Shown piece after piece: positions 1-64,000 of a stretch of DNA of 64,000 bases. The translations under genes and the position numbers were made by a program. This DNA comes from Acanthochlamys bracteata (taxonomy: Eukaryota > Streptophyta > Magnoliopsida > Pandanales > Velloziaceae): the NCBI GenBank assembly GCA_019914995.1, contig CM034130.1:10478001-10542000 (forward strand), in the 5' to 3' direction. The notes beneath the pieces were generated by a model, which ran no database searches, was not told the origin of the DNA, and worked only from the letters and a program-made list of their open reading frames with translations. Numbering within the stretch: the first letter of the stretch is position 1; the number at the start of each line of letters is the position of its first letter.

Positions 1-3000
1 AACAAATGGCCATAAGGGAGCGGGCATTTTCTATTATTACTGGTGTATTTAAAAGGCACGGAGCTACGGCCTTGGACACACCTGTCTTTGAATTGCGAGA
101 GACTCTCATGGGCAAGTACGGTGAAGACTCAAAACTTATCTATGACCTTGCTGACCAGGTATTTATTATGGCTTTTTTAGGTGGATAATAAACCGTATTG
201 TTATCCTTTTTCATTAACTGTGATTGTACCGGCATATATAAGCTTTACTGTCCTTGATTGGACTCCTGTGTTTCTGTACACTCTACATTACATAACCAGT
301 CAACCCTTGAGGTTGATGGGGGTATTGTCTTATCCATCTAGCAGTTTTATATATAGTTTCGTTTCTATTTCCTAATCCTGTATGCCCATAAGCTGTATAG
401 CAGATTAGCAGGAAATTGACCTTTTACCTTCTCTTTGGCAGGGTGGTGAAAAGTGTTCACTCCGATATGACCTAACTGTCCCCTTTGCTCGATATCTTGC
501 CATGAACAATCTCAGTGCACTGAAGAGGTATCAGATTGCTAAAGTGTACAGAAGAGACAACCCAGCTAAAGGGAGGTATCGGGAATTTTATCAATGTGAT
601 TTTGACATTGCTGGGCAGTATGAAGTCATGGAGGCTGATTTTGAAGTCATCAGGATATTAACAGAGTTGTTGGATGAATTAAGTATTGGTGATTATGAGG
701 TATAGTGTAATTATATGATGGCATATTTAATCTTTAGACAGACTTTGCTAATTAACCTGGAAAGTACCTGATGAGGTTATTGTCTTTATACTCTAATGTG
801 ACACAATTTTGCAAGGTATAGTTTGGAAGGAGTTCTTAATTCGTGGTGCAAAAAAATCATGTAGGCACAGTTGTAGAATGTTTTGGGAAATTATTTAGAT
901 TTTCAGTTTCTAATCTTCACCTTGGAACTTCCAAGACATTGCATATATTCGCATGTACTTTATCGCAGTAGGAGAAAGCTTGCCGTGTCTATATGTCATA
1001 GAAGTTGTATTTTTTCTTTCTGAGCTTACCTGCATAGTATAGTCTTTCCTTTTACTCCTGGATGAGCCTTGGTATTGATCAGTTCAATAACAAGTTTGTT
1101 TAATTTTTAATTATTATATGCAAAATCATCATTATACTCATTTCTATTTCTGCAGATTAAGTTGAACCATCGGAAGGTATTGGATGGGATGTTTGAAATA
1201 TGTGGTGTACCTCCAGAAAAATTCAGAACCGTCTGCTCAAGCATTGACAAACTAGACAAGCAAACGTTTGAGCAAGTTAAAAAGGAATTGGTGTGTCTGA
1301 AATTTCAGAATATGTAAAAAAAGATAGTGCTTTCTTATGTTAATTTTCATTCTGTTGACTATGCTTTTCTTTGGAATTGCTTTTCTTAACTGCCAAAACT
1401 TTCTATGTTCTCGTTCTCATAAAGATGGGTAATTTAATTGTGGTAGGTGGAAGAGAAAGGGTTAGCTATTGAAATAGCTGACAAGATTGGCTCCTTTGTG
1501 AATAAAAGAGGATCACCTCTTCAAATTTTGTCAGATTTGAAGAAAGAGGGAAGCTCATTTCTGGAAAATAGTTCTTCTTCAAGTGCTCTGAACCACTTGG
1601 AGATCTTATTTAACATTCTTGCCAAGGCAAGGTGTCTAGACAAAATTGTTTTTGACTTAAGCCTTGCGAGAGGCCTTGATTATTACACTGGTGTTATATT
1701 TGAAGCCGTCTTTAAGGGTGCTTCACAGGTAAACTAGGAACCTAGATGTTCATAACAATTATTTGTGATTCTTTTATCCTTTTAATGACAAAATCAATCA
1801 TTCAATGCATATCCTCTTTTCTAATAGTGGATATTGTCTCCATTTTTAGATTCTTTTCTTTCCTTTGATATGGCAAATAACCGGGCTTGTGTTTTGTATC
1901 TATTACACATATAGGTGGGAACAATTGCAGCCGGTGGGCGTTATGACAATCTGGTGGGAATGTTCAGTGGAAAGCAGGTTCTGGCAGTTGGAGTTAGCTT
2001 GGGGATTGAGCGGGTTTTTGCAATAATGGAGCAACTTGAAAAGCACAGTAGCCAGGTTGTCTTACTCTCTAAAATTCTTTGGAAATACAATCTAATTTGG
2101 CAGGACAAGTAATTTCATGATTGGTACTGTTTAACATAAACACGACTGAAGTAGAAGTTATTGTACCATGTAGATTTATTTTAAAACACCTAACTGTCTC
2201 TATGATCTCCTTAAATTACATAGAAGTGTCACTCATGAATCTTTTGGTATGGAAATGGGGATAATGGAAATGGTGATGGACTCTGGAAACAGTTGTGTGT
2301 TCTAGAGAACATAGAATTAACTAAGACTGTAGCATAATGATTTAAGAGAAGTTCAAATATATTATGTACCTTTTACTTGTATCCCTGCATAATAAAGCTT
2401 CTACTTCATATGTGTTTAATAGAGTGCCTAGACCTTACAAATTGTCACATAGTAGAGTATTTCACTCTTTCACTGACTTAGTATTTTAAAGTTCTTAGAG
2501 ACAACAAAATTCCAGGTTTAGGGGGTAGTAGTGGGTCATTCTGTTAGACCGCTCTGGTTTGGCACAATGAAGGTTTATATCTAGCTGTATATATATGCAG
2601 CTAAAAGTACAACATATCATTATGCTCTGAAATTTTTCAGTCCTGTATATTATGAAATCAAGGCATTTCACTACATTGAATCCAAACCAAGCAACAGTAA
2701 GATATAACGCAAAACTGTAAGTAGTTTCAATTTTGAAGATTGGAAGACCTAGGAAACTTCTACGGCAAAGTTTCTTATTTACATCGTTCATCGTTTCCAG
2801 AGCCATTTGCTCCTCCTGTTATTGATTTTGGCGTTTTGCAGGTTATCCGCCCTACGGAAACACAAGTTCTTGTTGCTATTTTGGGGAAAGATGTCGCCTT
2901 GGCAGCAGAGCTGGTCAGTCAACTCTGGGATGCAAGAATCAAAGCTGAACTCAGTTTAAACAAAAGGATCATGAATCACATAAACCGTGCAAAACAAGCT

Positions 3001-3144
3001 GGAATTCCTTGGATGGTAATTGTGGGTGAATCAGAACTCAGCAGTGGTATCTTCAAACTAAAGAACATAGACGCCAACAAAGAAGAACAAATTTCTAGGG
3101 ATAGGCTTGTGGAGGAGTTGCAAAGTAGGTTAAGTATGTACTGA
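1..3144 (+). CDS. Histidyl-tRNA synthetase, cytosolic type (5' end outside window)
   Basis: Class II aminoacyl-tRNA synthetase that charges tRNA-His. Six exons are visible: 1-158, 442-699, 1156-1290, 1447-1728, 1915-2055 and 2842-3144, all joining in frame at GT-AG sites. The translation shows motif 2 ([20 protein letters not shown]), the HisA-type motif [10 protein letters not shown], motif 3 region [11 protein letters not shown] followed by [10 protein letters not shown], and a last exon matching the anticodon-binding domain ([12 protein letters not shown], then [10 protein letters not shown]). It resembles the cytosolic Arabidopsis enzyme as I recall it. The N-terminal part, with any targeting or WHEP-like region and motif 1, lies upstream of the window. 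The ATG at position 6 is internal, not the start: its codon is preceded in frame by coding sequence. The protein ends at a TGA (3142-3144). A possible poly(A) signal AATAAA lies at 3456-3461. Confidence 0.95.
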
Positions 3145-4072
3145 AATAGTAATTCGACGTTATTTTTCGCGGGTTGTTTCAGATTTTGCGCTGCAACTTT
3201 AACCAATTGAATCTACCTGCTTACTTATATCAGCCCAAAATGGTGTTACCAACCAAAGTGAAATTCATCCTTCCATTTGCTTTCGCTTTCAGGTTCATTA
3301 CCTAGCAAAGTTTTCAATATGTGAGAAAGGTATCAGCAGTTGTTCAGCAGCTATATATACAATTTTGTATTTAGTTTGCTCTTCTGGTTTGTACATTAAG
3401 GTGACAGTTCTGATCTGGCAAACATGGACCAAAAGCAAACTGATTCGAGTTTGCAAATAAATTTTCTGTGGATGGATCCGTTATGATCCACTGTGACAAG
3501 TATTGATTTAGACGATCTGTCCATCCGGATCAACTCGGAATGTTACAAAAAATAAATAATAAAAGCCTAACTAGCTAAGATTATCTATCCGGCTGGATTC
3601 TTAAAATCTAAATTTCTAATTCGATTTCATTCTACTTCTCCAGTTCTTCGACGAGCTCTCCCTCTCTAGCTCTCTGCTGTCTGTCACTCTGCTCTTCACT
3701 CTCTACTCTTCGGCTTTGCTACTTAGCTTGGTTTTGTTTGTGGGCAGCGGAGGAGGAAGAGGAAGGTGGCGGAGAGCGGTGGAAGCAGCGATAGTAGAGA
3801 CGTGAGGTGATTGTTATTATTGTTGTTTTTTAATATTGTTGTCGCTGTGATTGTTATTATTATTATTTCGAAAAATAACGTTGACCTGACGAGTGGATCC
3901 ACCAATCTGTCTGCTCAATTCGATAACCGTCGATCCGAATAGTTTTTCGGACATGCCCGGTTCGGTTCCGATAAATATGATTATAAATTAAATCATTTTT
4001 TATCAATGAGCTCCTCCTTGCCAACCACGGCTGCACCCCTTCACTATCCTTCCTTATTCTCAAAATCGCTAA
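3145..4072. other. Intergenic: 3' flank of the synthetase gene
   Basis: No credible coding region. The first 300 bases are probably 3' UTR. Around 3650-3720 is CT-rich sequence, and 3795-3870 is rich in GTTATT/TTATTATT-type simple sequence. Short open frames on both strands have no recognisable domain. Confidence 0.6.
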
Positions 4073-4622
4073 GAGGTTTGTTTCAAATACATCAGATTTT
4101 ATTTTTTTCTCTCCAAATTTTAAGTTCGATCACTTCACTGTGTTTTAATTGTTATTCCAAATTTCATTTTTACTTTCACACTAAATTTTATTTTTATCAA
4201 AATTAACTTCAAATTTTATGTTATTTATTTTAAATATTATTTCGAACTCTGTTTTCATCAAACTTCACTTCTCGTCAAACTCTCTTTGGCGTGTTTCAAA
4301 TGCCCGTAACTCCACTTTCTCCTGCCAGATTTTGAGTTCCTAACAGTTCACATGTTTCAATTACATAAGGAACTCAGAACTCTATTTCCACATACGGAAC
4401 TTCAGTTTTAATTTTTTTATTTGCACACTTCCTAATACAACTATATCTTTTAATTTTCAACACACTTCCAAAATCTATTAAAACACAAATACTGAACTCC
4501 ACTTCCACTTCATTTTTCAAGAAATTTTACTTCCTATTTTTTACTTTCACGAAACTCAATTACGGGCATTTGAAACACGCCCTTTTTACGAAATTCAGTT
4601 TCACGAACGTGCTTAACATGCC
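4073..4622. mobile_element. MITE-like element carrying a nested second MITE
   Basis: The outer element starts near GGTTTGTTTCAAATACATCAG and is closely similar to sequence at 38400-38665, including the phrases around TTATCAAAATTAACTTCAAATTT and CGAACT. It is interrupted at 4288 by a second element that ends at 4581, after which the outer sequence resumes (TTTTACGAAATTCAGTTTC). No protein is encoded. The right edge near 4622 abuts the viral insertion and is approximate. Confidence 0.6.
4288..4581. mobile_element. MITE with perfect 22-bp terminal inverted repeats
   Basis: Left terminus 4288-4309 begins GGCGTGTTTCAAATGCCC; the right terminus 4560-4581 is its exact reverse complement over 22 bases. 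The 294-bp element is flanked on both sides by CTTT (4284-4287 and 4582-4585), a plausible short target duplication. The interior is AT-rich and non-coding. Similar GTGTTTCAAA-type termini recur at 38.4, 51.9, 52.3 and 58.8 kb. Confidence 0.75.
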
Positions 4623-4646
4623 TTAAACATAGAACGAAATGGATCC

Positions 4647-5045
4647 TTATTTAGCAAATCTCATATTAGTAGTCTGATTTTGCAAAAGGCCATCGTTACA
4701 GTCATGATTTTCTCTAACAAAAGTTTGTTCTGCAGGTAATGTATATTCAGTACTATGGCCACAATTTGTCTTAAAACTAATTTTTGTTCCTAGTGGAATA
4801 GTAATAGTGTATGTATATGTTTCTCCATTCATCTGGGTAGCTACTAAGGGGATTTTAGCTTTGCGAAAATAGTTTTCGGGAATTATGTCTGGTATAAATA
4901 TAGTATTAGTACATCCTGTATCAATCATAGCTAGAGTCTCAACTTCATAATGTGCTATTCTTACTTTACACATGACTTTTAAAGTTCCTATGTCTTTGTA
5001 GTTGTTACATACAAGAATAGGTTCAACTAAATTTAGGTTTGTTAC
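4647..5045 (-). pseudogene. Endogenous virus aspartic protease region
   Basis: In frame with the preceding capsid segment after one TAA. It carries the retropepsin active-site signature AMIDTGCT, followed by NTIFIPDIIP and a beta-rich segment (TYTITIPLGTKISFKTNCG), as expected for the protease of caulimovirid polyproteins. The frame ends at a stop at 4647-4649. No reverse transcriptase follows: the sequence passes into MITE DNA within tens of bases, so the enzymatic 3' half was lost or never inserted. Confidence 0.75.
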
Positions 5046-6582
5046 TTATTCTGCAGAATACTCAGGGATTGGTTCTGGAATGTTAGGTTGAAATCTAAAT
5101 TCTTCCTGTGATTTGCTACATTCAGGTATATCTAAATCTAAAGTTGTTTCTAGTTTACTTATTTTTCTAGTTAGTTTAAACATCTGTTTTTCTAAATAAG
5201 TTACTCTAGATTCAAGGGTTTCTTTATATCTAGGGTAATTATCTTGTAATTTTAAACATTTTAAACATCCTTCTAAAAGACATAAATTACATCTAGCTCT
5301 ATTCATTATACTTGGAAACCAATGACAAATAAAACAGGGTGTACTATCTATTCCTTCATATTTTTTCCAATTATGAAGACATTCTTCATTCATGTATTCT
5401 AAAGGGTGACTTGAACTAAAATAAGGTTTTAACTCTTGAAATTCATCATCGGAAGAATAGTCTGAATCTAAATTAATTCCTGACATTTCTTGAATAAAAT
5501 CTTCATAATTTTCATCTCTATATTTTTCTTCTAATGATTCTATACTATAAATAGTTTCATCATCAAATAGTTCTGAGTCTATTTCTATTAGAGTTTCATT
5601 AACACATTCTAGTAAGTCTGTATTTTTATTATGTAAATTTTTTCGTTTAGGACCTGCATTACTTAAATGTTCTTCACTATTACATGCAAAATATTTTAAT
5701 TTTTTGCTATAATTTCTTTTAGGATTGAATCTTCTTACATTTTTATTTCGGTCTAAATAAGGTTTTTTCCTATTTGATCTTCGAAAATAATATCTCTTTT
5801 TAGAATAAGGTTATCTTCGTGGTTTTCTTTTAACTATAGTTTCTCTATAATCTTGATTAGGAACATACATATTATTACAGAATGCATACTGTCCTCGTTT
5901 TAATTGTCTAGTTGTCTGGATTTCAGTACATTTTTTAGTTAATACCTTTATTATATGGGTTACTCTTTGGGTGATAGTCCATTGTGTACAGGATTTTCTC
6001 TAACTGGTGCTAACTGATTCCATTCTCTCTCTATTTCTTTTCCTAAATCTCCAGGAAATTTTCTAAATAATCTTTTTCCGTATTCTTGGTCAAAATCGGC
6101 TCCTGTCTTTGTAATCATGTTAACATATTCATTACAAAATCTTTTAGCTTTACTAACATCTCTAAGTTGCATTTATTTTATATGCATTAATGCGTCTGCT
6201 TGCATAGAAATTAATCCTACATTAGGATCTTCTCCTATTACTAATTGATGTATTTGATTGACAAAATTATAAGGATTTGGTCCTAAATCTAAAAGTCTTT
6301 TATAACCAATAGGGTCTTGTCTTTTATAAATTTCTCATAATCCTCTTACAGATTCTCCTAAAAATACTTTTAAATATCGAAACGCTTCTTCTCCAGATGT
6401 ACAATCTTTCATATTTTTCCAAAACTTCCTACTACTAAATTTTTCCATACATCTATAATATGATTCCATAATTGTGGGTCATGTGCTGTAAGATTAAGAA
6501 TCTGTCCTTCTCCTATGGTCTGAAAATTTATTTTTTGTTCTAATGGAAATGGTTTGCCTTTAGATCTTAAATTTGTGAAATC
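5046..6582 (-). pseudogene. Endogenous virus capsid region with cysteine clusters, broken
   Basis: Capsid-like coding, in pieces. A segment at 6172-5960 (KAKRFCNEYVNMI, then FRKFPGDLGKEIEREW) resembles badnavirus coat protein. A basic Arg/Lys tract follows (about 5810-5700). Next is a zinc-knuckle position at 5693-5652 in which the first Cys is Tyr and the last is Gly, so the CX2CX4HX4C metal site is lost. From 5811 the frame is open to 5046 and contains CX2CX11CX2CX4CX2C at 5336-5256, the second cysteine cluster known from badnaviruses. Upstream, stops and shifts occur near 6460, 5940 and 5812. The region ends at a TAA (5046-5048), after which the protease continues in the same frame. Confidence 0.75.
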
Positions 6583-8097
6583 TTATTCTGCTAAAGCAAT
6601 ACTTCTTCTAGGTAAATTTTCATAACTATAACTAGATGCTTCTGTTGTTGGTTCAGATTTCTGGAATGGACTAATTGCAGATGCTGGGCTTGATTCTGTA
6701 GATTCCATAAGTTCAACTTGACTTATTTCGCTAAGTAAGTCTAATTTTTCTTTACTAAAATATTTAATTCTAAATGAATTATCTAATTCTTCTAATTTTT
6801 CTAATTCCATTTTTATGGGTGCTACTGCATCTAACAGTTTCTGTTTAATAGGCTGGATATATTCTTTAGTTACTTCACCACTTTTTATTTTTTGAACAAA
6901 TCTCTCTCTTATTTGCCATATTTCTAATCTTTTATCCCATAGTTCTCTAATTTTATCATGTCTTTCTTTTAATTTAAAATGAATACAATCTTCTGCTAAA
7001 TTTTCTTTACGAATATTTCTTTGACAATCATAATAAAAGTATTCATTGGTATCTAAATTCCAAGAAACTTCTAATCTTAATAAATCTTCAAAAGTTCTAA
7101 CTGTATCCATACTTGTTTCTGGGCATTCTATAACTATAGGATTTTCATAAATTGTTGTAAATTCATTCATGCATTCTTCTGCTTCATTATCTTTTAATGT
7201 TGAGACAGGATTATAATCAGTAAATCTAACACTTGTACTGTTTCTAGCATTTTTATATATCATACTAGTTTCTGGAATAAGAATGTTTGATTTTTGATGA
7301 AATTCATCAAGAATCCATTCTCGTCCAGCTAAAGTTGTAGGGTCTATCTTATTGGCTTTTATCATTTTAATTCCTTTAGAACTTACTAGCTGAGTAACAT
7401 CATCCATTTCTAATTTATATTTAATATCTTCATTATTTGTTAATCTTCCAATAAATCCTATTGAGAAAAATAAATTGCTACCGGCAGTCTTTGCTTCATA
7501 TCCTTTAGTCTCAATTCCTATCTTCAGATGTTGAACTCCTTTTGTAATACTAGTTAAAAAGTTTGGACAATAATAAAACATGTCTGCATTTTGAGACATA
7601 TCTACTTCTATAGTAGCTATTACTGCTTGTTCGGGGTCTGTCCATAAATCATTATAAACATAAAGTAATACTTTGGTTCCTAAATAACTTCTATCTAATC
7701 CTTTAACTCCTATAACTAATAATCCTAAATGTATAAAATTAAATTGAGAGTTTCGTAATATTTTATAAGCTTCTAGACTAATAACATCTAATATTACATT
7801 TTGTCCTCCTAAGCATTCTACTTCTTCTTCTCGTTTTCTAACAAAAAACTGAGTCTGATTTACAAAATTTTCTACCTTTCCTATATGATATAATTCTGTT
7901 GGTGATATAAGATCTAAACCATTTTGTCTAAAATGTTCTAAATTTTGTTCTGAATTTATAATTGAACCTACTTCAATTAAATGTTTTTTATTTCTACTAA
8001 ATATTTTACTTAAAAAGGTCTGTTTTGATTTTGGAACAATTTTTCCTGAACTTTGTTCTGCTAGTGTTTTAGAACTTCCACTAAAAGAGGTTGTCAT
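6583..8097 (-). pseudogene. Endogenous virus ORF3 N-terminal part: movement protein region, 504 codons
   Basis: Open from ATG at 8097 to TAA at 6583-6585. Residues about 95-260 look like a 30K-superfamily movement protein as found in caulimovirids: a hydrophobic strand-rich core with GLDRSYLGTKVLLYVYND and a later IEVDMSQNADMFYYCP, which precedes a conserved glycine-rich segment. Residues about 340-480 are highly charged and helical, the usual linker toward the capsid. In badnaviruses this would continue in one polyprotein; here a single TAA interrupts, and the same frame continues beyond it. I place it as the N-terminal part of ORF3 by its position after ORF2. Confidence 0.75.
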
Positions 8098-8113
8098 TTT
8101 ATAGAAATAAATT

Positions 8114-8401
8114 TTAATTCTTTGGATTGCTGTGGTCTTTCAAAAGACCGTTTAATTTATTAATATTAATATTATCAACTTTTTTAATAAGATCTTCTAA
8201 TTCTTTATCAAACTTACTCTTTTTTCTTTCTTCTAATAATAAATCTAATTTTGTATTTACTCGTATTAATAAACTTATTATAGTATTATTTTGTCTAATA
8301 ATAGTTTTATCTTGTGCAGGGGTAGGATCAAGTTTGCTAAATCCTTCCGCTGGAAATAAATATTTCTCAGTTTCTAATAAAGCCTCTTGATAATCTTTCA
8401 T
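8114..8401 (-). CDS. Endogenous virus ORF2, virion-associated-protein-like, 95 aa
   Basis: An open frame of 95 codons from ATG (8399-8401) to TAA, with the start overlapping the ORF1 stop as ATGA. The protein has a proline-containing N-terminal part (PAEGFSKLDPTPAQD), then a long charged heptad-like stretch (residues about 36-80) typical of the coiled coil in badnavirus/caulimovirus virion-associated proteins. ORF2 ends about 16 bases before the polyprotein ATG. The frame is intact, but the surrounding genome is dead and there is no reason to expect expression. Confidence 0.65.
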   Translation of the reverse strand: MKDYQEALLETEKYLFPAEGFSKLDPTPAQDKTIIRQNNTIISLLIRVNTKLDLLLEERKKSKFDKELEDLIKKVDNININKLNGLLKDHSNPKN

Positions 8402-9204
8402 AAAGAAAATGATTTTTTAAAGAGTTCTATTAATGTATCTAATTTTCTATCTAAACCTTGTAATTGTCTTTCTATAGTAGTTAAATTATTAGCTCTTTTA
8501 GAATAATGATGAACAATTTCAGAACTAAACTGGAATTGAGTTTTTATAAAGTCTAAATTTGTTCTTATAGTTTTTATGTCTAAGAATACAGATGATAAAT
8601 CACTATTAGAATTTCTTGCTAAAGAAAATTCAATATGGGTTAAAGATTTAAAATTAAATCTATTAAAGTATTTAATACAGGGTCTGAACTATGAAGTAAA
8701 TGTTTGAATTCACAATTCTTTTCGAAATTACACTTAAGCTTACACTTATCTAAAGTGATTGCTAGTCTTGAAGTATGAGAAATTTCTAAGTCTAAATAAT
8801 CAAATTTTTTCAGATCCACTATTATTTTCTTACTCAGTATTCTCTACTAAAGTAGCTTCAGCTAAGGTAAGGTTTTCAAATAAGTCTTCAAAGTTAACAA
8901 TATATTCTTCTCTAGCGGTTAAATATGGTCTTCCGTTTCTTTCACTAAGTACAAGAATAAGCTAGTATATTATTTGAATAGCTTCGTAATTTCTTCTTCT
9001 TTGTTCAAGATCTTCTATAGATATTAATTCTTGTAAAGGAAAATAAAAATTTCTTTCTAAAAATACTGCATCTTGATTAACTTCAGTAATTTGTTCTAAG
9101 TCAACTATTCTAAAGAATTTTTCTAAAATTACTCCTGTAGCGTGAATATGATGTTCGTTTAAAGGTAGAAATATAGTATGCTTTATTTTAATAGGTACTG
9201 TCAT
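8398..9204 (-). pseudogene. Endogenous virus ORF1, broken
   Basis: The frame opens at the ATG at 9204 and reads 80 codons (FPLQELISIEDLEQRR) to a TAG at 8962-8964. It stays open beyond that to a TAA near 8830, then shifts frame around 8830 and again near 8670. The last segment ends in a TGA at 8398-8400 that overlaps the ORF2 start in ATGA. The position matches the small first ORF of badnaviruses, whose product is poorly understood. The segment near 8760-8690 has closely spaced Cys residues. At least one in-frame stop and two frameshifts mean no full product. Confidence 0.65.
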
Positions 9205-9304
9205 AAAAAAATTATATAGTCTTTTTAGATTTACAAATCTATAAAAATTATAATTTCTATTACTAAATTTATTCTAACTTTTTCAAGTTAAAATTAAACG
9301 AAGT

Positions 9305-9322
9305 AATATGTCTCTGATATCA
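9305..9322 (-). other. Degenerate tRNA-Met primer-binding site of the endogenous virus
   Basis: The minus strand at 9322-9312 reads TGATATCAGAG, one mismatch from the TGGTATCAGAG used as minus-strand primer site by plant pararetroviruses. It lies about 100 bases upstream of viral ORF1, in the expected order. Confidence 0.5.
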
Positions 9323-9386
9323 AATTCTATTCGGTCGGGAGGAGAATATTTTTGCAATTCTATTCGGTCGGGAAGAGAATATTTTT
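9323..9386. repeat. Two 31-bp direct repeats upstream of the nucleosidase gene
   Basis: Copies at about 9323-9353 and 9356-9386 share ATTCTATTCGGTCGGGA and GAGAATATTTTT, with one mismatch (G/A). They sit between the viral primer site and the nucleosidase start, so they are candidate promoter or junction sequence. Confidence 0.7.
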
Positions 9387-9416
9387 TTTTTACAAAAAAT
9401 CCGAAAAAGTTGTAAT

Positions 9417-9465
9417 GTTTTTTTCCTATCCGAGTACAAGAAGTGTACTCGGATAGGAAAAAAAC
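9417..9465. repeat. Perfect 22-bp inverted repeat (hairpin), 5-nt loop
   Basis: Arms 9417-9438 and 9444-9465 are exact reverse complements (core CCTATCCGAGTACA) around the loop AGAAG. The right arm ends 35 bases before the nucleosidase ATG at 9501, so it may lie in the 5' UTR or core promoter. Confidence 0.9.
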
Positions 9466-9500
9466 AAAAAAAAAAAAAGTAGCATCTCTCTCTCTCTAGA

Positions 9501-12500
9501 ATGCCATCGCCGGAGAACAGCACCGCCGTGGAGCCGCCGTCAGCGGAGGGGGAGAGCACAAACCCAAGCAGCGGCGGAGGTGAAAGGAGACCAATATCTA
9601 CCATCCTCATCATTATCGGTACGAATTTCTCGCTTGTATCACTTGTTTTTTTTTATTTATTTACTTGATTAGAACTAGAATTTTTATTTGAAACAATTTC
9701 TTTGCTATTATTGATTAATTTTTCGATGGATTGATTGATTGATTGATATTGTTTGGGCAGCGATGCAGACGGAGGCCTTGCCGCTGGTTAACAAGTTCGA
9801 GCTCATGGAAGACCCAAACCCTCCGTGAGTATCTCATAACAATTTTCTTCTAACTATCGTTTTTTGTTCTATTTGGTGAACATGAGATGTAGTTTCATTG
9901 TCCAGTTGATATAGATTTGTATTTTGTGCTCATAGATGCTTGGAATGGTCTAGCTAATAGATTTTATGATTTGTTGTTTAAAAGCAGGATTTAGTTGATG
10001 CAATCTTTACGAATGGTTTAACCCAAACTGTGGTTTATAATTTAGTTTGGCAGATTTGTTGTGCATTTTAGGGCGATGGTAGTTCTTCTAGGTACTTGGA
10101 ATTTTCACTACGTTGTTATCCATCGAGTGTGTGGGCTTTGAGCAAAATCACCTGTTTTGTTGATATATTTTGCAAAAATAGTGTATAATGGTGCTTGGAT
10201 TATTGAACGATCTTTTGTAAAAATTTATTTTGTATTCCTAATGTATATTTATATAGTATCTGGATGTTTGTCCTTTTGGGATTACTATGCAATTTATTAT
10301 CTGGATTTAGCTGATGAGTGGAGAGTTGATATCACAGTCATTTTGTGTGCTTCTACCCGAACTGGTTGTGTCATAAATGAACTTGCTGGTCATAATGTGA
10401 CCAATTTCTAGAGTATACTTCTATTTGATATAGCTAACAGTTTAGGCCATAGAGGTGTTTCATTTGTTGGATGCTGAACTGATATTGGGCTGATATTCAT
10501 GAACTTATTGCTGGGCTGTCATTGTACTTACAATTTTCTGTCGTGGATCTTTGAAATATTAGAAAATTACAGTCCAATCTTTTCGGATGCGAATTTATTT
10601 CATACATGAAGTTTTTTTGGGCATTAGTTGACTAGAAATAAGGTGTTTGGAAATAGGAATAAGTGTGATGAGGCTAAAATCACCTAAAAAAATCCTTAAA
10701 TTTCTATCCTAATTTATCCCGCAAGTGCACGTTTGTCGTCTACCGTAAAGCAAGTAAATGTTTGATCCATAGGGATTGAAGCTAACTCTAACTTAAACCA
10801 ATATAACAAATTATGTCAAACGAAGATTTTTTGTCAAAATTCAAATATGTATGAAAATCAAAATCAAATAAATAGTAAGATCTTTTCATAAAACAAAGAT
10901 GATAAAATAACTAGAATTCTAGAATTTAGTGTCCTTTACTTGAATCTTTAAACAAATGTGAATTTTATTGTTGGTTAGTGTGAAGATCCCGTATCTAATA
11001 CCTTAGTCCAATCCTTATGTTAGATTTCAAATTATGGTTTAATCTTGGTCCAGTTAGAATCAACTATCTCTAATCCATTCTAACTTTGGTCTGATAATTA
11101 ACAAAGAGATGCATTAAGATTGTGAAATGAAAATTATGTAGTCATATTATCTTTTGTCCAGAAAATACTTATTATAGATATTAATTTTAGGCTATTTGAT
11201 TATACTCCGATTGGTCTTTGCAAATACATTTAGACAAATAATTCAAATATCAAATTTAAAGTTGAGCAACTATTTAAATTCAATATTCAAATTCCTATTC
11301 TAACAAAGTTTAATAACTCATAAATTATTCAATAACGCATGTTCAAGAATTTAAGCAAATTCTACTAGGATTGCATCCCAAAATTTCAGTCAAGAGAAGT
11401 TTAGCTACTCATATTGATATTACAAGCAGTAAAATCAAATGAAATAAACATTATAGAAGAAGGAATCAAATCTAGAAAAATAGCAATGTTTGCAGTCCTA
11501 TAGCTCGGACCTTATTTGCACGAAAATCCCTGCGGCTCTGTTCGCACTCCCCTGTGTTCTCAGTTTCCTTCTCCATCCTCTGTTATGGTTCCCCCTCCTG
11601 GCTCTGTTGGATCCGCTCTTTATACACCTCTCAATCCTTTCTTGGAAAGAATTCTATTGAGACAAACTATCCAAAGGAAGAAAGAAAATTGAAATTCTTC
11701 TGCCAATTAAAGAGATTCAGTGAAGAAAGATTTGATGCCGTGCCCATCAATCATGAAGGAGATTTGTTATCACCTGCGAAACTTAGCGCGGCTGAAACTA
11801 GTTAATAGTTGGCTCACTCGTCCCCTTTATTTCTTTCTTCTATCTATCGGGTTCAATGTACGTAATACATGCCTCTTTTAATTCTAATGGACCAAATCAA
11901 GAAAAGCCCGATAACTCTTTAAAATTTGATGTGTCCTTCTTTGTTTACTTCATAATATTTGTAATTCCTTATACTTGTATTTGTAGTTGCTTTCTTGCTC
12001 ATTTCTCTAACTTGTCTTCGTACCTAACATCCACAAAATTTAAGACAAATTTGGCGCATTAAAAAAATCAATATATAATTATAGTAAAAAAGTGTTACAA
12101 AATATATAATTATATCTTCATCAAAGTGCAATTAACTGTAACCTTTTTATCTTGGCAGCTACACTGTTAGACAGTAGTATGCCTTTTATTATAAGTAATA
12201 GCTGCATCGGAACTCATTGGGTGGTTCAACTTTGAGGACTCTGTCGTTATATTTTGATGGCTTTATCACTTTGTAGCATATTTTGCCTCAGAATAAGAAT
12301 GTGTATGTCATTTTAACAGTTGATGATGGGGGATATAGTATTTGCACTGAATGGCATATGGGTTACAATAAGTTGAGATTCACTAATGTATTATTTTGGA
12401 ACGAGATTAAAAATAAGATAAAGGTGAAAGTGAATGAAGATGAAGATGATTGTGAGCAAAGAGTAGTCATTTAATCTTACTGTGTTTGGATATATTAGTA

Positions 12501-15500
12501 AGATAAAACATTTAACCCTGTTTGGATAGAAGATGAAATAAGTGAATGATAAATATGAACTTCTGATGAATAACTCAAATACCCTTTTCATTTTAAAATA
12601 ATATTAGATATTCTTGATGTTTCAAACTTTTGATAAAAGACTCAAAGTTTCGTACCTACAAAGCACGTATGGACTCATGAATTTTATTCCAAGTAATTTT
12701 GTTCATACATATATTGTAAACATATGACTCAAATGTGTCACAAGAATTGCTAATGTTGCAATGAACATATACATACATTAGAGCTCAATACACTTCTTGA
12801 CCAAGTTCTTCTTTGATCACTTTGAGTATCTTATCCTGCTGGAGCAATTCAATGAAAACCGATCTTAGCAAATCAATGGAATTGAAGCTAGGAGAAGAAG
12901 TAGAAGAGGAAAGAAAACCGAATACAAGGGGGAATGGTCCATTCCAGAGAAGATGCGCAGCGCGTGGAAGTGGGCTTGGGAGGAAGACGAGCGGAGAGAT
13001 GACAAAATGGGAGAGATATGAGGGAAAAGAGAATATGGAAATTTTGAGGCAATAAAGGAAGAAAATTTTGCTTGTTTAATTTCACCCTAAAAAAAAACAT
13101 TCGTCTTATGTAAATTTTACCAGATAAGATTAATGGAGATGAACTTGTTAACTTCATCTCAATTCATCTCTTTTAATCTCCAACCAAACAGACCGTTAAG
13201 TTACAACTTTTGCTTCTTCTAATTCAAATTTTAACTTGTAAACAAAGAACAATGACATGGAGTTAGTTGTTGGTTTCAATACAGATGGTATCAAACAGAT
13301 GTCATACCAGGTGTTATTTCTAGCATAGGTTTATGCAGCTTCAGTACTTCCCTTCGCTAAATGGTATCCTCTTCATGAATAACTGCATTGAGAAAAAATC
13401 GACGTAAAGAACTGCATGCTTTATTTATAGAGTGATGCGTTCTTTGTCGTTGGACTTTGATTGAATTCATTGTCTTCGTTTGTACTTATTGTAATATGAT
13501 CATAAACAAGTGCTGTACATGGAGTTCTTACAAGATCTTTGTCTTTTGGGTTCATAATGCATCCCTTTACATCTAGTTTGACATATGTCAGATTCAATTA
13601 TTATTTTTTGTTAGTCGACCATGTATGTATCTCATTGTAGCAATAGATCAATCATTGCCCTTTGTTTATGGCATATGTTGTCTCTAACTGATGTTTTCCA
13701 TTTGTGTATTTGATAGGTTCCCTAAAGGAGTTCCTTGGATCAGGTACTGTGGTGCATATAAGGGCCTGAACATGAATTTAGTGTGGCCAGGGAAAGACTT
13801 AGTCTTGGGTAAACATTTAACTAGACAACTATAGGTTTGGATTCGAGATAGATATGTTCTTATATGCCTTCTTTAATCCAAGTGTTGCAGCATGTGTATT
13901 TCCTTAGAAGATTATTGAAAGTCTTAGAGTAAGTGTCTCTAATGATTGTTAGATCTGGGTTATGGAAATTTCTACATATTATAAATCCACGGTTGGAAAT
14001 CTGTGATGATGCTCTAGGTCAAGCCTCTAGAATTCTCAAGTAGAGTTGATACCTAGCAACGTCTCATGAGATACTATAAAATAAAGACTGCTAACTCTTT
14101 AAGATTTGCCACAAGAATATTTTGATGTAAGTTTTCTTTTCTTTTTTTCTCTTTTTTTTTTCTGTTGAATAAATACAAAGAAAAGATGTTATTATATACT
14201 TTAATTATGGATGGATACATCTTCATGGACGATTATATGTTATTTCACATTAAATTTTGTTCAGCATTCATCAAAATCATTTTTTAAGATCATTGTGGTA
14301 AGCAAACACCTCATCCTATTTCATTGGAAGTGTGAACTACTTATACATAGATAATACACATTTAAGTCATTTACTAGTCTGATTTTCTTTTCTTGAATCT
14401 GTATGCTGTTTCAGGTGTTGATAGTGTAGGCACAATTTCAGTATCACTTGTCACATATGCATCTATCCAAGCACTTAAACCAGACATCATTATCAATGCA
14501 GGAACTTCAGGTGGATTTAAGGTAGTCGGTATAGTGAATCACTTCATTTGGAATGTTGATTTTTATTATTGTTTTGGAGCTAGTTATGTGTCTACTATCC
14601 CCATTTGTATATGTGTATATGCCCTTTCATGTATGTATTCAGAATATAGGTTTATATGTAAATGCCAGCCTCACCTCGTGGTTTCTTTTTCATAGTGTTG
14701 TAGCCTTACTCCTAGCTAAGTTCTGCACTTTGTTGATATTAATTGTTGATTTTTATATATTGTTCAGGCAAAGGGAGCATGTGTTGGTGATGTCTATGTA
14801 ATTTCAGATGTAGCTTTCCATGACAGGAGGATACCTATACCTGTAAGTGCATGAATATTTGGTTAATTCATCTGTAAGAACAGGACCATTGTATCCTATC
14901 ACTTGTGTGGCTATCTAAAGCATATTTAATTTCTTATAAGCCTTATTTTTCAAGTTAAATTGTGCTCTAGGTATACCATCTTTAGTCTCTTTTTCAGTTT
15001 GTTTGTGATGTTAGTAAATACGCACATTATTTTAGTGACAACTATATGATATCAGCCCATAGGGATTGGAAACAATTTTTTCTGAGATGTAAGCTTGTTT
15101 CGTCTTGATAATAGCTGCTTGATATTACAAACATCTTTATACTAGAGATATCTCAACTTAATTCTCCAAAATAGACCCTTTGGGATCATCTTCTATGTAA
15201 ATCAAGCATTTCTGGTAGATAATGAGGCCTGGGAAGACAATTAGTTTGGATATGCTGTCCTCCCTTGTAGAAATATAGTCGTAAGCTGCAGCAAACAATT
15301 ATTTGTGGAGGCTATAACTTGCATGCAGAACTCAACTTGATGTATATTGTGAGCTTGCAGCAAGCTTCAATACTGTTACTACAAATAAAGTTTTGGATCT
15401 TTCTGAGTGCCCTTTTTTTAGGTCTCTAAATCCATTAGGGTTCATTTGGATGAGATGGCCTTTTAAGAATTTAGTGAGTGACATCTCGACCATATATTAC

Positions 15501-17175
15501 ATTACGAACTCAAGAAACACATGGTAAGACCCTTAGTAACTGTTTTTGTAATGGCATATATGAATGAGCTGTTCCAGTACAGAATCAATGTAAAATATCA
15601 AAATCATGTAGACTTGTTCTGCTTGCCCACGCATGGGAATTTAGACCACACATTTTTGCCTTAGTACTTAAACAGAATTGTTGTATCAATTTAATCTTTC
15701 TAGAAGTCCCTAAATATAGATATTACCAAAGAATCAGTTGCTGCAGTTTATGCTTCTGAATTGATGGTGGGCACATGTGGTTTTGCTGCTCTTATATACT
15801 CTGTTGCCTTGGCATCAGGAGCTATTGTAATGAAAAGAGCAAACGTTATTTTATTATTATTATTACCTTTTTTTTTAATATGTATGGCAGAAGCTCTGAC
15901 TTTGTCCAAGTAGCAGCTCCAACTTCATTTAGTTGATGTGCTTTCACTGCCAGAGTGGGATTCCTAGGTTCTCTGGATAATCTTTGTGGTTTCCTGTCAA
16001 GCATGCATTAGCTTTCTTCTAGTTATCGTTGTAAGATTTTTTTGGATAAAATAATTGGTTTTTTCATCTCGTCTAGTGCTTCTGGTATTGCAGGTCTTTG
16101 ATCAGTATGGAGTAGGAGCTCGTCAGACCTTCTCAACTCCAAACCTCTTAAATCAGCTTAATTTTAAGGTAGTTTTAAATGGATGAATTCAACAGATCAT
16201 TGATTTATGACCCCCTCTTATTACCTTTCTTTATGGAATCATGCTCTGCGTGTCTTTGCGAAAGAGTAAATATGTAAACATCATACTGAACAAGGACAAG
16301 CTAATTCTTTGTCCTGTTCTTCTCCCTTAGGTGGGCAAGCTATCTACTGGAGATTCTTTGGATATGTCTCCACAGGACGAGTCATCAATTCTTGCAAATG
16401 ATGCTACAGTTAAGGATATGGAGGTATTTTCTTCCGTTTTTCCCTCTCTCTTTGTTTATTATTTAGAGCACATGGGCAGTATCTATTTGAAATGGTTAGC
16501 TAATTTTTTAGGTGGATTCTATGCTGAAGAAAACATAAAATGTTGACTAAGTTATAACAAGAGATTAGTTTATTAATAAGCGCAAGGACATAGCTGTCAA
16601 TAAGTTCTTCACAGTATTCACAAATCTTTGAGAAAAATTCTTAGAATCTAGTTGTCAAAGATCAATTGTATTCTGTATTCGTACATTTGTTAAGACACAG
16701 GGTGGGACCTTGTATTGAAAAAGTGTCTTCGAATTCAAATAGCTTCATGTGGATGCTTAGAAGGAAGAGTCATATGCATACTGAAACTTTAGCAATATGA
16801 GTGGAGCATGGCTAAATCATCTGTCCTACTACCATGTGCAAATCAGTAGAGTTGGAACCCCTGGGTAGTTTTTCAGCTAGTGGTGGCTAGTGCCTCCTTT
16901 TTAGCATATTTCTGTGCAAATATGGGGTATACGCTGTACTCAGCCTTATTAAGGTATGATTTGTTCTGTCTTTACAGGGTGCAGCAGTTGCATATGTTGC
17001 TGACATGCTCTCGGTCCCAACAATTTTCGTAAAAGCTGTAACAGACATTGTTGATGGGGAGAAACCAACGGCAGAGGAGTTCTTGCAGAATTTGGTGGCC
17101 GTCACAGCAGCATTAGATCGAGCTGTTACACAAGTAGTTGATTTTTTAATTGGCAAGTGTCTCACCGACCTATGA
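9501..17175 (+). CDS. MTN: 5'-methylthioadenosine/S-adenosylhomocysteine nucleosidase, 273 aa
   Basis: Hydrolyses methylthioadenosine (and in some isoforms S-adenosylhomocysteine) to adenine and the thioribose sugar, feeding the Yang/methionine salvage cycle in the cytosol. Eight exons: 9501-9618, 9761-9824, 13717-13808, 14415-14521, 14768-14842, 16094-16168, 16331-16423 and 16978-17175; together 822 nt with consistent phases. Signatures: IIIAMQTEALPLVNKF near residues 37-52, AGTSGGFKAKGACVGDVYV, the nucleosidase segment GKLSTGDSLDMS, then VKDMEGAAVAYVADMLSVP containing the substrate-binding Met-Glu and KAVTDIVDGEKP with the catalytic Asp. Length is normal for plant MTN proteins. Which of the Arabidopsis MTN1/MTN2 types it matches I cannot say. 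The start is the first ATG after a CT-rich tract (9486-9498). Intron 2 (3.9 kb) is unusually long and repeat-filled. Confidence 0.93.
10660..12060. repeat. Repeat-derived DNA in nucleosidase intron 2
   Basis: AT-rich non-coding sequence. Near 10710-10780 it contains CCGCAAGTGCACG and, further on, CATAGGGATTGAAG, a combination I recognise from dispersed plant repeats but cannot assign to a class. Short frames at 11554-11805 and 11856-12062 have no domain. Confidence 0.35.
12511..13199. mobile_element. Possible DNA transposon remnant with imperfect inverted ends (intron 2)
   Basis: The left end TTTAACCCTGTTTGGATAG and the reverse complement of the right end (CTTAACGGTCTGTTTGG) resemble each other, and both run into GATGA-rich sequence. 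The roughly 690-bp interior holds an 80-codon frame with no known domain (12813-13055). It lies entirely in nucleosidase intron 2. Confidence 0.45.
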
Positions 17176-17516
17176 CTCTACTAGAAGAGAAACTTGCTAG
17201 TTACCGAGTATACTTATAATCGACTTAGATGGTAGAAATTTGTTTATGGATTGATAGGGTGAGTTTAATAGCATATTTTATAGAGCGTCAAGCATTGATA
17301 TTTTTGTATCACAACTAAACGGTTTGGATTTTCAAAGGAAGCGGGTATTCTCCTGTCAAGTTCATAAACCGTTCCTTTGAGATTAACCGACGTAAACCTA
17401 GCCTACCCTTGGGTGCATGGACGGCTATATGTTTTTATTCTTTCTATCTACATATATTCAGGTTTCCCGGTTTAATTTTATTATGAAATTGGAAGTCTTG
17501 TTTATTTAACAAAGTC

Positions 17517-18715
17517 TTGAAGATTATGATATTCGAAAAGAAGACGTTATAAACTATTGGATGGGACTCGAATTTCTTAGAAGAAATTGTGACATCTCAG
17601 AAGCTCTATGATTGGGATAAGTTTCTGAATCAGATGCAGGCATGGTGAAAATGAAGGACGTGCACAGGACTTTGCATTCTTGTTAGCTTCTGAATCTTTA
17701 CAGTAAACTGCGGTTGATGAGAACATGTTCCGAGTCCGAAGTGAATAGATTGCAAGAGCCAGCAACAACAGTTTGTCTCCCTTGTGGATAAATTTATGAA
17801 AGAACTGCCACAAGAAGTGTTCTTTAAATCCACAACTTTTCTGACATTATTTAGATGCATCGCTTACTTTCTTAGGCGAGCCTCCATGGAGGTCGGTTAT
17901 CTAGTGAAGTTAAAGCATGCATCCGAACCTGTCTTCCACATATATTCTTAGACAAGACAACATTTATGGTATATTATTGTGAGTTATACTTAGAAAGTTG
18001 AAGATTAATTCATTGTGGCACGCGTCCAAGCTTCTTCTCTGGAAAGCATCTGTCGATGGCCAAGTAAATCATGGCGTAAGGTCAAGTATATATCTGTTAG
18101 GTTTGAGCTACTCAAGCTACAGGTGAATCAACACTGGCAAGTGCCTTCACGAACTCTATGTGAATAACTGCACAGGTTTTGGACAAGTTAGCTTTCGAGG
18201 TTTCAGAAGGTGAAGAGATAGCTTACCCTCATGGTAGATTGCAGGCTTTGAGCCTTACCATCTTGGAAGAACTCCGACAAAATTTGTGTGGGTTGGAGTG
18301 CAGCCATCTTTACACCTGTAAGCTAGATTCGACGATCATGAATTGGTCCCTTTTGAGAAACGTTACATGGATTGATTCTACGGCTGCCATGCCTAGCAAG
18401 GCTTTCCATATATATAGCTGATTGTGAAGGAATGGAGCGAGTAACAGGTGAAGAAGAAAACGAGTTTCTGAAACTTGAAGAAGCAAAAACATGAAGTCTT
18501 TGCATGCCTTCAACGATAGGAATTGGATTGGCTTCCAAACTAGGTCAGCATATGTGACGGTGTTTTGCTCTTCCCCTCTTCAACATCAACTAGAATCCAC
18601 GGATGCAAAGGCATGGCCACCAGCAGCAACAAGCTGTTTCTCTTGCTGGGAAAAACTGGACCAGGAGAATGATAGCATTAGGTGTTCCTTGCAACCCTTC
18701 TTCAGTGAACTATGA
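17517..18715 (+). pseudogene. NB-ARC-LRR (RPS2-type) relic
   Basis: A chain of short homologous stretches in changing frames. DIRKEDVINYWMGLEFL (17530-17580) matches the RNBS-D/winged-helix segment of the intact NLRs in this window. MVKMKDVHRTL follows at 17641, in the MHD position. VSLVDKFMKELPQEVFF (about 17770-17825) matches the first LRR. KCLHELYVNNCTG (about 18140-18175) and LRNVTWI (about 18350) match later LRRs. DCEGMERVTGEEENEF (about 18420-18470) matches the paralogue segment HGMQRVIGEEENEF. Many stops and shifts are present and the 5' half is missing. It lies about 28 kb from the intact cluster and points to an older local dispersal of the same family. Confidence 0.75.
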
Positions 18716-19231
18716 AGGAGCTTAATGAATCCTTTTTTTTTTTCTCTGCTTATAGATGCTTGTACCTATGCTTCACTATAAGGTAACTATTGCAGTGAGT
18801 ATAGCTGCTGTCCTTTGTTAATGTGATTCACTGCTTCTGCTTGGATGCATGTCTCCACACATTTGGAACTTCTTTTGCCTCACCTGTGTCCAGATAGTTT
18901 ATCAACGTTTTGCTCTACATAAAATGCGAAACAGGAAAATAAAGGAAGATAATTCATCATTCAAAAGACTTTATTCATTCAGTAAACTTAGTCAACTCTA
19001 GCTATTAAATCATGAATAAATAAAGATTGAAAGAATTAAGAATAACAACTCTATTCACACTCCTTTCCTTTCTCCCACTCCGTTCTCCTCCTATGTACTT
19101 CTAGCAGTTTGACCAATGAAGACCGCAACCTCAACAACATATATATATATATATAACCACATTTTCTTTTTTCTTTACAACAGCAGACGACCTACCAATT
19201 GCCCTCCCACAAGATTTCCAACAATCAAGAA
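18716..19231. other. Intergenic between the NLR relic and the XTH 3' end
   Basis: Mostly 3' UTR and flank of the XTH gene. A TTTATT at 18970-18975 reads AATAAA on the minus strand, 257 bases past the XTH stop. A short (AT)n run lies at 19138-19155. Confidence 0.5.
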
Positions 19232-22200
19232 TCACATCTCAGACTGCATACCGAGGTCTGCAGCTACCTGACTCCTGCTCCTTCTCTTTGCACGTCTGCG
19301 TACGCCGTACTTCAAATGCCCGCTCTCGCGGAACTTTCTTTTCTCCGATGGAACGATGTCGCAGTCGGGTAACTTATCAGAATACCGTAGGTCATCATAG
19401 CAGCAGGAGTAAGTCATGTACCGTTCACGGAACGCTCGCATTGCTTGACGCCTCTCAGAGGTGATGACAGATAGCCCTGTGGCATCTAGCTCGGCATCTG
19501 CATTGGCGCATTGGTCCTCGGTTGGGACGTCTTGCGTTGGACCAGTGCGGCAGCCGAGGAGGGCAAGGTCGGTGAAGTCAGAAACAAAGGGAGCATATTT
19601 ATAATTAACCTTGTACTTGCCTCCGGACGTTGCCCAAGTGGAGGCATCCCATATGGTGGCGTAGACTGACATCGGTTTTGAAGGGTAGTCACCACCCATT
19701 TCATCACTCTGCCGGACTTCCCTGATTGGAGTGTCATCAATGTAGAAGCTGTGAATCGACAAGAACAGAATCAGAACAACATTGCTAAGAATGCATGCAT
19801 GGTAACTAACAACTGATAGAAACACTACGTCAGTGGATGGGGAAACATAAAGATTTAATTTAAACGTTGGCATCGTGCATAACATACACTATGCACATAT
19901 AGAACATGTCGATTTAATCAGTTCAACCATCTATATTTTGCAAAACATTTTGCATCACATATTAACTACGAAATTCTTCTATATAAATAACGCAGAGGTG
20001 AATGCATGGAAACTGAAGAACTCCAAGAGCAAAATGGTAAGATTGGCATGTAAAACAAGGAGAAAATTGCCTGACAGCCATAATTCGTCAGAGTTCTTTG
20101 CTGTTTCGTAATTCATCAAAGTTATGCAGTTATGTGCTTCTTGGAATGACTTCATAACATTAACAAGGTTCAGTAGCACAATGAGGGATGAATTTCTTAC
20201 ATGATGTTCTCTGCAGTCCAGAGAATGGAGTAGCGATGGAACTCCTTGGTTGGGTCAAAAGGAAGCAGATATCGCTCTTCACGTCCACGGCTGGTGCTGC
20301 CATTGCCATATACGTTGGTCTGAATCCTCCATTCCCTTCCCCTTATATTGCCCAGAAACTCAAAATCTAGCTCATCATGCGTCTTCTCATAGATATCCCC
20401 GTTCGATGTCTACATAGTACAAAACGCACAATGACTCAATCATCCCTCTTACGTTAAATAATAAAATAGTTTCTGAATTTGCACCAGATCATCTTTGTTT
20501 ACTGTGACAACCAAGTGTTTTACTTACAGTATAACATACAACTTCTTATTGCATTACTAAGGTAAGGAAAGATATTAGAGACATAACGACAGCACTACAG
20601 GAGACAAGCTAACAAATTGAATAGCATATATATAATATTATGCAGACATTTAAGTTGACCAACCTGCAACTTTAAGCTGTTGATGATGATAATGATCACC
20701 CCAACTACAAAAGCATGTGCTGTATACAAACTGGTCCTAACTAAGAGAAGCAAACAAAAATCTTGCATGTGCATCCCTTTCAAATTCAAGCACCCAAGTT
20801 TAATAAGCAATCAAACATGATTTAGAAGAATATAAGTGTCTTACAGATAGGCAACAGCTACTTTGCCATATATGCACAGTTGATAGTTCTTGACTTGTAG
20901 CAATCATAATAAACAGAAGGGGATCATCACCAAACCCATGTGGATGTTGTCTTATCTCAAAGAAATTATGGTCCACTTCCATGCTCACAGATTAGAATTC
21001 CAAGCCAACTTTTTGACTATTTATCAAAATTATCACTCTACGAAACAAGATATAAATTTTATATGTAGAAAAAATATATATATAAAGTTACATACAGATG
21101 AAAAATGATAAAGCCATTAATTAGCTTAACGCTAGAACTAACTTAAATGAAGCTCAAAGGGTAAATATCTTAATAAAAACAACCAACCCAGTCGATCACT
21201 AAATAGTAGTGGCTCGTGACTTGCTTCGTTTCACTATGATTTTTACTAGATATAAAACCCACATGCATATCTAATCTAGTCACAAAATTTTAAAATATAT
21301 AATATTTTCACAACCATAACCTGTCCACCAGTGACTCCATTAAACCTCAAAAGAACATGCTATGAGATGGAACTTCTTCAAATACTGCAACTGCATGTTA
21401 ACGCAAATTAAAAAGAAGAGAATCTAATCCATACCATTATATGAATCTGAACTTGAGTATATCAAAATAGATTGCGACTCCAGAATGTCTTGAACTACGA
21501 ACAATTAAAAATTGAATTGAAGCTAAGACAATATGGGTTTGGTGATAGTATTCCAGTCATCTTCTCAATATAATAATTGCAACAAGTCAAAATGTTTGGT
21601 TGTATTATGTATCCAATTCCTGTCTATTGGAGCCTTCTTTCTTCGTTATTCTCCAAACGTATAGAAGAATCATGAAACTTAAAAAGGACTCAGTTCACAT
21701 GCTCATTGAGTTAAATTGCAACAAACGAATCAATAGGAGAACATGTTTCAGTATGGTAGGTGAAACAGTTTCATTAAATTTTCCTTCCTAATCATGATGG
21801 TGGCAAACTGTTACTGATATTCAGGTTCAACATTATTCAAAAAACAAATGAATGAATTGCAGCTATAGAAAGTATATATATATATATTTCAATCATATTC
21901 ATATGATAGTTTAATGTTATAAGAAAAAAGGCGGCGGAAGATATAGAGGTCACTGAAAATGCCCTTCAACTAATTAATAGTACGAACATGCAACTGTCAC
22001 GAGAATGCCAACTGCCTTTGGAAAGGAAAAGCAAACGCGTTCCTGTTTTTCAGCGGCCGAATTGAAAAAGAACAGTCTCCGTGGAAAAGTTTTCTATCAA
22101 TCAATCAGAAAAAGTTCTAAAACCAAAAGCGCAGAAATTGAAGTTGAATATTTTCGATATAAATGTTTGAAAAAATTGTTGAAAGGAAAAGGTAGAATTA

Positions 22201-22816
22201 GAATCTAGAATCACTTACGTAGAAGGCGACGACAACCCCGGCGGTGTAATCGGAGGGAAGCTTGATGTTTGCACTGAAGAATCCATGGTGGTATAGATCC
22301 GATGAAATGAATCCGGATCCTGTTCGGAATTTAGAACAAGAAGAAATTGAACCAATTCCCAAAATTCTCTCTGTTTAACTCAAAATCTTAAAATTAAAAA
22401 GAAAATCCACGAAAAATTTTCTGTATGGATTCAAAAGAAGAAATCGATAGAAAATTGGGGCAAAAACATTCATGGATTTACTGTTAGCAACAACAACAAC
22501 TAAAACAAGCACGCTGCTTATTGATTGCATCATGCAAAACCGAGAAAGAAAGAGATGGAAAACATGAAAACACTAAACGCTCTATTGCAAACTCACCAGT
22601 TCGACGATCGAGAACAAGAGAAACAGCGCGACCATCAGCCGACCTCACGAGATTTCCATCGCCGAAGAGATGCGAATAACCATCGTCGAAGGACAACGTC
22701 GATATATTGAACTCTAAACCCGACGCGATCGAAACGAAGCACAGCACAAGATAGACATAAAACAGAACCATCGGCATTGCTGCAGCTCTCCTTCCTCCAC
22801 TACCACCGGCACCCAT
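19232..22816 (-). CDS. XTH30: Xyloglucan endotransglucosylase/hydrolase, XTH30-type, 348 aa
   Basis: Cell-wall enzyme that cuts and rejoins xyloglucan. Four exons: 22597-22816, 22219-22319, 20201-20409 and 19748-19232; 1047 nt, phases consistent. A signal-peptide-like N terminus (MPMVLFYVYLVLCFVSIASG) precedes the GH16 fold. The catalytic motif is HDELDFEFLG in exon 3 (nucleophile and acid/base Glu both present). Exon 4 carries the XET C-terminal domain with paired Cys (TYSCCYD) and a basic tail RRRAKRRSRSQ, which places it in the group III-B branch (XTH27-XTH30). FYIDDTPIREV and KPMSVYATIWD are standard. The start is set at 22816; the codon upstream at 22837 is TTG, not ATG. The symbol is assigned by similarity and by the synteny with KAN2 described in the findings. 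Confidence 0.9.
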
Positions 22817-23919
22817 GCTAATACAACAAAAAACCAAAATGAATACGTACCGCTGCTATATGCAATCTAATAATCGCTAAGAACAAAATATTTTCTTTTG
22901 CTTTGATTTTCTTCTACAACTGTTCTTCTTCGTTTCGACTCTTCTCTATGCATCTAACAAAATTCTTTCTTCTGTTTCTGCGAATCCTCTTTTTGTTTCG
23001 GGAGAAGATGATCTATTTTGGATGGCGGTTTTAAAGGATGAGTAGGAACGTGGTTGGAAAGAAGAAGAATGCCAACCAACTGAATGCTACTCGCTAATCT
23101 TACGCGTTTAGCCTTTTAATTACCAGATAATTACAGTATTCGCCATTGAGTATAATGCTAATGGTTCTTTTATGCCCTTTGAGTTATGGAATAATTACAC
23201 ATATACCATTTAGTATTCTGCTTGTTAAAGGTAATGGGCCTTACTTTGACTTGATTTAAAAGCCCAATTGGATTCTTCCGTATAATAAATCAATAATCAT
23301 TCATTTTTTCTGTGTATGAATGAATTGCATACTAATTATCTTAATAAATTATATGAAAATTTTGTCAATTGTTTTGATAACATTGTTGTATGTTATTGTT
23401 TTCCAACGCATGAACCGAAACAACTTTTGTTTGTAGTAATTTATGCTTCGCAACTTTTCAAAGGTTATGTATGTATAGCTATCATAAAATGAAATCTCTG
23501 AAATTTTCGATTTTTTTCAAGGGTGCGTCATTTAGCTTTCAAGTAAGTATAGATTTCTTTAAAATAAGTCAATAAAATAGTAATTAAAATTGATTTCAAT
23601 TTTTATATATTTTTTGGAGTTGAAAGTCAGCCGAATGTGAGTTATGCAATAAGTATGAAATTCAAGAGTTATGCAACAAGTTAAATTACAATATAACACC
23701 ACTAAAGTGAAGCCAAACAATTGTCGAACAAAAATTTTATCAAGAACTTGATTTTCCTTAAAAATGATATGCTGTCTCGATATTGCAAATTAACAAATAG
23801 TTTTTCTTTTTTTTAGAGTTTCAAATAATTTTAAAATTTTCATATTCTTCAGAGGCTGAAAACTAGCCGACAATTGCCTCCGATAACATCCTCGCGAACT
23901 AGAAAGTTATAGATACTCG
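22817..23919. other. XTH upstream region and intergenic DNA
   Basis: On the minus strand, the 200 bases before the XTH ATG are the probable 5' UTR and promoter (CT/GAA-rich). From 23100 on it is AT-rich with no coding signal. Confidence 0.5.
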
Positions 23920-24879
23920 TGTTAGATAAGAGTGAGTAGATTAGTCTCATATTGAAAAAAAATAAAATGAGAGGAGTGTTAATATATTAGAGAGTTTCAT
24001 AACCTATTTATTTAAGTTTTTGAGTTTGATTGAACTTTCTACTGTATGGACTGAACCCTTCAGATGTCTGTCTTAGTTAACTTAATCAATATTTTATATC
24101 TTCTCAATAGTAGTATAAGAGCCGATAGTTTGGCTGGGAGCTCAATGCACGTATTAATTTTCGTTGATAGTGGGTGAGCATGTTAAGAGTAGTGTGACTT
24201 ACATGGGCTTCCGTAAGATGTGAGCAAAGATTCAGAACAAGTTAGTCTTTAATGACAGACTTTTAGTTGCACAGACGGTGCAAAGGCGAGACAACTGGTG
24301 CATGTTATAGCGTTAGTTGGTAGTTCGATAAGCAGATTAAGAGCAGTATGGCTCATATAAGCTTCAACAAGATATGAGTAAGAATTCGGATCAAGTTAGA
24401 CTCTGATGGCTAGCTCTTGGTGTGCAGACGGTGCATAGATGAGGTGATTGCGATATATTATAACTTTAACTGATAGTGCGATGAGCAGACTAATAATAGT
24501 GTGACTTACATAGACTTATGTAAGGTGTGAGTAAAAATTTGAAACAAATTAAGTTCTCATGGCTGACTCTTGGTGTAAAGTAATAGTGCTCTGAGCTAAA
24601 TGACTGAAATTTTGAGTGATCGATGTATTTGGTGCATAATAGAGTGATCGGATAAGGAGAAATATAAATGACTCACTTTTTTTAAAAAAATTATTAAATT
24701 AAGAGTGAGTATATTAGTCCTATATTAAATAATAATAAGATGAGAATATAATTAATATATTAAAATATTTCATAATCTATTAGTTTAAATTTTTTGTCGA
24801 ATTGATCTTTCTAATATATGAATCGAACTATTCATATATTTTATTTTGGTTAATTTTTTTGATATTGTATGTCTTCCAA
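23920..24879 (+). mobile_element. TRIM-like miniature LTR retroelement
   Basis: Two diverged direct repeats: about 23920-24112 (starting TGTTAGATAAGAGTGAGTAG) and about 24692-24879 (TATTAAATTAAGAGTGAGTA), aligned throughout their length. Just after the first repeat comes TAGTATAAGAGCC, close to the TGGTATCAGAGCC tRNA-Met primer site. The roughly 580-bp interior has no coding capacity and holds about three tandem units. Size and layout fit a terminal-repeat retrotransposon in miniature (TRIM). The element is old: the repeats differ at many positions. Confidence 0.7.
24174..24600. repeat. Three diverged tandem units (115-165 bp) inside the TRIM
   Basis: Each unit contains a version of GAGCA(G/T)...TTAAGAGTAGTGTGACTTACATGGGCTT, then AAGATGTGAGCAAAGATT, and a version of TCTTGGTGTGCAGACGGTGC. 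Starts are near 24174, 24340 and 24483; the third unit is shortest. Confidence 0.6.
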
Positions 24880-27260
24880 ATAATTCATTTGGTCCTTGTT
24901 TGCATCCGATATACCGGTACGAATATTGGTGAGCGAACTACTCTTAGTTTTCTTTTAATATGTTTTTTTTAGTCTTTTTTTCTTTTTTTATTTTATCTTA
25001 AATTTGAATTATTTGAAGGATTTTGGAATTTTGATTGAATTGATCCCGTTAAAATTTTTGAACGGTTAAATTTACTAGATCAAGGAATCAGTAGCAGCCA
25101 ATCTTTTCTCTTTTCCCTTTTCTTTCTCTTGATTAAATTCGCGAAATCTAGGTTTTCAGTAAGATGAAAGAATTAGAGGAATTTTATTGTCTTAGATAGG
25201 CACTAGTAAGTGTGATAAGAACGGAAAGAAATCAATTGCGTCATGATATTTGATTCACTTCCTTGAGTTTTTATATAGTCAACGAAAACTATGCTAATCT
25301 TTAGTGCCTTGAAAGAAAGCAAATAGAGAAGTGACTCAAGTTCATTTCTCCTTGCAGTGGGTCTAGTCACAAGTGTGCTGAGAATATGCTAACAATTGTG
25401 CTCAGTAATCAATCAAGGGATGGCTATGCTGCAGGTCTCTCCAGTACATGCTCTGATGTTTCTGTTGGCAAAGGCAATGGCTTCTGAAACTAAAACCATA
25501 CAGGAAAACCAAAATTGGAGAACAGATAAGACCATATGGTTCCTATATCTATCTATGGCAATGAGATGAATAATGTAATACTCCTTTTGCAGAGCCAGAT
25601 AGCCTTGACCGTGGTCACTAGTCTTCATTTTGAAGGTGATGAGGGAGGGGCATTCTGGCCACTGGGAATGATGTAATTACTGATAATCCATTTTGATCAC
25701 TGAGATTAGATTGCCTTACCACCAATAACTAGGCATTGAATGTTCAATCATAGAGCAAGATGTAGTAGCTTATTGGTACTAATTGAGCTCATTATATGCT
25801 AGATTAATAAGCGCGCATGTATTTTGGAACTCTGTTGCATGAGGAACAAAAGATTTTCTGGACTACCTCTGATATTTATAATCTCCAAATTTTGATATAT
25901 GCAAAAGCTTAAGTATGTCTGTAAGAAAGTATATGGACTAGTGGAGTCATATATAGGTTAGTGTCTTCGTGGAACTCTCTTTGGACAACTTGTATAATAG
26001 GCCCACTGTCTCCTCAATCTTTTCCAACATGTCATATTACAAAACCTAGAATACTAGGTGCTACTGTCTAATTTCAAAGGTTTTAGGAAGCTTATATTGC
26101 CTGTCCTTGCCTATCACTTTATTCTTTCATGGGGTGGCCAGTGATAAGAACAGCTTATAATTTAGATGGATTGTTGCCTTCATTTTCCTTAACAGCTTAT
26201 AACGGAGACTTTTGTGGAAAGCAGCAGCTACTGTCTTGGATATATAGCTGATTGAACTGTAATGCCAGTTGTGTCCTAATTCCTAAGCAGTGTGTGGAAG
26301 TGAAAATGCCTCAGTGAAGTTCGTCAGTTATGATTTTGATTAAGTTATGAATAGTTGAAAGCCCGGTAGTGAAATGTGTGATTTCGACAATTAGTTTAAC
26401 AGTGTTCTACCTTAACATTTTGTGCTAAGAAAACAATGGCTGGCAAATGAGTGAGATCAATGCATGTCTTGATTGTATGTTATGAATTCTTTAGTTTGTG
26501 ACTCCTGTATTCGTAGAAAGACTTTACAAACTTGTATATTCTGTATATATTCAGGCTTGGCTCTGACCTGTATTCAACTTTTACCTCTCTCTCGTTGCAG
26601 AAAGGGAGATAATGAAACTAATGTTCGTTTTGAAAGTAGTGTTCTGGAGCCGATAGAAGTTATCCACTTGGGATTCTGGTCTGGTCGTTGGAAGACATGG
26701 TGCTTGAAGGTGCATTGTTCTGAATTTTTAGGTATGTGTTTGTTTGTTAAGCACATAATAACTGTCAAAATATGACCAATACTTTCAAGTATGGTGATGT
26801 TACAGCAGTAAGGTAGCACGCCTGAAATTGTATGTAATTCTAATTTCTATATGGCTCTGTTTTAATGCCTTAAAATTTTGAGATTAATGCTCGCATGGGG
26901 TATTGATTCTTGGTTTGAAGTGATGGACCAATTAAAACCTTGAATTTGGCTTGTCAGTTCCTTGTTATTATTTCAAGTCCTAATTCTTGTCTGGACTGAA
27001 AACTTAAGGTGTTGAAATTGTCTAGCGAGCACTTGTTTTACCCAATGCTTAGTGAGGTCTTGTAGGAAAGAAATACAAATATATAGCACAAGGATAGATA
27101 GATACTTCACTTGGCGCTTATTTCCCATGGCCGTAAGTTTTTGACATAACATGAGTAAGTTTAAATGCCTAAATGGTAATGTGAGTGACACAACTTGTGT
27201 AGGAGCTTTTGTTGATGAAGCATAAGTTAGCATGATCAATGAATTTGAACTCTGTATGTT
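24880..27260. other. Intergenic, no gene recognised
   Basis: AT-rich DNA with isolated short frames only. An exon-like segment near 26600-26709 (after TTGCAG, before a GT) encodes about 36 residues (VIHLGFWSGRWKTWCLK) with no recognised homology. Confidence 0.5.
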
Positions 27261-27265
27261 TAAAC

Positions 27266-27830
27266 TGTTAGAAATAGCGAGTGTTCGGTTGTCGATAGAT
27301 GCAGCGAAAATATAACACACATTCAAGGATCTTGCGTAAGCAATATGAGAATTGAGATAAGAACAAGACAATTACAAAGATAAGAGATTTAAGTGGGGAA
27401 AAACGAGAAAAAACCTCACGGAAAGGTAAACTAGCCTTTAAAGAAATTACTAAATCAAAGCAATTATAAACTCTTGTGTTACACTTTAAGTGGGAACTCT
27501 CACTAGAATGTTTTGTTTCTATCTTTCACACTTGATGTGAGAATGATTCTTTCTCATTGCTTATCTTGTTCTCTCTTTCAAACAAATGCCTCTCATTCAT
27601 ATATCTAATGCCTCAAGAAGACTATTGAACTTTCAAACGATTGTCCTTTTATCTTCCCACTAATTGTTCAAATCTTTTGGCTTTCCATCGTCCAAGAGAT
27701 GTTTCAAAGTCCTTAACCATTGGCTTTCCAACTTCTTCGGTGAACTTTGGCATTCCAATATGAATGCACATTTAACTTGTTGAATTCTAATGAACCACTA
27801 ATTTATATAGTGACTTTACAATTTCTAACA
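27266..27830 (-). repeat. 3' LTR of the copia element
   Basis: 565 bp, TGTTAGAAATAGCGAG to CAATTTCTAACA, aligned end to end with 30452-31035. Confidence 0.9.
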
Positions 27831-28129
27831 AATTTTCCACTTAAAGATACTTTGTAATTGCAATTCAAGAATAATAAGAAATCGATACGTAAGTGTCAAA
27901 ATTCGATGACACTGAAAATAGGTACGATTGAGAAAAGCAGGGCTAGCACGTATGCTAGCTGACTTCCTTTACCTCATACCGTTGCCTATCTTCCCCCGAT
28001 TCTATTGCTATCTTGAAGTGATTCTCTTTCAGCTTCTTTGTGATAATGGTCACATTCAATGCTGTTCTATATTGTGATTTCATACAGAGATCTACAACAT
28101 AAAACATATGTCAAGGATTACCGCCTCAG

Positions 28130-29661
28130 TTAAGGCATCCGCAGAGTTTCCTTTGAAGGAATCTTGAGCATATCAATGCTCCCACTGAAAAAAAATCTCC
28201 TATCCAAATAACCTGCATAATCTATATCAATAAATTCTTTGACAATAAACCTAGATCTTGTGTAACACAATGCAGCATTCAAGGTTCCTTTCACATACCG
28301 AAGGATCATTTTCACTGTCTTCCAAGGCTCAATGCGAGGACATGCCATAAATCTACTTACCACTCCCACTGCATGTGCAATGTCAGACCGAGTGCAAATT
28401 ATGGCATACATTAGGCTTCCTACTACTGATGCATATGATATTCAAGACATTCCTATCATCTCTTGCTCCTCGCTAGGGGATAACAAAGAGAATAGTTTAA
28501 GACTAATAGAGAGTGAGGTAGATATCGGCTTACCACCATACATGTTGAACCGTTTCAACATCCTCAGATAACTAGTCTGAGACAGCCGAATCTCTCTATT
28601 GTCTCTATCTCGCCATATCTGCATCCCTAGGATTCTGTTTGTCTACTCCAAATTTTTTGTATCGAATTCACTAGCCATTTGAGCATTCAATTGTTGGATA
28701 CAACCTATGCTTGGATTTGCCACAAGTATATCATCCACATACAGCAGTAAGATGACAAACACACCTCCCTCAAATCTCTTGATGTACACACAAGAGTCTG
28801 AGACCAACTTGCTGTATCCAAAGCTCCCGATACAAGAATCAAATCTCTTATACCAACATCACAGTGCTTGCTCAAGCTCATAAAGAGATTTGGCCAACCG
28901 ATAAACCAAATCCTCACTGCCTTCACGGCGAAGCTTTCTAGCTGGACCATATATTTCTCATATCCAAACTCCCCGTATAAAAATATCGTTTTGACATTGA
29001 GCTGTTTAAGATGGAGAACCGATTATGCACACAGCGTAAGACCACATTAAAACGTACCACTAGAGAGATGATCTCATCAAAATCGATCCCTTCTTTTGGG
29101 CATAGCCATTCACCTCCAGCCGAGCACAATACCGTTTTATTTGATCATTTCTGCCTCGCTTAATCTTGTAGATCAATTTATTCCCAATAGCCTTACGACT
29201 TTAGACCAGATGGACCAGCTCTCATGTCATATTTTATGAAGTGATTCAATCTCTTCATGCATAGCTTCCATCCACAGAGACGTATCTGGACTCTCCAGCG
29301 CTTTTTTGAGAGAAAATGACTCTCCTTCTTCTGTGAATAAGTAATATGCAGGTTGAGATAACTTCATAAAATAATCTTCATACCTTTCAGGTGTGTTTCT
29401 CTTGCGAGTGGAACGCCTAAGAGATGTAGGCCTGGAAATTCCATCCTCTTTCATGTGCTCATTAGCTGGTTCAGACTCCAAATTAGGATCGTATTTTCCA
29501 TCATTCTCTTCCAATACTGATGTGGTCATCGCTGGGAGTGATGCCTCCTTCTCCCTTACATCATCGCCTTCAGTCACTCTTTGCAATTGGTCCTCCGCAA
29601 ATATGATATCCCTGCTGAAGATAACCGTATGGGCAGTGGGATCCCATAGATAATACCCCAA
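28130..29661 (-). pseudogene. Copia pol remnant (integrase C terminus to reverse transcriptase)
   Basis: Minus-strand fragments: 29661-29227 includes RRSTRKRNTPERYEDY and the ALESPDTSLWMEAMHEEIESL lead into reverse transcriptase. Near 29100 comes KEGIDFDEI. Near 28720 the active-site region is visible on the complementary strand as a diverged VDDILV. 28624-28442 holds IRLSQTSYLRMLKRFNM, and 28411-28130 holds YAIICTRSDIAHAVGVVSRFM with ILRYVKGTLN. Frames change repeatedly, so nothing functional remains. Confidence 0.85.
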
Positions 29662-30451
29662 ATATCTTCAACATACTATAGGCATCTTCCGAACTTAATC
29701 CTGCTGCTGAATCAAGTTCCGCCCGGGTCTTAAAGAATTTGAATATCTCAAAGACATCCGACTTCCTTCGGATTAGAAATATACAAGTTCCAGTCCGAGT
29801 GAAATAAATTGAGCTTATCTTTAAACAGAAATTGATCTCCAAATCTTTCATAGTGCTGCTCACCGGTGACACACTACTCGCAGAACGGCAACTTTACCTC
29901 GGACAGTCCCGTGAAGAACTTCTGATCACTGAGGATTTTCAAATCACGTTCCGAGATGTGCCCAAATTTCAGATGCCACACTCGCGTGGTATCCTCAATG
30001 TTGTCCGATGCAATACAATCATCTTTTACATCCATGTCACTCCACGCACCTTATACAGATTTGAATCGATCATTTTAACCTTCAGTTTTTCTAATCCGTC
30101 CTTGATGACCTCAATGATCTCGCCTCCACCGCGAGTCTTGCAGTGCAGGTCATCCAATTATCCTACAGACAACAAATTTTTCGTAAGACGAAAAATAGAA
30201 CATACTTTATTGATGATGTACCCTCTTCCATCATTTGTCATAAGCTTGAGGAACTGATTTCAGCAATTTCAAGATTTGTCACATGCATCAACCATTGTTT
30301 CTCCCACTAGAGTCTCACTATCATCAGTATGCCACACAAGTAAGGGACATCGAAAAATCCACACCTCCAACCTTACTTGCCATAGTCTTGCATTTCTTCT
30401 CAATCTCGTACTTGCTTATCATTGCAACAAACCAATGGTTATGATGCCACT

Positions 30452-31035
30452 TGTTGGAAATAGCGAGTGTGTTCGGTTGTCGATAGACGCAGCGAAAATA
30501 TAAGACACACTTAAGGATCTTGCGTAAGCAATATAAGAATTGAGACAAGAGCAAGACAATCACAAAGACAAGAGATTTACGTGGGGAAAAACGAGAAAAA
30601 CTTCACGGAAAGACAAACTAGCCTTCAAAAAAATCACTAAACTAAATCAATGACAAACTCTTGTGTTACACTTTAAGTGGAAACTCTCATTAGAATGATT
30701 TGTTTCTATCTTTCACACTTAATGTGAGAATGATTCTTTCTCATTGTCTATCTTGTTCTCTCTTCCAAACAAATGCCTCTCATTCATATATATAATACCT
30801 TAAGGAGATTATTGAACTTTCAAACGGTTGTCCTTTTATCTTCCCACTAATTGTTCAAGTTTTTTGGCTTTCCATCTTTCAAGAGATATTTCAAGGTCCT
30901 TGATCGTTGACTTTCCAACTTCTTCAGTGATGGTTTATCTTTCTTGATCTTTGGTATTCCAATATGAATGCACATTTTAACTTGTTGCATTTTAATGAAT
31001 CACTAATTTACTTAGTGGCTTTACAATTTCTAACA
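30452..31035 (-). repeat. 5' LTR of the copia element
   Basis: 584 bp, TGTTGGAAATAGCGAG to CAATTTCTAACA. By eye it differs from the partner LTR at roughly one position in ten, and it contains about 20 bp (around 30932-30955, GTTTATCTTTCTTGATC) absent from the partner. Confidence 0.9.
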
Positions 31036-31040
31036 TAAAC

Positions 31041-34000
31041 TTAGTGCTCTGTTATGAAGTTTGAATCTTTTCTTCCGGCTGGCGTTCAATTTTAGCTCGA
31101 CAGCTTGCGATGTTGAAGGTGAAACTTTATTGCATTTTTAACTCATTATAGTTATACATTGTTATAGACGGAGACCCTCCCTAGATGTCATCTTTAGGAA
31201 AAGATAGGAAAAAAACTACTTTGACACTAGCATCACAAGCTAGATGTAAGTTGGCATTCTTATAATGCCAGAAGCATATTAATATTTTTTAGTATTGCTT
31301 ACATAATTTATGATCTCACATGAATGATTCTTCTTGGAGGACAAACTGATTACTAATTACACCTAAAGAAACTATACTACTAAAAATCAAGCACTACAGC
31401 AAACATTAATGCAATTAAGAAGATTCCCTCTTGGTTTCACCATTAAGACATTGATCTAGGGAAACCCCATAACACATTAAATGACATGAAAATTTTCTAC
31501 ACTCTGTCAAAACATGCTAACTTGTTCTTAGTCCACCCAAAAGTTTGAAACTTGTATCAAGATAATGTGCCCTTCACCTTCTCCAAAGTGTTGACATTGA
31601 TTGATCCGTTGCTATAGTAATCCATGCTTTGTATGTCTTGAATCTTGAGCTCTGTTAGTTTAATCTTCCATTACGATGCTTTGGCATTTCTGAGCTCACA
31701 GTTATGCATTTGTATGTCCAGGGTCCCCTTAATCATACTTCTTTTCTGGTCCGTAGGTCCTAATAATGCTTGTTCAGTAATGGGATTATGTCGCCTTCAG
31801 ATTCGCAAATTATTCAACAACCTTGCGAACTAATTTCCATGCTTTATCACGACATCGCACACTTAGTTCGCGCGCATGAACTGCGGTGAAACTTGTGATA
31901 AATATTTGCATATATGAAGTTTAAATTTGAGAAAGATGAATGAATGGTGGTTGGTCCTGAAACTGCATGATGTTATCATATGGAGGACATAACATGTATA
32001 ACATTACTTGCTTAGATTTTGTATTGTTACCCCTTTGCTAGCATCTTGAGCCATTAAACACTTTCTAGTAAGACAACAAGCATGCGAACTGCACACACAA
32101 GTGTTGGAATTCCAATGTGTATGGTGCTATTAAATTCCATGGAGGGACTACAAGGACTAGTTGCTTTTATTGCCAATGTCTTTTCTTTTCCTTCTTCTTC
32201 CCATGGGAATCCTCAAGGAAAAGAAAGAAGGAAGCTTTACTACTCATTGACATATCATTGATGGATCAAGTGAATGAATGAATTGGTGTTGGAAGGTTTC
32301 CAAGGTAATTTAGAAGGAGAAGAACAGTACTGATATGGCCTCCCTAGGTATATGTGTTGGAAAGAATCACAGCTAGGGTTTTAGTAGTAGTAGCAGCAGC
32401 AGCAGTAATAGTTTAATGTGAGTAGGTTAGAAGAAGAATTGAGGGATGTGCTACATGACATTATTCTATATACTTAAATAAGCAAACTTTGACTTATTTT
32501 AATGAAGGGTATTTTTATTTCCAGGGCACCCATTACTTCCTTTGATGAGCAGTAGTATTTAAATAAAAACCCTATACTATAGTGAGATGTTGCATATAGT
32601 TTTACAGAAGAAGCAGAGCATGCAGGTGTGTAGTAGTAGTAGTAGTAGTGTTGTGATGGGATGGGATGGGGTTGGGTTGGGTTGCACTAAAAAACATAGA
32701 ATGCAAATCAATAACAAAATTGAGGAGGGGAGGTTGGCATTGAATGCTTTGTGTGTCTTCTTCTCTTCATGGGCACTACTACTATGCTAGAGCTATTCCA
32801 CTGCTATCTAGATAGATAGATAGAAGATGGCTTTAATTTTGTTGTTGTTGTTGTTGTTTTTACATCAATGCAATTGGTGAGATAGTGAAAGACTACTGAT
32901 GAAGATTATATACTGCATTGCAGAGCAGTGCAGTTTTCTGTCCCTTTGGAATCCAGCCTTGCATGACATGGACTTCTCTATCCATGAAAACAAACAGTAA
33001 AACTTTTTTTTTTTTTTTTTTTCCTTCACAAAGTAGTCTCTCTTTCTCTGTTGTTGTTGATCACATGGTGATTGTGAACGTGAGAATTTAATTAAATACT
33101 AGACGAAGTTTGATAGAGCCGTCAAACTGCAGCACAACTTTGGACCATGAAATTTTAGCTTTTCTTGACCTTTCTCTCGTAGATTAATAATTTTAAAACT
33201 GGCGATAAAAGGGCAAACTGGATGACGTTAAAAGTTGAAGCCATAAGCTTTCGCTTTATAACATGCATAAGAGCTCAGATTAATTTAGGGTTCATTTGCA
33301 TGGTTGTGTGTTTTACTTTTTTTTTTATTATCTCCATTTCGACTTTTATTTTTTTAAAATTTTTCTATAATAAATATATATAGATTGTACGTCAAAGATT
33401 TTTTATAAATGTAATTTATTATTTTTTAAGCTAAAAAAACTTATTTTTAAAAACTCAAGAAAATTAACTTTAAAAAGTGTACTTGATTTTAGTAATCTCA
33501 AAACGAAAGTTGAAGAAAAGTTAAGTTTTATGAAAATAAATTTAATATAGAATAAAATGCGAAGGAAGTATAGTTTGGATTGATAATGAAAATTTATGAA
33601 GTAGAATTCGAAATAAAATTTTAGTAAAAATAATTTTTAATATGAAAAATAATTAAAATAATAATTAAAATATATAAAATATTGAATTAAAATTTGAGAC
33701 AAAATAGAATTATGTGTTAATTGAACATGCAGTAGGTTCCTTGCAAATCACTTTCAGAAAGAAAATCCGTACCGCATGAATACCTTCCTTCGTTTTGAAA
33801 TTAATTCATTTGAAACAGACACAAATTTGATTAATACTGTAAGAATGTTTTCTTGTTTGTTTTCACCACTAAATTTCTAATATGTTTTGGCATGTAAATG
33901 TATTTTAATTAAACGGTTAGCCACATTGGTAATTGTTTCAAATAGCTACCATTTCAATTCTAGCTTATTTGAAAATACAAGAATAAAAAAAATGGTTCCT

Positions 34001-34949
34001 GTGCGTTAAGAATCAGTGCAGCTCTTGCTCCTACTGACTCAGTCAACTTTGATCCGTTTGGAATTACATTTTTTAAAATTTTTTTAATTTTTAATTATAT
34101 ATATTTTAATATATATTTTATAAATATTTAAAAGATTTATTAAAAAATTTGGAAAATATAAAAAGTTTTACATAATAAAATTTTATTATTACATATTTTT
34201 ATTTGTTAAATAAAAAAATAAAATTTATTTTTTAAAATTAAAAATATTTTTTATTATAAAATAACTTTATTTTATAAGTAATTTTAAATGTTTTCTACAA
34301 ATTTTCAGTTGACCATAAAGGAATCCTTGTTCTATATAATCTATACTATGCACTTCTTTAATTGCTCTCAAATACAAAATTACCCAAACATTTTTATTTT
34401 AAGCAAAAATCTTTTTTTTTAAAGAAAAAGTTCATATAAATAAATATTACATCGTGGCCCTTTCATTTCCGCTATCTCGCACCAAAGCTAACAATCAGAT
34501 AATAAAATTAGGGGACCCCCCTGATTTTATTAATATAAACAAAATCATTAATATTAATATTACAACTTATAATTAACGAATGTAAATATTGGTGGTTCGA
34601 CTAAATTAAAATTTGATAAATATATTTCTAATTTATAATTGATTATATTTAACTGTAGAGATTAAATTTAAAAAATATTTTGATCATAAATCAGAAAAAA
34701 ATGTTTAAAAATGCTAATAAAAATAGAGTGCGTTTCTTCCTTGTTCATAAATATATAACTATGTATACATACACACAACAGAACAGTACAAGTGAAAGCA
34801 AAGGAATTAAAACAAAAATCAAACAACACATCTTCATCAGTAGTTATATACATGGCTGTTAGCTGCTTCTTCTCATATCGTCTTCTTTTTCAACCCCATC
34901 TGTTGCAGAGAAACACTAAAATTCTTCTTGTAGCTACCACTACTCCCCA
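31041..34949. other. Intergenic upstream of the KANADI gene
   Basis: No coding region recognised. Simple repeats include TAGTAG/CAGCAG at 32385-32408, (GTA)n at 32630-32650, (TTG)n at 32838-32860 and a T-run at 33003-33022. 33300-34310 is very AT-rich and includes a MITE-like copy. Confidence 0.5.
34050..34310. mobile_element. AT-rich MITE-like repeat, copy 1
   Basis: Shares ordered phrases such as ATAAATATTTAAAAGATTTATT and CTTTATTTTATAAGTAATTTTAAA with 53270-53500, and more loosely with 43555-43800 and 53005-53270. No coding capacity. Confidence 0.5.
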
Positions 34950-34952
34950 CAA

Positions 34953-34960
34953 ATATATAT
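34953..34960 (+). promoter_or_regulatory. Possible TATA box of the KANADI gene
   Basis: ATATATAT about 75 bases before the ATG, followed by a CT-rich leader (TCATCTCTCTCTATCTGCTTC). Position is plausible; this is motif evidence only. Confidence 0.4.
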
Positions 34961-35034
34961 TCTTCTTGTAGCTCTTCATCTCTCTCTATCTGCTTCTCTT
35001 CTGTGCAAATTAAATTAAACAGATTCGATCAGTA

Positions 35035-37999
35035 ATGGAACTGTTTCCTTCTCCAAAGCTTGATCTCTCACTCCAAATCAGTCCACCGAGCAGCTCAAAT
35101 CCAAGAAGAACAACAACAGATGATCATTTAGGGTTTTGGAGAAGTGCCGTAGATAATAATAACACCGACCGCTTCCCTTCTTCTACCACAAACGCTAATA
35201 GCAGCTGCAGCAATTCCAAACCGTTGTCTGTGATCGGAGGATTACGTCTGGGTTTAGATAACAACCCAAATGCTGCTGCACCTTCTTATTCTGTAGATCC
35301 TAATAACCCCAGTAGTAATAATAACAACCTTCATCACCATCTTCACTTCCATCACCATCACGAGATGCTTCGTGAAGGATTCCATCATCATCACCACCGC
35401 AGTAGTGATCTTAGCTATCTGAGACCGATACGAGGGATTCCGGTTTACCACAACCCCCCGAACTTGCCTTACATTCAACATCATCAGCAGCAGTTTTGTG
35501 ATAGTACTTCTTCTATGATCAGTGGATCAAATGTTTACGCAATGCAGGCGGCTGCGGCTGCGGCGAGATCGAGATTCTTTCCTAGATTTCCGGCGAAACG
35601 AAGCATGAGAGCTCCGAGAATGCGGTGGACGGCAACTTTACATGCTCGGTTCGTTCATGCCGTGGAGCTGCTCGGAGGCCATGAGAGTAGGGTTTAAATT
35701 AATCTCTTACCTCTCGATCTTTCTTCTTGTTCTAGCTATATCTATACGCAATACATGTTGAATTTTTTGTAAATTTTGGTTTCAAGGGGCGACGCCGAAG
35801 TCGGTGTTGGAGCTGATGGATGTGAAGGATCTAACTTTAGCTCATGTTAAATCTCACTTGCAGGTAATTTAAAAGTTCGAATCTTTCTAGCATTTTAATT
35901 ACTTGAATAAACTCTTCAATTATATTTAATTGTTCATAATTAAACTTAAAAAAAGAGTAGTTTTTTGGGTTTATCTTCACTAGCTAGCTCGCCTTCTTCC
36001 GTTCTTAGTTTTACTTACCATGTTATTTACTTGGTCTGATCAAAGCTTGAAAAAAAGTTTCCTAGAAATAAACTTTTCTTCTCTTATTGTGTTTATGAGC
36101 CTTTTCCTTCAATCTTCTCTCGAAGGTACTGCTCCAGCACAATTTTTTGATCTCTGATCATCATCTGAGTGCAAAGATTTAATGTTTGTTAGATCTTGGT
36201 AAACAGAACAAGATTTTTTTTAAAAATTTCTTTTCTTTAATCTTTATGTGTTGATGATGAGCTTTGTCAAAACAACAGCAAAGCTATAGCAAGAAATCTT
36301 TTTTCCCTCTCTTTGTCTTGAGTAGTTCTGCAACTGCAACAGAAGCAAGCAAGCAGTAGTAGAACTAAACTATCAAGGAAGAGATAGATAAGTCAGAGAT
36401 TAACTGTAGATCAATTCACAAATCACTATTGAAAAAAATTCCGTCAGCATATTTCGTGAAAGAATTAAAATGTTTTACTTTAGTTCTCTGTCAATTCATG
36501 TGCTTTTTAAATTTTTTGTTGTGTTGCTCGTTTTCATTGATCTTGATTTCTTAATTTTTGACTTGATCAGATGTATAGGACGGTGAAGAATACTGATAAA
36601 CCGGCGACTTCTTCAGGTGAAAATTAATGCTGATAATTTTAAAAATGAAAAGAATTACTCGAATGAAATTTTGAAGGATAATTTGTTGATTAACAGGAGA
36701 AATAACAGATGATAATCTTCTTGATATTCACAACTTTCACCGAGCAGAATCGTCGATTCCGCATAATAATTCTGGACTTTGGAGCAATTCCTCTAGGTAA
36801 TTGTATATACATCTTCACTCTTCTGCATTAAATTAAGCTTCTTTCGACATTTTTGGTATTTCTTGTTTAATTGTTTTTGTCAAACATTTGAAGCAAGTCA
36901 GTGAATATGAAAAAACAAACAGAAAAAAGAAAAGATGAAACCTTTGTTTTCATTTCAATTTCTTTTTCTATATATATCCATGAATCCAAGTTAGAGATCA
37001 TCATCATAGTAATTGTTTTCATATTGTTCTGAATAAAAGCCTAGCTATAGAACTATATATGATAGCGCAATGATATCTCAATAATATATGCATGATGAAC
37101 AGTTTCAGAAGGGGGTAGTAGTAGACTACTACTAGTAGTAGTAGTACAACACAACCAAACAAAACAAAAGAAAGAAAAAGAAAGTCTTTGATGAGATATC
37201 TTTAATTTCTTTTCTCTCATTCCAAGAACAAACTACAGAAATTTGACATATTTGGAAAACAAATCTGTCAAATGAAAAGTGATAGTGATGATGTTCAGGG
37301 GGAGAGGGGATTGAAAAAACTTTTGTTTTTTTCAAAAAGCTGCTGGTTTCTCTCTATTGAAAACTTCCATGCTTGTGGCTTCACATGCAATCTGAAAAAG
37401 AAAAACAAAAGCAAACACAGAAGTACCCAATCTGTCTGTATGTATTAATGTTATATAGTTTTATTTAGACAAATTACTCAAGTTTAAATAATTTGATAGT
37501 GTGTAGGAAATTTTTCTTTTTTCAAAAAAAATTTTTTTTTCAAAACATTCATTTTGCTTATGTATATATAGTTGAGAGATTTGGTTTTTCTGGTGTGTTT
37601 GCAGTAGAGGAGGATGGTTTCATGAAAAACAAAGGGACTCAACACCAGTAGGAAGCATGCATTCTTTAGAGGTATACATTTGAATTTTTTTTTTCATTCA
37701 AGATTTAATAATACTCTATAAAATTAAGATCATTAAAGCATTAGTCATTTCAAATTAGTTAAAGTTCTTCTTTTCGATTAATTGCTTAACTTAATTTGAC
37801 ATATATATCTGATTGAATGGATATTTTCTTTTGGTTGATCTTGGGCATGCAGAAAGACATTCAATCAAGAAGCTTGGAGATGATATCAGAATTGAACTAC
37901 TCATCATGTAGTTTATCTGAAACTGCTACAAGCCCGCCGGCGAAACCTAATCTTGAATTCACTCTAGCTAGGACAACCTTTGATCTCATGAAAAATTAA
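35035..37999 (+). CDS. KAN2: KANADI-family GARP transcription factor, KAN2-like, 362 aa
   Basis: Nuclear MYB-like (GARP) DNA-binding repressor that specifies abaxial identity of lateral organs. Six exons: 35035-35686, 35787-35863, 36571-36616, 36697-36796, 37605-37671 and 37853-37999; 1089 nt, every junction in phase. The N terminus MELFPSPKLDLSLQISPP carries an EAR-like LDLSL motif. His- and Asn-rich low-complexity runs fill about residues 85-125, and LRPIRGIPVYHNPP is typical of KAN2/KAN3. The GARP domain (about 195-250) reads RAPRMRWTATLHARFVHAVE, then LLGGHE, RATPKSVLELMDVKDLTLAH and VKSHLQMYRTVK across exons 1-3. The C terminus has the family signature KPNLEFTLAR. GARP residues are intact. 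KAN2 is preferred over KAN3 because of the neighbouring At1g32220-like gene. Confidence 0.93.
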
Positions 38000-40497
38000 T
38001 AAATCTTTTAATTACATGAAATTTTTAGTTGATGAACAGCTAGCAGCGGAAAGAACTTCAAGTTCATTAATGCTGAAATATTCAGAGAAAAGAAATTAAC
38101 TTTGAATTAATTTTGATGAATGCTTTTGCTTTGCTTTGTTAATTTTTCCCAGCAATAATTTAGAAAGAGAGAATGGGAAAGATCAGAGTACTGTAACATA
38201 TTATTTTCAGTCTAGCTAGCTAGCAGCTAAAAAGAATACAAAGCTAATTTTATCTCTCTCACTTTCTTTCTAATATCTATAAATTTGCTTTTATAGCATG
38301 CAACTGTTGTATATATATTCTTTTTTTCTTTTAGTCAAATCGTTTTAAAATTTCTAAATTGGTCGATCTCTTTCTTATACATGCAATATGTAGCTGGAGT
38401 ATTAAGAGTTTGTTTCAAATACACATAATTTTATTTTTTCTTTACGATTTTAGATTTGGTTATTTCACGTGTTTCAATTATCATTCCGAATTTTACTTTT
38501 ACATTGAATTTCACTTATATCAAAATTTAACTTCAAATTTTACTTCACTTGTTTTAAATATCAATTTGAACTTTATTTCCACCGAACTACATCTCTCATC
38601 GAACTCTACTTTCACGAAATTTAGTTTTGCGAAACTCAATTACGTGTATTTAAAACATGTTATACAGAAAACTTTTTAACTATTGCTGTGTGAAAAAAAT
38701 TTCATATTTATAACTAGTTATTCTATATAATTAATGTTCATGATGTTAGATTATACGGTGTTTCTTCTAATAAAACAATACTAATTAGATGAAGTTTATA
38801 TATAATTAAATTAGACAAGAGCATATATTTAAAGGGAATAATGCTTTTTTAATAGGGTTAACATCATCATCAATGGCCTACATATATATACCTTAAATGA
38901 AAAGAGGACAATCACGTCTTCTTCGATCAAGCAAAGGACAACCTTTCTAAGCTAATTAATTATTTAAAGTATATTATTGTTGGTCGTTTATTATCTTTGC
39001 TTCTTGTTTGGTTTTACAATAATTACTAATAATAATAATAATAATAATAATAATGATACTAATAATTCTCTTGAAATTAATGAATTCGATACTAACAACG
39101 ACCGAGGAAATCAACAATAAATCCACTAAGATTTTCTTTTCTTATTTTGAACTTTGAAGAAGAAAAGTGTTTAATTCATTTGTTGGTCAAAGTGAAGTGA
39201 CCACCCTTCTCTACATCATGCTTCTTTCTTTGTTGACTCCCTTTTTTCATCCCCAAACACCTACTACGTTTTTGCGCACAGCTACCTTAACAGGCTTTTT
39301 GGGTTCATTTTTTTTTATTTATATTCAAATAATAAGAAGTTTGTGCAAACTAAATTTTAAAAAAAAATACAGCTAACCTGTTTATTATCTCTAAAGAATT
39401 GAAGCAAATACTTTTATGTGTACTTCTATTCTCAAGAAAATGGCTTACTATCATTAAAAACGGAGAATCACATCAACCTAATGACGTAACTAGGTGAGAA
39501 GCTTTTCAACGGTCCGTAATTAAATTTTGTGAAAATAAAAATAAAAAATTTTTTAAAAAAATAAAAATAAAATTTAGTATTTGTGTTTAAATAAATTTTA
39601 AAAATATATTAAAAATAAAAAAATATAATTATATTGAAAAATGTATAAATAAAAAAATTAAAATTAAAATTTTTTATATAAAAATAAAATTTAAAATTGT
39701 TTATATAATTAAAATTTAAAATCTGACAGAAAATAAAATTATGTGTTACCATGGATAGTAAAATTTTCTTATCTCTATTCTCTAAAAGAGGGTGTGAATG
39801 ATGTGACGTGTCTTAAACAAGTACCTTACATTAAATTTCAATTGGTCACAGAAACCAATAAGCAAGAAACAGCTTTAAATATTTCTTTCTTCTTCAGAAT
39901 CATCAGAAACAAAAAGCAGAAAGCAGAAGTAATGAGGAGGAGAGAGAGAGAGAGAGAGAGAGCAAAGAATTGAGTGAATGATTTGGTACTCAAGTGCTTT
40001 ATGATTGAAGTTGAAAGATGAACCGGACCACCTGCTCTCCCGGTTTTCAAGGCCTAGCTAGATTGTCTAGTCACTTCTCATTTTTTGTCTTCACTTTGAT
40101 TTTGATTTAGATTTAAACTACTCCTGGGTTTGGTTCGGTTTGGTTCCATCAGCTCTCTATATATGCACTACTCTCCCTTGCAAAATGTGCAAATGGGCGG
40201 CCAGGATTTCGTTATATACATATAGTTTACCTGGGTCCATACAAAATTCAGCATGCATGCATAGAGAAGGAACAAGTACAATAATAGCTCAGAAACAAGT
40301 ACATATACGATGTCTATCGTGATATTGTTTCTTGAGATGCTTGCTATATCAAACTTAGATACATCATTTCTTTTGGCTACAAACCGTTCAACTTGCACAG
40401 TGACAATTTTAAGAACTCTGCTACAGCATGACCGCTCTCCAGCTAAAGAAAGAACCCATTCCTAACACCTCTGTGGAGCCCTATAGATATACTTTGT
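38000..40497. other. Intergenic between KAN2 and the Rossmann-protein gene
   Basis: The first few hundred bases are KAN2 3' UTR. Then come a MITE (38405-38665), an (AAT)n run at 39024-39053, AT-rich sequence at 39530-39730 and (GA)n at 39942-39962. No gene recognised. Confidence 0.5.
38405..38665. mobile_element. MITE-like element, relative of the 4.1 kb outer element
   Basis: Begins AGAGTTTGTTTCAAATACAC and ends ATTACGTGTATTTAAAACATG, which are imperfect inverted ends. The interior matches 4073-4287 phrase by phrase (TCAAAATTTAACTTCAAATTTTA, CATCGAACTCT). No coding capacity. Confidence 0.6.
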
Positions 40498-43312
40498 TTA
40501 TACCTTAACCTTCGCGGCAGCTTCTCTGATTTGTTCGATTGTAAAAACTCCGAAGAAATCATCATCAATGACTGCGTTTATTGTTGCGTAAGCGACATCA
40601 TTTATGTTGATCGGTGGTTCTAGAAATATGTCGGCTAAGGGAAGCGAGTATAGTGGTTTCGTGAAGTTTTCGGTTGCGAGTAGCACCTTCTCTAGTGGGC
40701 GGCCTAGCGTATCCAGTGGAACTTCAATGCCTTCTACTAATCTCTTTCCATAGATGAAGCCCGGTCTAAGAACAACACCTACACCCACAGCTGATATGTT
40801 GAGAAAAGAAAAAGGAACATGCCTGGAATCGTCTGATATTATGAGCAGCATGCGTTTACCTGTACTGGGGTATTTAGAAAGAACTTCTGATTCAGCTCTT
40901 CTTTTTCCAGTAAAGTAACCCACATTAAGCACAAATTGAGGTAATTTGTAGTCATGCACGGATATTAGAATGAATTTGGGGATTCCTACATAAAAAGACA
41001 AGGTATTAGCATCATTCAACTTGTGAATCTATTTAAACCAAAATAAAATGAATGTAGAATTCTTGTCTCATACTGCAATGCCACAAATAGTAGTAGCACA
41101 TTCTTTGTCTAGACTGTGACCAAAGTTGTGTTTAAAGATATCAAAACAACTTGTGTTCAGAACTGAACAGAACTAGGCTGAAAAGTTAATCCATCTACTG
41201 TAGAACAGTTGATTCTGTTTAAGTAATTAAACCAAATTATTCAGTTGAAGTCTTATCATACAGTGCAAGTTATAAGGTAGTGAAAAGAAATTGAATACCA
41301 TCAACCCAGAAGGAACAAAAAACATCTGGTAGGAGTGTGATCTCGTTACCATATTCTTTTGCAACATTCACTGCTAGGATGTTAGATTCGCCATTTAACT
41401 TCTTCATGTGCTCCTCGTTTCCAAAACCTCCAAGACACGAAACAACTGCAGTTGCACCAGGCAATACCTCATCCCACTTTGCGTAGAAAACATCGCCTGT
41501 ATGAAACATCATAACAGCATCGGGCTTAGACATTCAGTAAAAGGCTAAATACTGACAGTATGTAACATCCACAAAGTTTGCCTCAGAAAATGACAGGAAG
41601 CAAGGGGCAACCAAATCCAAGTAGAGAAGAGGCATTCCAGAATTTCTTTATTAGATCATTGATTAGTAAGATCGATCAACAAGTTCATTCGCAACTGAAA
41701 AGGACACTTCAGAAAGGTGTTAACTACTTAGACTAAGGTAAAGTTAAACAGCTAGGTTTTTTGTTGAAGAGGAAAAGCTATAAACAAGTCAAAGTGTCTC
41801 CCTGTCTTAAAATAAAAAAAAACTGTCAAACTGTCTCATTTTAAATGAACAAAGAAAAAACCATTCTTTCTCATAATACGACATTAAGTTGTTATGATCT
41901 ACCTGTCATCCAAATGACTTGGTCCGCCCAGCTACCTGAATAAGCAGTTCTTCCCGATCTGCAATGTAGCAAAGTCTGTCATACTTCAAGAACTTATACG
42001 AGTTATCTCTTTCATATTTTAGCAGTGTGCCATGAAGTTTAGATGTAGTAAGATCACTTCTTAGAATGATTCGTATAAAAACAAAAGGTCTCTACAATCA
42101 TCTGCAAGCAATAGGCAGAACAACATCTCACAAACCCACCTGCTTAAGCTGACAACTTCAATGCCTTTGGAAACTGCAGCCTTGCAAATTGCAGAACCAA
42201 CATATCCACTGCCTCCCAACACTACAATCTAAAAACTATTACTGCATTCAGAATCCAGAAGGCTGAGAAACAGTTCATTTAGAAACTGCAAGGTGTAAAG
42301 GAAGTACTAACTCTTTCTGTTTTGACATCAGCCACAACATCTATTGGGGCTTGACTAAAACATTCAGCGACATTTGATGCAGCATAAGAGCACTTTACAG
42401 AGATCCTGCACAAAACGAAGAAGTGATAAGTTAACTTTAATTGCAAAGGATTTCAACATCTATCTCCATTATTTCTGACCCTACCTTGTAAACAGTTCAG
42501 AATCTTCGCATTCTTAATAACGCCTTATTTTCTTACTATATTTAATAATCCACGGTATCCACCATGTCGACGTAATAGAATTCCATATTAAAGGGCAACC
42601 TAACCAATCTAACCACTAACCAAACTGTCACACTATGACTGAGCTACGATCTACATGTAAGATGGATTAACTTCTTCATGTTAAAGGAATGAAGGACTAA
42701 AATAACACCATGTCCCCCCATCATAAGCATAATACTGTAACTGCAGCCAACCAACTGGAACTTCTCAAGATGCTCGGACATAATTGACGCAGTTGTATAC
42801 ACAAATTACATTTATGCATAAAAGCCACTTTTATTCAAATACGTACTAACAACAGAATGTGTTATCAACAATCTACTCCGTCGCAAGTGCTGAACTACCT
42901 AGGAGATCACAAGCAGCTGGTTACTTGATAATAAGTAACAATGATTATCGTTTTAAATTTCCGAAGCTTTGGTACACACCAAGCAGCAAATTTCAACCAA
43001 CAACCAACCAAAACAAATTGAACCACTCAGTTACTCAAAAACCTTCAAATTAAAGAAAAAGTCCCCCTTAAAATGCCATAAAGTTCCAAAAGCTTTCTAA
43101 TAATTAACCAAAGATTGAGAATTAACCAAACAACCCACTCAATCAATCCCACTAAAATCTCTAAAATCGAATTTTCCTACTGCAAAAAACAATTTTTGGT
43201 TAGGATCATAAGCTAACCTTTTAGAAGACTGGCGCAACAATAATCTCCTGCGAGCCGAGACCGGCGGCGTGAAGGCGGAGGGCTTCACTCCTCCCAGCAG
43301 CAAGGCCGGCAT
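40498..43312 (-). CDS. NAD(P)-binding Rossmann-fold protein, At1g32220-like, plastid-targeted, about 295 aa
   Basis: An atypical short-chain dehydrogenase/NDUFA9-like protein; the Arabidopsis relative is reported in plastoglobules and its reaction is unknown. Exons: 43218-43312, 42312-42405, 42140-42228, 41903-41958, 41350-41496, 40860-40985 and 40498-40778. An N-terminal Ser/Arg-rich transit-like peptide (about 1-35) is followed by IVVLGGSGYVGSAICKAAVS with the GxxGxxG dinucleotide-binding loop, then GATAVVSCLGGFGNEEHMKK, KFILISVHDYKLP, GYFTGKRRAESE, VVLRPGFIYGKR and the C terminus FFGVFTIEQIREAAAKV. The tail exon can be read as one piece or split by an 81-nt intron at 40779-40859 (GTAAAC...GTGTAG); the spliced version gives the expected YPSTGVVLRPGF junction. 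Confidence 0.88.
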
Positions 43313-43554
43313 TCTGCTTAACTACTAATAACAACAAAAATTACCAACAATTTAACAGCTGATTTTGTTAAAGGACCAAATTTTATCCCAACACTTGGAA
43401 TAAAGACAGATATTTCCTTTTGGTTTATGGAGAATTGAAATCTTTATTAAAGAAGAAGAAGGGGACGGTGGTGGGGGATAGATTCATGGCGACAGAGTGA
43501 GACAGCAAGCAGGCCACCTGTTCGGCTTGTTTTCGCGCCACAACTGAAAAAGGC

Positions 43555-43800
43555 AAATCAACGTAAGCTTTTATAAAATAAAAAATATTTTTATTCGTTT
43601 TAAAAAATAAATTCTATTTTTTTTACTTTAAAAAAAATAATAATAATATACAATAAAAAAATTTCACTTTGTAAAATTTTTCTACACTTTTTAAATTTTT
43701 AAATAAATTTTTTATATATTTATAAATATGTATTAAAAAATATAAAATAAAAAATTAGAAAATTTTGTTGAAAAAAAGTTAAACCAAACAGCCCCATAGG
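43555..43800. mobile_element. AT-rich MITE-like repeat, copy 2
   Basis: Shares TTTTTCTACACTTTTTAAATT, AAATAAATTTTTTATATATT and ATATGTATTAAAAAATATAAA with 53005-53270; ends AACCAAACAGCCCC. Non-coding. Confidence 0.5.
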
Positions 43801-45029
43801 GCCTTTTAAAGGTTAGACCGTCGAAGCCCAAATTTGTGAGTTTACAGCTTTGGCCGACAATTCTGAATTTTTTCCGGTTTCCACTTATTAATAATAACTA
43901 GATTATTGCCAGTGCATAGCACAGACCGTAATATAATTGTAGCTGCACCTTTATTTTAAAAAAAATATTCCTTTAAGTTTAACCGCTTGCAGACTAAAAT
44001 GATTAAGCCATTAAAAAAGCGGTTAAATTAGAAAATATCCCCTCAAGAAATAACAGAGCTGCATAAATACACACTGCTCAGAAATATTTCTTTAGAACAA
44101 GCCAATGAATGAAAGTAACATTTTAGAAAAAGCCAACAAAAGCAGTGCTGTTAAAAGTTGCTCAATTTGTTCCTCACAGTAGCAGAACAGAAACTGTAAA
44201 ATCAAATTTGAGAATCTCCAACATGTGTTTAACCTGTAAAGTTTGCCATTGATTTGAAATTCCTGATCAGATATTAGCTCTCAGATTTAACAGCAAGAAA
44301 TTCAACTTTTGCTGATAAGCCAGGAAGGAATTCTTCATTTTCTACCTTCTGAGACTTGCCAGGAAGAAATGCAACGATCCCTAACATTGTCTTTGATCTT
44401 CGCCAATTGCCTGGTCTATTTTCAATTTTGACCTCCAGATTCAGCAAGCATTACATATTATTTTCAAAATTCCACAGCACTAGGTAGTTTGCCTGCTTCA
44501 TTGTCCAAAATGGCACAAATTCAAATCCAGATGAAAGTTAGAACAGGTTGTATAGATTCAATGACCTCCAAATTGAACGCAAAAACAAGGAAACGTTTTA
44601 CCACCTGTACCACTTGCTCAAAGATCAACCAAGTGAAATAACTTGAACTAGTTTCAGCAACATGTCCTTTCAACCAATGAGCTTCCTCAAGAAGCTTCAG
44701 GAACATTTCTAACAACAGTTACATAACAAAAAGTGAGTTTAAAGGTAGGCAGAGATATCAGATGCAAGGAACTTGTAGTTGACCCATACCAGGAGAACCA
44801 TTTAAGCTCCACCTTCATGTTACTCTCAAAATCAAGTGTGGATGAGAAATGATGCATAATACTACCCTCCTGATCATGATAAATGTTTCTTTTGGAACTT
44901 TGGAGTCATAAACAGCCCTTTCAAGTCTAGCTAAAAGCTTGCTAGTATTTGTAGAAAGGTGTGGTTGATTGCTGAGAACAATGTCCCATAGGCCATTCCA
45001 TCAGACAGACATTTGGAAACTACAAAACT

Positions 45030-45260
45030 GCATAGTTTCAGAACCAAACATATCTACTGCTTCCCAATAACACAACCTGAAAGCAGCAGATGTTTCTTAA
45101 CAAGGTTAAATTAAGATATAAGTGTAGCAAGAAAATCAAGCCAAAGGGCCAACTGTTCTGAGTTTGTATAAGCAAAAACACTTTACTGGAGCAGATAGAT
45201 TTTTCTGTGACATTTGAGACCTTGTAGTAATCCTGGCATTTGGTTGCAATCCTGGCATAA
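45030..45260 (-). pseudogene. Relic duplicate of Rossmann-gene exons 2 and 3
   Basis: Minus strand 45075-45035 reads a VVLLGSSRYVWF-type peptide matching IVVLGGSGYVGS of the intact gene 2.8 kb away. 45255-45185 contains TCAAATGTCACAGAA, aligned with TCAAATGTCGCTGAA of exon 2, in the same order. Later exons were not found. Confidence 0.5.
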
Positions 45261-45811
45261 GAGGTACATAGAAACATATATCAACTGTAAACTTAAGTCC
45301 CCATGTCTGCTTCTGCAGATCAGAAAGCATTTTCATTTTACTAGCGAGGTCATAAAACAAATAGCAGCAACTTGTTACTTGCATGAACACAAACTAAAAC
45401 CCTAAAGAGTTGCCTCAGTATATATGCTCATAACCTGGTTAAGGAAGATTTAACAATCTTCAGGCAGAAAACGAACAGCATTAAGTCACCCCAATGTTAT
45501 GGAAATTCAAACAGGCATAGAATACTAAAGAGATAACAAAGAGCGAATGGTGGAGGACATCATTAACTTTTATTGAAAATATCTTAGCAACTAAAATCCG
45601 ATCATCCTTAACCACCCTACACAAGTTTGGACATGGCATTCTAAAATTTTATAATGCTTAACAATATCTCCATCTACCACAACTAAAAACCTGATATACT
45701 AGTTTGGGCCAGATAGACTGTACTAAGCGTTTTGTAAGCAATATGATTTCAAGTACATTAAAGAAGCTAATAAATAAAAATTCAGATACTTTTCCTTTGT
45801 AACTCCAGTTG

Positions 45812-48800
45812 TTACATATCAACAGTTTGTTTGCTAAAATGAGATTGAAAATTCTTCTTCATCCTAGCATTCTTCCACTTCAAATTATACCACCATGACT
45901 CATCAGCATGTATCTTCAAGGACCTATTATTAGTGGCCATTTTATTGCTGAAAGGCAGTTGCTTCAGTTTTTTGCATTCAATTATCAAAACTGATACCAG
46001 CGATGGGAGAGTCAGAACGTAATGACATATGCTAGACAAGTGTGGAAGTGTCTGTAATTGCAGGATACGGAGGTTGACAAATGCTTCATCTGCTGCTACT
46101 TTCTCTTTGAGAAACTTGTTTTCTTCCTTACCAATCACTTGCTTCAATCCTTTGCATTCTAGCAAGCTTAGCTTAGAAAGATGAGGAAGCCACATTACCC
46201 ATGTAACGTTTTCCAACTTGTGGCAATAAGAGATGACAAGAATTTTAAGATTTTCAAGGCATACAGGAGGTTCTGATCTTTTCCATGTGACCTTGGAAAG
46301 CTCTTCCAAGAACATCAGTTTCAGAATCTGCAATTGCTGAAAAAGTAGGGTCTGTTCCTCTCCTGCATATACTATTATCTCATTCAAGCTATCACAAGGG
46401 CCTATCTCCAACTCTTGAAGACCTGATGTGCCTCTGCCAATGCCAAATAGATTGAGCAGAGAATTTTGCAAATATGATATTCGAAGCCATCTGATTGGCA
46501 AATCATTGACCATGTTGAGTGTCCTGCTCTTGAAGCAAGCCATGCCAATAGCTTTAAAATTTTTCAGCAAGCTTTCTACTGACTCTATATCAATAGTTGC
46601 ATGTGGAAATGCATCAAGGACTTGAAGCGATGATAATCTTGAGATCAGACTTGGGTATATTGTTCCAATGTCATTGTGCCTTAGAAGGAGATGCTGTAGT
46701 TCGCTCAACTTACCCAATTCCAATGGTAATGAGCGGATGCTTGTCGAGGAAAGGTTGAGATACTTCAACTTAGTCAGAGATACAATGCTGCTAGGAACTT
46801 TATCTAATAAAGTATGTGACAAGTCCAAGTAAGTTAAAGATGTCATGACTTGAAAGAACTCAGAAGGAATCTTCTTCAATTTGTTGTCAGTAAGCATAAG
46901 CACTGAAAGCCTGGGGCAATCAAGAAGCTCTTTGGGTAATTCCTTCAATCCAGTATCAATAAGAGATACTCTCTCTACCTTATTCCACTGTTTTATATCA
47001 TTTAGTGCTTCACCTAGCACTTCAGCCTTTACCACCCACAGATAGCTTCTAAATTCGACGGCCGACCAGACTGCAAAGTCCCTGATAATGTCCTCTAATT
47101 TCACTACACTTTCATCAAAACCTGTGTCTAATAGGCCAACTTGTTCAAGTCTTCCAAGAATAGCATATCCTTGATCATATGCTTCACTGATTTCATTTAC
47201 CTCTATAAGCCCAAGTGCCATCCAGCAAGTGATAAGCTCTTCTTTTCTTATATTATAGCCTTCGGACCAGAACGAGCAGCTCAAGAAGCATTCTTGTAAG
47301 GTTTTATCCGGTAACCGATCATAAGCAAACTTGAAAAGTGGAAACATGGAATTCTTCATACCAGAAATGTTGATGGACTGTGAATCTTCAAGTAACGATA
47401 TAGCATGTTCCCATTCTGTAGCTTCTTCCTCAACGGAAAGGGCCCGTCCTGCCATAACAAGAGGTAGATGCAAGCATTGGCATTCTGCCACTATGTGCAG
47501 AGCAAGGTTCTTTATGGTTGGATACAAAGAGATTGTTCCTTTTCTTACATTATGTATGAACAAGTCATAAGCCTTCTCCGAATCCAGTCGTTGCAAACGC
47601 AATGGTTTAGCCTTGATTTTATCGAAAAGGTTTCCAGAGTTTGTTGTGAAAATCACCTTATGCTTTTGTTGATAAAGAAGCTCTTCATCATAAGGATGAG
47701 ATATTCCTATAGTCTTCAGATCAAGATCTCCCGTTAGGTCATCCAGGAGGAACAAGACATCTTTCTCTTTTAAAAACGACGAGATGAAGCCCGTGATGTT
47801 CTCAGTTTTAGCATGTGTATCTTGTGTTAGTGTCGAATTCAGATCATATTCTGTCGGAGGCCAACTCAGTTTAATGACTACGGCCTTCTGAAGCTTTTCT
47901 TTGCTGACGTTTGATACTTCGGCCCATACCAAGTACTGAAACAACCTTTTGTCACTATCAATGTTGCCGAGGTCAAGAAAGTAGTTCTTCACAACTTGCA
48001 AAAGTGTAGACTTCCCTACTCTGCTCTCACCCCAAACTCCGACAAACTGAACAGAGTCTTTTCTTATATAGTGAAGAATCTTTTGTAGGTATGGTTTCAT
48101 TCCAGTCACATTCAACTGGTTTGAAATGTTTGAAGGAATTTGAGATGATTTTTCTACTTCCTCTTCAATCTCTATCGATGCTCCTTTTGATGAGCTAGGT
48201 CTGCTGTGAGAAGCCATCTCAGTAAGTTCACCTTGATACTTTCTTGTTGAAGGGAAATCCTTTATCGTCATTGCACCACTTCCTTTATCAATTGAAATTG
48301 CTGGGATTGATACCTTTGGTGATTTTTTTAACTCCTCCATACGAGGTGCTTTCCCAGTCAACCGTGGACTCTGAGTATAAACTGGTTCGTCTGTCGACGA
48401 CCTATAAATGCTCTGTAATGAACTATTTGCTGGTTCTTGCACTTCTCCTTCTGTAGGTTCTTCCGAGATCAATTCTGGTGTTGTTGAATCAGTTGTTTTC
48501 AGCAGAGATAAGCTGTGAATATTGCGAAACGAGACCTCTGATGACTTTGTTTCATCTTTCTTCAAGGGTATTCCCCCGACCAGTTCAGATGTCGCTGCCT
48601 CAGTTGTTACTTCCTTTGATGAGCTAGGAGCATCATGGACCTCCAATTGTTCTTCTGCTTCCTCATCTGTTGAAGATGACATCTCAGTCAATTCTGACGT
48701 ATGTACCTCCTTATGTTCTCCCTTCGGTGATATAAGTAGTTCTCCTTGAGAAAATTCTTCATGAGTCTTAGCTTCAGGAATATCATCATGTTCGTATGAT

Positions 48801-51800
48801 TCTAGTTTATCTTTGATGATTCTGGAGAATAGAACAGTGCCTTCAGTATGGAGGTTCTGGACTTTTTGGCTTGGTAATCCACCACTTGCTGAATAGAACT
48901 TCTCTTTGAGAGGCTCCAGTTCTGGGCCATTTAACACCAGATAGTGCAGCTCAGGCAGATGCTCCACGTACTTCAAGTTTGCGCAACTGGAAACAACGAG
49001 AATTCTAAGTGAAGGTAGCTTGGCAACTCTCACAAGACTAGGGCTGTTATTGATTACAAGCTCCTTGATATGGTGAAGATTCTCAATCAATTGCAACTTG
49101 TAGGCATCATTGATGACTAACGAGGTCAAAGCTGTGGCTTGATTCAGAAGACCATGGGGAAGAGATCTCAGGTCGGAGCACCCATTGAGTATCAAATGCT
49201 TGAGACTGGGTAACAGTACCACCTGTTCTTGATTCATCACCTTACATCGAGTATCAGATTCTTCCAGCCATGACCACTCTTTCCAGATCTTCATATTTGA
49301 AAGTGTAAGCCTCTCTAACTTGGGGAAGAAAGGTAAGTGATTATGCCATCGAACATCGTCTCTAACAAAATCCTCTGGAACAAATACTTCAGGTCCAATG
49401 TATCTCAGGCTTTGCATATCTGAGACATAGAGGTTAGCAAGATTGGGTAGCAAGCACAAAGTTGGTAGTTTTACACAAAAACGGCAGCCCTCTAGCTTCA
49501 ACTTCCGTAGGACCGGAAACTGCCGTACTGTTAACCAGCTAGGGAATGCATAGCCAAAGTATCTGCAAATTGTGAAATCCTCGATACATGGTGGAGGACA
49601 GAGCCCTTCAAACACTTCTGCCAGTCTTTCAGATGATCCTTCACTAGCCTCAAGTGTATCCGAGCAACTTAAAAATAACTTGGTCAGATGAGATTTCTCT
49701 ATTAAGTCTGCTGTTCTGGCCTCTGCAATGCTTGACGCTCTCTCCAACTTATTTATGGATAATGATCTAAGTAACTTGAGATGCCTAAGATCCTCCAGAG
49801 TGCAGCACTGACTTCGGTGGTTGATGCCACTGCTACTTGGTACCACGAAGGCATCAAGTGTCCGAAGGTGATGAAGCTTTATAATCTCTTTTGGCAGATT
49901 GTCTATCCGTGTATCTTGCATAGTGAGGCATCTTAGATTTGTCAAATACCCAATGTCCTCGGGAAGATTTTGCAATTTGTCGCACCCTTCAAGGAATAAA
50001 AATTGCAGATTTCTGAGAAGCTTTATGGTCTCCGGAACATCCCAAATCTCACTATAACGCAGATCCAGGTATCTCAGGTGTACAAGGTTTCTGATCGAAA
50101 CTTGCAACCTCTCAATGGTTGAACCACGAATACTTAAAACCCTGAGATACTTTAGATTACTAAAACCATCAATCTCCGCTTCTTCAGAAAGATGAAGCCC
50201 AATGAGGGTTCTTAGAGAATATTGTCGTCTTACAGCAGAAGGAATGCCCTTCACCACATCAGTAAGCAACAACCGCCTTGTCTTCTTTTGTAAGCTAAAC
50301 TCTGAGCTTGATCGTCTTGTATCCTGGAAGCAGCATTCACGTCCTGCTAGATGCCTAGCTAGAGAGAGCAGGAGGTCATGCATTTTACAACTAGTCGTGA
50401 TAGGGTTAAACTGCAGAAGACTTCTCTCGACTAGCTCATCAAAGTACTCAACTGCTTTCTCTTCAAGCAGACAGTCATGACTTCTCACGAACCCCTCAGC
50501 AATCCAAAAGCAGATAATGTCGTCTCTTCTAACGTCAAAGTCTTCAGGAAATAATGCAAAGTACAAAAAGCATAACTTCAGGTGAGGTGGCAAATATTCG
50601 TAACTCAGATTTAGTGCCATCGGTACCCTGTGAGGAATCTTGCTGATTGACCATGCAGGACTCTGAAGAACCATTTCCCACAAAGATCGCAATCGCAACT
50701 TTGGTCGCAATACTCCAGCAATTGCCCTGATAGCCAGCGGAAGACCATTGCATTTCTTAACAATCTTCATCCCTAAATCCCTTAGTGCTTCCGCTTCTTG
50801 TTCTTCATCATCTGGAAATACCATCTTGAACAACAGTAACCAACTATCTTCCATTGACAACTTGGCCACCCTGCAACAGAAAACTGCCCCAATGTCATTT
50901 GCAATACCTTCATTTCTTGTGGTCACTAAGACTGCGCTGCCTGCACCAGCAGCTGATAATGGCAATCCCAAGAGATCGTGCCATACCCTTGCATTCCATA
51001 CATCATCCAAGACCAGGAAGATCTTCTTCCCTTGAACAACTCTAGAAAGCAAGACCTGAAGCTCCTTCTTGCAGTCTGCCATAACCGGGTCATGCCCTAC
51101 GTCTTTGATGATGCTCTGGAGAATACGTATCTCATCAGCATTGTCCTTGGAGACACAAAGCCATATAGGTTCAGTCTGGTGAAAGTTTGCTCTCAATATG
51201 TTACTGTTGAAAATCTTTTGAGCAAGGGTGGTCTTGCCAATTCCGCCCATACCCACAATTGCGTAGATTTGGATGTTTCCATTGGTGTTATCTTCCTTAG
51301 TCAGCAACTCGACAAACATTTTAGTATCATTTTCTATAGCACTCCCAACATAATCAGGTTCCACAAGAGGGGATATAATTTGTGTGATCGATCCTGCAGA
51401 ATCGTATCTACTAAAACTAGGACGAAGATGGGCATCCCTATATATATAGTACAAAATATCCAGCTTATGGATGAGTGTTTTTATTCTTCTGCCGATTTGA
51501 TGAGCTATGTTTATTCCTTTAATTTGTCTACCAGGAGAGAAACATACCAAGGAGGACGATTGCTTGTTGTACTTGTCTGCCGCAACCATGAAATCCTCAG
51601 CAAAATCTTCAGCATCGTACATGAAGTCTTTGAGGTCATTCAGAAAAACATCATTAACCGTGTCCGCAGACGGCCAGGTCACACGATTTTCCACAACAGG
51701 TATTATCCATGACATTTTTCCTTTGAGCCGCTCTATCTTTTCTGAGACTCCACGGATCCTCCTAGCCCTCGCTTCCGTGGCGCAGGAATACAGTAGCTCC

Positions 51801-51838
51801 ATGAGATGAGGAAGGAATGCCTCGGGAACCATAGCCAT
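45812..51838 (-). CDS. Tandem double NLR: CC-NB-ARC-LRR fused to a second NB-ARC-LRR, 2008 aa, intronless
   Basis: Predicted intracellular immune receptor in one uninterrupted frame. Half 1: Rx-type coiled-coil (1-150; EDVID-like YDAEDFAEDFM), P-loop GMGGIGKTT (196-204), kinase-2 FLVLDDVWN (273-281), GLPLAIRAIAG (364-374), RNBS-D CFLYFALFPEDF, MHD SCKMHDLL (485-487 intact), then LRRs to about 980. An acidic Ser/Thr-rich linker spans about 980-1240, with two similar phrases (ELTEMSSS and ELTEMASHS). Half 2 is RPS2-like: MKPYLQKILHYI, P-loop GVWGESRVGKSTLL (about 1266-1279), kinase-2 VLFLLDDL, KVIFTTNSG, an MHD position changed to KLED, then LRRs to the end with the SWWYNLKWKN tail. Half 2 is a close paralogue of the 59.2 kb gene. 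A usual CNL is 900-1200 aa. The start is the first ATG of a good CC domain. An unseen intron in the linker cannot be excluded. Confidence 0.9.
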   Translation of the reverse strand: MAMVPEAFLPHLMELLYSCATEARARRIRGVSEKIERLKGKMSWIIPVVENRVTWPSADTVNDVFLNDLKDFMYDAEDFAEDFMVAADKYNKQSSSLVCFSPGRQIKGINIAHQIGRRIKTLIHKLDILYYIYRDAHLRPSFSRYDSAGSITQIISPLVEPDYVGSAIENDTKMFVELLTKEDNTNGNIQIYAIVGMGGIGKTTLAQKIFNSNILRANFHQTEPIWLCVSKDNADEIRILQSIIKDVGHDPVMADCKKELQVLLSRVVQGKKIFLVLDDVWNARVWHDLLGLPLSAAGAGSAVLVTTRNEGIANDIGAVFCCRVAKLSMEDSWLLLFKMVFPDDEEQEAEALRDLGMKIVKKCNGLPLAIRAIAGVLRPKLRLRSLWEMVLQSPAWSISKIPHRVPMALNLSYEYLPPHLKLCFLYFALFPEDFDVRRDDIICFWIAEGFVRSHDCLLEEKAVEYFDELVERSLLQFNPITTSCKMHDLLLSLARHLAGRECCFQDTRRSSSEFSLQKKTRRLLLTDVVKGIPSAVRRQYSLRTLIGLHLSEEAEIDGFSNLKYLRVLSIRGSTIERLQVSIRNLVHLRYLDLRYSEIWDVPETIKLLRNLQFLFLEGCDKLQNLPEDIGYLTNLRCLTMQDTRIDNLPKEIIKLHHLRTLDAFVVPSSSGINHRSQCCTLEDLRHLKLLRSLSINKLERASSIAEARTADLIEKSHLTKLFLSCSDTLEASEGSSERLAEVFEGLCPPPCIEDFTICRYFGYAFPSWLTVRQFPVLRKLKLEGCRFCVKLPTLCLLPNLANLYVSDMQSLRYIGPEVFVPEDFVRDDVRWHNHLPFFPKLERLTLSNMKIWKEWSWLEESDTRCKVMNQEQVVLLPSLKHLILNGCSDLRSLPHGLLNQATALTSLVINDAYKLQLIENLHHIKELVINNSPSLVRVAKLPSLRILVVSSCANLKYVEHLPELHYLVLNGPELEPLKEKFYSASGGLPSQKVQNLHTEGTVLFSRIIKDKLESYEHDDIPEAKTHEEFSQGELLISPKGEHKEVHTSELTEMSSSTDEEAEEQLEVHDAPSSSKEVTTEAATSELVGGIPLKKDETKSSEVSFRNIHSLSLLKTTDSTTPELISEEPTEGEVQEPANSSLQSIYRSSTDEPVYTQSPRLTGKAPRMEELKKSPKVSIPAISIDKGSGAMTIKDFPSTRKYQGELTEMASHSRPSSSKGASIEIEEEVEKSSQIPSNISNQLNVTGMKPYLQKILHYIRKDSVQFVGVWGESRVGKSTLLQVVKNYFLDLGNIDSDKRLFQYLVWAEVSNVSKEKLQKAVVIKLSWPPTEYDLNSTLTQDTHAKTENITGFISSFLKEKDVLFLLDDLTGDLDLKTIGISHPYDEELLYQQKHKVIFTTNSGNLFDKIKAKPLRLQRLDSEKAYDLFIHNVRKGTISLYPTIKNLALHIVAECQCLHLPLVMAGRALSVEEEATEWEHAISLLEDSQSINISGMKNSMFPLFKFAYDRLPDKTLQECFLSCSFWSEGYNIRKEELITCWMALGLIEVNEISEAYDQGYAILGRLEQVGLLDTGFDESVVKLEDIIRDFAVWSAVEFRSYLWVVKAEVLGEALNDIKQWNKVERVSLIDTGLKELPKELLDCPRLSVLMLTDNKLKKIPSEFFQVMTSLTYLDLSHTLLDKVPSSIVSLTKLKYLNLSSTSIRSLPLELGKLSELQHLLLRHNDIGTIYPSLISRLSSLQVLDAFPHATIDIESVESLLKNFKAIGMACFKSRTLNMVNDLPIRWLRISYLQNSLLNLFGIGRGTSGLQELEIGPCDSLNEIIVYAGEEQTLLFQQLQILKLMFLEELSKVTWKRSEPPVCLENLKILVISYCHKLENVTWVMWLPHLSKLSLLECKGLKQVIGKEENKFLKEKVAADEAFVNLRILQLQTLPHLSSICHYVLTLPSLVSVLIIECKKLKQLPFSNKMATNNRSLKIHADESWWYNLKWKNARMKKNFQSHFSKQTVDM

Positions 51839-51929
51839 CTTGGCGGTGACTTGGTAGGGAGGAAAAGAAAGACGAAAAGAGGGTGGTTTCAGAGAAGCTA
51901 GGTCAAGAAGAAGAATTCCGAGAGGCCAA

Positions 51930-52190
51930 TTAGGGCGTGTTTACCAAGCAGGAAAAGCGGAGTTTTTTAATGAAGTGGAATTTTTAAAAAATAAATTTAA
52001 AAAATAAAATAAAAAATAAAAAATATTTAATAAAAATAAAATTTTATATTAATTATATATTTATAGTAAGTTATAAATTTGAATTTTAAAAAAATTTATT
52101 GATAAAAAATTTATTTTAATTTTTGTATGTATTTATGTTAAATTTGAGTTTAAGGAAAGTAAAATTTAAAGGTGTTAGTAAACACGTTCT
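51930..52190. mobile_element. MITE-like element with GCGTGTTTAC ends
   Basis: The left end AGGGCGTGTTTACCAAGC and the right end GTTAGTAAACACGTTCTT are imperfect inverted repeats. The AT-rich interior is non-coding. Confidence 0.6.
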
Positions 52191-52297
52191 TAATTGATCT
52201 GCTAATTCACTATTTATTATCGATAATAATTATATATAATTTTTGGTATATTCCGTATCAATTAGTTGAAAAGTTAAATCGTCCATTACTATTTAAG

Positions 52298-52560
52298 TGC
52301 GTGTTTCAGTAAATGAAAAATAAAAAATAAGAAGTGAAAATTTTTTTTAAATAAGTTAAAATTAAAATTTAATTTTTATGTTTGAATTAATTATTGGATG
52401 AGTTAAAAGTGAATTCAAAAAAATATATAATAAAATTTAAATTTTATTATGTAAAAATTAAAAATTTGAATTTTTAATTTTATTTATAATTAAAATATAA
52501 AAAATTAATAAAATTGACGAAAAAATTAAAATTTTATTAATTTAAAACACGTTCTAAATT
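52298..52560. mobile_element. MITE-like element with GCGTGTTT ends
   Basis: The left end GTGCGTGTTTCAGTAAATG and the right end TTAATTTAAAACACGTTCTA are imperfect inverted repeats. The AT-rich interior is non-coding. Confidence 0.55.
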
Positions 52561-53004
52561 GATATATTTCGTATGATTAACGTTTCAATAATTCTTTTGT
52601 GCCGTTAAATAAATTCTTTGATTTCCAAATATCACTCTCATTAAAGCCATTAGCTTATAACAAAATTATTTTTATTATAATCTTTAATTACTTGAGTTTT
52701 TATTAGTGTTTGATAATACTTCCATTATTTGTAACAAGAATGATGAAGAATTACATTAAACGCGCAGAACTGAATTCTATAAAAAATAAATTTATAAAAG
52801 TAAATATTTATAAAAAATATTAAAAATAATTTCAAATTTAAGTTTTAAATTTTGATTATTTTAAATATATACATTTTTTAATTTCCAAACTAACGAAAAC
52901 GAAACAATTTCTAAACATTTAAAACACGACCTCGAACAAAATATAACAACTGTATATTAGAAATATATTTCAGCACAGCAACGTGGAATATTGTTCTATT
53001 AAGA

Positions 53005-53270
53005 AAGTGTTTGGCGGTGCTTATGAAATAGAGCTTTTTTAGAATAAAAAATATTTTTATTTTTTTTGAAAAACGAGCTATATTTTTTTACTTCCAAAAA
53101 AATAATAAAAATATGTAATAAAAAGATCTCACTCCGTAGAATTTTTCTATATTTTTTAAATTTTTAAATAAATTTTTTATATACTTTAAAAATATGTATT
53201 GAAAAACGTAAAATTGAAAAAAACTAATAAGCTGCTTTCAAACGCAGTCCCGAACAGCCTCTAAGGTGTT
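53005..53270. mobile_element. AT-rich MITE-like repeat, copy 3
   Basis: Runs from GTGTTTGGCGGTGCTTATG to GCTTTCAAACGCAGTCCCG, with the shared core ATTTTTCTATATTTTTTAAA and ATATGTATTGAAAAACGTAAA. Non-coding. Confidence 0.55.
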
Positions 53271-53500
53271 TAGTTCAGCATTTTTTAATATATTTTTTAT
53301 TTTATATTTTATAAATATTTAAAAAATTTATTTAAAAATTTAAAAAATATAAAAACAAATTTACAAAATAAAAATTTTTTATTATATATTTTTATTATTT
53401 TAAAAAATAAAAAAATAAAATTTTTTTTTAAAAGTAACAAAAAATATTTTATATTTTAAAAAAATTTTATTTTATAAGTAATTTTAAACACACTTAAAAA
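53270..53500. mobile_element. AT-rich MITE-like repeat, copy 4
   Basis: Starts GGTGTTTAGTTCAGCATTTT and ends TTTATAAGTAATTTTAAAC. Its core matches 34050-34310 closely. It lies directly against copy 3. Confidence 0.55.
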
Positions 53501-53866
53501 TTTGCTTGCACAAAAAAATCTTTTTAGATATAAATTACTAAAACATGAATATAAATTCTTTAAAATATACTATTAAATTATATTTAAATATTTAAAAATA
53601 ATTTTTAATAAATTAATTTATAAAATGAGTAAAGATGTCTAATTTAAATATTTTATTATGCAAATAACTAACGAAAGCGTGTCATAATCATCATTAATCT
53701 CATTTAATAGAAAAAAATTACTGAAACTCAATTCAGAGTTGATAAGTTTTGATGCCGAAGGATCAATTCAGAGTTGATTTTTAATTACAAGTCATGGGTA
53801 GTTGATCGGTGTCTGATGATAACCATTACCAACTTTCCGATCTTTCCTCCCCTTTGACATTGAGCA

Positions 53867-56800
53867 ATGCCAGCCGTTGTGTTTTCGGTTATCGACCCGT
53901 TCGGGAAGTATGTGGTTGATCCGATAGTGAACAGAATCAAGTATATCGTATGTGCCAAGGAAAATGTGGAGGAGGTTCGCGAAGCAATGGATGATTTGAG
54001 AGCCAGGAGGGCCGATGTTTGGAATGCGATTGAATCGGCCCAACGTGAGGGCAAGATAATTAAGGAATTGGAAGAATCGGAAACTTGCGGGAACTGGATG
54101 AAGGAGGTATGAGTTCATGCATCAAATTAGTAGGATTGTTGTTTCTTTCTTTTCTTTTTTTTTTCCTCGTCTTTCCTTCCCCGAGATCTTGTGTTGAACA
54201 GCCACCTTGTTCTTGTGTTTTGAGAATTTGGGTAGATATGCAATTTTAGAAGGTCTGAATTGCCTGAGATAGTTGATCAATAATTACTTTTTTTTTTGTT
54301 GTTAGTAAAGTCTACCGCCAATTTTGGTTTGGTAGACGTCTAATAAAGTGTTATGAAACTTTATATGAAAGGTACAACTTGTACTCGAGTAAGTGAAGGG
54401 GGTGCTTGATTTCAGTGCTTGATTGACCATGTAAGAGCTTTTAGGTAAACGGTCTACTCAAAGCATTGCAATTGATCGTAGGTTCTCTTGCAGGTGAAGG
54501 ATGCTGAAACTAAAGTGACTGAGCTTTCCCTAAACTACAATCGGAGAAGCCTTCGAATTTCTAGAGATTTTTCATTAAAATTCTGGACAATTTATCGAGT
54601 TGGCAAGAAAGCTGAAAAACAGCATGCCAAGATTAAAGATTTAGTTAATCGAGGATCCAATTTTTGGGATATATCCAGATCGCCTTCTCCTGTCCCTATT
54701 GAGATTGAAACAACTGAAAGCTCAAGAGCAGAGTTGGGTTTGGAAGTGTACATAAACAAGATCCTGGACTACCTGAGGGCTGAGGCAGCAAAACCAGTGG
54801 GAATATGGGGAATGGGTGGAGTAGGAAAGACCAAACTTTTGAAAGCCATTCAAAGGAAGATTACTCAGGATCCAGAATCACAGTCTATTTTCAGTCAAGA
54901 TGTGCATGTAATCTTCGTTGATGTATCTAAACCATTTAGCATGGAAAGGCTTCAAAAAGACATAGTGCGAAAGCTTAGTTCAATAGCTCGGGAGCTAAGT
55001 GTTCCCGAACTGCAAGACCAGAAAAGTTTCATTTCCAATTTTTTGGAAAACAGAAACTTCTTGTTACTCCTTGATAACCTATGGAACTGTTTGAGCCTCG
55101 AGGACATTGGAATCCCACATGGCATGGGGGGATGCAAGCAGAAGGTAGTATTTACAACAAGATTTAAAGATGTGTGCCTGGACATGGGAGCAGAAATAAT
55201 AAAATTAGAGTGCTTAAGTGTTGTCAATGCACGATCTCTATTTGACCATGAGCGTGGAGACTCTATCCTTCGTAACAGAAGCATGCAAGTAGTTGAACAA
55301 GAAGATAAAGTTGTTGAAGAATGCTGTGGGTTGCCTTTGGCGCTGGTTGTTATTGGCCGCGCCGTGTCTGAATATCAAGATCTTCAGCATTGGGATCGTG
55401 CAGTTAGAGAATTACAAATGGCAGACTGCAAAGCATTTCATAGTACTATGACGAAATTTGTTCTTCCTAGTTTAAAGTTGAGCTTTAATACATTGGACGC
55501 CACTCTAAGACAATGCTTCTTGAGTTGTTCAACATGGCCTGAAGCTGGTGATATTGAAAAAGAAGAACTTCTTCGTTGTTGGATGGGGCTTGGGTTAGTT
55601 GGAGACATCAGCGAAGCTTATACTATAGGAGATCAGTTTCATCAAAAGCTTCAGAATGGTTGTTTGTTGGAGGACGTTCTTAAGGATCATAGAGTGAAAA
55701 TGCATGGCGTGATGCACGACTTAGCAGTTTGGATAGCTTCAGGATGTGCAGGATGGGTGGACGAATGGATGACAAGACGTCCTTCAGACAATGATTGGGT
55801 ATCGGCAGAACGAGTGTCTCTTGCTGGTAGAAATGATTTCAAGCTGCCACCAGAGTCACTTGGTGCTTGTAAAAGGCTCTCAACATTGATCCTTAGAAGT
55901 ACAACAGTGCTGGATCAGTTTCCATCTGGCTTTTTTAGAAACTTGAGATTCCTTAAGTACTTGGATTTGTCATATACAAAAGCTACAAGTCAAAATGAAG
56001 TTAAAAAACTTCCTGACGGCATTGGTGATCTAGTGGCCCTAAATTTTTTAAACTTGTCGCATACAAATATAGAATCACTACCGACTACATTGACGAAATT
56101 AGTCAATTTGAAGTATTTTCTCTTGCGACATACTGCTGTAGTAAAGGTATCAGTTGATTTGATCTCAAAATTGACATCCCTAGTGTTGCTGGATGGGTTT
56201 CCATCGACTTCATTAGATCTAAACTCAAAAGAATATTCACAAGCAAGATTGAAGGCGCTCGGGCTAAAATGCCAAAATGAAGAGAGTCTTAACATCCTTC
56301 ACAGAATGCCTACTAATTGGCTAAGTGTACGGGAAATAGAGAATGTGTCTTCCATCTCACTTGAACTATTAGGCAGCAACATGAGCGAATGTCTTCAAGA
56401 GCTGGAGTTGATTGGCTGTGATGTGGAGACACTAACGGTAAAAAGTGTTCCACCTTCACAAACAGAAAGAAATATACCTCTGCAGCAATTACGGGTTATG
56501 AGATGGCAATCTTTGAAAAGGCTCTCGATGATTGAATGGGAAGGAGTAGACCCAGTCCTGTCTTTCAGAAGTCTTCAAAAGCTAAACATTACATCTTGCG
56601 CTAAATTGAAGAACTTAACATGGACTTTGCGGTTGCTGTCTCTTGTAGAGTTAACCGTGGCCTCATGTCCTGAATTGGAAGGAATTTACGATTGTCCTCA
56701 ATCAGGAGTGAGTGATATTCCTCAAGTGGAAAGAATTGTTAATGGCCCCCAAGAAGGTGTTGTTTATATTCATCAAGGAGGAGTTGGCTGTAGTACTCAA

Positions 56801-57502
56801 CTAGAAGGAGTTTATGAAAATCCTCAACTTGGTGATAGTCCTCAATCGGGAGGACTTGATGATAATCCACAAGTGGAAGGAATTGGTAATGGTCTTCAAC
56901 CAAAAGGAGTTGGTTGTTGTCCTCAAGTAGGAGTAGATTATAGTGCTGATCAGTCGGAAGGAGTTTATATAAGTCTTAAATGGGAAGGAGAGGGTGACAT
57001 TTCTCAATTGGAAAGAGTTGATGCTAATCCTCATGTTGAAAGAGTTGGTAATGGTCCTCAACCAGAACGAGTTGGTGATAGTCCTCAAGCAGGAATTGGT
57101 TGTAGTACTCAATCTGAAGGAGTTTATGAAAGTCCTCAAGCAAGAGGAGTAGGTGATAGCCCTCAATTAGAAGGAGTTGATGATAATCCTCAAGCAGAGA
57201 GAGTTGGTAATAGTCCCCCTCAACTGGAACAAGATATCTTCTCTAAACTTGAAGTTTTAAAATTGGAAGACCTTCCCAATCTATCTACCATATATCCACA
57301 TGCTTTGACATTTCGCTCTTTAAGATCAGTTTGCATATGTGAATGCAACAGGCTGAGACGTCTACCCTTTACTCTGGAGATGGCCAGAAGTAACAGAACA
57401 TTGTCCATCAAGGTTTCTAGATCTTGGTGGGCAGCCTCGATGTGGGAGAATGACGCTGGCAGAATATCTTTCGAGAAGCATTGCGATTTTGTAGGAGAGT
57501 AA
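53867..57502 (+). CDS. RPS2-type CC-NB-ARC-LRR protein with a 9-residue repeat array in its LRR, 1082 aa
   Basis: Predicted NLR immune receptor. Two exons: 53867-54106 and 54494-57502, joined at phase 0 (GAG|GTATGA ... TTGCAG|GTG). Exon 1 has the typical RPS2-class start (KYIVCAKENVEEVREAMDDL) and a coiled coil to about residue 130. NB-ARC: P-loop GMGGVGKTKLL (186-196), kinase-2 FLLLLDNLWN (about 268; Asp-Asn instead of Asp-Asp), KVVFTTRF, GLPLALVVIGRA, RNBS-D CFLSCSTWPE, and KMHGVMHDLAVW (about 482), where the MHD Asp is Gly. LRRs follow. At about 810-992 a run of 9-residue units interrupts the LRR, after which the fold resumes (FSKLEVLKLEDLPNLSTIYP) and ends with the SWWAASMWEN tail. It is divergent from the double NLR. 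Confidence 0.9.
56680..57230 (+). repeat. Coding minisatellite, about 20 units of 27 bp
   Basis: In-frame units with consensus (G/D)(D/N)(S/N/G)PQ(x)E(G/R)V, for example GDSPQLEGV, DDNPQAERV and GNGPQPERV. Units are diverged and a few are short by one residue. The array also keeps the reverse frame open (57166-56801), which is a by-product of the repeat. Confidence 0.85.
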
Positions 57503-59207
57503 TAAATTTGTATTTCAACTGGTGAGACTCATTTGTAATGAAAGTTGATAGTCTAACGTATATGTTTGTTTTTCCTATATTTTTTGAGAAATGTAATAAA
57601 AATGGATGGTAGTGATTTGTAAGCTGAAATTTTTCATGTTATTTCTGGTTGAATTGTACTGTATTCATTGAAAAGATTATGGTTGTATGCTTTGTAAGCA
57701 CGCTGTAGATAATTCATATCTTTAGTTGTTAGAAGGTACTCCGGTTTACTATTGTGTCGTGCATTTGCCTTTGGGCCAGCAAGAGTTCATGAGAGGAGAT
57801 GAACGACCGGAAGATGCAATGAAGCAGCAGCAAAGATTTTTCTAAGAAAATGAGTTCTAGCTAAAACTAGCAAAACCAAACAATAGAGAAGAAGAAAGGG
57901 AGCAATAAATATTTGCATTAACTCCCTAGAATGTTGTAACCTTTCGACATTTACATTTTAGGTTTTGGAATTAAGCAAATAAACCACTTAGTTTGCAGGT
58001 GTATCTGATGTGACTGACATTCCTCTTCTGCGAAAATGAACGATCAAGCCTTCCCCCACAAAAACTCCTAGATTGCTGTCAAAAATCAAATTGATCCCCT
58101 CCCAGACTAATTAAGTTTATTTATTCGTAAATCAAATTACTTTTGTTCCCTTTCATGCTTATATCACTAGTAATTAAAAACATATATATGAAAGAAAATG
58201 TTGTGTCTTTTGGGCATTATTCAAGAGCCAAAAAAATAAAGACATGTTTGATCCATTAGTTATTAGCTGCAAGAAATGTTAATTTTACTTCTCAATATTT
58301 ACTTTCATTTGCATTATAAAGTCAAATATCTGATACGTATCTATTGTTCTTCTTTTCTTTTCTTTTTTTGAAACTATTATTAATTACCATTATTGCTATT
58401 TTTATTGCATACAAATAGCAGAAGTTGGAGTGTTCGACTACTGGATGGGCCATATTCGGGCCACATACGTCAATATGGACTAAGAATGCTTCTTAGCATG
58501 GGCCTTGGAAGTATAGGCCTCACTCATATTATAAGCCCAACTTGCTATGCATATATGCAAATCAACTCCAAACATTATAGTTAATAATTATTTGTTAATA
58601 TATAACAACATTGAGATGTTAAATTATCAAAGATCCTGTGTCAAGATAAATGATTGAACATTACAATTTTTAGTATCTATCAGTAATATTTGTTTTATAG
58701 CACTTTGTGCAAAATTTGAGAACTTCATAATCAACTGAAAAGGCAGGTGAGGGTGTTTTCACTATCTTACTAGTATGCCTAAAGAGGATTTATAAGGACG
58801 TGTTTCAAACGCTCAAAAAAACTCTAGTTTCTTCCGCCATAGTTAGAATTTCATATAGTTCACCCATTTTAATATTATGAAAAATTTAGAATTTCACTTC
58901 AACATCACTATATACATAATTTCAAATAGAGTTAGAACACAAAAACTGAACTATATTTTTAACCCATTTTAAAAACCAATTGAAATACAAAACTTTCACT
59001 TTCAATCTATTTTTCAAAAAATTTTACTTTTCACTTTTCAATTCTTCAAAACTTAGCTAAAGGTATTTGAAACACACCCTAAATCAATAGACATTCCCAG
59101 CCTGGCATCAACACTCAGTTACAAAGAGGAGTCAACTCCATGTATGTTTTCTTATTAATTCAATACTTAGTTACATTGGTATGAAAATCAAATCGAGTAC
59201 TTTGGTT
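57503..59207. other. Intergenic, tail-to-tail NLR genes
   Basis: 3' flanks of both NLR genes with a MITE at 58801-59085. 58393-58584 holds a 63-codon frame without a recognisable domain. Nothing else seen. Confidence 0.55.
58801..59085. mobile_element. MITE-like element with GTGTTTCAAA ends
   Basis: The left end GTGTTTCAAACGCTCAAAAA and the right end AAAGGTATTTGAAACACACC are imperfect inverted repeats, the same family as 4288-4581. Non-coding. Confidence 0.6.
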
Positions 59208-62200
59208 TTACAAGTGCTCTCTGAAATATGATTGGAAGGAAGACTTGTTCTCCCACTTCAAGCCCTCCCACCAAGATGCAGGACACTTGATCTCGAGAGA
59301 CCCGTTCCTATTGATCATGTTCGGGTGGAGAGGCAGTGAATCAAGCTTCTCGCAATCAACTATGCAAACCGACGTCAGAGAACGGAAAGAAAGACGGTGG
59401 TCACATATGCTAGACAGTTCAGGAAGTGCTATCAGGTCTAAGACTCGCAGGCTGGCAAATGCTTGGCGTTCCGTTGCTTCACCTTGCAAGAACTCGTTCT
59501 CTTCCTCGCCAATCACTCGCTGCATTCCATGGCAATGAATTAAGCTTAGCGTAGTAAGAGATGGTAGTCGCAAAACCCACGTTACATTCTTCAGCATAGG
59601 ACAATAGGAGATTATTAGGACTTTAAGATTTCGAAGGCACTGCTCTGGCTCTAAACGCTTCCATATAACTGATTTGAGACTTTCCAAGAACGTCAGCTGG
59701 AGAATTTCTAACCTTCCAAGAGGTGGAAGCTCAGTAGCTTCAGAAGTTCGCCCACCTTCTACGACTTGCTCTTTAAAATCATCGTCCGTTTTGGAAGTTA
59801 ATACATCTACAACTAGTTCTTCCAAACAGCTGCAGCTGCTGACCTCAAGTTCTTGAATGAAATTTCCGTTGTTGGCACTCAAATTGTGAAGTCCAAGAGA
59901 GGTGATCAGGTGCTTTTCTAGAGAGCTGTTCAGGTATTTCAAGTAACGAATTCTCAACCATCTAATTGGCAAGAGACCAACTTTACTGAGAGTCTCAGTG
60001 TCAAAGCAACCCAACCCCATAGCTCCCATTACTTTTATTGATCGCAGAAGTTCTACGGACTCCAAATCGATAGTAGCATGAGGGAATGCATCTAATAGCT
60101 TGAGCGACGACAAACTTGAGATCAAATAATGAGAAATTGTTCCTATGTCAGTTTCCCTTAAGAGAAGGTACTCCAAAATTTTCAACTTACTTAATTCTCT
60201 TGGAAGTGATCTGATACTTGTCGAAGATAGGTTGAGATACTTCAGCTTAGTTAGAACGCCAATTCCTGTAGGGACCTCTCTTAATATTGTGTTTGACAGA
60301 TCCAGGTAAGTGAGAGACGCACTCACGCATTGGAAGAATTCTGTAGGAACGCCTTGTATATAGCTCCTGCTAAGGATCAGGACTATAACTTTTTCGCAAG
60401 CATAAAGTTCTTGTGGGAGTTCTCTAACTCCACTATCCAGTAGAGATACTATTTCTGCTGATTTCCAACGATCTATCGGTACAGTTGGTTCTTTCCATAG
60501 TGTTCCTGGTCTTATAATCCATGTGCGTTCCTTGCATTCAACGGCTAACTGTGATTCTGCTAGCTCAAGTATTATTTCTTGCACCTTTACATAACATTCA
60601 TCAGGGGAAGATTCTAGTAAGCCAAAATATTCGAGACTTTTGAGAAGAGAGTGACCTTGATCATAAGCTTCAGCCATGCCATTTGAAGGTTTTATCAAGT
60701 CAAGCCCCACCCAGCAACTTATAACATCTTCTTTGCTACCCTCATGCCACAATAAGCAACTAAAGAAACACTCTTGCAAGATATCATCTTGGAGACGATT
60801 GTACACAAACTTCAAAGGCGGAAAAATGTAACCCTCTAGATTCAAAATGTCAGCGTCGTGAGACTCTTCCAACGATTGTAGAGCATGTTGCCATTCATTA
60901 TGATCTTTCTCACCATACATGGCGTGTCCTGCAATGGCAAGAGCTAGAGGTAAGCCACCACATTCTTTTGCCACTTGCCTCGCAATCTTCTCTATCCTAG
61001 GGTCTGCAGAGATAGTTTCTTCTCCAGCATTCTCCTTGAATAGTTGCCATGCTTCTTCAATCTGTAACCGTTCCAGCCTTAGTGGTTCTGCTTCCATCTC
61101 TATGCAAACTTTATATGATCGTGTTGTAAACACCACTTTGTGTTTGTGCCATCCGCTGAAGGCAAATGACTGGACAGGATGTGATAGTCCAATTTGCTCA
61201 AGGTTGAAAGTCTTTGGTAGGTTATCAATGAGAAATAAGATGTCTTTATTTTGTAGAAAAGAGTTAAGCAGGAAGCTCAAGACGTACTCCTTCTTATCAG
61301 AATCACTCTCTGGGTAACCTAACTGTGACGGCACTTGCGATTGGAGATTCTCAGCTATAGCCATCTGAAGCCTCTCCATGCTGTGTTCTCCCGACGCATC
61401 AACAAATAGAACATGATCAAACAAACTTGTCTCGCCGTGGTAAATGTTTACTGCTCGGAGTAGGGCAGAGTTGTCCGTGCTATTCTCTCCCCATATTCCA
61501 ATAATATCGTTCCCATCCTTGCTGAGGCAGTTAAGGAGCTTTTGCAAGTAAGGCATCATCCCAACTCCACTCAGAAATATCTTCCGAGAGTAGGAAACGT
61601 CCCGTGTTGTCTCTTGAGTGATATGTTGATTGTCCTCTTCTACCTCTCGAGCGGCGTAAGGTTCTCCTCTATACGACTCAGCCTCTACAGATTCTGCATC
61701 AATTCTCTCTGAATATGGAATTTCGCTATTGATGTTTTCCCTTGATTCCTGCAAGAAATACAAGTGACCCTCAGGACCATCTTGCAGGACCTACGAATGA
61801 GTAATTAAGTAGCAAATACACTGACAAGAAGGATAAACAAGTCTGATCACGTACTAAGACATAATCTCTAAGTTGTTGTATGTAATCAGAAACTTCGTAG
61901 CTGGCTTCAGTCGGTACAGATTCTGAATCATTTCTATCAAAAGACGGGATCTCGCTGTAGATGTTTTCTATTGGTTCCTGCAAGAAAGACAAGGGGCCCT
62001 CAGGATCATCTTGCAAGAAGAATGAGTAATTAAGTAGCAAATACACTGACAAGAAGGATAAACAAGTCTGATCACGTACTAAGACATAATCTCTAAGCTG
62101 TTGTATGTAATCTTCAACTTCGTAGCTGGCTTCAGCCTGCACAGATTCTGAATCATTTCTCTCTGAATAGGGAATTTTGCTATAGTTGTTTTCCGTTGAA

Positions 62201-63502
62201 TATTCCTGCAAGAAAGACAAGGGACCTCAGGATCATCTTGCCGGAGGAATGAGTAATTAAGTAGCAGAAACACTGACAAGAAGGATAGACAAGTCTGATC
62301 ACGTACTAAGAGAAATTGTCCAAGTTGTTGCATGTAATCTTCAACTTCGTAGCTGGCCTCTGCAGCTTCAACATTCTGTATAGGTCCCTAAACAAATTAG
62401 CCCTCGCAAGTATATATTAATTTGTTAGCTTCGTTCCAAGGCTTACAAAATGTACGTAATGCGTTTTCTACAAATATTTCTAGTCTATGTACTCGAACAA
62501 AAATTCGCCTTTACAATACTGCTTTCAATAACAGCATATTTGACAATTTAGAGACTTGAAATCAGTGCTGCTATGCAGATAGATATCGAATTACAATATA
62601 AGTTGTTGATTTACCGTGCTATGGCGGCTGTCGTACGTAGTTTCAGTTATGATGGACCTGGCCAGGGTAAATGCTCCGTCTAGTGGAACGCCGACTGCTA
62701 TCATAGCTGCCAGCTCGCGTGTGCTGTACAAAAAAATCAATGGATCCTCCAAAACAGAATATGTCAGTTCGAAGGTGTCCCAAAATATGCCACGGAGCAG
62801 ATTCATGAAGATATAACGCAGTGAGACACTGCATAATCCGACGAGAACAAGGCTGCCCAGTCTGTAATCTTGCATAACACCTTCCAAATAGTGTAATACA
62901 TAGCTCAGTACTGTAGCATAGTTTATCAGGGACCGAAAATATTGAGATATCAAGTGCACTAGATAACCAAAGAACACTAGCGGAATACATGAAGCTAGCC
63001 AAAGGATCGTTTCTAAGACAATAGTATCGGTGATAATATCCACCACAATGAGTGTGACATGAAACAGCCCAAGATTCATAAGAATTAGCACTGCTAACAT
63101 TTTGCCATGCTCCTCAAGAACGTTAAGGTACTGTCCCATCCGCCTTACTACCGGAGCACCTAAAAGATCGACTATGACAGGCAGAAATAAGATGATCACG
63201 ACAAATTTCCACCATAACGAGCTGAGAATTGACGTTATATCTAATACAAATAGTATGAACAGCGATAGAATATGGCTCAAGAATATGAGAACAGGTTCCA
63301 CCGTCGATGCATCCTCCACGAACCCGAATTTCCTTAGACAGATGGGAGCTAACAAATCGCTGGTGGCCACCATCACCGCACTCGCGAATGAAACATGATT
63401 TATCATGCCGAGCACAATCACAGTAACCTCTGCCCAGAACGACTCGGTTGTCATGAGAATGGGAGTAGTCGACAAGACTGCATTTACTCCCTCGGAATCC
63501 AT
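59208..63502 (-). CDS. Multi-pass membrane domain fused to NB-ARC-LRR, five phase-0 exons, 1252 aa (predicted)
   Basis: Exons 62615-63502, 62307-62387, 62080-62205, 61855-61977 and 59208-61748; every exon is a multiple of three and every junction is phase 0 with GT-AG. Exon 1 (296 aa) has about six or seven hydrophobic segments (roughly 23-45, 70-94, 97-117, 135-160, 164-186, 214-236, 252-272); I do not recognise the family. Exons 2-4 encode near-identical linkers (EASYEVEDYIQQLRDYVL). Exon 5 is RPS2-like: MMPYLQKLL, a P-loop position reading GENSTDNSALL (491-501) without the GK[ST] core, kinase-2 ILFLIDNL, KVVFTTRSYKVC, GLPLALAIAGHA, MHD position VQEI, then LRRs and the SWWEGLKWEN tail. ATP binding looks unlikely. 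An in-frame TAG lies just upstream of the exon 1 ATG. The alternative is two genes: a membrane protein ending at 62591 and a separate NLR. Confidence 0.75.
61855..62387 (-). repeat. Tandem triplication of an exon-plus-intron unit, about 226 bp
   Basis: Exon 3' ends fall at 62307, 62080 and 61855, a spacing of 227 and 225 bp. Each is followed by the same intron start GTACGTGATCAGACTTGTC and by TCCTTCTTGTCAGTG. The exons encode variants of EASYEVEDYIQQL. The start of exon 5 (NINSEIPYSERIDAESVEAE) looks like a fourth, diverged copy of the unit. Confidence 0.9.
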
Positions 63503-64000
63503 ACGCTATGTTGAGACAGCAGCGAAGAAGATTGAAAGTTGCAGAAGATCTCTGAGAGGATTACTTCTATATAGAAAAGCTTCTTGAAGAAATATCAGCC
63601 ATGTCTGTGCGATGCATGAAAGAGAAAACAAAGCTGTTATGGTGTTTGGTATTACATCAAACACCTTCTTCATTAGATGGTTCGTTCACCAAATAAATAA
63701 ATAACTAAACAATAGCATAAGTATAAATATTAAAAATGATTCCAAAATTCCAATTTCCAGGTTTAATTGGGGATGTAGCAACTGAAAAAGCTATAAATGC
63801 TACGATTCAGGAAGAGTCTCCTTTTGACTTTCGCCCAAGCGACAATAAAAAGTACGGCGTGTCCATGTTGTACACGGCATTGATATAAGAGGACGATGGA
63901 CCTGACAGGCTGACAACTTCGAAGGATCGTGGGATCGATTACAATAAAATATTTTTAAAAATATTATTTAATATTTTAAAATAATATTTATTTTGTAGTT
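63503..64000. other. Upstream region of the membrane-NLR gene
   Basis: Probable promoter and 5' UTR on the minus strand; AT-rich toward the window end. No coding region recognised. Confidence 0.5.

Follow-up and report, generated by a model that had tools for sequence, protein, structure and literature searches.

We found on the minus strand of the window (the whole 64,000-nt stretch of DNA analysed) a single open reading frame of 2008 codons at 45812..51838, with its ATG at 51838 and its stop at 45812-45814, inside a stop-to-stop open frame of 45812-51940. The original prediction, in which the strand was not stated, had placed two nucleotide-binding cores in this one frame, and both the frame and the cores are confirmed. 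No stop or frameshift interrupts the 2008 codons, while stops are abundant on the plus strand of the same interval; the coding score is positive except over the last 88 codons, the first AUG is flanked by A at -3 and G at +4, and AT-rich intergenic DNA begins directly upstream. The Pfam domain order is Rx_N-NB-ARC-WH-LRR, a 236-residue linker, and a second NB-ARC-WH-LRR, that is, a CNLNL layout (CC-NB-ARC-LRR-NB-ARC-LRR within a single open frame). An assembly join of two separate genes is a very improbable source of this layout: GC content is unequal between the halves (0.435 vs 0.397), yet the window is free of N, and a false join would need to land in frame within an open linker. An Rfam scan of the window at gathering scores gave no match.

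Two further NLR genes lie nearby. Gene A (53867..57502, plus strand) is of G10 type, with an N-terminal exon at 53867-54106, an intron at 54107-54493 and an NB-ARC-LRR exon from 54494, the splice sites having been placed by inspection and with splice-site matrices. It is divergent from the fused gene, with start codons 2.0 kb apart, and its N-terminal exon, presumably the G10 coiled coil, has no match in Pfam. Gene B (59208..63502, minus strand, with possible upstream exons to 63502) is a G10-type NB-ARC-LRR gene that has lost its P-loop, and is the sister of the C half of the fused gene.

The N half has the anatomy of a CC-NLR of the ZAR1, MLA and Sr35 type. An Rx_N coiled-coil domain occupies aa 9-96 (51551..51814; PF18052 above cut-off, E 3.6e-9 on the fragment), with an EDVID-like YDAED at aa 74. 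It is followed by NB-ARC 1 at aa 185-414 (50597..51286; PF00931), a winged helix with MHD at aa 429-494 (50357..50554; PF23559), and an LRR of R13L1/DRL21 type from aa 557 to about aa 1009 (48812..50170; LRR_14 at 557-819 and PF25019 at 681-808), the last limit being an estimate; all are on the minus strand. In the motif table none of the seven listed motifs of NB1 has lost its key residue, and the predicted P-loop (GMGGIGKT, 196), kinase-2 and MHD (486) were found together with intact RNBS-B and GLPL. ZAR1 (6j5t, E 1.4e-46) is the nearest solved structure of NB1, followed by NRC1, MLA13 and Sr35 (to 2.4e-38), all ahead of the wheat G10 resistosome 9h2l (1.4e-21), and as best solved match of the whole half it spans aa 22-782. 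This ranking, and the exclusion of NB1 from the G10 clade of the NB-ARC tree, place it in the CC-NLR group outside G10, although the tree draws it next to the G10 branch with support of only 37/43. The N half thus looks able to work, as judged from its motifs. It departs from the ZAR1, MLA and Sr35 type in having a second NLR core beyond a linker and in a weak match to the MADA consensus (4 of 13 fixed positions by ungapped comparison, no HMM being used). The MADA alpha-1 helix is reported for about 20% of CC-NLRs (PMC6944444); because of the poor match a stand-alone executor role of the N half stays putative.

The C half belongs with the G10/RPS2 type. Its parts, also on the minus strand, are NB-ARC 2 at aa 1254-1507 (47318..48079; PF00931, E 2.4e-26), a winged helix at aa 1526-1589 (47072..47263; PF23559), and an LRR including LRR_RPS2 at about aa 1642-1974 (45917..46915; PF13855, PF23247). 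The best structural match of NB2 is 9h2l (E 2.8e-23; next 1.3e-8), and in the tree, which holds 10 sequences and is unrooted without an outgroup, NB2 groups with 9h2l, gene A and gene B at 100/100. The RPS2-type assignment of the original prediction is borne out by this ranking, this clade and the LRR_RPS2 match, and Pfam, the structure ranking and the tree likewise support its claim that the subclasses differ: two NLRs of different types do lie within a single ORF.

The C half departs from CCG10-NLRs such as RPS2 and the octameric wheat receptor in two respects. Three of the seven listed NB2 motifs are altered: RNBS-B reads TTN, with its Arg lost, GLPL reads CLHL and MHD reads KLED, so that the canonical nucleotide switch (P-loop, RNBS-B, GLPL, MHD) is incomplete. 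An intact P-loop (GESRVGKS, 1270) with an altered MHD had been predicted and was found, though the MHD is not the only change. Part of that change is a clade trait, since the third MHD residue differs also in gene A and 9h2l, and NB2 may still bind nucleotide because its P-loop and kinase-2 Asp residues are kept. The GLPL site lies in CLHLPL, where a shift of two residues would retain LPL. The second departure is that no G10 coiled coil was recognised ahead of NB2: the linker has no Pfam match and no tblastn match to the N-terminal exon of gene A (within the window, E up to 1e-3). This test is weak, as no library model covers the G10 coiled coil. One source states that no InterPro signature exists for it (PMC8559963), and gene A's own exon also goes without a Pfam match, so the linker may hold a distant coiled-coil similarity. 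Taken at face value, the C half looks worn, its signalling end apparently lost.

The intact P-loops and kinase-2 Asp pairs of both halves would suit a symmetrical double receptor, each half sensing and signalling independently and the two merely co-expressed; even with so weak a coiled-coil test, the lack of a recognised coiled coil ahead of NB2 counts against this, and we consider it decidedly improbable. The neighbourhood suggests an extension compatible with other readings, in which the fused gene and gene A form a divergent pair with gene A as helper of the G10-type C half. Head-to-head layout is described as common among sensor/executor pairs (PMC9528084; PMC5819176), but the kinase-2 of gene A is DN instead of DD and CCG10-NLRs are assigned no helper activity in RefPlantNLR (PMC8559963), which leaves such a pair improbable.

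The proposal of a recent fusion of adjacent genes was not supported. No second Rx-type NLR was found in the window by tblastn with the N half. Gene B comes closest to the C half, at about 44% identity (dN 0.45, dS about 1.6), a divergence that dates their split, not the fusion. A recent copy from gene B is ruled out by this divergence, as is a recent internal duplication by the alignment of the ORF halves at only 20-22% identity (tblastn, E 1.7e-7 and 7.9e-7); a blastp self-comparison of the ORF listed the full-length self match alone. A pattern search gave 9 matches in prokaryotic genome contigs and 107 in viral contigs, none of them confirmed, as expected for such collections. Over 743 codons the C half and gene B have a dN/dS of 0.28 (NG86) or 0.36 (YN00), so that the pair has been mostly under constraint, with dS values near saturation and several segments not computable, including the NB part. 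Constraint is weak in places, given the 50 aligned codons before NB2 (dN 0.99, dS 1.55) and the ARC part (0.46/0.66, YN00).

A rival reading takes the ORF for a relic, a chance fusion within an NLR cluster that is untranslated or neutral and whose frame has stayed open through youth or through selection on the N half alone. The three altered motifs of NB2 and the P-loop loss in gene B would fit such decay, and chimeric models without known function are reported in NLR surveys. Against it stand the uninterrupted 2008 codons with their largely positive coding score, and codon-position identities between C half and gene B of 0.60, 0.73 and 0.45, third positions having diverged more than first and second; several chimeric NLR models in Eucalyptus are moreover reported as differentially expressed under challenge. 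We regard a relic as unlikely.

The linker (aa 1010-1245; 48104..48811, minus strand) contains 46 D/E, 24 K/R and 59 S/T residues with no C or W, and its in-frame coding log-odds are positive. It is acidic and Ser/Thr-rich as predicted, though shorter at 236 residues than the "about 260" first given. No Pfam family matches it up to E 1. Every one of 20,000 first-order Markov sequences matched to its composition carried a stop, so the linker is not open by chance. The suggestion that it might be phosphorylated did not hold up: CK2-like sites number 11 against a mean of 11.5 in shuffled linkers, and proline-directed sites 4 against 3.7, and functional phosphorylation was rejected on these counts. 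By tblastn of the window (E up to 1e-3) it has no match to the repeated exons of gene B; only its last ~50 residues align to gene B in gapped blastp, too weakly for a homology claim. One pair of 14-bp direct repeats lies inside it, a mere hint of internal duplication.

The same segment is where two proteins might arise from one locus, with alternative promoters, splicing or processing separating the CNL from a CC-less G10 NB-ARC-LRR, and the two then working like any conventional linked pair. In-frame AUGs at aa 1053, 1167, 1190, 1208 and 1247, a TATAWA at 48070 just within NB2, and a weak donor at 48706 (2.0) with an acceptor at 48413 (4.1), which would excise 294 nt, a length divisible by three, all allow for this. 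However, neither AATAAA nor TATAWA occurs within 48104-48811, the linker is not T-rich (22% T vs 40% in the intron of gene A) and so lacks intron-like composition, and its 236 open codons want explaining if untranslated. The best donor in the linker scores 2.9 vs 4.5 for that of gene A, and the best acceptor (4.1) comes close to gene A's (4.7); these matrices discriminate poorly, as other parts of the ORF yield higher-scoring donors (up to 5.1) and acceptors (up to 8.7). The linker behaves as coding sequence and shows no clear signal for an intron, a promoter or polyadenylation, and we consider two separate products rather unlikely.

Our preferred reading, to which we give about an even chance, is one genuine gene for an executor-type CNL that carries a degenerate G10 NB-ARC-LRR as C-terminal sensor or regulator. 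The ORF would be a genuine protein-coding gene within a flowering-plant NLR cluster, with a predicted single product of about 2000 residues. Its N half, the putative executor, would hold ADP at rest and, once released, would exchange it for ATP and oligomerise through its NB-ARC, whereupon its CC helices would open a calcium-permeable pore. For the C half we envisage no octameric resistosome of its own; it would sense or restrain in cis, like integrated domains or the P-loop-independent sensor partners RGA5 and RRS1. The linker would be a flexible tether, holding the halves 1:1 and preventing their segregation.

The sensor-plus-executor idea of the original prediction fits this anatomy, as far as sequence can indicate, in which the N half is intact and the C half is degenerate and lacks a recognisable coiled coil. 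CC-NLRs are reported to form pentamers and CCG10-NLRs octamers (PMC12856790), which makes it hard to picture both halves oligomerising inside one protein. RRS1 and RGA5 are described as working without a P-loop, which their executors need (PMC9528084). The same source gives canonical NB-ARCs for RRS1 and RGA5, unlike NB2, and a need for both switches in Pikp-1/Pikp-2, so degeneracy is no proven mark of a sensor. Counting against the proposal, removal of most of the CC is reported to leave a G10-type NLR still able to kill (PMC11467418).

A covalently joined pair of different NLR subclasses had been called rare. CNLNL gene models are already in print for grapevine (PMC3782705) and banana (2 of 118 NBS genes; PMC13300587), which makes the fused gene an uncommon version of an already counted layout, and NLNL models are reported in surveys of D. 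officinale, blueberry and Eucalyptus. Those surveys, in their available parts, give counts without joined subclades or mechanism, whereas in the fused gene the second NB-ARC is of G10 type and degeneracy is confined to it. For this subclass combination, CC-NLR with G10-NLR, no description was found in the literature searched, a search that took in few subscription journals and does not prove absence. A function is reported for the tandem NLR RPP2A (TNTNL; PMC3782705), which is of TIR class and repeats its domains within one class. By analogy with RGA5/RGA4 and RRS1/RPS4, the switch of one half would be needed and that of the other may be dispensable; the fused gene differs from these pairs in that its halves are covalently joined, come from different subclades and carry no integrated non-NLR domain.

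Tentatively, and with more doubt than confidence, the locus may encode a natural single-chain sensor-executor receptor that joins the pentamer-forming CC-NLR and octamer-forming G10 classes. Its cluster would then show one G10 NB-ARC-LRR module behind three different N-termini: in gene A the presumed coiled coil that belongs to it, in gene B possibly a multi-pass membrane domain, and in the fused gene an entire CC-NLR. If only the N half works, the gene would be an example of NLR clusters producing large, inert appendages. Contact and signalling between sensor and executor NLRs are still resolved one pair at a time, and a covalent CC-NLR/G10-NLR fusion, if true, would fix both partner identity and stoichiometry. 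It would also bear on the molecular constraint that is proposed, for CNLs and TNLs, to make fusing two NLR types difficult (PMC3782705), and would offer a template for moving paired receptors into crops as a single gene.

The fused gene, in which two NLR halves share one open frame, occupies exactly the originally predicted interval, 45812-51838, and lies on the minus strand: the ATG is at 51838, the stop is at 45812, and all 2008 codons are open. Read on the plus strand, this interval is interrupted by stops, and the window contains no N. Pfam assigns to the N half an Rx_N domain (aa 9-96), a first NB-ARC (NB1, aa 185-414), a winged helix (aa 429-494) and LRRs of R13L1/DRL21 type, and to the C half a second NB-ARC (NB2, aa 1254-1507), a winged helix (aa 1526-1589), and LRR_8/LRR_4 and LRR_RPS2 repeats. 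The linker between them (aa 1010-1245; 48104-48811) has no Pfam family match at E up to 1.

That two NLR subclasses occupy this one ORF is borne out by structure ranking and by phylogeny. The top solved structures for NB1 are ZAR1 (1.4e-46), NRC1, MLA13 and Sr35; it matches the G10 protein 9h2l, titled as an octameric G10-resistosome from wheat, far more weakly (1.4e-21). For NB2, 9h2l is the top structure at 2.8e-23, with the runner-up at 1.3e-8. NB1 shares 29-34% identity with CC-NLRs, vs. 25% with 9h2l, 24% and 20% with the neighboring G10-type genes A and B, and 19% with NB2. In a maximum likelihood NB-ARC tree (LG+G4; six solved structures and four window sequences; unrooted, with no outgroup), NB2 pairs with gene B at 97/99 support; gene A joins them at 97/95, and 9h2l at 100/100. 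NB1 falls outside this G10 clade, placed beside its long branch at only 37/43 support.

Predicted from its sequence, the fused gene is most likely one coding exon. Coding log-odds were trained on the two neighboring NLR genes, with non-coding window sequence as background. Across the linker they give the ORF frame 0.25, 0.22 and 0.16 per codon (80-codon blocks from 1041, 1121 and 1201), scores limited by that NLR training set and by the unusual amino-acid composition of the linker. The other two forward frames are negative there, and one reverse frame rises slightly above zero in the blocks from 1041 and 1121 (0.10 and 0.03). Along the full ORF, scores fail to be positive only in the final 88 codons (blocks from 1921 and 2001). 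In a simulation of 20,000 first-order Markov sequences with the linker composition, not one stayed stop-free over 236 codons. Alternatively, the linker may hold a facultative in-frame intron of 294 nt (48706-48413). Linker T content is 22%, vs. 40% in the gene A intron. With plant splice-site matrices, the best linker donor scores 2.9 vs. 4.5 for the gene A donor, and the best acceptor 4.1, close to the gene A acceptor at 4.7; this splice test is weak, because of that near-equal acceptor and because donors and acceptors elsewhere in the ORF reach 5.1 and 8.7. Neither AATAAA nor TATAWA occurs on the coding strand of the linker. On that strand AATAAA is found at 45574, 238 bases beyond the stop, and within the ORF at 45946, 51485 and 51515; TATAWA is found at 48070, 34 bases beyond the linker, and at three other ORF sites.

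The two halves of this predicted single exon are unequal. In an aligned table of seven NB-ARC motifs, NB1 keeps the key residues at all seven. For NB2, the predicted intact P-loop (GESRVGKS) and altered MHD (KLED) both stand, and the kinase-2 aspartates are kept; its departures extend further than predicted, to RNBS-B (TTN in place of TTR) and GLPL (CLHL, within a stretch CLHLPL where a two-residue shift would retain LPL). The MHD change is partly a clade trait, since 9h2l reads KMHH. Gene A has GMGGVGKT, TTR, GLPL and KMHG, with DN instead of DD at kinase-2; gene B has lost the P-loop (GENSTDNSA), and has DN at kinase-2 and VQE at MHD. No Pfam coiled-coil family matches the linker, nor does tblastn find similarity at E up to 1e-3 to the gene A N-terminal exon, itself without Pfam match. 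With its linker unmatched, the C half is a G10-derived NB-ARC-LRR without recognizable signaling domain, and by its predicted domains it falls short of membership as a full CCG10-NLR.

Gene A (53867-57502, plus strand) is divergent to the fused gene; their start codons (53867 and 51838) are 2.0 kb apart, and the DNA between (52001-54000) is very AT-rich (GC 0.19). Sensor/executor pairs are often head-to-head (PMC9528084), making gene A a candidate partner, a role on which its kinase-2 DN would counsel caution. Searched by tblastn, the window yielded no Rx-type NLR other than the N half itself. The gene A LRR region contains a 27-bp tandem repeat of about 14.6 copies (56827-57216; also read as 54 bp x 4), encoding a low-complexity insert missing in its two relatives.

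Gene B (59208-63502, minus strand) is sister to the C half. Its model starts with a hydrophobic exon of 296 codons (63502-62615), which may give a predicted multi-pass membrane domain and matches nothing in Pfam at E up to 0.01, nor in PDB at E up to 1. This membrane-domain stretch might alternatively form a gene of its own; in the model, three short phase-0 exons (81, 126 and 123 nt) and then the NB-ARC-LRR exon follow, joining in frame. A 225-bp unit repeated three times with 85% matching (61678-62357) spans these short exons and their introns and is a predicted tandem exon duplication, coding an acidic repeat of ~41 residues.

The C half and gene B share ~44% identity over 799 aligned positions. 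Over 743 codons, NG86 gives dN 0.45 and dS 1.62, and YN00 0.48 and 1.34, with dS near saturation, the ratio a pairwise average, and no date for the fusion event carried by these values; codon-position identities are 0.60, 0.73 and 0.45. This pairwise comparison speaks for purifying selection through most of the pair's history and against recent duplication. Constraint may be weak in the ARC part taken by itself (0.46/0.66, YN00) and in the 50-codon stretch ahead of NB2 (0.99/1.55, NG86).

Elsewhere in the window, a fragment at 18375-18473 (plus strand) aligns at 45% across 33 aa (E 3e-4) with the last LRRs of the G10 genes; it has same-frame stops on both sides and is a probable NLR relic. An ORF of 504 codons at 6583-8097 (minus strand) with the viral movement-protein domain PF01107 is probably an endogenous plant-virus element, and a retroelement polymerase remnant lies at 29227-29661 (minus strand; PF25597 match below its cut-off).

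Tandem NLR assembly as such is already known. CNLNL is on record in grapevine, and RPP2A, with a TNTNL layout, is reported to function in resistance (PMC3782705). Among 118 banana NBS genes, two are reported as CNLNL and one as NLCNL (PMC13300587); NLNL is reported for Dendrobium officinale (PMC9661794), blueberry (PMC5821885) and Eucalyptus (PMC4709456), and a multi-species survey includes an NB-LRR-NB-LRR-NBS model that also carries a retroelement domain (PMC11126693). RefPlantNLR lists 488 NB-ARC domains from 472 unique NLRs, and some of the small domains look like partial duplications (PMC8559963). In the portions of these surveys available to us, we found no fusion whose two subclades are identified as a CC-NLR and a G10 type, and on that basis the fused gene would be a variant of the known layout.

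CC-NLRs are reported to form pentamers and CCG10-NLRs octamers (PMC12856790). The P-loop is described as dispensable in the sensors RRS1 and RGA5, whose NB-ARCs are canonical, and essential in their executors, and both switches are required in Pikp-1/Pikp-2 (PMC9528084). Caution is needed in assuming an inert C half, since a G10-type NLR missing most of its CC reportedly still kills, via a short N-terminus (PMC11467418). We give about even chances to a mechanism in which the N half would act as executor by the CC-NLR route, with the C half as a tethered module that senses or restrains.
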